This document shows, one piece after another, positions 1 through 64,000 of a stretch of DNA of 64,000 bases. Position 1 is the first letter of the stretch. Each line of letters starts with the position of its first letter. Origin of the DNA: Dromaius novaehollandiae (lineage: Eukaryota; Chordata; Aves; Casuariiformes; Dromaiidae); the NCBI RefSeq assembly GCF_036370855.1, contig NC_088132.1, positions 64,766,841-64,830,840 on the forward strand. The letters run 5' to 3'. The notes under the pieces were generated by a model. That model saw only the letters and a program-made list of their open reading frames with translations, searched no databases and was not told where the DNA came from. Both the position numbers and the translations under genes were made by a program.

Positions 1-3000
1 TCAGACTTGAAGGTGTTGACTTAATTACTCTGTATCACTTGCTGATGTTAACACACTTTGGAAATATAAACCACGATACTATGGCACAGTTTGACTGCTT
101 GCACTGGGAGAACACAAGCTCACTCCAGGCTTAGACGGAGTTACGGGAACCTTAGTTCTTGGTTACGGGCACCTAAATTACTGGGCATCAGCTGAACTAC
201 ACTAACTTTCTCAACATCCTCAGCTCTCAGCCAGTGAGAGGTGATGTAACCCTCTACTCGCCTCACCACTGGCAAAGCTCCCCTAAATAACCTGCTACTG
301 CTCCACGAAGGACCAGAGAAGCAGACAGTATTAAGCTATGGCATCTAGACCGTGTCCCTGAGCCCTGAAGTACTAAACATCTCAGAGAAACTTAAACAAG
401 TTACTTTAATGACAGGATTTAAACTATTCCCCTTCCTTTCAGTGGACAGCAGTTTCTAGAAGCAGCTGTCTTTAGTAACTGAAGAAAGGAGAGCATACCA
501 CAGCATGAATACCTACTCTGTATTTGCAAGTATCCTGTTTTCAACAGAGTTTGGAGAACAAATCTATATCACATACACATCTGTTTTAGTTAATACTTTG
601 CTATTTTACCATTTAAAAAATATCACATTTCACAAAAGAACATTTTACTCAAACATCTCTTCCAACTTTTGGATTGTCACTGCTCCTTTTCATATTCTGA
701 ATTCAAAAGAACCAGATAATGCAATAGTTTGAATTAAATAGTGACGTGGCAGTGCAGTGGTTATTTCCCCTGCGAAAGGAAAGAACAAACTAAGCACAAA
801 AAAGCCCAGGAAGAGATCAGGCAAATTACTTCAAGGAACAGAAGTTCATTAGAATAGTTACAATTATGTCAAGTACTGAAAGAAGAATTTTTATCAAGCA
901 GCAAAACTGCAAAGACTAAATACTTGAAAAGAGTACAGAGTTAACATTTTGGTAATAAACAGGCCTGATAAGCATTATGGCTAAGAACAGTTTGTACTAT
1001 AAAAAGAACACAATTTTTTTGTTGGCTTCGTTTACCCAACATGATCTTTGCACATGGGACAAAAGCCCTATCTTTAAGACAATGGCATGTGGTGCAAAAG
1101 CACATTTTCTGATAAATCATGAATAATCATAAGATGAGGACACCACAAGAAGTGATTTTGACCATTGTACATTCTATTTCTGTGTTGCTGGGAGGCAACA
1201 ACTACTGGAACTTAAGATAAGCTCATATTGAGCCCGTAAGGGCTCAAGACTTACCAACACTGAGGCTACATCCCTGCTTCCTGGTATTAACATGGCAAAT
1301 ATTAACACAGAGCAGCAAAATGAGTCTTCCACTACTTTTGCAGTCGACTTGAAAACAGAGTGGAGCAACTCAAAACACTAATTCAAATCGATACTTGTTT
1401 AAAACATAATATGATCTCTAGCATTTGTTCCTCCAGCCCTTCAGAGCAACATTTTGCAATGTATGAAACATAGCCAAACACTACTGCCACATGATCTTTG
1501 TGTTCACAAATATGGCCACAACATGACCATGACAGTTGCCTTACCCATCATAGCTGCCGTCACCCAGCATTTAAAATGATTATCTTATTACTGACTATAG
1601 TAGTATCTGTTCCATGGGAGCACTGGAAGATACACCTATGCTCCAACTGTAGTTCAGGACTTGAACCTGCCTGTGTTTTAAGCTTCTTAATTATCCACGC
1701 TACTCAAGCGCTGGTTGGCACTGGACTGAGAATGCAGTTGAGTAGTCAATATAGGTGATACTATCTGCATAGTTGCATCACTACTGCCAGAGCTACACTA
1801 ACTTGCAGCAGCAATGGGGCCACCTCAAGTTCTCTTCTTGAAAGTCTCCATCCAGAGGTACTCTGCCCGCACAAACTCTGAAGAACGCATACACTGTGAA
1901 TCCAGCATCTGAACTTTCCTCACCTGTGAATGTTCAGCACACTGGAAAATGGTATGGTGCACATACATAGCACAACGCACTTTCCATTGCATATGTTGTG
2001 ACTCTTTGTTCTCACAACAAGGATGCCTGAGTTTTCTCATACGGATCATTTGAGTGCACACAAGCATTTGTACATAAATTGTGAAATCTCTCAACACAAA
2101 AGCATTCACATAAAGTCTGAAACTAATAACCAGTGGTGAGGCAAAAAGAAAAAAAAAAAAAATCTAAAATGCCTGTACAAGCATTTTACAACTAGGCTGG
2201 CAAGAAGCTAAGAACAAGCAAAACAGGAATGTGTCAAACATTAAAAACAACCATGATAGTTCAAAATTCATTTTTTGTATTTACAAGTGGTGTGCACTGG
2301 TGTATCTACAAGGATCAAATTTTGAGTTTTAGCAAATTTTCAAGTTCATGTCTGTCTTAGAGAATAAACAGAGTGAATTCTATCTAAATCGCATCTTGCA
2401 GTGTTAAATCTCAAAGCAACAAACAGGCATGAAGCCTTATGGCATCACTGTGCAAAACTGGAAAAAAAAATTGTAGCAGGACTGCTGAAACAACTTTGCA
2501 AAGGTGACAGGAATCCATTTGCTGAGCCAGGAACAGAAGCCATGAGACACACACACACACACACACTCTGTACTCAGATTAGGGATCTATTGCATGCAAA
2601 CATTGACCTCTATTACAAGAGATACCAAACCAGAACTAGAGATGCAACTCTTCTATGTTAGTGTTTACTCATGTGAATAGAAGATGAAACATCTATCTTG
2701 AAAAGTGACCAACTATCTTGGACAGATCTGTTTATTATAAACCCATTTTTCCAGAATAGGAAGAGCTAAACATGCTATCTCCAATGAAATACACTCTGTG
2801 GCAAGATAAATATTTGACTTATAGTACCAGCTGGCGCAAAGCCATTGCCAAGCTATCTGTGGCAGCTTTTTAGCAGTGACTGCATCATCTGTGGAGGAGC
2901 ATGCACTGAGCAAGAAAGTACTAACTGGAGCAGGAAAGCTTCCAGGTTTCTCCTTTCCGCTCCATTAAGCACTAGTATATATTCCTCTTTTGGGGCAATT

Positions 3001-4880
3001 TTAAAGACAAGAAGAGCACAGCAATATCTTAGGTTATATTGGGGGGAGGAATCTGCCTGTAATAGGTTAATTTGTTATACCAAAGTTTGTGGGATTCCAG
3101 CTGAAAGAATATGAAATTCTGGGGAACTAGATGTGAATACAGGTAACAAGATCAAATATTTAATTTAGCTAAAAATCTGATAGGTGAAAAAAAAAACCTA
3201 CTACTAATTTGCAGAGTCCTAAGGTCTAAAGAGGAATTGTATGATATACAGAAGAATGACAATTACCAAGATAAATGAAGACCTTACTGAAATTATGCTA
3301 TAAGCTGGTATCTATCTATCTCACAAGGATCCAGACACTTGATTCATTTTCTGCATTTCAAACTGCTGAGGGAAGGGTGGAGATTAGCATTTTTTATATT
3401 CTTAGTATCAGTGATTCTCAAATGGAATGAAATCTAGAAAAAAAGGTCTCTAGGGATAATTGTACCAGGTATCCTTCTAGAAAAAATTACCAAGAGTTAA
3501 ATTATTGTAATGCCCAACATGCCATTGCCACCTCACATCACAAAACTGGAACAACTGCCCAAATATACAATGTTTGTGGCTCCCTCTCAAAATAAAGTCA
3601 CATTTCTAAGTAAACCTAAATATCTAAAATAGCTAAATGGGATATTCAGTACAACTTGATACACAGATGTTCTCGGCATCAGAAATATCTTTCATCTTTT
3701 TTTCTTTTAATCCACTGTACGTTAATCCTCAACATACCTAATAAACTTTTCCACGTGCTCTCATCTTTTTTTTTCTTGGTTCACAGCATTAGTTTGAAAG
3801 ACAAATTGTGAAAAGTCAGAAAGAGTACAGCTCTGAACACAAAACAAACCAAGACCAAGACGCTCACATTCCAGAACATGGGCAAAAGGCCACCCTAAAT
3901 GCTGGGATATACTGAGCCCATTTATTGCATTACTCTTTCTCAAAGTAACAGGGGAGGAAACAAGTAGTAAGGAGAAAAAAAGCAGGATAGCAATAAAGAA
4001 GAAAATGAAATGGGATAGAAAAGCAGCTTCTTGCCCTCCAGAAGCTAGATGTTACAGAAAGACCCTGTGCAAACCAGCCAACAAGAAAGCCTACTTTCTA
4101 GTGATCACTTAAAGGTTACGTTTTTTTATTTTTTTTACTTGACACAACTCAGAGCGTGCACCTTTCCTATGGTTGCTAAACAATTCTTAGATAGGTCCAC
4201 TAAAACATCTCTGTGTTTCCTTTTAAATCTTGTGATATTAGAACAAATACTGAAATTTAAGAGGAAAAAAAGAGCTGTGACTGAGTCAGTGACTTCTGAG
4301 CCCTAAAAAATGGCAATGTAGCTGTAAGAAAATTCAAAAGTGAGTGAAGCAGCAGGAGCACTGGCAAAGGTGAATCTGCATCCCTATGGTTATTTCAGAG
4401 CATGACTTATCTAAGGAAGGAAGAACAATCAAACATTTTGGCTTATAGCACCACGGTTGGGAAGGTGATCTAAAGACCTTGTCGGGGAAGGATGCGGAAT
4501 CAGTGCTGCTGTACAAAACGTTTGCGGCAATAGCTTTCTTATCATTTCTTGGAAAATAAGGAAACATTGCTGTAAAGCAGAAGGCACTTTCAAGCGACTC
4601 ATGTAGCTTTTTTGTCTGAATGCAAACTTCACCCTGTCTTAGTAACAGCCAACACATTCTGAGTAAGTTTCAGCTTAATTTATGCTGAACAATGGATTCT
4701 CCCTTCTCCCATTCCTTTCCCTGACCAGAAGGAAAAGCCATCATTGCCTGTTCTCATTCTCTCCTTTTTCCATCCCCATGAGTGGTACCTTTTCTCCCCA
4801 AAACAAGCCTGCAGTTATGCACAAACAAGACCAATTATGTCAAACCTTCACATACTGCCAAAATAGATTAAAGTCTAAAA
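1..4880. other. Non-coding DNA left of IL31RA
   Basis: No exon, RNA gene or mobile element that I can support. By conserved gene order IL6ST should lie further left, pointing toward IL31RA, so part of this stretch could be the long IL6ST 3' UTR on the plus strand. Several plus-strand AATAAA hexamers occur (near 953, 2362 and 3591), but none has decisive context. Confidence 0.4.
2547..2566. repeat. (AC)10 microsatellite
   Basis: Ten uninterrupted AC units. Confidence 0.9.
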
Positions 4881-4885
4881 ATGAC

Positions 4886-6115
4886 TTTATTGCCAGGCAC
4901 ATACCACACCTAATGCACCATTTTAACATTTTTTTATTCAGAGTTGAATACATCTCTTTTTAATCTGTCATTCAATATAATAAATATTTTTGGTGATAAT
5001 TTTACAGTAATAGCCTCTTTTCTGCTGAAAAAAATCAGACTGAGAGTTTCCTGCTTAATTAACATGTTCATTTGCTGCATAGAACAAACTGCAAGTAGTT
5101 TTATGACTCAGAACTTACAGCCTTCCTGTAGAAACCTCTAGTTCTAAATCAGTTAGAGGACATCTTTGGATATTTTGCAGATGTTTTGTAGTGTTTTTTC
5201 AATACTTACAGGAGAAAGACTTCCCTAAATATAAATTCAGTGCTTATCCCAGCATAAGATGCTATATTTAGCTGATTTTTTTTTCCCCAGTTAAAAATAC
5301 CAAAACCTCAACTGGGAAAAACAGTCTGAAGCTAGAATAAATTAGAGGCGAAGAAACACTAAGATAAGATATCCTGCAGTAAACAGCTGTAAGTAGAAAA
5401 TGAAGAGGAGACATGAAAATCCGCACAAAATACAGATTTAAAAACAAGAGATGAGGGGAAGGAAGCAAGAAAGCCAGCAGAAGCCTACCTTTTTGAAAAT
5501 GTAGATAAGTCAATAACATATACATGACAAATATCTTCTCAACAAAAGATAGGAAAACTTGAGCCAACTGTTAACTCAGGAGCCAGGATACAACAAGATG
5601 ATGACTGCAATCTACTAATTACTTGCCAAATAGGAGGAACACTACAGAAAATCCAAAATCAAACAATTGGAGGAAAGAAGAGTAGGAAAGTAGTTCTACT
5701 TCATTTAACTTCAAGGAAGGATTTGGCAGACCCTGGCTCTGCTCAGATAAGTACATTGTGCCCCAACAGTGCTCAGCTACCAGTCACCTGGAGGGAAATT
5801 GGTGAGCTACTTGCACTGCTGGATGTTCTCACAGGAAAGATCAGCTTGTTTTAATAAACTAATATGGGAGAACTAAGAAGAAATAAAAAAGCTGACTCCT
5901 CTGCATCATTTCTTATACATCTAACAGGTAAAAGAAACAACAGTTGAAGTGAACTTTCACAGGTATAAATGCAGTGCATTAGTTACTTCACAGCCTTTCA
6001 AAAGAATGGGGTAATTTCACCCAGAGTAACAGAGATCATCCAGGTTAGAACACATGAATATGGAAAAGGCAGCACTGCCAGGATAAATCTCACAAGGGGA
6101 GAAAGGTTTCTCATG
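4886..6115 (-). promoter_or_regulatory. IL31RA: IL31RA 3' UTR, tentative poly(A) signals
   Basis: Downstream of the IL31RA stop on the minus strand, canonical AATAAA hexamers occur at 4938-4933 and 4891-4886. A nearer ATTAAA variant lies at about 5857-5852. The UTR end is therefore only bracketed, giving about 0.27 or 1.2 kb. No coding sequence is visible here. Confidence 0.35.
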
Positions 6116-6712
6116 CTAATGAGCTGTGGCCAGCCTAACCACGTCCAGTGTTACATAGGATTGTCCTACAACATTTTGTTGAAAAGGAGATATGGCAGTT
6201 GACTGGCTTTTGGGTTCATTCTTACTGTGTTCTGGCAAGTTCTCAGAAACGAGAAATTCCCTTGTATTAACAGAATTTTTAAGGTATGGATTGAACACTG
6301 CTTTTTCATTGAGATCTGAGAGGTTTAAAGCTTCTTCCTTATTTTCTTCATTTTGATGTGAAGTATGTTGGGATTCATGTAAATCATCTTCCAGCATTTC
6401 TATGGGTTGAATTTGCTTGGCTGGTATCAAATTTGAAAGCACTTGACTTCTGAAATCTTGGTCAGAAATCGTATAAGGCATGGATGGTGAAAGATGCTTG
6501 GCAGCTTCATGTTCTTCATTATATGGTATCGTTTTATCTCCATTAATCATGTCTTTTGTATTAGTATCAGTATATTCTGAAACATGGTTTTCACGATTCA
6601 TTAGTAGTGAGTCTTCATGTTCTTCAGGAAAACAGGGTTCCAAAACACTTACATCTTCCAAGCCACCTATGGTTTTATCCTCAGACATTACTTCCTTCAG
6701 GAATGAATTATT
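6116..6712 (-). CDS. IL31RA: IL31RA last coding exon: cytoplasmic signalling tail
   Basis: Encodes about residues 676-873 plus the stop. It begins NNSFLKEVMSEDK, comparable to human LNLKESDDSVNTEDR. Acidic and Ser/Thr-rich, with five tyrosines at about 722, 739, 755, 818 and 861. Tyr818 lies in FNPYLKNSV followed by REFLVSENLPEHSK, almost identical to the human C-terminus, whose Tyr721 is the recalled STAT-docking site. The human protein ends just after LPEH.KGE; here 32 more residues follow, including QSYVTLDV. No YxxQ motif of the gp130 type is visible. Acceptor tattgacag; stop codon at 6118-6116. Confidence 0.95.
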   Translation of the reverse strand, partial: NNSFLKEVMSEDKTIGGLEDVSVLEPCFPEEHEDSLLMNRENHVSEYTDTNTKDMINGDKTIPYNEEHEAAKHLSPSMPYTISDQDFRSQVLSNLIPAKQIQPIEMLEDDLHESQHTSHQNEENKEEALNLSDLNEKAVFNPYLKNSVNTREFLVSENLPEHSKNEPKSQSTAISPFQQNVVGQSYVTLDVVRLATAH

Positions 6713-9700
6713 CTGTCAATACAAAGAGATCAATTTGAAGATTATGATAAAGGTAGATAATGCATCAGAAGATTTATACACACACACACAAATATATGTA
6801 TGTATATATATGCATACTTTTTTATATATATTTATATGCATACATATATATATGAAACTGCCATTTGAGCTGTTTGACTCTTTCCATTTTAAAAAGTGCA
6901 TTAATGAAGACCTGATGCGCATTTCACCTGGAATGCAGTTACATTGTGAAAGAGGACTAAAAAATGACAATGTCATTCTGTTTGTTTCTTAAAAGCTTTC
7001 ATAACAAGTTTTTTTCTGCTTAATAAAGAGTTTCAATGAAGGCTCAGAATCAAGCTGAACTTTGTCTCTTTTACACTCTGAGCAGCCATTTTTTCAGACC
7101 AAATTTTACAATCCCCTTCTCCAAAAATTACATGTTCTGTGGAATCCTGATCACATCATTTCATTTAAACAAGTGTCAAAATTCACTAAGCAGCAAACAA
7201 ACAGTGAAAAAGATTGCTAAATCTGATTATACGTTCTGCAACCTATATTGTGGAGAAATTAGGAACTATCCAGATTTGGCAATCTGAATCAATAGACTCA
7301 ACACCCTGAGAAATTATACTTCATTGTATTTAATGAGTCATGCCCATCAACCACTAACTTCAAAGCATTATTTATACTTATCATACAAGAATTAAAGGAA
7401 CATGGTTTATAAACACACATCTTTTTCTACTAGTTTGAAATAAAACTAAGGATATTTTTTCTTTCATTTTAGTGTTATAAATTCAATACTTTTTGATTTA
7501 GTCATAGCACAACTGTCAGAGAGGCATTTCCCCCTGTTTGATCCCACCTTTAATGAACAAAATTGAGATTATTACCATAGATGCATCAAGAGGCCATTCT
7601 ACTGCAATGCTCTCTGCAGGATTAGGTACGTCAGGCCAACAAACTTTTTTCAACCTGTAATTGAGAAAGGAAGTGTAGTCAACTGATGAAAGAAATAGAT
7701 TAAATGTCAAAAAAGTCTGAATACTGATAAAATACCAAACTTTTACAAAGAAAGTCTTTCCTACATTAATATTATCTTTTCCAATAAAATTATTTCCCGC
7801 CCCCCTGTGTCTTTTGTAAAAAAAAAAAAGATCTCAACAAGTAAAATTTTGGGACTAAAGAAAAATTGGAGAAAAATTGCTGATACACTGAAATTGACTT
7901 TCTGATTTAAAGGCTTGCAGTTAAGTATTAACTCATAATTGTAACTGTTTAGCCTAGAAAAGCACAAGATGAAGTAATACTATGTTAAAATAATGCCGTA
8001 TATGAAAACTGTTGCGATCATGTTTCAGGACAGTTCTTCAGTGAAGAGCCACCTCAAGTAAGCTTTGCTTTAAGGAAAGTGGCACTACCATTATAGAAAA
8101 CTAGAGCTACACTGAGCTCTTATTTCAGCAGCAGATAAATCATGTGAATTGAAGCTGTATCTTGTAACTCTGATGGAGCATTGAACAGGTAACAAAATCT
8201 CCTGCTCAGATTAGATATACGCTTAAGTGTATGCAAACCAGGCCATAGCTTGACAGACTGCTGAATCACTTTGCAGTTTGATCCAGACCAGAATATGAAG
8301 ACACAGCTACATCTCAAAGTACCCTCCAGGACTGAAGCAATTTCTTACTATTGTGAGAAATCAGAGTATGCAACACAGATGAAGATATAAAGGAGGTGGA
8401 AATAACACATACTACACCAACATTACCTGCTGCTTCACATAATAAAAATCTTGGTTTTAATAGCTTAGAACAACCCCTCCAAAACAGTAAAGATTAAACA
8501 GGTGTATTACTAAGCTGCAACCAAACAACCCAATCACTTTTCATGCTAGAGAAAAGTATATTTTGTAGCCTTAAAAATTGTCAAGACCGTCTTTAGGATG
8601 TTTTAACATTCCCATGTTCTGAGGAAGCAGCTTGCTGGCAAGGGTCATTTGAGACAGTAGATAAAAGGATTAGGGATCATATGTGGATACGGATCCATAC
8701 CCATCGAACAAGCAAAATTCTTTCATACGATGAAATTTCTAGTTTCTGTTTGACTGCTTTACAGCACACAGTAGTGTACACAGATGACATGAAAGTAGTA
8801 TTAATGTAGCTAAGGTAACCAATAAAAGTTTTGTGAAATGTATTCTAGTGATATACTAGCAGACGTATTAAGACCGTATGGACAGCTTTATTTTTGGCTG
8901 TGTGTCCCCGACTTGATAGACCATGGAATTGCAATTGGCATGAAACATTTTCTGTAAACAGCAAGTTCAATCACAATATCCCATCAGTTGTACCTATCCT
9001 CAGACAATTCAGTTGCTAAACTGCCATAGGAGAAATGGATTTACATATCATTTACTTCTTTATTCTGATTTACTGCACTTTCTAAAATAAATATTAATTT
9101 TTGGACTATAACTTGTAACAGCACTTATATGCTAATCTGTATACTTAGTCATTTCTTACTCAAATTGCCACGTTTTCTTAATCTGACGTTGGTTCAAAAC
9201 CCAGCACAAGCATTTAAAAAAAATCTGCCTTTTACAAGTTAAGATGTACTGGTAATAGAATGTATAAAATGTACTCACACATGCTTTTTAAGAATACATG
9301 TTATCCAAAGGACTAACAAAACCAACATACTTAATCCAACTAGTACAGCAATGAAAATAATGTCGTCTTCATCTTCAAAGAAAAAAACAAAACAAAAAAA
9401 CAGATGTTTATCATTTCCTCATGTATTCTATTACAAAGTTAGTTTTAAACATCTAAGTCACCTAATTAGCACAATTTTAAAAAGCTCTGCCCAAACTAAC
9501 CAAAATTACTCAGGATGCTGTATGGTACTCATTGTATGACAGGTATCTAAAGAGTATTTTGCATCCAACAAGTCACAGCTGCCAATCCAGAAAAGCAGTC
9601 TATGATGGAACAGGAAAAGGTATACTGTTTTTTTTGAATTTACTTTATTTAATACAATCACACAGTAATTCAGATTCAGAGAGACATCCGGAGGTCATCT

Positions 9701-12700
9701 TGGACAGCTTTGTAATTAGATCAGATGGCTCAGGGTCATACTGAGCCAAGCTTTAAATATCACCAAGGATGAAAAGTCTACCACCTCTTTAGGCAGCTGA
9801 TGTTTCAGTATCACCTAAAACTACTGTATAGAGCCACTTCTCCCCATTATTATAAAATAAATAGGAAATTCAAAGCAGGAAATAGAGTAACTATAGTGTA
9901 TGTATATTTAAAACTTAATGACTGAAGTAGCATTCAGATTTCTGAGCTGGCTTTCCACCACCTGCCACAGCTAGGTACTGATAGCAGAGACCAGCCCTCA
10001 GCCTAGCATAATTCACCTTGCATTTGAGTAGCAAACTACCAGATGAATTTACAGTCTAAAAAATGCTTAAATAAAAATATCCTGTTTCTTACCCCCAAAA
10101 CCTATTTTAAAAATAGTAATAAGTAACTTTGAATATTACTTACTGAATTTCAAAGTCTTGAAGGTTTTTGGTTCTCCCATGGTTCCGCCAGCTTCATTGG
10201 TTGCCATGATATGAACTGTATATTGGGTATTCGCTTGTAAGGACTTCAGTCTGTATTGCAGAACATCAGGGTTCACAGTTTCATCTTTTTAGGAGAAGAT
10301 TGATGTAAACAAACACACAAAGTGTTTGTCAAAAATCTTATCTTACACTGATAGCTGACAGGGTGCTTTACAGACAATTTGAAATACAAACCAATGCTAA
10401 CAATCCTTTAAGATAAAACACTTAAATTATCAAGCAATGTTTTATCAAAGCTACCTAACAGTTGAGGGCAGAAAATAAGCCATCATGTATTTTTTAAATT
10501 CATCAAGATTTAAGATAGGCAAAACAATCTCACAAAATATATTTTACCCTTAAAAAGAGTGTTTTGAGAACTTTATACCCTCAAGCTGTGGGACCTAAGG
10601 TCAGAAATTAAGATCTTAAAATAGTTGGCAAAGTTTATGCTTCTGCGTGTCCTGAAATTGAACTGTATTTCTAAGTACGTGCAGTCAGACACCAAATATC
10701 CAAAAGGATGCAACGTATCAAACACTTGGACATCACCCCAATAAAGTCAGAGGAAGCTACCTCAAAGCAACATGCCCTCCCGCCCCCCAAGTTTCCAAAT
10801 GCTTCTCTGAATAGAACGCAGTGTTTCAAATACCTTCTCTGTTACTGGAATTAGTATGACATGTTCTACTTTTTAAATTATTTTAAGCAAGGCATATAAT
10901 ATTCTATATCTACAAAGAATATTAAAAACACGTTCATGTTATAAAGTCACTAAAACATTTTCTACTGCATGAAGCCAAAAACAACTTATGCCATTATTTA
11001 ACTCATTCAGTCAAGAAACACTCAGGAAATAGGTGTGCAGCAGTATACCCTGAGATTAAACAAATTCAGTTTCCCTTAAATCAAGGCAGGAAAGGCTAAG
11101 CTATAGAGTTAAAAGGTCATCAATGAAGCCACCTTGGCACAAACTCAAAGTTGTATTCTTATTAAAAAGATGTGATATGAGAGAATCCTCAAAAAAACAT
11201 CAGTACAGTAGGACTTTTCCATTTAGAACCAACTCCCCTGAGTTACTACTAAAAACTAATTTCCTCTGGAAACTAATCTGAAGCCCTAAAACGGGCACAA
11301 TCTGTTGTGTATGAGCAGCTTTGCTAAGTAAAATGGAGACAGCATTTTGCACCGGCTGAGGCTGCGTGCCTTGCGGATGACCTTGCACAAAGCAGCCGGT
11401 ATCAAGTCACTTGGCAACTAACATGGCAAGAATGAGTGTACACAGAGGACAGAATCTGACTGAAATTGTCAGAGTTTCCTCTTTTCAATTCACTAATCAC
11501 CAAGCCCTGGCTCTGAGCTGGGTGTCCAGAAGCAGCTGAAGATACGATAAGCTTTACTATTTTCAGATCTTCAAAAAAAATTAAGATTATGTTAGGTGTC
11601 TGCTAACTGTGATGTATAAAACAAAGAAGTAGAAAACGATTTCTGAAGTGTTGAGTGATACAAAGTATTTTTTATAAATTATACAGGAAGAACAAAGTTA
11701 GGTCACAGAAACACTTCGCATAAAGGATTCTGCTGAGATTTATGCTATGAAAGTTCTGAATAGAGGATTATACCAAGACTTTGTGCGGATGTCATTCCAA
11801 AGGCAGAAAAATAAAAACATGCTAGAAAAATTATGCCACCAGCCTCCAGAGCAAGAAAGCAATACTAAGGTCAGAACAATAAGCATATTTGATCAGATGA
11901 ATCTAAAAAACTATGTCCAAAGAAGCAATTTCTTGGCAGATTTTATCTTCTTAGATATCATTTTTTATTTTGTTTTTCTTATAAAACTGACTGTAAAAAC
12001 ATCTTCACCAGAAAATTTCCACTATTCTGTTCCAGAAGCCAAGGACTTGGGAGAAGCATTCTTCCAAGGACACGCACAGAACTTATAAACTCACTAAACC
12101 CTCAAGAGCTTCATCATTTACGAAATTACACAGAATCCATGTCTTTCCAATATATTTTAGCTCCACTTTAACCCCGCTGTCTGTCTCTGCCATGATTCTT
12201 CCTATTGGGTTCAGAAGCATGTCATGAGAGAAGAGAGAAGAGATGTGGAGATGGACGGAGACTAGTACTTATGGAAAAAAGGGAGATCAAGTGTGTGACC
12301 AGTAACATTGTCCAATTTGTCACAATCCTGCATAATTGTTCTTTTACCATTAACAGAAAACAAGCTGCAAAAAGCCTCATATACTAGCCTCTACCCGCAT
12401 CTGGAAAAGGGAAAAAAAATGACAGTGCCATCATACACTTCCTAAATTTAATGCCTGAATCTTGGAGAGCCACTAGCTTTGCATTCCCCTCAGTTACAGA
12501 AGCAGAAAGGATGATGTGGATCACAGTCACTGCTGCCCTACCACAGGTAGTACAACGCTAATAGCAAAGAAAATTCACTAAGAGCAAGCACTGCTGTACA
12601 AAATAAATCCCGAACAGTCAAAGAAACTGAGCAAGAATATACAGGCAGTATTAAAAATTAGAACACTCACTAGAAGGCTCCTATCATTTAAGTTAAATCT

Positions 12701-15700
12701 TAAAGACATTTGCTTGCATAAAGATTATGGAATTTTAGTACCAGTACTTTCAGATAGACATTTCTGGCATATAACAACAAGGTATGCTAAAAGCTATAAA
12801 AATAATTATCTTCAGATAACAGATTGTCACAATGCTGTTGAAAGCTTTGAGGTTTGATGTATACTTACTCAATTCTTTTCCACCTTCAGGTTTATAAAAT
12901 ATTGTATAGTTACTGATAAAGCCATTTCGTTTATCCTTTGAAATTTCCTTCCATTTAATTGTAATTTCATTTTTGCCTGGAATGCCTGTGTCAGCCACAG
13001 GTCCTTCTGATGGTTCTACACAGAAGTATTATAAATCAGAAAAAAAAAAACAAGCAAGTCTAAGTGTCACAATTTTATCCATCTGCATTACTTTGCACAT
13101 ACCAGTAGCATTAGCTGCTGTAATTGTATGTCTTAACAGTGCTCCAATAGAGTCCCTAACTTTCCTCACCCTCTCTAACGTGATTACTTCTGGTAGCACC
13201 TCCCAGCTTCTATTTTGGTAACTGCATTTGAGGACCTTCAGATAACTAAAAGTCTCTATCCTCAAAACATCACAGAGAAGTTGAGAGGTAAAATATCTTT
13301 TAATACTCTCACAGGTCTCTATTAGCAGGAAAGCATTTAAAAGCAAGTTCTAGCTATGCTTGTAAAAATAATTACTCACTGTATACGCCATTACCATCTC
13401 CTAGTAATTCACGCTGTTTAATGCTGCACAGACCCATACATATATGCACACACAAATTAAAATTTTTACCTGAAATCTTAAGCTTATTTGTGAACTAGAG
13501 TCTTACAGCTAGCTGTATAAAGTCAGTGAATTGACATTACATTTCTACAAATAATGAACCCTTCCCTCCTTGCAAAAAACATTTTCATCCACAGTTTCTG
13601 TCCAACTCAAAGCTCCATGGGCTTTTTACGATTTTTAAGATGCAGGATTGCACATATTCTCTTGTATTATAAAATTTAAGAAAAGCAAGCATTTCCATTT
13701 TACTCTGTGAGCAGATTTCCTCATGTATTAGTAACAAATATGGCACAACTAACTCAGTCATTATATCTAAATCACTAAAATCAAATCTAATTATATATCT
13801 AAACATAGATGCAAAGTTTAAGAGATTATCAGTTTAAAAAAATTATAAGTTTGTGCCAACATCCATAACAAATGCTTTATAAACAGTATGCAAACTTTAC
13901 AAACGAGTAGATTCAAACAACACTGTACTTGTATCAAGACGTGTGTTTTCTTTACTAAAAAATACCATAGAGTTGGTTTATGAACAGAAATCAGGAAGCC
14001 TGGCTCCTGCGTTATTTAAATCATCTCTCTCTCCTTCAGTAATGTGAGTACCAAGTTGCTCAAAGATTATGCACCTTAACAGATCCACAACGCAGCTTTC
14101 ACAGCATTAATAGTTGTAAATACGTACTTTTTTCTTGAACATAAGTTTGCATGGAATATGGAGCTCCTACTTTATTTCCATAGAGAGGATACACTGAGAT
14201 GTTATAGCATATAAATGGTTTAAAGGTTTCTGTAAAGAAAAAAAAGATATTTACTTAATTTCTGCATAAAATTCATACAACAAAAGTAAAAAAAAAAAAT
14301 CCTGCAATTTCTTGCTAGCTGGAGATGGAATTCTAAATATGTTCTGCTCCATACTTGTATTTTCTTCAGCTTTTTAATAAACAGTATATATTTATCTTAA
14401 ATGTTCATTACTACGTTTAACACAATGAACTATTTGATAGTATTCCTAAGAGTGCTTGGATTCTGACTCATTTTTCACTAGAAATACTTCAAATAAGTAA
14501 TTATACTTCAACCTTATGTAGCTTCTATGCAGGAAGCTACCTACTCATCTCTCACAGTGTGAAGTTTTGGAGACAGTTTTTATTTTCAAAAATCCAGTAT
14601 CCAGTGATACATCAGTGGATATCTTTGATTATCACATCATCTTTAGGTTTTTTTTTTTTACCTCTGCAGAGGAGAGTTTACGTGAATCATAGAAACAGTT
14701 TAAAAGGCACAAGGGAGCTCTGATTCTTAACCTCATGTTGAGGTTCCAGTTATGCAAACTGCAGATCTACTTCTAACCAACTTGACTCAAAAGTACAATT
14801 CTACAAACAAAATCTCTGCACTGGAATTTTATGTATTTCAAGACATAGTTCTGGAAATGATATTTCAAACTCTGAATGATCTGGCAGCCCAGCACTTCAG
14901 GAGTGCACTCCTCCCTGCTTACAAGGAACTCTTCAGCTCAGGAAGGCCACATCTGCGTCCTCACATCCAGCGGGGTGAAGCCAGTGTGAAGGGTTTCCTA
15001 AGCCTTTCCTTCCTCAAGGTCTGCAGCTTGTTCGGCTGCTATAGACAGACCCCTGCACTATGTCAGCTCTTGGCTGCTTTTCCATTCCTTACACGTATTA
15101 CAGTTCAGCACAGATAATGATGGTCCACGTGTTGCTCCAAAATTCCACAAAGAAACGCTGGAAACAGGCCTGAGCAACTGTAAGTCACCTTGAAGCATCA
15201 AGTCCAACTTATGTTCAGGGTAAACAAAGATCTGTCCCCATCATGCTTAGCAGCAAGGAATTTTAAATGAGTGTCTATAAATAGCATTTTATTCCTCACA
15301 GCAACTTGCTGGAATAGCACAGAGCAATTTTCAGAATAAGACTCCAGACTTATCCATCTTATTTCAAAACATTATTTCAAGCAGATTTTTGTTTTACTGC
15401 AACAGAAACACTACTCAAAGAAGTGTTGTCTAAGCCTATAAAACGAATTTCATAGGCAAGCTAGACTGTCGCCATGAACAAACCATATGCTCCTTTTCAC
15501 TATAGCAAATGCAGAGTACTTGTTTCCTGAAGACTGAAATTCATTTCCTTGATGTGCGATTCAGAAAGATCCTTACATGAACATGAGTGATCTTCAAATT
15601 TAATAAATTTAATTTCACCAATGGAGAACCAAACAAGAAATAATCCAAAATTCACTTTCTTATGTATATTAAACATTTTAACCATTGTTCCTATGTTCGT

Positions 15701-18700
15701 AAAATAAATAGCCAGATGTTTAAAGAAAAAGATGCATTTCTATTTTATTATCTAAAGACAACATGCAAGGGATATTCACATTGATATTAACATTCACAGT
15801 CTTCCCTTTGTACATACTTCTTGACCTCTACACACTGTTGTAAAATTAGATTTTTTTGTGGCAACTACGTGCACATAGCCAAATCATTACTATTTAGAAA
15901 ATTTTGCAATTAAAGTAAGCCTCAAAGAAAAAGATGAGCAGATCCTCACCTATTTGCCCATGCATCTTATGGCTACTCAAACATCTGAGAAACACTTTCG
16001 GTCATATATACAAATCTTACTAAGATATTTAACATGTCAAATTGACCAATTACTCCATTTATTTATTTCAAATGAACATTTCCCCTGAAATTCTCTTTAA
16101 GATTTCATGTTCTAACACACATGAAGACGCATGTTCTTTCCCATCTTTGCATTCAGTTTTTTGGTTCTAGATCTCTCTGCTAAAATAGCATGCATCTGTC
16201 AGGCCTCCCTACTTGAAATTTCATGTCAGAAAAATCAAGCCACATAAGTGCTTGAACATGAAATCTGTTGCCTAATCTTATATGGGAACAAATACCATCT
16301 TGCATGGTATGTGAAAATTTGAGGCAGTTAAAATTGCTATTAAATTACACACAGATTTCAATAAAACACTTAATACTGTTGTTTTTAAAATGTTGTAAGA
16401 AAAGCTGCAAGAGTTCAAATCCTTTAATATTAAATTTATGCATCTTTCAAATGTCAATTTTATTATGTTTTATGTGCATAATAGATACAATTTACAGTAT
16501 GGTGTTCTGGATCAGGATCAAAGGGGATCTGAAAGGCCATATAAAGGAGATGCCCAATTCCTGTTAGCTTTATCTAGAAGCCAGTAGAAGTTAGGTATCT
16601 TAATCCCCTTTACTCTATTAAACACATACGTTAAGTATGAAACTGATCAATCTGACCAAAAGTAGAGAAATAATGCTAACTTTATTTTCAAAATCAGCTT
16701 CTTGTGGCTTCATTGTTGTTTCTGCTTTCCAGTCTACATATAAATACATGCACATCTGTACATTGTCACAGCTGTAATGGGTAAATTAACGTACTCTTGT
16801 TAGTTCTCCAGTTTGTAGAATTTGATATATATAGCCATGATCTACAAAAAGGATCCATCTCCAGGTCCTCATACCACTCAACAACATATCTGGTTACTTC
16901 TGATCTGGAGGCCATCCATTCCACAACCACTTCTTCATTTGCTGTAAAGGTCCTCGCTGCCTCAATAATCTGAGCAGCTAAAAATTTAACAGAAAACGTT
17001 ACAAATTTAATCCGAGTAAAAACTGCAGTAAGAAAACAATTCAGTGATAGCAAACAGATTGTTTCATGAGAAGCGCATAAGAATCTGCCAAGATAAAAAA
17101 GTGGAGATTGTAAAACACTGCTTCATTTATATGTACATGAACGTTTATGTGGTCAAACTTGCAACCAAAAAAGGGGTAGGGGAGGGGAAGGACAGGGAAA
17201 AATTAATGAGATAATACACAAGGAGATTTACACATACAGAATCAAAGATAAGTCTCTCTCTCATGATGCACTTTACACTTTGCTGGTTGCAAATAGTGTA
17301 GATACAGAAAATTTGACTGGAACTTCAGAAAGAAATACAAAATCAGTAAATCAGACCAGCAAGTTCAGAGACAGTTAAGCAAAAGGGAACTGTCAAGCTG
17401 CAGAACAGAGGTACTGTAAGCCTGAGTTAAAACTCAACCTGGCAAAGCACTGGAAAAAAAGATTAGTGTAGGAAAAAAAAAAAGTCACAATATGGAAAGA
17501 GACGGGAAGACTCTTACTGTGGGATAGAGGGGGGATAGAGAGGTAGTCTGCAACCTCCAGGACAAGATGCGGTCATGTCTACGTATCTAATTTTCTGATC
17601 AGATTGGAATGTGACTGAGCAATCCCAGAGGGCCACTTGCACTTTTTTTTCCATGAAAAAGCTCATGTAGAAGTGATTCAGTGTGTCAAACGTAACCTCC
17701 CTTCTGGAGTGTGGCTAGGCAGCAGACTGTTGCAATACAAGTTTAACAGAGATACCAGAATTAAACTAAGAGCCAAAGAATACAACTAATGTGCTACGGG
17801 AGACCAGCTTCCTGTCCCTGACAGTGGGCAGAACTGGGTATATTTCGGGAACACATATGAGAACAGAAAAAATGTTTCTCTCAGCTGCCGTTAATACATC
17901 TTAAGGACTTCTGTTAAACACATCTTTGTTTATGTGACATTGATTAACACACTGTAAAAATATCCTGTGGTAACAAATTTCATGAGTTGGTAGATAGGTG
18001 AAACAGAATTGGTTGGGACTATATCTGGGAGGTCCAAGATTAAAATATATAAATAAATAATAGAAATCCTAATAACATTGTTAGCTCTCTCATGTGCTAA
18101 AGCAAGGGTCCCAACAGTAATCGTCTATAAAGGAAGTACCATATCCGATAACAAAATATGACAACCAGAAAGATAACATTATACCAGTAACTTTAATTTC
18201 TTTTCCGTTGTGAAGCATGCTATTCAGTTTAGTCTCCGCAACTTTGAATGGATTAAATAAAGCAGAGAGACTTGATGTTTCCCCACTGCCAGAACAGTAA
18301 TGGACTACACGTTTCTGTACAGCCTCTCGTATTTATAGATCTAAGACAAAAAAAATCCATAGCAGAATTTTGCTTCCACTACGACTGCACTTAAGCAAAT
18401 GTCAAAAAGATCATTTGACATAATGAGAAAAATATATCGCAATATTCAGAAATCTTACTTTTTTCATCAGTAGATGGAATCCTCAAAGTAGCTTCAGGAG
18501 AATCTCCAGCAGAATTATAGGCAATAACAGATATTATATACGCCTCATCATTTAAAAGTAAAGTAATTTTCTTATTAGTAGTGATGTTCATCATCATAAG
18601 AGAAGCATTGTTTTCTGGAAAATACTGTATTCTGTAGCCTAGAATTCTCCCAGGTGGTGGAAAGTGATTTAATAGCTATTTAAAAAAATATATTCAGTAA

Positions 18701-21700
18701 TAAGTGTTTCACAGTGTCATTTATATAGTCAAAAGTATATTACTGTATTCAGACATTTTATCTCTAATAAAAAACTACACAACTATGAAGATAATTGAGA
18801 GGGAGGAGAATGTTTGGGTTTTTGAATGCAAACATACTCTAATTCACAATAAGCTCATCACTTTGCTACTCAATATAGATTCAACAGAACATCTCACTAC
18901 TTCATAATAGCAGTTCTGTAAACAATTAGAAAGCATGTTTTTACTTCCATCGTGTCACTGATGCTACATCTTGAATACTTTTTAGTGCTACATTGTGCTC
19001 TAAGAATAATTTTATCACAAGAGAGTAAAAACCTCTTAAAAACTTCTAATAAAATAACAAGTGATCTAACATAACACTTCCTGAAGAGACCAGGAAATTT
19101 CTTCAGAAGTTACACTTCTGCATTAGTTACTTAAGATATAACTTCAACATAAGACCAGACGTCTTTTTCAGTAATTTCAGTACATAAATGTCCAGGTCAA
19201 ACCAGTATGATTACAGTATATTTATAAAAGCAAAGTACTCTCCTTCAGTCACATCTTCAGAACAGTGAGCTGCAACAATTCCATTAAAGGAGAAGTTTAA
19301 AAGTCAAATAGTGAGATTTGAAACACAAAAAGCCTATGGTTACGCTGCTAGAAAACTGAAGAGAGTTAAAACACAGCTTTGGTAAACTGTATTACTTAAG
19401 AGCAGTTGTAAGGATTTTCAATCAGATTTTTCCAGATTTTTTTTTTTTCTGGACACACTTAGACCTGCCCCTTCCACACTGGTTACTAAGCTGTACTCAT
19501 CTACTGCTCAGCCAACAAAAAACTTTTCATTTTTCCTTTAGTTCAGTGATGTCCTTTTTTGGTGACGGCAAGACCTAAATGTTTCAGACTTGCTTTTATG
19601 TCCTACAACACAAATTTTCAAATGCAACATCTACTGCAAGATACCACTGTGACCATCAAATCACAAAAAGTATATATACCTTCCACATAAGATGTACAGA
19701 TCTATTTCCAGCTGAGCATGAAGATTCAATTACCCTCCACAAATCCACTTTTTCTGAGGGAGCTATTTAAAGACAAAAAAAGCCCTTGAAATTTCTTTAA
19801 TATTACAAAGATAGGGTAGTATGGTAAAAACAAAAGGCTTCAAAAATACAGTCTGAGAGCAATTTACAAGTCTTTCCTTGTATTTGTGATGTGGTGCTCT
19901 TTTCCCTTTAAGCATTTCCCTTGTAGCTTCCTTGTCCTTCTCAAAACTTTCCTGTCCTTCACTTTTCTTTTGCTCAGATTTTAGACACCGTGTTATACTC
20001 AAAAACCATTTATTCCATCTCTTTCCTGATTGCCATTTTTTACCACAGACATTTTAGATTATTAAATTCTAAGGGCGAAGACACTATCTTCTTACATTTA
20101 TGTGCTATGTACTATACATTGACAGCACTGTATAAAATAATCTTAACTTGTTGATTCTAGAATATGTAGCAGACTAATATCTTGGTTCATTTTGAGATAA
20201 ACTACTAGAAAGAGGAGTTGAGAAACAGTTTCAACACATATACAGATATATATTTGTGTGTATATGTATATATGTGCTTTATAAGCAATGTTTGATTTAC
20301 CTAATATTTTCAAATTATCAATGTTCTAGTCATTTACTCTTTGAATGTTTTAGTATTCTAGACATTAAAGATTTTCCTCTAAACCTGCGAACTTTATCTA
20401 GTATAGAAATAACAGGAAAAAGATGACATTTCCTTCTGCTTTATTTTGTTAAGTTCTAGAGGAGATTTCCTAGTCTCGTTTTTTTTTTTTAACTGGCAAT
20501 TTAATTTCTCTACTTAAATTTTACTACACACACTAGCCTCACGCACTTTTGCTACAATACTATTTAGCATGTGTTTATTCTCCATCTACATTCTCATTTT
20601 TTCCTGTATTCCTTTCTATTCATCCTTTTTCCTTAGCCCTACATTTTTTTGTATTTAAATTTCCTTCAAATTCTCCTCCACTCATTGCTCTTTCCTTCCT
20701 TTCAGTTTTCCCTCTTCTATATTTAAACCGAGAGCAAATGTGTATTTTTTTAAAAAGAAAACTCTAAATTCAATAGACTGATAATATGCCGAAAATAAAG
20801 TGTTTTCTGTTATTAAATCCTAAAATCCCAAAGTATATCCAAAGAAAAATACACTGTAAATTTTTAGTCTACCTTTCTCTTCTGTGCTTGCCATTTTCTC
20901 TCTACTCCATTCACTCCAGAATTTTGATTCAACACTGATACACTGAATGGCAACTGCATACTCTGTGGAATCCCACAGACCTGTGAGATTAAGTGATGCT
21001 ATTTTCTCTCCAGAAGTCAGGGTGACAGGAACAGTTTCCTACAAGCAAATATATGAACAAAAATCACTGTAAAAAGAAGATGCAGTAGATAGTTGACTTA
21101 ATGTAAAAACAAAAAAAAACCAAAAAAGCAAAAAAAACCATTCAACAACTTCAAAGGATACACCTTTCATGTTTCCCATCTCACTTCTCTGAAACTTGAA
21201 ACTGCTTGTTCTGTATTTCATTTTTCCCGTATACCATCCTCTTTCTTCCTTTAAAACTCTCAGCTTTGAGAAACTTGAGCCTGAACTAGGTCAGGGCTGA
21301 CTGACCTGTGGTTTGAACCACGTGCTGCTCACAAGCAGTTCGAGAGCAGGTGAGCTGGTGCAGAAGGTGCTGGATAACTGTAATTCCAAGGGTTGGGAAG
21401 CAAATGGGTATTGCTAAAGGCGGTATCATCATATTGCCCTGGATACAGCTCCATATCACAGCAGTGGCATGCCTTGGCAAGCAGCGATCACCTGCAGCTT
21501 GTGAACCAGGAGGTACTTCTGTTTTTTCCTGAGATACAGGGTATTGTAGCTCTTAGCCATGTAACAATGTGGCTGTAGGCAACCCCAAGGTTCATCAACT
21601 TACAATTAAAATGTACAGATCAAGGAAAATATAGGAAGTTCTGGTACTACAAAAAAAATCCTGGAGTATGTATTCTTTCAGCTGTGAAGGAAGACAAGAG

Positions 21701-24700
21701 TATGAGGAAATAACTAATGCAGTACCTTCCTCAAAGAGCAATGATGAAGTAATGTCCTCATCTTAAAACATCATCCATTCAAAAAAAATCTCTGATGGAA
21801 AGTCAGAAACTAGATGGTCGTTCCAAAACAAAAGGTGAAAGAAGACATGAAACGTAGCAAGGTTGATGCCAATACAAACAATAGGAACTAGAAAGATTTT
21901 AAGTGTTCATACACAGAAAGGCTGGCATAATCCCTACACCAACACTAGTGTCTTCTCCAAACTGCAAAAATTACTCAATTACCCACCCTCTCTTCCCCTG
22001 CACATTTCAAAAAACTGAAAAGATACATGCTAAAATAAAATTTAAGCTAGCTAAACTCTCCAATGTCAAAGGTAATTCTTAGAACAAGGGAGATTCCATT
22101 CTTGGGAGCAAAATTCGAGCAGTAGCGTAATGCTGGCGCACAACAGAACCACACACCTGTGATGGAGCACTGGTCTTACCAACTGAGCCTTCCACTGAAA
22201 AGCGCACCAGACTAACAGTGCGATAAGCAGACAGCCTTTAGACATACTGCTCCTTTAAAAAGCGGTATGGGAACTGCACTGCCTAATGAAATAGCCCTCA
22301 ACCTCTGAAAATTTTAGTCCATTCTGATCTCAAGAAACTCGCTGTCAAAAATAGAAAAATGGACCTATGAGGATGAATTTTGGGAACTAAAACACTGGTA
22401 AGTAGCCAACCTATAATAAAGGGGGCTTTAGACCTGACATCAATTTCCTGCAGAACTTGACATGGAATTGCACAGACAGTGTGTATCTTTAAGTTACTTG
22501 ACAAAAGGCTGTAAACAATATTTAATTATAATTAGAAACTAAGTATATGCAAGTAGAAAAACAGGTAATCCAGTTTTCACAGTCCACAAACTATTTAGAT
22601 TCTTTTGACAAACAGTCTTAAAAGGTCAGGAAAACAGTCATTTGCTCAAACAGGTTTTGCATATCTGTGCTCAGAGACAGAAAAACAGCTCCTATATCAA
22701 GATGATTATTTGAGGCTGTTGTCTTTGGCCATTGCCATTGGCTTGGCAAAGGATAAAACTACGAACTATGCTTGCCCAATCTCCTACAGAACTAAACTCA
22801 CTGAAACTGTGTCCTTCCTGACCCTTGTTAATAGTTTTTCTCTAGGAGGTCTGTGGGAAAAAAAAGCAGAAATCCTGAGGAAGATGGTTGTAAATTGTGT
22901 AATTTGATAATGAAAAAGTAGACAGGTGATTTCTTATGCAAGTGGTAACAAAACAGACAAAACAAGATAATGCTGTGACTTGGCAAAAAACGCGAACATT
23001 TTCAATGTTCAAGAAGGATCCCATATGCACGTAAGCATCACAAGGACAACGGTGTCTTGACTCCAAAGGGAGGGACATCTTGAAGTGATCTTTTAAATAA
23101 CTATGAGTTCAGTCTCTGATATCCAGGGCAGACTAAAGCCATCCTGCCCATCAGGTCATCGAGGATATTAAATCTTGAATCCAACAACAAATGTCTTATA
23201 TCTACAGTAAAGAAACTGAGCCATGAGAACATGAAAAGGAAGCTAATTAGAAACAGTTTTAGAAGCAGGAACTTCTTCAAAGTCCTGAATACGACCAGTT
23301 ACCATGATGAATTTTTCTTCTCTCCCAGAATTAAAAGTTTAATGTGCAAAATACTGAGGTGAAGAATGACATTTAAGCTTAATGAGCTTAGAAAAAGCCA
23401 AACCACCTGACTCATTCTTAAGTTTGGAAGAGGAAACAATAAGACTGCAAACGAAATTGCTTCCATAGTGAGAAGCATCAGAATAGACCATTTAGATGGA
23501 ACTAAAGCAGCAAAAGACTAAACAACATTATGTTTCTAGTAGGCACTTTAAGTGTCAGGAAGACTCAGGAAGAATAACTTCCCTTATTTTCTATATTACA
23601 AAATTAATACTTTAATTCATTGAAAATTAGTGTACAATTATTCTTATAACTATTGTGGTTGAGAGTCAATACTGTTTTCATCACCACAACGTAACATGAA
23701 AATTCAAGTATTTTGACTGATTCTCTGTGTAACAGGTGAGCCCTGAAGCTTTTACAGAAATGTTCGTAAGTATGGTATGTACCAAAATAGACATGGACCA
23801 AAAGGAAGTGATCAATTCATCCTAGACAATGAAACAATAATCGTAAGATCGTATATACCTAATTACCATCCACTAAAATAACTGGATTTTATCATTAGTT
23901 CCAATTACTTCTTTCCTTTTTCTCGTTAGCATTTTATAACATTAAGAAAGTTAGTCACAAACAAGCTAACATTAGGAAAAAGAAACTGTGCAGCTTACCG
24001 AAGAGTTCGAATACAAGTTCCTGTATCGAACCCGGCAGTTTAAGTCTTGAGAAGGTATAATCTTCTCAGGTTTTTTCCAGGTTACTGCGAGCAACTGCTT
24101 TACACCAGCAATTTTTTTTACTGAAAGTATTTCAGGCGGAAATTTAAATTTCTCTAGAATGGAGAAAGAAGAGTATTAACATGAAAAAGAAAGCTTTATA
24201 TGAAAGTTTAGAATTACTTGGCCTATACAGATTCCAAGAAGGAATATACTATCCATATAATGTATCTTTTATCATACACATAATGGTGCATTTTATAGAA
24301 ACTAAATCTACATATGGGAAGTTATTTATAAGAGACACTACACACAACTAAGTTAATGCTAACAAACTCAAACAGATGTGCACATTTCTTTCATCCATAT
24401 AGGTCTTGAAGAATACTACCAAAGTCTCTTCTCAGGGAAATCAGCAAGAAAAAGAACAAGTTGGAGCTGGGATACTTAACAGGCTTGAATGCAAGGAGTA
24501 AAGGAGCATAAGGCTGAAGAACTGTTAGAGTGCTGCAGCAAAAAGACTCAACTAAAGGGGTTGTCTTTGCTTCTTGTTCGCACCAAGTGTCAGATAACGG
24601 ACTCTTCTTTAAAATTCTTTACCATAACCAAAATTCTACCCTGCATGATTATGTAGCGGTGCTGTACCATAGATATCTGTAAAACACTGAGTAGCTGGAT

Positions 24701-27700
24701 CTAACATATGGGGTCCAAGCAGAAGCACAATACTACTGTTATGCAGTTACATATGTTCCACACAGTATGGTTCAAGGAAAGCTTTCTAGCTTGGACTCAT
24801 CCTACTTTGAGCCTGAGCATCAACATTTCACATGAGCCAGCAAATCAAATAAAATTCCACAACCTATCACGTGCATTGAAAAAGACAGTACTACAGAGCT
24901 GTGCATTATGTAGGGAAGAATAACTATGTCGACCTTTTCCTACTCAGATCATAACCTTGGTAAACTACACCACAATCAACAGAGGAAAATGCAACACAGC
25001 ACAGAGGGAGAAGAGATAGATTAAAATATCAGTCCCAGGGACTGCAGGACAGGTGATTTGTTTTACATTTCTAACCAGAAAGTAAAATAGCAGAGTAAAT
25101 GATGGACAGATCCGGAGAAGCTACAGTATCATCTGTTCATTTACAGCCAGATTCTGCACTGATGTCCACTATCACTCAAAAATATGCAAGTACAGTCCAA
25201 GGCACCCCTTAGTCTGATAGAGTTTTAGCACATGGTCTTTACTGGTTAATAAAAAACCCCCCTAAGTTTACAACAGCTACTTCAGACATTAGCTAAAATA
25301 TTGTTGTAGTTGGATGCTCCATATTATGAATATGACCCACTATCATTTTTAATCACTTATCTGTAAGACCTTAGTAAGAACAATTTTCTCAAAATTGCTG
25401 CCTGTTCCAATCAGTTCAAAGAATAGTATATGGAAATGCAATCAATTATAATGTAATAAGAGACTTCCTTCACTTAGATATATAGAAGTATAATTTTGCC
25501 TAAACTGAAAGCATCCAAATTTTGATGAAATAAAAATTGAGAAGGATGAAATAGTTTGTTCAATTCTAAATAAGCTCAATTTCAGAGAGACAGTAATTTT
25601 AACTAACAATTAAAATTAGATGGCATTTCAAAGCTAAACCCCATTTCAAAAAAAAATAATTTCAAAACTATTATATTGAAAAAAATTGTTTCTGTAATTT
25701 TCTTCCAAATAAAAAAAACCTTTGATCACACAATTTATTTCAGCATCCTCAAAACGTACAAATGCTGTACTGGAGGGAGGCGGGGGGAACTAGGTAGAGT
25801 ACAATCAGGTCAACATGTAGTGTGTTTTATCCTCAGTTAACTTTTTTTTTAATTACCTATTTTTTCCAAAGCTATAGGAACACAATCTGATGATGCTTCA
25901 CCCAAAACATTTTCAGCTTTCACCTGAAAACAAAAAGAACTGCTATATGGGGTATTTGGGTAATAAAATGAACATGACTCAGTTTTGCTTTGGCAGCTGG
26001 AGCCAACCATATTTGGAATAGTCACACCTTGTTCTCTCATCCTACAAAAAATAAAGGAAAATAAAAGGAAGAGTTAGAAATCAGAGGATTTTCTTTGAAT
26101 AAATTTATTTGATTGTTAGGTTAGGGTTTAATTAGTAGTTATCTGTTTTGGGGGTTTCAAGACATTTTAACCAATAAACATCTCCTTTGATGACATTTTT
26201 GTGAAAACAAATACTGTTCCCAAAATGAACTGCTCCTACAGATCCATTGTACCGTATCTAAAACTGGTAAATAATACATATAAATATCCTGCACAGAGTC
26301 AGTTAGTCCTAACTGCAATTAGTGAGACAACTTCCAAGAAACACGAATGGGTACAAATGTCTCAACAGGGGATCTATGGCTTATTTTTTAAAATTAAAAT
26401 CTCAGAGCAGTGAAATCAGATTATGTATTTAAAAAGGAGGTCCTACATGCAATTAATATATATCTATGTATGTAGGTATGTAAAAAGATATAGCAAAAAG
26501 AAAAAACATAACCAGTTCATGAACACGGAAACACATCCCACATGGTAGAGCTACATGTTGACACTTCCATGTATCTTAAAAATGGAAAAAAAGAAGAGCC
26601 AAATTGTGCCAGTGCCAAACTATTACAAGAGACAGAAATCTGACAGATTTTCTGAAAGAACACACAGATAGAACACATTTCTGCCTTTTTTGGGGGGCTA
26701 AAAAAGCAGTTCCCTTGAAATAGTAAGTTTATCATTACAGAAGAAAATTTGTTCATATTTTGCATGCTAAGGGTAACCTTCTGTGACCCCTGTTTATTGG
26801 CCTTTTGACAGAACATGGCTAGCCCCTTGCAAGATGCAGCTAAATACCAAATATATTTTGGTGCCTGCACATGCAAATTACATAAATTTTTAAACATTTA
26901 CACAAACAATACAGATTAAGGCTTTGGCTTGCAATGGTTCTGCTTTAGAGTACAATATATAATGCATAATATGCTTCTAATAAGTAAAGTAACTTGAATA
27001 TTGCATTTCAAAGTAAAAAAATGTATACATTCAACAATATCCCTATGTGCAACACATTAGTACAAGCAATCATATTTGGTATGACCATGCAGCATAAAAG
27101 AGCCTTTGTTTTAAACAATTATCAGTTCAAAATCATTAGAGGAGGAAGTGATCTTTTTTAAATTCCCATACTAGATAGGGACAGATAGCAACAGAGCAAG
27201 TTTCCAGGTAACACTCCAACAAAGCACCTCCATTCTGACTTGGCAGCAGAATAACCTAAAAGATTATATCTGCACCTAGGTTCACTGAGCTTTTGATTTC
27301 ATTAGTAATGATATTTCAAGGGTACAACAGAATGTTACTTTTGATATAAATATTTGTCTATTGAACATTAGCTTGAAAACACTCACTTCTTTCATAAAGA
27401 GTACTAAAAAGGTATCAGATTGAAACTTCTTTCAATCATTACCAACCCAAAATTGAACTTAACCGACTGAGGACTGCCCTTGACTCTAAACTCTGTGGTG
27501 CTTCCAGGTTTTGCTCACACAGAAGCCAGGATATGAGGGAAGGGAGCTAACAGTCTTACCCCAATACCCCAGTTCCGATACATTCTATACTTACATTTTT
27601 CTATAAAGAGTATAGTTTGTTGTAAGATTCGTTTGTCTTCCTGAAGTCCAGCTACAAGCAAGTTCAACATTGAAGTAATAAATGCAGGAAATATTTCCTG

Positions 27701-30700
27701 GTGTGTCCGGCGGAACTACAATTACATAAAGAAAAAATTAATTCTGGTAAAAATAAGCAACTTTAATAAAGACCAATTATGCCAGTCAAAAGGCAGATTA
27801 TAGCAAACTTCAGTAAATGGCTTGCACAGAACTTCTTTTTATTATTTCTTATTGCCCTCAAAACTCTCCACAAAACCAAAACCACTATTTCTTTCCTGGG
27901 GAGAGAGAAAGAAGATTTGCTCCAATTACTTCTCAGAAATACTTAGTTAAGTGGACCTAAAGGTACTTTTACGTTATCCCAATAACAACTTCATATCAAG
28001 CCAATAAATGCACTGGCCTGAACCTCTAAGTATAGCTATTGCAAAGTGACAGTAGCTAAATGCCAGTAAGAGGAAAAAACAAAACATCACAAAAGTCCAG
28101 GAAAAGAGGGCATTCTCTGAAAGATCAGACTCTTTTTTTGTTCCTTCCCAGAATGTCTGATCACACACCCTGTAACACCACTGATCTGAGGAGCCTGCAC
28201 TGTCTTAGAGCGCAGAAGACTACTTCCTGGGAAACACATCTATAAGACCCTGAAGAGACCACTAATTCCAGATTCTTTATCTTATGACCAAGACAGTAGA
28301 AAGGGAACTTATCCTCTGCAATCTCTATAGTCTAAAATCATCCATAATATATAACACCCTCAAATATATCTTATCAGACTTCTTCACTCAGAAGAAACTG
28401 CAGTTGAAAAGAAAACTGTTCTCAGTGAAATAATCTGGTTGAAGAAGCTTTCTCTCCAAAATAATCCTTCTCTCTTCCAACACTTCAAAAGACCTTCCTT
28501 TTATCGATAAATTTATGGCATACTGAACACTGGGAACAGGCAATTCTTTCTGCTCTTCTTTATTCCAGGGATGTATTTCCTTGCATTTATTGCTCCTTTA
28601 CTGGAGCAGAGACCCAAAACATATATTAATATAATCTGGACTTAATCTGTACAATGAATTAGAGAAATTTTATGTATATATTAATCTTGTCACCTTCTTC
28701 AGCCACGACTGTAGTTATAATTTCTATGAAACATAGGATCAGTGGGGAAATTGTCCCTAGAGGAAGCTAAAGTTTGCTAGCCTCACAAAGAGACTTAATC
28801 AAAGAGACAGATCCAGTACTCACTGAACTCAACAAGAAACACCCTCCGACTTCAGCTGACCAAAAGTCAGCATCAGAGAGGTTATGGACTGGCACCAGTA
28901 AAGAGATGGCAGCAATTTCATGATTTCAGATAAAAAAGGAGATACCTGAATTCTGGTGTCTTAAAAATGCCACAAGCTAAAAAAAATATTTTTAAAAATC
29001 AAATTTTTACAATAAGTTACTCGAAAATATTAAATTTCATTGTCCTATATTTCTACTTACAGCCAGATTTAACTTCAGTATGAACCAAAAGTTGTTCTTT
29101 GCCTAGATACTTAATAAAACATTTCACATGTGCTTTGTTGTAAGTGAAATTATGGATGGTTACGCTAGATACAGTCTCGTTGACAACATTATAGTTTTCC
29201 TGAGCAATCAGTTCATGATTCAATTTCCAGATGATGTGGCTTGCATTTCTGTGAGGCATGTAGTGTTTTCCAAGAACACAAAATAGTTTCAGGGTGGATC
29301 CTCTTTCAATTTCAGGAGATAAAGGGAAAATGTCAGCATCTCTGACAGAGTTTTCATCTAAAAACAAAATCAAAAGATATCTCAACCTACTTTCTTTTAA
29401 AATACCTGTAGAAAAATGATAACTTTGTTATCAACAAGTATGCCTAGAGATCATTTAAGCAATGAAAGATCAGAAGTCATCAGATGCTCTCAAAGAAGAG
29501 GCTTCAGGAGGTTTGCTTCCAGTGTGTTGGGCCCAACGCAATGAAAGCATCGCCTACACCAGAAAAATGTTGACAGTGATCATCCAGAATGGGCCAATCT
29601 CCCACCTAAAATCGGGACTTCTGGAGGTATTTGCAAGGTATTTGTTGTCTAGTGAAAATACACAGGTGTGACAGCTTGAGTGCTGCCACTGGGAGATAGA
29701 AATCTTCAAATAATATTTATATAACCCATTTGTTCTTCTAAGCATATTTTATGCACAATGTGAGGTTTTTCAAATGTAGTTCAAATAAAATGCTCAGTCA
29801 CTGGAATCTGATATTGCTGATCACAATAGTGTATTTCACGTTTATTACTGTACTAACATAGATACTGTATAAGAATGATGTTTCTGTAACTTCTCAGAAA
29901 TAATGGAAAAATTTTTAACAAAATGTTTTTTAATAGCTGAACATGAAGAAAGGACTTTTTTTTTTTTGTCTTTTCATACATAAGAACAGGTTTTTTTCAA
30001 CACATTTCAGAGTGTATGTGACTTGGATGGTAACATGACTAATGAGTATTACCAGAAAATACAAATTGCTAAGTATTAAAATTTATAAGTTTTTGTAATA
30101 TATTTCAACATCTTATTAATACTTTTACCTTCATAGAATTTATATTCTCAAACACAGTGCAGGCATTGTATACAAAATTCATATAAAACACACATAAAAG
30201 GAAAGTAGCGAAGCAGGCTGAATGAATGAGATTAGCAGAGTTGTCAAACAGTGCAAGAATCACTCACTGGTCTCCTGCAAGGAGCTAGTTGTTTTGTTTT
30301 TTTACTGATACTTATTCCTTGGTGCCAAACTACATTAATAACTTAAATGACAACAGAAAACAAGTTAAAGCACAAGTGCCATTATATAACACATTACTGG
30401 TGTATTTTAAGTCTGAGAGAAAATAAAATTTATGTGAAGTGTCAGTCACTGTCACAAAGTCGTCATTCCAAACTGCATTATTCCAAACTGGGATTTCCTA
30501 TTCTAACCAACCTATACTATTTGGTTTAATCAGTTTAAATTGATGCTGTTGTCAAAAGTAGCACTTTTAATGCCTGATCATTCACTCACTCCAGCGTTAT
30601 CCCCTTCCTTTGCCAGAACAAGTATCTGTGTAGTGCACCACAAAAACTAGTACTGATGAAAATTAAACACCTGGCAGAAAACATTTAGTTTTCATCCAAA

Positions 30701-31478
30701 TCAGTTTCATAACCGCTTCACAACTGGCCATACCAGCGTTTGTTCCTATGGGAGCAGAGGGAGCTCCAGAAGCACAGGGAGTGCATAACTACTATTTTTT
30801 CTTCTTCCTCCAACTTGAGCAGCTGTGGGGTGGGAGGGCGCTTAAACTGACTGTGGAACTGCTGCTTTAAAAACTGATCTTCAGACATTGCTGACTTAAA
30901 GTTAGGAATAATGTGAAAAAATTGATAGCCTTTCCATTAATCTCTGAATAAATAATACTCAACAATATTTGACTTAAACTAGTATCATGACTTTAGACAT
31001 TAACTGCTCTTTAAATGTTCATGTTACGTAAATCTTAATTTGTTCTGTCAGGAGATCTCCAAATTTACCAGTCTCAACAACCCAACAGGAATTCAACTAT
31101 GATATGATTTTCAGAGGCAGATTTCCCCCTGCTACACCCTGTGCAACAGGGAAATAGTTACACAGATAAGCTTTAAAATACACGAAAGAAAACAAACCCA
31201 GACTATAGTGATCACAGTTAACATTCCACAAAAAGAGATCAAGAACATCAAATGCATTTGTCATGCTATACTGTAGAGTACTTAGCCAATGGCTAACTAA
31301 CTTTTATTTTCTAAATACATTTTTCCATTTTCATAAATCTTGGAAATGTCTTTTAGAAAAGGTCATCTTTTAGAAAACTTTCTTAACGACACACACAAAT
31401 AATCAAGAAACTTTCCATCCTACCTGTTGCAGAGCTGCTGGAGAGCAGGACAAGCATCCAAATCAAATAGTAGAACAT
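6116..31478 (-). CDS. IL31RA: IL31RA-type cytokine receptor, whole coding span (15 coding exons)
   Basis: Type I cytokine receptor of the gp130 family, acting at the plasma membrane. In mammals IL31RA pairs with OSMR, binds IL-31 and signals through JAK/STAT. Exons joined at GT/AG sites with agreeing phases give about 873 residues: signal peptide 1-18, Ig-like domain about 19-117, cytokine-binding module about 118-326 (Cys128, 138, 174, 181; WSEWS 312-316), three fibronectin III domains to about 618, membrane helix about 622-645, Box1 about 650-664, tail to 873. Identification rests on motifs recalled from human IL31RA: ESKFWS(D/E)WS, GY.IQYFPENN, PEATLRIP-like, CYNISVYP, NYTIFY, CWP.VPNPAES and NPYLKNSV. 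The gene lies downstream of DDX4 in the same orientation, as in mammals. Introns carry no other supported gene; one CR1 fragment lies at about 9.66-9.83 kb. The gene appears intact. Confidence 0.95.
6776..6852. repeat. AT/CA-rich simple repeat with hairpin potential
   Basis: A (CA)n run passes into alternating TATG/TATA units, and TATGCATAC-type segments recur in inverted order about 35 bases apart, so the stretch could fold into an imperfect hairpin. It lies in the last IL31RA intron, about 65 bases upstream of the last coding exon. Confidence 0.7.
7576..7654 (-). CDS. IL31RA: IL31RA coding exon 14: membrane-proximal Box1
   Basis: A 79-base exon encoding about residues 649-675: LKKVCWPDVPNPAES then IAVEWPLDASM. 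WPDVPNPAES is the proline-rich Box1 that binds JAK kinases; human IL31RA has CWPTVPNPAES and gp130 has IWPNVPDPSKS. Acceptor caattacag, donor GTAATA, ending in phase 0. Confidence 0.95.
9279..9372 (-). CDS. IL31RA: IL31RA coding exon 13: transmembrane helix
   Basis: Encodes about residues 618-649. A short acidic stalk (NEDD) is followed by a helix from IIFIAVLVGL to WITCIL and a basic stop-transfer signal (KKH). Of the two neighbouring GT sites, the GTGAGT donor at 9278 is used: it leaves two bases that form Val649 with the first base of exon 14 and keeps Box1 in frame. Acceptor ctttgaag. Confidence 0.93.
9657..9830 (-). mobile_element. Decayed CR1 fragment in an IL31RA intron, minus orientation
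   Basis: The plus strand reads ATCACACAGTAATTCAGATTC, CGGAGGTCATCTTGGACAG, then ACCAAGGATGAAAAGTCTACC and ACCTCTTTAGGCAGCTGATG. This follows the reverse complement of a CR1 3' end with many substitutions. Confidence 0.6.
10144..10284 (-). CDS. IL31RA: IL31RA coding exon 12: second half of domain D6
   Basis: Encodes about residues 571-618: ETVNPDVLQYRLKSLQAN, TQYTVHIMATNEAGGT, then FKTLKF. Human counterpart: KTVNSSILQYGLESLK, TSYIVQVMASTSAGGTNG, FKTLSF. It closes the last extracellular fibronectin domain. Acceptor cctaaaaag, donor GTAAGT, phase 1 at both ends. Confidence 0.94.
12869..13015 (-). CDS. IL31RA: IL31RA coding exon 11: first half of fibronectin III domain D6
   Basis: Encodes about residues 522-571. 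PSEGPVADTG, then EITIKWKEISKDKRNGF, NYTIFYKPEGGKEL. Human IL31RA has PSEGPETK, VTITWKEIPKSERKG, and NYTIFYQAEGGKGF. Acceptor tgtgtag, donor GTAAGT, phase 1 at both ends. Confidence 0.95.
   Translation of the reverse strand, partial: NHQKDLWLTQAFQAKMKLQLNGRKFQRINEMALSVTIQYFINLKVEKN
14128..14229 (-). CDS. IL31RA: IL31RA coding exon 10: second half of domain D5
   Basis: Short exon of 102 bases, about residues 488-522. FKPFICYNISVYPLYGNKVG and APYSMQTYVQEK match human KPFWCYNISVYPMLHDKVGE and PYSIQAYAKEG. Acceptor tttacag, donor GTACGT, phase 1 at both ends. It cannot be found as a long open frame because stop codons flank it closely. Confidence 0.93.
16795..16977 (-). CDS. IL31RA: IL31RA coding exon 9: first half of fibronectin III domain D5
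   Basis: Encodes about residues 427-488. IIEAARTFTANEEVVVEW, then YVVEWYEDLEMDP and SNSTNWRTNK align with human IEVMRACVAEDQLVVKW, MIEWFPDVDSEP and SQATNWTI. Acceptor attttag, donor GTACGT, phase 1 at both ends. The frame also runs upstream of the acceptor, but the conserved part starts at the acceptor. Confidence 0.92.
18459..18675 (-). CDS. IL31RA: IL31RA coding exon 8: rest of fibronectin III domain D4
   Basis: Encodes about residues 355-427. GYRIQYFPENNASL is nearly identical to the human GYNIQYFPENNTNL segment. NITTNKKITLLL then SVIAYNSAGDSPEATLRIP matches the end of the same domain in human IL31RA. The exon opens in phase 0 after taaatag and ends with EK plus one base at a GTAAGA donor. 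Confidence 0.95.
19680..19762 (-). CDS. IL31RA: IL31RA coding exon 7: start of fibronectin III domain D4
   Basis: A short 83-base exon encoding about residues 327-354. It was located by searching for the piece missing between exons 6 and 8. It reads APSEKVDLWRVIESS, then RSVHLMWK, against human APCGLELWRVLKPAE and RPVRLLWK as I recall. Acceptor taaatag at its upstream edge, GTATAT donor directly after Lys354. The phases (1 in, 0 out) are what exons 6 and 8 require. Confidence 0.9.
20873..21038 (-). CDS. IL31RA: IL31RA coding exon 6: D3 with WSEWS motif
   Basis: Encodes about residues 272-327. It carries LNLTGL then STEYAVAIQC, and ESKFWSEWSREKM. WSEWS at about 312-316 is the WSXWS signature of class I cytokine receptors; human IL31RA has ESKFWSDWSQEKM. 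The exon opens in phase 0 after gcttgtag and ends with TEEK plus one base at a GTAGAC donor. Confidence 0.95.
23999..24153 (-). CDS. IL31RA: IL31RA coding exon 5: first half of domain D3
   Basis: Encodes about residues 220-271. KFPPEILSVKKIAGVKQLL then VTWKKPE follows the hinge and first strands of the second cytokine-binding fibronectin III domain; human IL31RA reads TEPPKIFRVKPVLGIKRM there. LNCRVRYRN corresponds to human LKYTLRFR. The acceptor used is ctag at 24154; reading AG as the first two exon bases keeps phase with the G left by exon 4. The donor is GTAAGC and the exon ends in phase 0. Confidence 0.92.
25857..26041 (-). CDS. IL31RA: IL31RA coding exon 4: second half of cytokine-binding domain D2
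   Basis: Encodes about residues 158-220. SSCQSKTESCSFYYPN supplies the second cysteine pair (Cys174, Cys181), equivalent to NRASCSFFLP in human IL31RA. FQVKAENVLGEASSD matches the VEAENG/VEAENALGKV strand of IL31RA and gp130, and ALEKI matches human LENIA just before the proline hinge. The exon starts one base before ATG AGA and ends in ATA G at a GTAATT donor; that G forms Glu220 with the next exon. Confidence 0.92.
27595..27715 (-). CDS. IL31RA: IL31RA coding exon 3: first half of cytokine-binding domain D2
   Basis: Encodes about residues 118-158. PGNISCIYYFN followed by LACSWTSG is the first cysteine pair (Cys128, Cys138) of the class I cytokine receptor module. Human IL31RA has ENISCVYYYRKNLTCTW at this point. 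Acceptor aattgtag, donor GTAAGT; phase 1 in and phase 2 out, matching the neighbours. Two N-glycosylation sites are visible (NIS; NLT). The intron to the next exon holds nothing I recognise. Confidence 0.92.
29061..29357 (-). CDS. IL31RA: IL31RA coding exon 2: gp130-like N-terminal Ig domain
   Basis: This exon encodes residues about 19-117 and is bounded by tttttag at the acceptor and GTAAGT at the donor, phase 1 at both ends. It contains the Ig-like cysteine in LKLFCVLGKH, then NASHIIWKLNHELI, Asn-Glu-Thr-VSSVTI, and a second cysteine in HVKCFI. This closely follows the D1 domain of gp130 (IL6ST), which as I recall reads ANYIVWKTNH then NRTASSVT. Mammalian IL31RA starts directly with the cytokine-binding module, so this domain is absent there. 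The junction residue Phe118 leads into PPDTPGNISC, matching gp130 LPPEKPKNLSC. See findings. Confidence 0.93.
31424..31478 (-). CDS. IL31RA: IL31RA coding exon 1: start codon and signal peptide
   Basis: The ATG at 31478 follows GAAAAGGAA, an acceptable initiation context, and opens an 18-residue stretch MFYYLIWMLVLLSSSSAT, a typical short signal peptide with a hydrophobic core. The exon ends one base into a codon at a GTAGGA donor. That base joins the next exon to give Asp19. A splice acceptor (tttcctgcag) sits 18 bases upstream of the ATG, so the 5' UTR continues in at least one further upstream exon. Confidence 0.9.
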
Positions 31479-31496
31479 TTCCTTTTCAGTAGCTAG
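31479..31496 (-). other. IL31RA: 5' UTR part of IL31RA exon 1 and its splice acceptor
   Basis: The stretch between the acceptor tatttcctgcag and the ATG is 18 bases long and contains no ATG. The acceptor means that transcription begins further upstream. Candidate upstream exons are the donor at 31690, the exon at 35928-35646 and the CpG-island exon ending at 36993. Confidence 0.55.
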
Positions 31497-31689
31497 CTGC
31501 AGGAAATACTGTCATAAAATAAAAAATAATATACTTCAAGTAAAGATGCCCCTGAAATTTTAACACTTTGTAAACATTAATATAATAAGAGTTAGTAATC
31601 AGATTCAGCATACCTTACTTGCATCCAAGTTAAAAGCTAGCAGAAACAAATACAGCTTTTGCCTAAGTTAGCAAATGGAAGAGACTTAC

Positions 31690-31850
31690 TGCACGATTTG
31701 ATGTGATTTCGTACAATAGAGGAGAGGATTGCATGGGGTCTAGGGAAGAGACCTCCCATAACTTTTCCTCCTGGCAGTAAGCTGTCAATTTGTTTCAGCC
31801 AATGCTATGCCGCATCTCCTTCCACCCTCTCCAATGCTGATCAGTAGCTG
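31690..31850 (-). promoter_or_regulatory. IL31RA: Candidate non-coding first exon or proximal promoter of IL31RA
   Basis: A strong GTAAGT donor follows GTGCA at 31690 on the minus strand, 193 bases upstream of the acceptor of coding exon 1. The upstream DNA has a short G-rich stretch and an ATTGG (inverted CCAAT) at about 31800. The upstream limit is a guess, and no TATA box is convincing. Confidence 0.35.
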
Positions 31851-31859
31851 GTTATTTGA

Positions 31860-34800
31860 CATGCCAATTGCCAGTTACTACAAATCCGACACAGGGCAGC
31901 AACTCGCAAGTTACAACGCTCATGTCTTCCATGGTTGTCACCATGCTCATACGTGATTAAGTAGCTCTTTGCCTCTTGGCTTGTTTAAGAGGCCGCACAA
32001 GTGTTGACAGAACATTCCCAACTGAAAAGTCAATCAAATTCAGAAGTGCTTCACTTAAAGAATTATAAAATCTAAATTCAGACCCCCTAGTAAACAAATA
32101 GCATGAACAGCATGCCTTCTTAAATAAGAGCTATTTAGAAAGATGCTTGATTCATCAAAACCAGATTACTTGCAGGAAGGGACAATTTCAATGAAGGTCT
32201 CAAAAAAACCCCAAAGTTGCTGAAACAAGGCTTTCACAACACCAAAAACTGGTTTTCCATCTACTTTGAAATTTAGGCTGCTTAGAATAATTACAGCTTA
32301 AAAATATTAAGAAGTTAGAGGAAAAACTGACCAAAACTAACTTTTCTATTTAGGGTTATTTCTAAATCACCTTTCTTCCCCCAGTTTCAGGGTAAAGAAA
32401 GCTTTTTCCATTCAGATCTAGTTCTAAGATTGTTTAATTACATGAACACCTATTTCTGCATGCACTGTAGCAGTTACGCCTATGAATAAAGAACATGGTA
32501 CATCTATAAATGGAAGCGATCATATGTCTTTAGCCTATACAAAGCATAAGTCCAGTAATTTTCACGAATTTTAAAAATTTTTGATGGAAATGCCAAACCT
32601 GATGGGGTATGCCTTCCTACTATAAGTGAAGTAAGAAGTATAAATAGCCGTTGTTGACTTTCAGTCTTTAGTAACAACTACTACTGTCGCACTGTGCCAA
32701 GCTACCATCCGGAGGGACAGATACCAGAACTGCTGACGGCTGAACACGGGGAGTCCGAGCCTGCACTTGGCCCCTCTGGGCCATCCGAGTGTGACGTAAT
32801 GCACAGATTAATTTAGAAGGGCCGTAAGTATAAATGTTCAAAACTCCAAGACACAAATCCACCAGCATTTACATAAATCTTAGTGCGAAAGAGGACACTT
32901 CAGACAAATGGGGCAAATAGGAACGTCTGGCTCCTTCCCAGATGACGGGGTGGGGGAGCCTCAGCTTCCAGGGCTAATGCCACCAAGGGCAAATACACCA
33001 TTGAGCATCAGAAGAGGAAAAGGGAGGTTTCCCTGCTTAGATCAAAGAGAACAACATGGTAATATATGGGAGGAAGCAGTGCATGAGAGAGAGAGTTAAT
33101 GTCTTTTGCCAACTCTCTAAACCCTTACAGATCAAGCCTTGACATGCCCACACATGGAAAAGTGACACACACTGTAATAAATGACGCTGAGAACACTGGT
33201 TTCATAATCCAGTCCCTAACTGATCAAAACCCCAAGCCAGGATGAATAAGATTTAAAATCTGAACATTTAAAGAGGACTTGCGTATGTTCTGTTTAAAAA
33301 AATGCTATCATAATCTACTAAAATCATTTAATATTCCAGCTATTATTCAAACCATACATATTTGCTGAGAAAATAGAAACCATCAGACTTATGGAGACCT
33401 TTGACAGAGTAATGGGGAACACAGCCTCTTGAAACACTATGCCAAATTTGACAGCAGAAATTTGTTCTACAGATGCCAGGAAGAACACAGCTCTCGTTTT
33501 TTCTTTCTTTCAAAGTTCAATGACTTATTCATATAAAAACTGCAAAATTACTGGAAATTGAAAAAGCAGGAAAGATGTTTTCTTCTTTCAGTATCTAAAT
33601 AAAAAAAAAAAAAACTAGGCACAAAAAGATAAGATACATTTGTTCTAAAATCCTGAAGGATATAGTGACCAGGAGAAGTCAGTTCAGTTAATAACTACTG
33701 ATAGCAGTTCTTTTGTTTGCTACATCCCAGAGCTATGAAAGCAAAATTGTTTTGATAAACCTTTTCCTTCATACTAGAACACTACTTAACATATCAAATA
33801 TTAACACATTTTAATATAAAATGCTATTTAAATTAAATTCCAATTTTCACCTAAATGCAACTTGTATCTCAGAGTAATTCATTATTTTGTAAACTAATAT
33901 AAGCATAACAAATAAGTCTCTGAATGTATCTTACGATATAGCTGCTCAACAGATAACACAGTTGTAAAATGTATTTGTTTGGCAATATGTTACACCTCAT
34001 AATAAAAAACTTAATTTTTAGGGAAAAAAATTAAAACTATGACCCCAAAATAAGATTAAATTTCTTTAATAAATACGTTGCTCTTGCTCATTCAAACTAC
34101 ATGACCATGTCTGATTTGATGATGCTCACTCAAAGAAAGGACAGGATACCAATACTGCTACAACTGGTGATATTGCTAGGCAGAACAGCAGAGCTCACAG
34201 CTGCACTGTCACCCCTGCTCTTAATCTACAGGAAAGAAGAAACAGGCAAGGAAGGGCTTAAATAACCTTCATCTACGGGTCTGATCTTTGAGTTTTCCTC
34301 TCAGCCTTAGTGTTTGAGAAACTACAACCATTAGAGTCTACCCTGAGAGATGACTGTGCGCCAAACATTTTCAGGCAGTAAAATGTTATTAGATATAATG
34401 CTTGCCTTTGTACCCTTCCCTTGAGCACAGTAACTCAAAGACAGAGAACAAGACAGAGCTCCAGATGCTTCTATTACAGCAGGCAATTACACGAGAAATT
34501 CGGATGGTCTTAGCAGTAGGATCTCTGCATTGTGCTTTAAAGAAAGGCAGAACTCCCAAGAAAGTTTTTCCCCAGACCAGATGCAAACCCCTTCCCTCCC
34601 AAATCTAGCAACTGTTTGAACTTGAAGTTAGTAACACGCATCAGCCAGAAAACAAGAGGGAGGATTTTCTGTACCACTTCAGAGCATTAGTTCACCTTGC
34701 ACAGCTTTGCCTCAAACTAAGACCAATGCCAAATGCTCCAGGGTAGAAGACACACACACACACACACACACACTTGAAAACTGTTAGCAAACTGTTTTGG

Positions 34801-35640
34801 AAGTGGGAAGCAGGGGAAAGAGAAGGAAAAAACTTTCCTAGACTGCTCGAGTGATCAGCTAGAGCCCTAAAACATGAGGTATGATTAGAAACATTGTCTT
34901 AATGCAGCGCTAAAAGTATGACAAGAATATTGACAAAACTGTAGGTTATCCTGTGCTCCCACAGGGGCAAGAAGGAAAGAGAAGAACAAAGTGACCATAA
35001 AACATCACTTTCCAACTTTGTTTTCAGTCAGAAAAAGATACCATGATCTTGCAGCTTACCTGTCCAGATAATACAAGCATTCTCAAAGCCAGATTTAACC
35101 AAATATTCTAGAAAATCTTAAAAACTCATCTTACAGACTCAGCTGATGGTGAGTTCTACACTTATACTGCTATTACAATACTTATTTTTAGGAGTTAATC
35201 TGAATACAGGCAATAACCATTTGATTTCATATCTTTTCCACAATAACTGAGAAGCTTGCTCCCCACTCCCACCATCAGATATCCTTCCCCACATGCAAAC
35301 ACCTAGATGTACTCATCTCAGCTTTATATAAGCTGTAAAAACTATAGCCTTCATGTCCTGCTTAAAAAAGGTTTGTTTTCATTCCCTTGGGTACCTTTTT
35401 ATTTCTCTTTTGAGGGTTCTCCAGTATTTCACACCCTTCCTGAAGTGCAAATACATCTGAATAGTCAGAGCTGGATTTACAGGAGGGGGCGACCATCTCC
35501 TTCACATGAGTGAAATCAACCTGTGACATGACAGTGAAGCCTCTGCACAGCTATTCTTCACCTTCCCCTGACCACTAGCACTGCTGGGCGCTAAACGTCT
35601 CACTTATGCTATTATATGAACATAAGATCGCTACCGGACA
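31860..35640. other. Non-coding stretch upstream of IL31RA
   Basis: AT-rich DNA with no open frame that resembles a protein. It contains a (CA)n run at 34750-34773. If the CpG island at 37 kb is the IL31RA promoter, this is part of the first intron; otherwise it is intergenic. Confidence 0.5.
34750..34773. repeat. (CA)n dinucleotide microsatellite
   Basis: About 12 uninterrupted AC units. Simple sequence repeat with no visible function. Confidence 0.9.
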
Positions 35641-35645
35641 CTTAC

Positions 35646-35928
35646 CTGCTATGCCTCTGGTTATATATATTTGACATATATCAAAGGACAACATTAGCCC
35701 TTTTTCCCAACAGTTGAGGCAGTCATCTATAAGGATCCTTACATGCTTCCAAGTCACTACTTTCCAAGCAAGTTTTTTGCCCTGTTGAGCATATTCTGTA
35801 TTCTTTGATCCCAAATAATTCTGTGATAGCCTGTAGGAGACAATTGAATAAGTAAGCATTTTACCCTGCTGACTCAAGTCATCTTGTAGAGGTTTTATGT
35901 TGGCTTGCATCCTTTTTTTGTTTACTAC
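35646..35928 (-). other. Candidate spliced exon, unknown transcript
   Basis: On the minus strand a plausible acceptor (attaaaattacag) at 35929 and a strong GTAAGTG donor at 35645 enclose 283 bases. The interval is open in one frame throughout. An ATG at 35910 would give 88 residues before the donor (starting MQANIKPLQDD, later KVVTWKHVRILIDDC), and I do not recognise the protein. It may be a 5' UTR exon of IL31RA, since it lies between the CpG-island donor and coding exon 1, or an exon of a separate non-coding RNA. If spliced to IL31RA exon 1 the frame meets a stop codon (TGA) before the receptor ATG. Confidence 0.35.
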
Positions 35929-36992
35929 CTGTAATTTTAATATAACATGTAAACTTTACCAACAATATCTTAGCCAAAGCTGCTGACTGGAATATGGAAT
36001 GGTAGCGTGAAACCAATCTCCATGAGACCCATTAAAGACAATTGCATTTTGAGATCTGCGAAGATGTTTTTTAATTGAAAAAGTTTCCTACAAGTCCCAC
36101 ATACAGCAAGCTTTTTTTTTTTTTAATTGGATTACCATAATTAAGTATTCTACTGAAATCAATGCCTATTATTTTCAGTATAGCTACCTTCACCATACAA
36201 ACAAAGCTTTTTCCTGCACCTTTTCCTTTTGAAACCCTCCTTGGTGACAGGTTAGTCTCTCCTTGTTAACAGAATCCAAACTGACTATTCCATTCTTTTG
36301 CCCAATATATTAAGCTTTTTTCAAGCATGAAACCCCTTTCTTGCCCAGCATCTTAATTCAGGAACCAGAAGTTGGGCTTCAAATATTTTAGACAACCATC
36401 TTTAAAACACGACACTCACGCAGTCCCTCCTTAAAGAAAGGAGTTCAATGCAGGTTCTCCAACTTATGCACGAGTTTGTGTAGGTGATGCTGACCTAAGT
36501 CAGATGAAATCCAGATATGCCACTTTGAGAAAATCTGAGTGAATATAATCAAAGCAGCCAACATTTGGCAAACAGCCTATGCTGTCTCCAACAACAACCG
36601 CATATATTACAAACACTGAGAGCTCGTGCCATTGTACACACAAACAAAACCACTGCCAAGTGACATGTATCACTGTAAGATAATCTTCCTAAAGGAGAAA
36701 AACAATTAGCTAAATAGAAAATTTAAATTCTATCTCAGGCACTCAAAAGAAACAAGTAAACCTGAAAGGAGCTGCTTGGCCTGGAGTCCTTCACACGAAA
36801 GAGGACGTTATACAGGAGTATAATCTCAAACCTCAATCTGAGATTACCATCTGGAGACTTTTCAATGCATGCACACAGCATTGCCGCTAAAGATTATACC
36901 CCAGAGAAGAAGTTCATACTTTCCCATACACAACATCAACAAAAATCCACAGAAGGAATATTCTCCATTAGAAAGACGAGTCTTTAACTTAC

Positions 36993-37780
36993 CACAGTTG
37001 CTGAACAGGGATTTCTCTTAACGTGGGATTGCAAGCTCTGCCCCTCCAAGATTAGAAAGGGATGCCATAAAGTAGGAAATCACCAGGCACAGCCCAAGTA
37101 GCGCTTTTTCCTGTAATTGAGAGAAAACATTTACAGTGCCAGCAGCAGGATTTACAGGAAGCCGGTGTAAAACTTTCTCCAAGATCGAGACACCGTATTG
37201 TGCAAGAGCGTAAGCAGTCACATTTCCCAGTACCCCGCCGAGCGCTGCGTGGTGCATAGGAAGCGAGCACGGCGTCAGGCCCTGCGCTGTCCGCACGAGC
37301 CTGCCCCCAGCAGACGGGGCGCAGAGCCAGGCTGCGGGCTCCCCACGCGCCGCCCCCGGGCAGAGCCCTCCGCCCCGGGCAGAGCCCTCGCCGCCGCCGC
37401 CGGGGTCCCGTCCCGCCCGCGGGGACCGAGGAGGAGCCGCCACCTGCCGCCGCAGTGCCGGCGGCGCCTGGCGCAGAGCAGCGGGGCGCGCTGGAGGGAG
37501 GCATGGCCGGGGAGGGCGGCTGTACCTCGCATACCTCCCGCCACGCACCGTGGGGCGGCCGGCCCAGCGGCACCCGGCCGGGCTCCAAGCGCCAGGGGCT
37601 CAGGTGCTCCGGGACAACAGCGCACATCGCACAGCTGTCTGCAGATGTGGCACCGGCAAGCCGAGCGGTGGCCCAGCTCCACGGGCAGGGAGCCCTTCTC
37701 GCCGTGCTGGCGCCCGTTCAACGCTGAACCGCAGCACGAAATTCCCTCCTCCGTCAGAAAATCTTTTCTGGGGTAAGCCA
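36993..37780. promoter_or_regulatory. Isolated CpG island, candidate (bidirectional) promoter
   Basis: From about 37190 to 37740 the sequence is very GC-rich and full of CpG, in sharp contrast to the surrounding AT-rich DNA. GC boxes such as cccgcccgc and ccgccgccgccgcc occur near 37390-37430. On the minus strand a strong donor (GTG then GTAAGT) ends a putative first exon at 36993; on the plus strand a donor (CTGGG then GTAAGC) ends one at 37772. Several overlapping frames of 168-192 codons cross the island on both strands, which is expected from low stop density in GC-rich DNA. The island lies 5.5 kb upstream of the IL31RA start codon. Confidence 0.6.
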
Positions 37781-40700
37781 TTTAAGGCATGACCCCGCGT
37801 GGAAAAGAAAGATCCTCTGACTCAAGAGGTCAGAGAAATCTTAGCACGTACATATTACTCACAGAAAAAGATTAACTTAAACAGACAATCTGCAGTTTCC
37901 ACAAGTGCAGATTTTAGGGTGTCTCATCACAAACATTATGCTGTACCTAACACTGTTTAAAAGTATTGTCTATATAATGATATATCCAACAGTTTGATGT
38001 AGATGAGTCAATTCAACAATACAGCTTTAAATTGCATAAACATTTCAAATGAAACAAGCACATTAAGTAACAGCCATTGCTGACACACACTGACAGATGT
38101 ACCTAATTCATTATTTAGGTAATCAGCACTTAAAGAGAAACAACAGAAGTTATGATCCCTTTTAAAGCAAGCAAATGTATTCCAATTAATGACTTACAGG
38201 AAAATCATCCAGCCATCAGCAACATAAAAAGGAAGGAGTGCAATCAAAATTGGAAGTAATATTGGAGGTAATACTGCAATTAAAAGGGATACTATAAAGT
38301 TAGTGGGGATTCAAAGTCCCCAGTAATGTATCTCTTATTAAGCACCAGCAGTCCTTCCTAAGCAGACAATTAAATCTCTAAGCACAGATACAACTTTTCA
38401 ATACCTTTATCAATACAGAAGTCATTCAGAGGTCTTGTCCCGAGTCCAAAAGATCCGTGATGGAAGTTAATAACGTAGAGGAAATATATGTCCCAGGCAA
38501 GAAAGTAGACCAAAAAAAGTAGTAGATCTAGATAAAGCGTTTTAAATAAAAACAAAGCAAAACACAAACAAAACAAAAAACCCACAAAAAAGATTAGTCA
38601 AGCAGAGCCATAGCTCTGCCTCGCACACTGACACACTTCCCCCGCCAGCACGTTGTTCTCTAGGTGTCAGCTTCCCGTCTCTGCTAGCCCGGAAAAGCAT
38701 GCCAGTTCCCTGCTGCGCAGCTGCCTGCGGCCCCAGCATTTGCATCCATACGTCTCTCCCATCTCCAGGATCCTTCCCCATTTCCAGAATCTTGCATCTA
38801 AGTCATGACACTCACCTTCTTTCTGAGCTCCAAGCCCCAGTGTTCCCAGTCTAATTGTCTACGTGCAGAAGCACAAAATGTAATCACACTACTACCAGGC
38901 GGCCCATCTCATGCCTCTAATTGGAGGACTCAGGACATGCCACTTTTGTTTAGTCCAGGTGGTATAAGATTCACACCAGCCCACCACACAGCTGTAGCTA
39001 GCAAGGAGCAGGCTTGACATTCCCCACCACCACATACACAATTATTTGCTACCTGTCACCATTCACAAGCTTTTATTTTTGTGCCAACTACAACTATCCA
39101 CACCATTTCACTCTGCTGATCACAGTCTCTAAATAACACTATCTGATAAAGCAAAATCCCCCAAACAAACTGTACTTCTGAGGCCATGCTGCTGGTGTGC
39201 TTGAACACTCTGGATTCAGAATCAGTCCTGACATCTACCTCACTGACTCTTTCCTACTGCTATTACTCTTACTACTAGCTCCCATTTGCTTGGCCTTTCC
39301 CTCACAGCAGCCATTTCAGCCCACAACTTCAGCACCCCAACTTCCAGAGCATTTATTAGCCTTCATCTTTTCAGCTAATCATCCCAATTCATGTAGATAA
39401 CTTGTTAATTTTGTTATTTTTGGATTGATGCTGCCATCTCTCCATCCTCCCATGTGCAAGGCTGTATTGTGAACTGTTTTGATGTTTCTAAATTTCCTCT
39501 GCTATTTAGGGTTTTTTTAAAATGTTAATAATGTTAGGTTATTTTAATGTTAGTATATATGCCAGTATTTGGAAACTTCCATTTATTTTACTATTAGATA
39601 GCCTATAAAATAAATGTGATTTAATAGAAACAGAAGCAAATTGACACCTACACTCTCCTTGACATACCAGAAATTTTTCTTCAATGAACATAAAAGAAAT
39701 AATCAGGACTAGATGCTTTGAATTGTGTGCACCTGTATCCTGGACACGCTGTAATAGTTGCCTATGCTGACAGATTAATACAGTACATTGCTTTTATTGA
39801 CTTACAAAATGGCTCAATCTTTCAGAGCAATGAAAACTTGCACCAGACCTAACAAAGCAAGTGCTTTAAAAAAAAGAGTCATCCTTCTGACTACTTTAGG
39901 ACTTTTCAAAAGCTTAAAGTTCCCACAGTTTCAAATGTTGTGGTGGACTGGGCTGCAATGCTTTGGACATTCCAGGATGCAGAGGGCATTTGATGAGAAC
40001 AGCAATAACTATTCCAGTTACCATCTGTAATGATTTAATTATACAGAAAAATATCCTACAAAGAGGTGACATGATTTATCAAAAATGATTTGTCATAGAA
40101 GATAGGAAACCTTAAAGAATATCATAGAAATCTATGCCAGAAATGTGTTTATGGACATTTTTGTCCCGTTTGTGCAGGAATGCTCGTAAAGAACAAACTG
40201 TTCTGTCTTGAGGGTGGGAAGAAAGCGAAGCTGCTATTGCTGAAATGTAGGGGAAAAAAAGGGCCCTCAAAAAGATGACTCACCATATTTCTTCCCCACT
40301 AAAAAAAAAAAATCTGACCTCTGATCACTTATTACCTTATAGTAGCTGAGTTTTGAGAAGCCTCTCTCTCCTGTACTATGTGAGACCACACTCTATAAAG
40401 TTACTAATCACTGTATAATTAAAGTGAGTCTGTATAAATTAGCGCTTGGGCACAGAAGAAAGTTGAATGTAATTGAGTGGAAAAAGTGAAATGCATTTTC
40501 ATTGGCCAACCTTGCAGAATTTAATCTTTGCAGTCCTAATGAAAGTAGGTCTGATGTGATTTGTACTTCGGAATTCGACTTCAAAAAATAACAAAGATGG
40601 CTAAGTCCAACTTGTTTGAAGACTCAATATCTTAAAAAAAGAAAAAATAGGGTGTGGGGTAGGGACACGTGAAACATTAGAAAACATTTTCTAAAAATCA

Positions 40701-43700
40701 CTCATTCACAGGAAACCCTCGAGCATTCGGAACTGTAATTTCAAGAAACAGTCAAAAACTACAACATTTTGAACTGCATATATATCTTCTTTTGATCCAT
40801 CCATTTGGAATGAAAAATGCACAGAATCAGAGATACCTTAGTGCACAGCTGCACAAGGAAAGAACCAAGACACTTCAAAGACTTCAGGGAACACTCAGTC
40901 AGGTTCTCATTCAAGGAGAAAAAGGTATGTAAGAAGTTTCTAACTGCATCTGACTCATTCAGCCATTTCCAATAACTTTCAAATTATTAAGTGATATATT
41001 CAAAGCAGTTTTAACCTAGCCATCCTTGCCAGTCAAATCATCACTGAAACTGAAGGCACAAGTGTATGAATCAGACATCTATATCAATGGACAAAACAGT
41101 AACAACCAAGATACAGACAAGATGACCACATCCACATTACCTACTTCACTAGCATCCTGAAAAGCAATTGCTCATTGCTGTTGCCAGGGAAAAAGTCAAG
41201 GTGCACATGGTAGTGACTGGCATTGAGAAACCAGCATCTCCTGAGCACATTTGTTACTTGCCTTGTTATTCTCTGGCCAAAACAAGCGCAAATCTACCTC
41301 TCCTCTTCACTCTGCTCTTTCCATCTATCCCTTCTCTTCCTATGGCTCTCCAGTCCTTACAGCAATAGTTTTTTTCCTTCCTGTGCTGATGCAAAGCCTT
41401 CATCCAGACCTTGACGAGCTGTTCTCTTGAAAAGCACACATGTTCCCCACACTGGGAACAAAGTATTTACTAATCAAATACCAAAGCCGTAAGTCCTCTC
41501 TTCTTCTGAATTTATAGTCATAACTTAATTGCAAAAACACAGTACATGTTTGGTTTTTAAAGGAGGCTTTGTTCTTTTCATCAAGTTAACTTTAATTAGA
41601 GCGTGTTAATATAGTCTGTAAAAGACGACCTGATTTATTCAGACTTGTATTTATTTTTATACACAGTTCAAAGGTAGCCACACCACATACTTTGTGGGCA
41701 GATTTTGTAGCTAGAGAAGGGTTACTGTTAAAAAAAAAAACTTTAACCATCTTCTATTTTAATTTTTTTATAAAACCATTCTCAGTTCTTATCTATATTT
41801 CTAACTATTGAAAGGACAGCAGATAACTTTGAAGAAAAGCTCTCCCAATATCCACCACAGCAGGAAAAAAAACCCCCAAAACAGAACAACAATAGCTTGT
41901 GTTTATGTTTGGAAATTCTAACTGCTTCAGAACCTACAGCTTCATTGCATAATAGTATTAAAGTTACCTGTTCAATACAATATCAGATCTGCCAACGCAG
42001 CAGATTTACATCATGGAGCATTGGTAGCGTCGTTCTAAAGTTACAGCGCAAATTGGGCTGCATTCCAACTCCTTTACAATGAGATCAAATACACAGTTGC
42101 ATAGCTATGCCATATGAAGGAAAATCATTATACGAGTATTTTCCACCTGTCAGTAGAAAGATGAAACTGCACATCAAGATGCATTATTATCAGTTTATAA
42201 CAGGTACATTACCACAACAGTATAAGCTGATATTAAGATAGCACTGCCTCAGTCCCTTCTTTGCCTCCTTGACATTTCTAACTTCTCTTATACCAGTACA
42301 AGTGCTCAGACCCTTTGATAATCTAACTAGGAGCACTAAATCAGCAGAAAGCTATTCACTCTGTTACATTGATTTTCTCCTGGTTCGGTGACCTGAACTG
42401 CCTCTCCCCCTTAAATGTGAAGGGGAGGGACTGGAACAACGATTGCACTGACTTCCATTGGCTTCAGTCACTGAAGCCACAGTGACTGCAGCACCACAGA
42501 AATAACATCAGTGCCATCCTATTTCCCGCTGAGTTTGGGGGGGGGGGAAATCCAGTTCAAAGTAGTCAGAGTATAATCAATTTGAGTATTTCTGCTTTTC
42601 ATTAGGTAACTTATTTGTTGTCAAAAATGTGCTAGCATCAGGAATAAGCGGTATTTAAGGGCAAAAAAACTAACTGTACTTCTCGGATTTCTTTTTAAAA
42701 TAACATGAAATACCACAACAGCAGCACCAAATTCTAATATCCCCCAAACTTACCATACTCTCAAACTACTGATTTATGCCTGTGGCCTTAATTTCACCTC
42801 AATACATCAGCCAAGGTATTATTGCTTTATCACTCTCTGAACAAGCAATGATGTGTAACAACAAAATTACTTTAAATTTAATCTACTTTTAGTAGCAGGC
42901 ATATGCAAATTGTCCAAACCTAATAAAATGGATAGGAAAGGTTCTAACTGTTATGATAAACTTGAGTAACTGCTCACTGTGTAACACATGTAAAGGGCTT
43001 TAAAAGCTAGCTGAATATGTAATTACTTGCAAACATTCTTAATCTGTTCTACAGAAGATTTATTCCTCAAGAAAAAGAATCAGGTGTTTTCCAAAGAAGG
43101 CCACAAAGCCGTTATCCATTTCAGAATAGAGAAGTATGCAATACTTCCTTCCTGTGACATCTTCCTTTACAGTATTGCAACACCATAACAGATTGCAATT
43201 ACAGCTGATGTTAAAATGCTGGCAAAGAAAGGACATTTTCTCCCCAGAGTTTTGCCTCTGGAGGTTTACTACAGAAATTTTGAAAATGTTTTCATCCTAA
43301 GATAATTCAGACTTCCCCAAAGCTTGTATTTATTTTATACAACAAGTATTGCTTGTTGTAATAGTTGTAAAAGGCAGATATAGTTATATGCATTTGTACA
43401 AACAGATTAAGTGAATTAATCTGATTAATCTGTTGATCAGAGAATCCTGCAGGATTTTAATAGCAGGACAAGACACCCTTTGCTCTATTTGTTTTTTCTA
43501 ACAAGACCACAAAAAGCATAGATTCCTGATTAGGACCACAACCAACGTGAGTTACTCCCAATGAAAAGTGCCCACCAGAAGGAAAGAGTTAAAGTTTATA
43601 GTAATAACTACCTAAATTAAAAGCAAGTTTCTCACAAACAAGACCAAAAAAGAAAAAAAGGTTACTTACCTGAGAATGGCTCATCATGTATTTGGCTTTG

Positions 43701-44145
43701 AGAAGATTTGCATGTCATTTCTGGTGCTGTCATCTTTCAAAGGTGACATGCCCTCTGGTACTTCACTTATCCAAGTTAGAGGGTAGCAAGTAGGAAGGAC
43801 AGCAACACACACGCACACCAGCCTCCAAGAGCCAAGGGGGTCTCCAAAGGCAAATTCTTGTAATTGTCAGATTCGCAGCATCTTGAATCTCTAAGCAAGG
43901 CTGTCTGCATTCAAAAGAGCTGTGGGGCCATTACTTCTCAGTTTTCTCATCTTAAAATATGGCTCCTGGCCCCACTGTATGCCATTCACAGCTGGTATGT
44001 GCGCTGTAACTCACACGCACTCTATTTTCTGTTGCTTCTCAAGTTAACTGGATAAGGAATTCTGGTGAAACAGCAAGCAATTCAGATACACAGCTCGGCT
44101 GTCAATCCTGAATCCACCTTGTCCATACAAAACAAACAAACCAGA

Positions 44146-44173
44146 CCCCCCCCCCACACACACACACACACAC
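44146..44173. repeat. C10 followed by (AC)n microsatellite
   Basis: Ten C residues run directly into about nine AC units. Confidence 0.9.
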
Positions 44174-44597
44174 CCCTCTTTAACCTATGACCCTCTGAAA
44201 CGAAGTGCTGGCACCCTGAAAAGATAGCTAAGGGTAAGGTGACACAGTGAAACAATGACCTACCAGCAAACCTAACAAGAACTTTGCCAAGATACCAACA
44301 TTTTGCTTCGCAATGCCAGACACTAATATTAAATGTAATATCTGTCATCAAGGGCAATTGTGAGCACTATGAACTCCATTTGCTGGTGATGACATGAGAC
44401 TATTTCAGTTCAGAGTTCAGCTGTGGACAGTATGAATAGGCTTCTGCAGTGTGCCGGCACTGCTGGGAAGCATTCTGTGGAAGTCTTTAGTGTGGAAAAT
44501 ATTAAGAGATAGAACACTAACAAACCTCTAATCCTGCAAGTCTGAGAAACATCTTAGAGACTGAATAGAGTAGGATATTGAAGTACAACTGCTCCTC

Positions 44598-44600
<3 letters not shown>

Positions 44601-44630
<30 letters not shown>
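44601..44630. repeat. A30 homopolymer
   Basis: Thirty consecutive A residues. No retrogene is visible upstream of it and I see no target-site duplication, so it is treated as a simple repeat rather than a retrotransposon tail. Confidence 0.85.
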
Positions 44631-44631
<1 letters not shown>

Positions 44632-47144
44632 CCACACACAAAACCAGTCACCATCCCTGAGCTTAGAAATAGAATTATGGAAGCAAGCATGACCAACCTG
44701 CAGGTACCCTGCAGCAGGGACCTGCAAAGTCATCGCATCTCTGGAATAGGACAAAACAGTTTAGGCAACGTCTCTGATACAGATAACTTATTTCCAAGCC
44801 TCTGAAATTCTCATAAGGGATTCAGGGAATGATTTGAGATCATCCATTCCTGTCTGGATACCCATGACTTGTGAAGAGTTGAGACATCAAGCCTTTGTAT
44901 GGGGAAACTGGGCATTTGCTGTTGCTGTGGTCTGAGGTCACGTTCTTCCTCACAGTGGTTTTGGTGGTCTATTGCACAGCACCATTTAGTGAAGATGGAG
45001 AGGCACCTCAAGACAAACGAGCTCAGTAAGGTGGTGATGATGATAATATATCTAATCCAGAAGTGTCAACAGATCTTTTTGTGGCACTATTCACTAATCT
45101 CAAAGAAGCAGCAGCAGAAGTGTATGTCCAGATGCAGAAGTATTAGACATCCTCAAGAAGCTATACAGCCTTACTGATATCAGGACACAGACTAAAAATC
45201 TTACCAAGATCACCCTCCAACTCTCATAAAGAAGTATCATGTGCTGTGACCATTTAAGTCCATGGGATGCATCTGCTAGAGGCCAGGCTGGCTGGTACTT
45301 CCAAGCTCCCACACAGTAGACAGCTTCCTGTTTCTCTTGCCAGAGGTAATGCAGTCTGCCTTAAAGCACAGCACTGAACACCTCATTGAGCCTGCACTCA
45401 CTGGAGCCTCTCACCTTAGCCCTTCAAACAGAAGTACTGATATCTGTTGAGTACTGCTTTTTGTGCAGGTCACACTGATGCCAAGTCTCTGCTGTCTGCT
45501 CTAGCTGATTTTAGGCAGTAATTCCATTCATGTATCTTTAATTCTCAGCCTACGGGCTGAGTTGATGCACAGCTGCATGACCTCAGCTCAGTATTACTGA
45601 GAAATCTGTTGTTAAGTTTTGACAAAGTCAAATAAAGCCATGCAAGATAAGAGTCAGAGCAGACAAAAGTGCAGTTGTTGAGGCAGTATTAAGTAGCAGC
45701 TCAGATTACTGAGGAAAAATACTGACACAGACTAAGAAAAAAGTATGAAACCATGAGAAGAGGCAGAGAATAGGATGGCAGTTCAGCAACACTGAAGATC
45801 AGCCTGTTCCTCAGAGCAATGGAAACCAACCCTTCCCCACCTGACTACTGCCTAGTCAGCAGACACTCATCAGATGTCTCATGAGAGGCATATTAACACT
45901 TAACTTAGAAACATATTAATCATAGCTATCTACTTTGCGTTTCCCAATAAATAATTGCTTTGCACTCTTAAGTTGTGTATATTATCCTTGCAGTCTTTGT
46001 GCACAAGAAAAATACCCAAATAAAAGTGGTTCAATGAGAGAGGGTTACATATCCACTGATCTATAAATAGTAGATGTAAATAAAGCAGGTGTATTCAGTT
46101 CTAGAATCAATCTCTAAGGCTTGAGCATGCCAACTGATACAGAAAAAACTTATACTGTATGCTCAGTCTATCCTGGTGAGGAATGTCAACATTTAACATG
46201 CCGAATACAAGTTCAAAATACAGAACCCTCTAAATAAAAGTTGTGTTCTTCCTTTGATGCTATTCAGTTTATCATCAGACAGGCACATCATGGATTTCAC
46301 ATCTGCCATGCAGAGGTGTCTATGGAATACAGCTGCAGAGGAAGTATTTGATTCTCATTATACAGTTTCAGTTGGTATATGTCAACTGTCTTAAACAAAA
46401 AAACAAACAAACAAAAAAGATTTTCTGACTTAAAAAAGAGTTTAAGATTTATCAAGACCAAGGACTACTGGTAAGTCACCTCCCAGCTTTCGCCTCCTTG
46501 CTACTAAAAGGGGGGTAAAAGGAAACTGCACAAGATTCATACTCACTCTTCCCTTTTTAACCATCTGTAGGAATAAGGGACAGAGTCTAGACAGTGGTTG
46601 CTATTAAATGCATTGACCTTTCATTCTCAACATACATGTCTAGAGATGACCAACACTGCCACATTTCCAAGGAACTCTGCTTAAATACTTTCATTCTTAC
46701 ATTCATATCAACATTTGAAATTAAATAGAGAGAGAGAAAAAAAGAGATCTGAATCTACCTCAACAATACTAATCTGTTTAAAAGAAGTCATCTTTCATCT
46801 GGGAAGTATACCAATAGCAGCCCTTCCATTTTAAATGCAAGTTAAATGAATCAGAAATCATCGTATGTATGCAACTGAAGACATACAATTATACACCACT
46901 ATGCTAGCCAAGAGTGAAGGCCAAAATCAAGTCAATTTTTGATTCAAATCTCATTCATCTTTCCAGGAAAAAGCTTTATAAGCAGACATCGCACCTCCTG
47001 TGAAGAATGCCCATATTCCATTTTGATTAGCAGAAGAACAAAAGAGAGCATTCCTTGAAGTTCAGGGCTATTAGGCACATAGCTGACTTATCTAACTCTT
47101 ATAATAGGATTAGATATATTGAAATCCATTCTAGCTTTAAAAAA

Positions 47145-47427
47145 GAGGGAGGGAGGGAGGGAGGGAGGGAGGGAGGGAGGGAGGGAGGGAGGGAGGGAGG
47201 GAGGGAGGGAGGGAGGGAGGGAGGGAGGGAAGGAAGGAAGGAAGGAAGGAAGGAAGGAAGGAAGGAAGGAAGGAAGGAAGGAAGGAAGGAAGGAAGGAAG
47301 GAAGGAAGGAAGGAAGGAAGGAAGGAAGGAAGGAAGGAAGGAAGGAAGGAAGGAAGGAAGGAAGGAAGGAAGGAAGGAAGGAAGGAAGGAAGGAAGGAAG
47401 GAAGGAAGGAAGGAAGGAAGGAAGGAA
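47145..47427. repeat. Compound (GGGA)n-(GGAA)n polypurine microsatellite
   Basis: About 21 GGGA units (47145-47230) switch without interruption to about 49 GGAA units (47231-47427). Every base on the plus strand is a purine until the final cytosine-containing flank. The long frames across it (EGR/EGK repeats; PSLP/PSFL repeats on the other strand) are repeat translations, not genes. Confidence 0.97.
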
Positions 47428-47429
47428 AG

Positions 47430-49260
47430 ACAGAAAAATAGCACAAGGAAATCCTGACTGACAATTACATTGCGTTTAATCACGCAGTAGTGATGACAAG
47501 CTTGTACTCTAAAACTAGGTAACCACAATCACTATCCATAGTTTTCTTGGATGACACTAGCAGGCAACAGGCATGTTTACGGTTGAGTTCCAAAGAAAAT
47601 ATTATTTTAGATATGGAAATCAGGCTCTGAGAGACAACAGGTCAGATTTCTGCAACTACTTAGGAGCATAAAGAGGAAGATGAACATTTTTAGTCGTGTC
47701 TGGCTCCCAAATGATTTGCCTAACCGTGCTGGAACAGAGAACTGAATCCCTGATCTCCCACAACACAAAGGGGTTCCTCTAATTTTCCTTCCTCACTGTT
47801 GTATTTTCACTTCTGCTTAATAAAAAGAAATAAAAGCCAAACCGGCTGCATTCAAAAGTACCAACAATTTTGAAGAAAACTGTATGAGAAGCACTTAATA
47901 TAATCTTTATATATTTCAAGTGCTATTGAACTATAGCCTAGATTTAGGGTCCCATTTGATTCCAGTTGTTTTCTTAAATATTTTAGTTAATAAAAAAAAG
48001 CAGATAAATTTAAGAGAATGCACTTCAATGCAAGACTGGATATCCTTGGTACAGGCACATATACCTTTCCATAGGTATGTGATTTCTTCTAATGTTGCTT
48101 ATTGGCTACTGTAGCTGAGAAGAGATGGAAGCAACTCATATCATAAAAATCTAAAATAGTATCAAGTTTGTAAGAAACATTATTGCTGAAGACTAAAATT
48201 AAACATAAACAATAAATTCACAGAAAATAAAATCTGTGATGATGGAACTAACAGTATGACACAACAGCATAAATATCCATCTTTGACAATTCTTAAGGAC
48301 CACGGCAGCCAAATTTGACCTAAAAATGTCCCCCATATGGTGCTGCTGAGCACAATGTTTTGACAAATCTAATAACATGCCCCTGTCTCACCAGGGAATT
48401 TCCCAGAACTGCCAAATAGCCAGTTCAGTCAGTTTTCTCATTTTAACACACTAACACACCAAAGCAGCATGCATTACAATCTAGCATTACAGTTCCACAG
48501 TCTGCCTTAAATCCAAGATGGATGTACATTGTATGTAATCCCAGCTGACATGTTAAAGAAAAGATGTCTGGCTAGCTTGCTTTCTACCTCCTGCCCCAAC
48601 TGAGAAGAAACTAATCTGCAGGAGTGGGGAAAATTAAAAAGGCATCTTCAAAACAGAATAATCATAAAGTCTTCATTAGTTTGCTTTGCTTTGTTTCAAA
48701 ACATTACAAAGGATTTGAAACAATCTGAGATTAAATGTAGCTTTGAGAATACACATCTTCTATTGCTCTACACTTTTGATTGACACAGCTGTTTTCAATC
48801 CCTGAAATTCCTACACCCTCGATTTTAGTGGAGGTGCAGCCCCTAATTAGCAAATTCAGCCTTGTTGTCAGAAGGCCTGCTTTTCTCAGCTACTGTTTGC
48901 AGAGCCCTTAGAACGAGTTCATAGCCCACAAGTATCTGCAGATCAAAGGTTGCAAGCCACTAATTTATGTTTTCTTTTAGTGATTAAAACTGGGCATTGT
49001 TTGTATTCAAGCTTGCATTCTATTAGTATCAAGAACAGAACCATTACTGTCTACGTTGTTTGTGTGTGTCTCCCATGATAAGCAAATCCCAATTCAGTCA
49101 AGAAGAAAAATCCAAACTAACCTCTGAACTACTGCTGTCTGCTCCATTCTTCCAACTACCCTAGTAATCCTTTGCAGGACCTACTACTACTTCAGTTCCT
49201 CTTGAACACTGATGACTACAATCTCACTCAGCCTTCTTCACTCCCATTTCCAAAAATATT
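47430..49260. other. Intergenic DNA, nothing recognised
   Basis: AT-rich sequence between the microsatellite and the CR1 element; no supported exon, RNA or repeat family. Confidence 0.5.
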
Positions 49261-49261
49261 T

Positions 49262-50350
49262 CAGATCATAGGATAATTCAAGTTGGAAAGGACCTCAGAA
49301 GGTCCCTAGTTCAACCCCCTGCTCAAAGCAGTTTCAAAGACGTCAGACCATATGACTACGGACTTTATCCAGTCCAGTTCTGAAAACCTCCAAGGGTGGA
49401 GACCACACAGCCTCTCTGGACAGCCTGCTCCACTGCTGGACTTTCTCCACAGGGAAATAGGCTTCCTTTGTATCCAGTCTGAACCTCTCTGGTTTCAACT
49501 TATGCCCATTGTGGCTCATCCTGCCACCATGTAGTGCTGCACAGAGCCTGGTTCCATCTTCTCAACAACTTACCTCCTTGTAGGTGCAGGAAGGCTGCTC
49601 CAAGGTCCCCCAAAACCTTCCTTTCTCCAGGCTGACCAAGCCCTGGTCCTTCAGCCTCTCCTCACAGTACCAGTGCTCCAGCCCTGAGCATCCTGGTGGC
49701 CCTCTGCTGGACTCGCTCCAGTTTGGGAGAGTCTGTCCTGTACTGGGGAGACCAAAACCAGAGGATGCAGTATCTAGGTGTGGCTTAAGTAGTACTGAGT
49801 CAAGGGGGAGACTCACTTCTCTCCCTTCTCCTGGCTGTGCCCCTGCTCACACAGCCCAGGAAGCTGCTGGCCTTTGTGGCTGCCAGGACCCCCAGCTGGC
49901 TCCTGGGCAGCTTTCTGGCCCCCAGGGCATTTCCACAGAGCTGCTCCCAGGCAGTCCCCGGCCAGCCGGGACTGCTGCCAGAGGCTCTCCCTTCCCCAGA
50001 ATGCGGCTTGGCAGTTCTCCAGGCTGAAGCTCACAGGGTCCATTCCTCCAGCCTCCCCTGGTCCTTCTGGATGGCAGCACTGCTCTTGAGCACATTGACT
50101 GCCCCCTGCAGTTTGGCAATGCCTGCAAACTTGAGGAGCAAGCACTCCCTCCATTCCTCCAGGCCTTGATGCACCCTAGAATACTTTCTTTATAGCTACT
50201 TAAAATTGACACTTCAGTCATCTTGTGATCAGCCAGAACTCCTAGCTCTTTTTCTGCTTCTGGTTTTTGGTTAGTCAGTTGGTTTGCTTCCAAATGCTCT
50301 AAGTCTAAAACTCATGATAACGTCTCATTTTTACCCATGAGTAGTGTTCA
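49262..50350 (-). mobile_element. CR1 LINE, 3' portion, minus orientation
   Basis: The plus strand begins ATCATAGGATAATTCAAG, TTGGAAAGGACCTCAGAAGG and TTCAACCCCCTGCTCAAAGCA, the reverse complement of a CR1 3' terminus, continuing through GTGGAGACCACACAGCC, CTGGACAGCCTG and GTGGCCCTCTGCTGGACTCG. The inner part is GC-rich (49600-50150). CR1-like similarity fades near AGAACTCCTAGCTCTTTTTCTGC at about 50240-50260, so the upper boundary is approximate. It is a 5'-truncated, decayed copy; the open frames inside it are not host genes. Confidence 0.85.
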
Positions 50351-50359
50351 GTTCTTTGC

Positions 50360-53300
50360 ACAATTTCTTAGCCTTCTTCTGTACTGATATACCAACAAGT
50401 TTTCTTCATAAATAAACATCACCTCCTACCACTGTGAGTCATGATTATTTCCAAAGTGTCTGTGCCTGCTTACAACACCTGACCTTCTTGGCTTGTAAAT
50501 CTATACCCAGATTACAGAGGACTGGGCATACAGTTTAGCTAGTGACAAGAACATTCATATAAACTAAAAAGATGCTAGTGTTTACAACCACGGCTGTATG
50601 CTGTGAGATTCATACCACACAGTATTATATCATATTACAGCCCATATATCTAAAGAGAATAGCAAGACTTTTCCTCAGTACAGGACTTGGACATTGTTGG
50701 GGTGCAATTCCAAGAGATGAAGCCCCAAAACATACATTTTTATCATTGGGTGCAAGTCCAAGAAAAAGGATATTAAAAACACCTTATGTATTCAAATTGT
50801 AGCAATATGAAGTGATGCACCAGGACAGTTATGGTATGTAAAGAACAGTGCAAAGACAACCTTATTTCTTCTTATACATTCAAAAATACCAAATACAATT
50901 ATGAGAATCATTTCAGGCATCTCAGAAAAAAAAGAATGAAAAGGGAGCCAAGTCCTGCCACGTGCTCTGAAAAACTGCATAATGATACCAATGATCACAG
51001 ATTCACCAGTAATTAAAAAAACAGCTGTACATATATCTCTACCAGGTTTACAAGATCAGAGCTGACACCCGTTCCAGCACATTGCCACTGCAGGAGCTCA
51101 CAGAATATCCAACCGCCCTGCCTCCAAATGCTAAATGGAGAATGCCTACAAGGACTGGTATTTACGCCAGATATGGAGCCAGAGCTTATTTCAGAAAAGG
51201 GAAACAGTCCCTTGATCAAAGCAAGCATTTCGCAAACAGTCCTCTCAGCTGCTGTTTCTCCTTCATTTTTTCAGCTATGCAAAAGAACCCCTTGACTACA
51301 CTTGTTCTTTCCTATTCCTAGAACTACTGCTCTGACCAGCATTCAAAGTTAATGAACATTTCTTACAATCACCTCTAAAGGTCTTCCTTCCTTCCTTTTC
51401 ACCCTCACGATTGCAGACTGATGGCAAAACTCAACCCACCAGAAAGTTCAGGCACTGCATTAAGTAGTAACAGAAATAAGAACATGCAGCATACAGCATA
51501 CTGTTGAAGGGAAGACGACTTGATGGAATTTTCCAACACTAGACTGTCAAAAGCCTCCAGCTTAATCTTGAACTCATCACCAACACAATTTTTTGGTGTA
51601 AAGAGCAAGGTAATGATGGGGAGGGGGAAGAACACGCAAAGACCCAAGGTTAGCACATCATTGCAGATGGTAGAGGCATCCAAAAGGAATCAGAGGTATG
51701 TTGCACTCAAGTTTCAGGTTTTAAGGCACTCAGGTTTTAAGAACACTTATCACAACTGCCACCTACAAAACTGGACTCTTGTCTGTGCATAAGAGCTTTG
51801 ACAGTAAAAGATACACGCCATTTGCTCAGTCCTGCACAAACAGGAGGGAAAGTGAGCTACTTGAGATGTACTAATCATAAGACTAGCAGCTAAGGGGTGG
51901 AAACTACTTGTCCCTATGAAGGCTAGACCTAAGCCAGCCTTACCCAATTTTAAGGACCCGTATGTTTGAGATTTAAAAAAATCCAAATATGGAAATCATT
52001 GCATAAACACACGTTCCTGCAGGCTTACCTTCTGTAAGTCCCTCAGAAAAAACATTCAACCCCACAAGGCCTGCAAGACCACAGGCCAACAACACTACTT
52101 CCCGCACCACAGAAACAACAGTATCTTTATAAAGAACGAATGTAACAGCAAGATCTGTAAGCAGAAGTCATATCTTCAGTCTCAGAATTGCACAGAAGAA
52201 ACCCACCTTAGGGGACAAACATAAATCAACGTTGTAGAAAATAAACCCCAAATGAAATGGAATGAAGCTGCCTCCTTGTTCCCAAAGGTTCACCTTCTCC
52301 TTCTACCCCTAGGGAAACAACCCTCCTTACAAGAACTCGAATTCTGAAACTCACGGGTACCCTTGTTGGTTTCAGAGTGAAATATGAAAACACTTACACT
52401 TTACACCAAGGCACTTGAATTGGCATACTTAAAACAGCATGCTTGTAATGCTTAAATCAGCAGAACTGCAACGTAAGTGACATATGACTTCCCATACAAG
52501 ACTATTTGTGTGAAGAAGATATTAGGTAAATATTTCCTCAGTAAGACTTTCAATTTATTCTCTGTATCAATATATAATTACTTATTTGAGCGCAGAAGTG
52601 ATAACAACAGAGGCACATGGCAGTGCAGTTAATTACCACCCTCTCACACACTTACCTTGTCAGGGGGTTCCCCCAGTTGAGAATAAGACTGAAATGTTTC
52701 TCTGTAGATTAAATATACATGTAAAAAGTTGCAAAAGAGGCTAAAAGCTTAAGACAAAACTTAGTATTCAAGAAGGGACTATAGTTTCCTGCAGCTGTGA
52801 TTCCTGATTCTCTTCTGCAGTTCTCTAATCCTAACCCTCTTCCCTCCTTTTAAGGAATGTTTTGTACCTCTGATCAAAGTTAGTTGACAGATTTGGTTCT
52901 TCAGTTTATCATTCTTCAGTCTCCAAAAACAAGGTAAATCTGATTTAAAGAGATTCTACATTTGGAAATCATCATATAAATGATTAAAGTTCTCATAAAA
53001 AAATACTAGACTGGTAAAGTGATGTAGCAATAAAAACAGTCACTTTAGAACACAAACATGTGCTTCCGCTAAATCCTACCATCTTCAGGAAATACTTAAG
53101 TGAAAGCAGCAGCCAGTTTTATTCCCTAAGGAAAGGGGCAGTTCTGAACGTGCAGAAAAAAAGATTCAAGCTGGAGAAAGCACAGGTAAGAAAAACTGTT
53201 CAACATAACACAATATACAAAACTGAAGCCTGCCATGCCAGAGTAAGACAGTCCATGTTGAACAGTAGAGTGTTTTAAACTTATTAAATAGGTATCTCTA

Positions 53301-55280
53301 TACAAGGGAAATTAAACACAAATGTTTGCAAACATAGTGCCATCAAGTGTTCCAGAGAGATACTTTACCAGAAGTTCCAAACGATACACCCACTATTCAA
53401 TGTGCTATCAATTACATTGCTGAAGTCATCTAGTTATTACTTTTCTATCTTAGAGAAACTACTCTACTTAAATTTTGATAAACTAAAACATGTATACATC
53501 TACCTGAAGCAGAAGAGGAAAATACAGCTGGCAGATACATAATGTCACTTAAAGAGGTACAATATTTTAGGACAGCATACAGGCAAGTTTAACTGCAAGT
53601 TCTGTGCAACTTCTTTTTAGCTGGAAACACGAAGAAATAAACATAGAAAGCCTATGCATGGACAGACAACATGCAAAAGTACTTATAAAGAATAAAGTAC
53701 TGAAACAGTAAATGTAAGCAAACACCTTGCAATGATACTGCACATGTCCGCACATACCCACACTTCTTTCAGTTTCACCTTTAACCAATTACTACCTCCC
53801 TTCCCATACATTCCAGATTACACAAAAAGGAATAGTCTTTTCTGAAAATAAGAAGTTAAGGAACTTATGAGTTCTAATATACACTTTGTATACAAACTCT
53901 TAAATCTTGCAGGAGTCATTTGAAATGTTATGTTAAATAAACTGTAGTAGGTACTAAAGTTATCCTAATCATTATTCTACAAATTTCAAATAAAATGCAA
54001 GACAGTTTCTGCAGCTTTAGCTTCCACCCATCACTTGCACTAAAAGCAAAGTAAAAATAGCGCCAGAACAGCTCTTTCTAGTCAGTTAAGGGGATTTCCC
54101 CCTCACCCAAAGAGGTATAGGCTAGGAGGCAAAAGTGCACAGGGATAAGAGCTGATGCCAGAACCTAAGGAAGCAGTCCTTAAAACAAGGCCGTAAGTCA
54201 GGTTCCCTTTGAAGGTTTCTTTTAGGATACCAGCAGCCCAATACTGTGGTTACTTTCGTTTCTTCTCACAGAACTGGAGGACTATCAGCTGTATAGCTTC
54301 CTCCAGAAATCATGCATCTCAGTCGCATTTGCTGTAGCCAGCAACCAAAAGCACCCTGAACTTGACTGAAATTCAGAATGGATATAAAAATCCTCAAGCA
54401 GAATTGTCAGGAGAAACAGTCACATTGCCCACGATGCTGTACTGTGAGCTACAGACTTCAAGCTTAAATATGTTTTCTGCTTATGAATTGCACTTTAAGT
54501 ATACCTTCACTTCAACTCACTTCAACTACACAATTACTTATCTGACTGCTACATATTGTGCAAAAAAGTAAATACAAAAATATTTTTGTATACTGTAAGT
54601 AGATATTTAAGTATTTCTACAAAAAGTAGAAACAACAGAATGCTTTGCTGCAGTAAACGATTCCATGGTACCGCTTAAGTCAGTTCCGATTTTCACAAAC
54701 TTTGGGACTAGACCCTCACTCTTAAGCAGTGTTGTTTCCCTATAGTAAGTGGAAAGGCTGAGCAAGAAATAGTGTTCAGCATGTTGTGTGCTGAATACCA
54801 GAGAACATGACAGAAACTTGTTCAGCTGTGCAAGACGCAAACTGAAACAGCACAACTTTGCTTTTCCCTTTGGGTTATAGTGGTATGCACTTTCATAGCC
54901 TATTGCACTGGAAAATCCAAAAATACTCAAAGAACAAGCAATTTTAAGGAAATCTCACAGCAGAACTGAGAACGTCTGCTTACCCTCTGCAGCTTCTGCA
55001 AGTCTAGGAAGACGTTCTGGACAGCTCTCAAACAAGCTTTTCAACAAGACAAATAACACAACAGTATGTATGCTTGTCAAAGGCAGAAACATTACACCAG
55101 ATGCAACATGAGGCACCATCCTTCTCAAAAGACAGCTCTGTACAAGCATCAATTTCAGCTAAGTTGCGGATGTAGCCACTGAACTTTAGTTCCATACAGA
55201 AATACATGAATATGTGCATCAGTTCACGAAGCTGCAAATGACATAGGCCTTTTTGCACATTTGTCATGGAAACAAAACAC
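50360..55280. other. Intergenic DNA downstream of DDX4
   Basis: No convincing exon, RNA gene or mobile element. Overlapping minus-strand frames at 54955-55288 begin just beyond the DDX4 poly(A) signal; they are cysteine-rich and match nothing I know. Confidence 0.5.
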
Positions 55281-55305
55281 CAATACAAAACATGATCCTC
55301 AAGTA

Positions 55306-55841
55306 TTTATTAAATAAGTGTTCACAAGTTTAACAGCACCTTAAGATAAGCCATCTCATCATTTGGTACAAATTTTATAACTGACCTGTAGAAATAGGAA
55401 GAGACATTAAGTTTAGATGAGCTCTTTATATAGAAGCCTTTCCCAAGACAGGTTTTCACAACACAATTTTTCCATGCAAAATTTTGATAACAAAGTGGTA
55501 ATTTCAGCAAATCTATTTTCCACTTACAAAACAAACAGGGATCAAATTCCACATCTTTATAGCAACATATAAGCTGCCAAGTATCAGTGAACTCTTACTG
55601 AAAGTTTTAACACTTAAAGAAATACCTGAAGTGTTTCTTAAAAATGGCTTTTGCATTCTTACATGAAGTGATAATCACAGGGTTCACCATAACTGAGTAT
55701 GCATATGTTGTTGCAGGCATTATTATATGATATCAGCTAGCCTTTAAACATTGTGTTCCATAAAGCTCAACAATAAGGAACAGTAAGTGCAACAGCTCAC
55801 AAAGCACAACAGAAAACAATCTAGTTTGGTACTAAATGAGT
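55306..55841 (-). terminator. DDX4: DDX4 3' UTR and poly(A) signal
   Basis: The first canonical AATAAA on the minus strand after the stop is at 55311-55306. It is followed within 10-40 bases by a T/G-rich stretch (TGTTTTGTATTGGTGTTTTG), a good downstream cleavage element. This predicts a 3' UTR of about 0.54-0.57 kb. Confidence 0.6.
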
Positions 55842-59875
<4,034 letters not shown>

Positions 59876-62599
59876 CTACCAATTTGGAATTTCCTGATTT
59901 AACTGATTTGCAGTAAGGCACATTAAGTACTTTAATCTAAGCCTCTAGAGAAATTAGATTTTTTTTTTAAAAAGAAACATATTAGGACTATTTGAACACT
60001 ACATGTATGGTCCACTTAGAAGCAATGGAATTATCTCAAATATGAGGCAGTGAAGTGGGAAGGAAGGGTGCTAGGGCAACCATAAGAGAACTGAAGAAAA
60101 GGGAGAGAAGACAACAGGACTTCATTCTCAAGGATTTAAGTTATTTCCATGCTTTAAACAACAGATTCAGATATACCTACAAAGGGTGCTCTGTCACAGA
60201 TATATCTCTTTGAATTAATCTCCTGTGTCAAGGCAGTAATTACAAGAGAGATTTACGTATCACATCCTCCCTAAAGAAGGGCCACTTATTTACTGATAGT
60301 TTCTTCATGCCATAGTTAGATGTGATTTCACTGCTGCTTTGCAGTAGAGAAACAAGAGAACAAAGGTGAAATCTACCTTTTCTCCTGTACAGAACATTTG
60401 TCAGACATCGCAGAAAGTCACCAGACAAGAGTACAGAACTTGCATTTGCTCATCCTCAGGAGGGCAAGAAACATTGGTTCGCTACATTTGGTGTTTTTTT
60501 TGTTGCTGTTTAACATTTTTAAAGAATATTTACTGATTAATTAGTACTTACATATTGTAGATCAGTTTTACAGATGCTCTTCTGTTGTCCAAATCAGAGA
60601 ACAAATTAAATAGCAAAAAACACAGTACTTGGTTGAATCCAACACAGGCCATTTAGTTTACTCTGGTATGACTGGTATCCCAGAGAAGAGCAGTTAAGAA
60701 AGCTATCCTAACTAGTTTCCAATTAAAAACTGAAGTGAATCACAAATCAGTAAAATTCACGAGTTTAGCAGCTTGCATGGGACCAGTTACCCTTACTGTA
60801 CCTTAACTTACAGTGTAGTAATTGTAAAGCAATGGACAGGAGCCTCCTCCAACAAAAGACAAGTGGTACAATAGCAATTCAGCTACATGCTACAGGTCAG
60901 CCAAGAACAGAAAACCAAATCTCAAAACAACCCTTCACACACACCTGTAGAACTGACAGGGTACAGAATACACACAAGCATTTTGTATCTGTGTACTATG
61001 ATCAATTTTAACGTATCTACAAACAAAATAGTCTGATGTTTCTCAGAATGCTGTCCAAACCATCGTTTTCTTGACAAGACTTCAAAAGTCCCTTCCTCCA
61101 GTTAAAAGATGCAAGATACTGCAAAGTTGGTTTTCATGTGGTGAATGTCAACATTCAGTTTGCTTACCTATATTCTGAAGTGTAAACAACCACTGTGATA
61201 CTGCATATTAGCTCATCACTTAAGAGATGGACATCTCTTTTAGATGGGTTTGGACCTGGAACTAGTGAGTATTTCACCTTGTTTCTCACTGTTGTGTACC
61301 TGACCAAATGCTAGTGAGTAACATACAAATGCAAGTTAGAAACATTCTTTTCAGACCAATCTCCTTACGAATGCTGTAAAAAGTCCATGAACACATCAAG
61401 GAGGCAGACTTGACAGCACGTCTGTATGATACATGATTGGACTTACCTTGTCACCTCTGGGGAAGCCTGTAAGACAGAGTGGAAACTCTACAGCTGCCAC
61501 CTGAATTCCTGAAGCACCCCATTAACACAAGAAGATCCTCCTTAATCACAATGTATGATGACAAAAGATACAGTAGAACACGTTGCTTATATGTGTTTAT
61601 TACATTCTAATATATTTAGCATTAAGATCATCCACTTATGAAGATTTTGAACAAATATTCATTCAAGCACTCTACGCAAACCAGTACTGCTCCACATACC
61701 AGGTAAGTTTCTTAGAAGGTTGCTTATCAGTAACAAGACCTTGACAATGTATTCACATACATATTTGTGCCACTGTGCCACTTGTGACTCAGACTGAAAA
61801 CTGCCCGGAGCAGTAGCATAGGCATCCACCTTACCAATACAGGCAAGGATATAGTTTTGGTTTCTCTGTATTTGCAATAAAGAGATGGACAGATGTGGAC
61901 CACATATCAAAAAGCTGTTATTGGTAAATAATCTTTTTGTTAGAAGCAGTCCTTGCCAAGCAGCATTCTCATGCACCCAAAAGCTGAAAGTAGGTCTCCT
62001 GTCCTTCATATCCCAGATCTACTGGATTAAAACTCCTGGATGCTTCAGCAGTACAGGAGCTTGAACACTTGAGAGGAACGGGTAGGTATTCAAACACCAG
62101 GTAGAGAGCTCTCAAAGTGTGGCGACTTTAAGCCTCAGTTAAATATGTTCTGATGACCAAGACTGCTCAAGTAGCTCCGTAACGTGTTAAGCTGGAATCC
62201 ACTACACTCTGAAGTTATGTACAAGCACCTATGTCCCTTGGACCACTAGGTATTCCCCTCCAATTCAGGAACGGCTCTGAAAGGCTTAGTAACATGAACA
62301 GAAGACACTATCCTGTCAATATTCATGTCTTTCTTAAGCCTTATCTACAGGCCAAATCTAGGAAGTTTTTTTTTTATTCCAGTTAAGCTTTGAGGAGAGA
62401 CTTCTGTGATAAACTTGGGATACGTCCTTGCAGTTCAAGCAGGAAGTCGAAAGTCACTCTTGTATCAAGGTCAAACTAGAACCTAGAGTCTAAAGGGTCA
62501 ACTAGGGTTTCAAAGACAGCCCTCAAAGTAGATTCCACATACAAATCCAACTAACTTAATGGGACCACAGGGACAGCCATGTGTGGAAAATAAGCAGGC

Positions 62600-62890
62600 C
62601 AGAAGGATGGGGCCAGGCTCTTCTCAGTAATGGCCAGTGACAGGATGAGAAAAAAATGGACAAACATCAAATTCCACTTGAACACAAGAAAACACTTTAT
62701 TGTGACGGTGGCTGCACACTGGAACAGGCTGCCCAGAAAGGTTGTGGAGTCTCCAACTCTTGGAAATATTCAAAACCTGACCACACACAGTTCTGGGCAA
62801 CCTGCTCTAGCTAACCCTGCTTGAGCAGCAGGGGTAGACCAGATGATCTACAGAGGTCCCTTCCAACCTCAACTATTCTGTGATTCTGTA
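62600..62890 (+). mobile_element. CR1 LINE 3' end, plus orientation
   Basis: Contains the CR1 signature CACTGGAACAGGCTGCCCAGA, then GTGGAGTCTCCAACTCTTGGA, AGATGATCTACAGAGGTCCC, TTCCAACCTCAACTATTCTG and a terminal TGATTCTGTA. The frame at 62630-62824 is the decayed C-terminal end of the CR1 reverse-transcriptase ORF (RKHFIVTVAAHWNRLPRKVV). The left edge is approximate. It lies within the DDX4 intron. Confidence 0.9.
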
Positions 62891-62984
62891 CTAAAGAGTT
62901 TCAACAGGAGGGTGGCCAGAAGGGACTAGCAGTTTCTGCCGGCATTCACTTGGCTGCTGACCTTCACCAACTTTAAGCATCTTA

Positions 62985-63122
62985 CATAAGCACTTCTTCA
63001 GCTGGCTGAAATCAAAACTAGCAGCAATTAGTGGTAACTGCTGGCCCTGCTCTGAGCATGAGGCTGTACTAGATGACCTTCTGAGGTCCCTTCCCATCTG
63101 AATTATCCCATGATCCTATGAA
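62985..63122 (+). mobile_element. CR1 LINE tail fragment, plus orientation
   Basis: A second, shorter CR1 end: GAGGCTGTACTAGATGACC, TTCTGAGGTCCCTTCCCATC, then ATCCCATGATCCTATGA. It lies just downstream of the first CR1 tail and in the same orientation. It is older or more diverged than its neighbour. Confidence 0.75.
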
Positions 63123-64000
63123 TTGAAAGCCTTTACTACTATCTTCCAACAGCTCCATACCAGAATGAAATCAAGCATATCCTGCAAGCTTGGAGATGTA
63201 AGCTAGCCTTCTGAAAGTCAGCACGAGGACAACAAAACTGTCTGAAGAACTGTGGTCCCCTCTGATCTGGCAGTGTGGCTTTTCAGCTACAAATAACTGA
63301 TAAAAAAAATTCTACAACCCTGTAATGAAGTGAAACCAAAACAGCCAAGCACAAGTCTACTTTCTATTGAGGGAGACTTGAGAGAGATCCTCAAGAGGTG
63401 TCAAAAAGCAGTTATCAAAGCTGCTATGACCAGTCAAGCACAGGACATACTGAAAGGCAACTGATCCATCAGTGAAATGCTACTGGAGCAAACTAGAAAG
63501 CTGCCAAATTGAGGAATTGATAAGATCATGACAAGAAATGGCTGGTTATCACTCGAACCATCTCCATAAATCCTGGGCCTAAGTGATTGCTTAGGAAGTA
63601 TGGCATATGATCCTCTTGTTCTCAGTCTAAATAATTACAGTACCAGTCAACTGGAAAGCTCACAGAAGTAAAGTATCCTGCAACATATGTATGGATTCAA
63701 CTATTTTTTCTGCCTAGAAACAGACTGGCAGACACATGTCTTTGGATCACAGGATTTCTTGGGAGTACAAATGTCCTCAGTATCCAAGTCTTTTGAAAGG
63801 CAAGGTCTTCCAACTGCAGCCACTCTTTCTCAACATTCCCCACAGCGATACATACGTGCAGCCGCACTGGCTACTGAGTAATAGGATATACCCACAGACC
63901 AAACTTTCCTAGCAGAAAATCTTTCAAGTGGCCTTGGCACCATTTCCACAGCTTAAGAGACAGCTCTTGATCTTAGAATTTACAAACCTGCCAATCAATC

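Follow-up and report, generated by a model that had tools for sequence, protein, structure and literature searches.

The receptors closest to the gene described here are human IL31RA (GPL, GLM-R), an itch-cytokine receptor, and gp130, which is encoded by IL6ST. The IL31RA layout has been regarded as a tetrapod trait (PMC1963337, in the passage concerned), and IL31RA and IL6ST have been counted among the clear duplications (PMC12162339, excerpt). According to PMC9222667, il31ra and il6st lie on the downstream side of vasa (ddx4) in gar, catfish and cavefish and are absent from that locus in a further three fishes; for mammals, amphibians and birds the neighbours are described as conserved. The shared vasa-il31ra-il6st order in gar, catfish and cavefish, together with the conserved tetrapod neighbours, suggests that the pair is old, and the statement of PMC1963337 that no zebrafish GLMR (IL31RA) was found sits uneasily with that age. 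For gp130, the contacts made by its first domain (D1) in the IL-11 complex include N92, K46, N82, Q88 and L89 (PMC10662374, excerpt), and the gp130 N-terminus also participates at site III according to a passage of a review (PMC7378365). Here, IL31RA of the emu, Dromaius novaehollandiae, was analysed in a window of 64,000 nucleotides (contig NC_088132.1, positions 64,766,841 to 64,830,840), where it was found to carry an exon for a gp130-type D1.

The window contained a complete IL31RA gene with 15 coding exons running from 31478 to 6116 on the minus strand, which joined into an open frame of 873 residues (Table 1). The layout consisted of a signal peptide, an Ig domain, a cytokine-binding module with WSEWS, three fibronectin domains, a transmembrane segment and a tail. 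A Pfam scan of the full emu protein returned PF06328 and three fibronectin stretches. The motif CWPDVPNPAES of the first cytoplasmic exon is taken here to be the Box 1 region, and the stretch NPYLKNSVNTREFLVSENLPEH of the last exon presumably matches the end of human IL31RA. Elsewhere, positions 47140-47440 of the window contain a long simple repeat in tandem (GGGA/GGAA type) in which several frames are open.

Table 1. Coding exons of emu IL31RA, given in positions of the window and in order of transcription.
Feature	Position	Strand	Basis
Coding start: ATG and signal peptide (MFYYLIWMLVLLSSSSAT), ends in phase 1	31424..31478	-	Gene model
D1 exon, gp130-type Ig domain, phase 1-1	29061..29357	-	Pfam, PDB, splice sites, phases
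D2 first exon, start of cytokine-binding module (GNISC)	27595..27715	-	Gene model; PDB IL31RA E 2.1e-38 for D2-D3
D2 second exon	25857..26041	-	Gene model
D3 first exon	23999..24153	-	Gene model
D3 second exon, carries WSEWS motif	20873..21038	-	Gene model
D4 first exon (fibronectin III)	19680..19762	-	Gene model
D4 second exon	18459..18675	-	Gene model
D5 first exon	16795..16977	-	Gene model
D5 second exon	14128..14229	-	Gene model
D6 first exon	12869..13015	-	Gene model
D6 second exon	10144..10284	-	Gene model
Transmembrane exon	9279..9372	-	Gene model
First cytoplasmic exon with CWPDVPNPAES	7576..7654	-	Gene model
Last cytoplasmic exon and stop codon, contains NPYLKNSVNTREFLVSENLPEH	6116..6712	-	Gene model

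The D1 exon (297 bases) lies between the signal peptide exon and the cytokine-binding module, with the acceptor ttgtttttag, the donor gtaagt and phase 1 at both entry and exit. In the IL31RA frame it encodes 98 whole residues with a partial residue at each junction and no stop. The original prediction had given this exon the same limits, good splice sites, phases matching both neighbours and neighbouring junctions at 31424 and 27715, all of which agreed with the gene model. Its reading of the exon as an Ig domain like D1 of gp130 was likewise confirmed by Pfam, where the exon matched PF06328 (Lep_receptor_Ig) above the cut-off (E 7.3e-15; 55.1 bits against 28.8), and by PDB, where 16 sequences were listed with E no higher than 10, the best 11 being gp130 (E 9.6e-11 to 8e-9) and ranks 12-13 leptin receptor (E 0.07-0.08). 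The parallels IIWKLNH / IVWKTNH and NETVSSVT / NRTASSVT were present in the PDB alignments of D1 with gp130. Stretches of 99 open codons were found at 190 of 25,203 positions (all offsets on the gene strand, 6001-31500), with real exons among the 190. A chance open frame as the origin of the D1 exon was excluded by the Pfam and PDB matches and by this count. Overall, the exon is a real, correctly described gp130-type Ig domain exon of IL31RA.

A D1 would be unsurprising if the gene were a second gp130 rather than IL31RA, as its position next to IL6ST and their common layout would allow. However, emu D2-D3 matched two IL31RA chains best in PDB (E 2.1e-38 and 4.5e-38), with gp130 following some 19 orders of magnitude behind at 5e-19. 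In a tree of four D2-D6 sequences, emu IL31RA paired with human IL31RA and emu IL6ST with human IL6ST (100/100), and a tree forcing emu IL31RA together with emu IL6ST was rejected; of the human sequences in this tree, PDB alignments confirm only IL31RA D2-D3 and gp130 D1. IL6ST was also present as a separate neighbouring gene. The PDB ranking, the D2-D6 tree and the separate IL6ST refute a mis-identified gene, and the probability left for a second gp130 is practically nil. A helicase frame with HRIGRTGR was found beside IL31RA in the window (59432-59875, minus strand), which from its motif we take to be an exon of DDX4 (vasa). With that name, IL31RA is placed between DDX4 and IL6ST, as predicted by the gene order in the passage of PMC9222667.

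Human IL31RA is the orthologue of the emu gene by its module, fibronectin domains and tail end but differs at D1, for which the emu gene has an exon. The PDB chain 9eza_B (Interleukin-31 receptor subunit alpha) starts with MWTWALWML and runs from the signal peptide directly into LPAKPENISC without a D1. This chain and the human IL31RA sequence agree at every one of 118 aligned residues. Although 9eza_B is a construct, it holds the signal peptide and the module with no gap between them, and human IL31RA is therefore taken to have no D1. A Pfam scan of 585 residues of human IL31RA gave no match to PF06328 with E of 0.01 or below. The original claim that IL31RA of mammals lacks this domain thus stood in its human half, on one human-matching protein, and the human layout, with no Ig domain ahead of the module, was not that of emu IL31RA. 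Since the D1 exon is in phase 1-1, its loss or skipping keeps the receptor in frame, which makes a one-step loss easy.

The IL6ST gene was found on the same contig as IL31RA and on the opposite strand, tail to tail, with the ends of the two genes approximately 20 kb apart. Starting at D1 and ending with the last exon, all 14 exons of one gene had a counterpart in the other at the same place in the order and with an identical entry phase. For IL6ST D1 this phase was deduced from the acceptor and the frame only, the signal-peptide exon of IL6ST having been searched for and not found. The matching exon order and phases indicate that D1 of emu IL31RA is the counterpart of the gp130 D1 exon, with the same place, order and entry phase and the same PF06328 family, and not an insert.

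In protein identity between emu IL31RA and emu IL6ST, D1 (32/98, 33%) was comparable to D2 (34/90), D3 (32/101), D4 (39/92), D5 (32/80) and D6 (43/95), for which the range was 31.7-45.3%. D1 of emu IL31RA, only about a third identical to gp130 D1, matched human gp130 (34/97) no less well than gp130 of the same genome (32/98). D1 of emu and human gp130 shared 58 of 102 residues. Identities in the multiple alignment were 28.3% with emu gp130, 30.6% with human gp130 and 36.7% with a second gp130. Compared with the identity between the two gp130s, those between IL31RA and IL6ST D1 suggest that the split of the two D1 domains is older than the bird-mammal split. A phylogeny of the D1 exon against IL6ST D1 of the same species, which had been suggested earlier, was run, and a clade of IL31RA D1 and IL6ST D1 from the same genome was rejected (AU p 0.027). 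In the free D1 tree (ten rows, about 100 residues), emu IL31RA D1 fell beside LEPR on a weak branch (71/74) and the gp130 trio was grouped at 71/78. This weak tree is insufficient by itself for the kinship of D1 with gp130, and that argument is carried by the exon position and phases.

These results bear on whether, once birds and mammals had separated, IL31RA of the emu lineage received its D1 from IL6ST through gene conversion or exon exchange. The two genes are neighbours and their D1 exons have identical phases, as such an event would favour; however, the exon DNA was only 62% identical (176/284) with a longest common run of 9 bases, and the AU test and the D1 identities given above speak against it. 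A recent exchange, the more so as D1 is as diverged as the other domains and no closer to its own than to human gp130, is therefore highly improbable, and gene conversion from IL6ST was rejected on the AU test and those identities. The recent form of the alternative first proposed, an exchange with neighbouring IL6ST, is disfavoured accordingly. An exchange between the paralogues before the bird-mammal split, followed by loss in mammals, is inseparable from simple retention at the present divergence, with the 33% of D1 falling among the values of the other domains, but it requires an extra event while exon order and phases match throughout, and it is considered improbable.

Very probably, D1 is the original first domain from the IL31RA/IL6ST duplication, kept in the emu and lost on the line to human, a reading which draws on one non-mammalian genome and one human protein. 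The ancestral gp130-like gene would have encoded a signal peptide, an Ig domain, a cytokine-binding module, three fibronectin domains, a transmembrane segment and a tail. Its duplication would have given IL6ST and IL31RA, both with D1 at first, and D1 would then have been retained in both copies in the emu genome and lost from IL31RA on the line to human, which is where we infer the timing of the loss to fall. The same history had been offered in the original prediction (a tandem duplication and a later loss of D1), and it is well supported by the 14 corresponding exons and the ordinary divergence of D1.

A search of the emu genome listed ten PF06328 matches, of which seven were above the cut-off: IL6ST and IL31RA, each on both contig C33 and contig C35 (the contig of the window), and LEPR, CSF3R and CRLF1 once each. 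The latter three belong to the same domain family as IL31RA D1 but were 20-28% identical to it and lie on other contigs (C8, C23 and C25). Scans for stray relatives gave 8 pattern matches in viral contigs and 86 in bacterial and archaeal contigs, none of which was confirmed. In addition, C33 and C35 each showed a pair of LIFR_D4 matches at neighbouring positions; on C35 these were at 69.67 Mb and 69.81 Mb, with a strong match on the minus strand and a weaker match on the plus strand. The pair is probably LIFR and an OSMR-like gene, a candidate partner chain. A search of the emu genome with the Pfam model of the IL31 ligand gave one match (E 3.86), below the cut-off, and says little because IL-31 diverges fast.

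The second copy of the region on C33 differed from C35 at 102 of 89,720 aligned bases (about 0.1%). The IL31RA frame on C33 was open; over 2622 coding bases it differed from the window copy at 7, and two of these changes alter a residue. Four of the seven were in the D1 exon, which was open on C33 and shared 293 of 297 bases with the window copy (4/297 versus 3/2325 for the remaining coding exons; Fisher p 0.004). The stretch 27000-38000 of the window, which includes the D1 exon, showed 2-7 differences per kilobase against an average of 1.1 per kb. The excess in D1 is an apparent one: the whole of 27-37 kb was raised, and a few other kilobases were equally high (6 at 21 kb). With IL31RA, IL6ST and LIFR_D4 paired on C33 and C35 and LEPR, CSF3R and CRLF1 single, we infer that C33 (71.8 Mb) and C35 (86.0 Mb) are a sex-chromosome pair (Z, W) still recombining here, as in ratites, and that the C33 copy would be the other allele.

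It is also conceivable that the D1 exon is an open fossil, always or mostly skipped, leaving a mammal-like receptor, as its phase 1-1 would permit skipping in frame. However, the window copy has an open frame, good splice sites and the key Ig residues, the frame on C33 is open too, and an unused exon should have decayed since the duplication, which leaves this reading a small probability. Judged from the sequence, the D1 exon is presumably used in expressed IL31RA mRNA. Messages of chicken IL31RA have been reported in CD4+CD8low T cells (PMC8631335) and mentioned in bone-marrow cultures (PMC9812659), in passages that are themselves silent on D1.

In emu IL31RA D1, the core Ig residues C26, C81 and W45 and the sequon at Asn61 (gp130 numbering) were all kept as in gp130. 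The domain differed from gp130 D1 in spacing, with two residues fewer separating the core Cys from the Trp, and in the loss of both C6 (gap) and C32 (Tyr). In gp130, C6 and C32 pair as a disulphide. The kept core cysteines and Trp predict that D1 should fold as an Ig domain, and it probably still folds. A single-sequence AlphaFold model of D1, built without an alignment, was poor (mean pLDDT 64), and of the 769 matches with E ≤ 10 listed in a fold search with it, none reached E ≤ 0.001.

For the ligand-facing surface, only K46 of the gp130 site-III positions K46, N82, Q88, L89 and N92 was kept in emu IL31RA D1, the other four being changed, while emu gp130 keeps four of the five with I in place of L89. 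The N-terminal stretch matching the gp130 N-terminus was likewise diverged. With this surface so much changed, D1 should not bind the cytokines of gp130 at site III in the manner of gp130, and a gp130-style site III is unlikely on these residues. The functional part of the original prediction, a site III contact like that of gp130 D1, is thus unsupported by the residues, and its extension to higher-order complexes built through D1 is weak. The emu protein would have the full six-domain shape of gp130, with D1 capping the cytokine-binding module, and D1 may contact the ligand or partner of IL31RA itself by a new surface, or may serve folding, glycosylation or spacing. It is a speculative and rather unlikely proposal that D1 in the emu lineage holds a second receptor copy or ligand by a different surface, giving homo- or higher-order signalling without OSMR, the partner on which human IL31RA relies, and that trimming of D1 in mammals made IL31RA dependent on OSMR.

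Searches of an open library of papers turned up no description of this Ig domain in IL31RA, and public gene models may already show it. The emu D1 revises the published view of the IL31RA layout as a tetrapod trait (PMC1963337, in the passage concerned). Since an orthologue with the standard gp130 layout exists, the short layout is not common to all tetrapods and the short form is derived, and an exception in the gp130 family thereby acquires a simple history. Receptors with and without D1 form a natural pair for testing the role of the Ig domain and the partnership of human IL31RA with OSMR. Overall, human IL31RA looks like a trimmed version of an older, gp130-shaped receptor.
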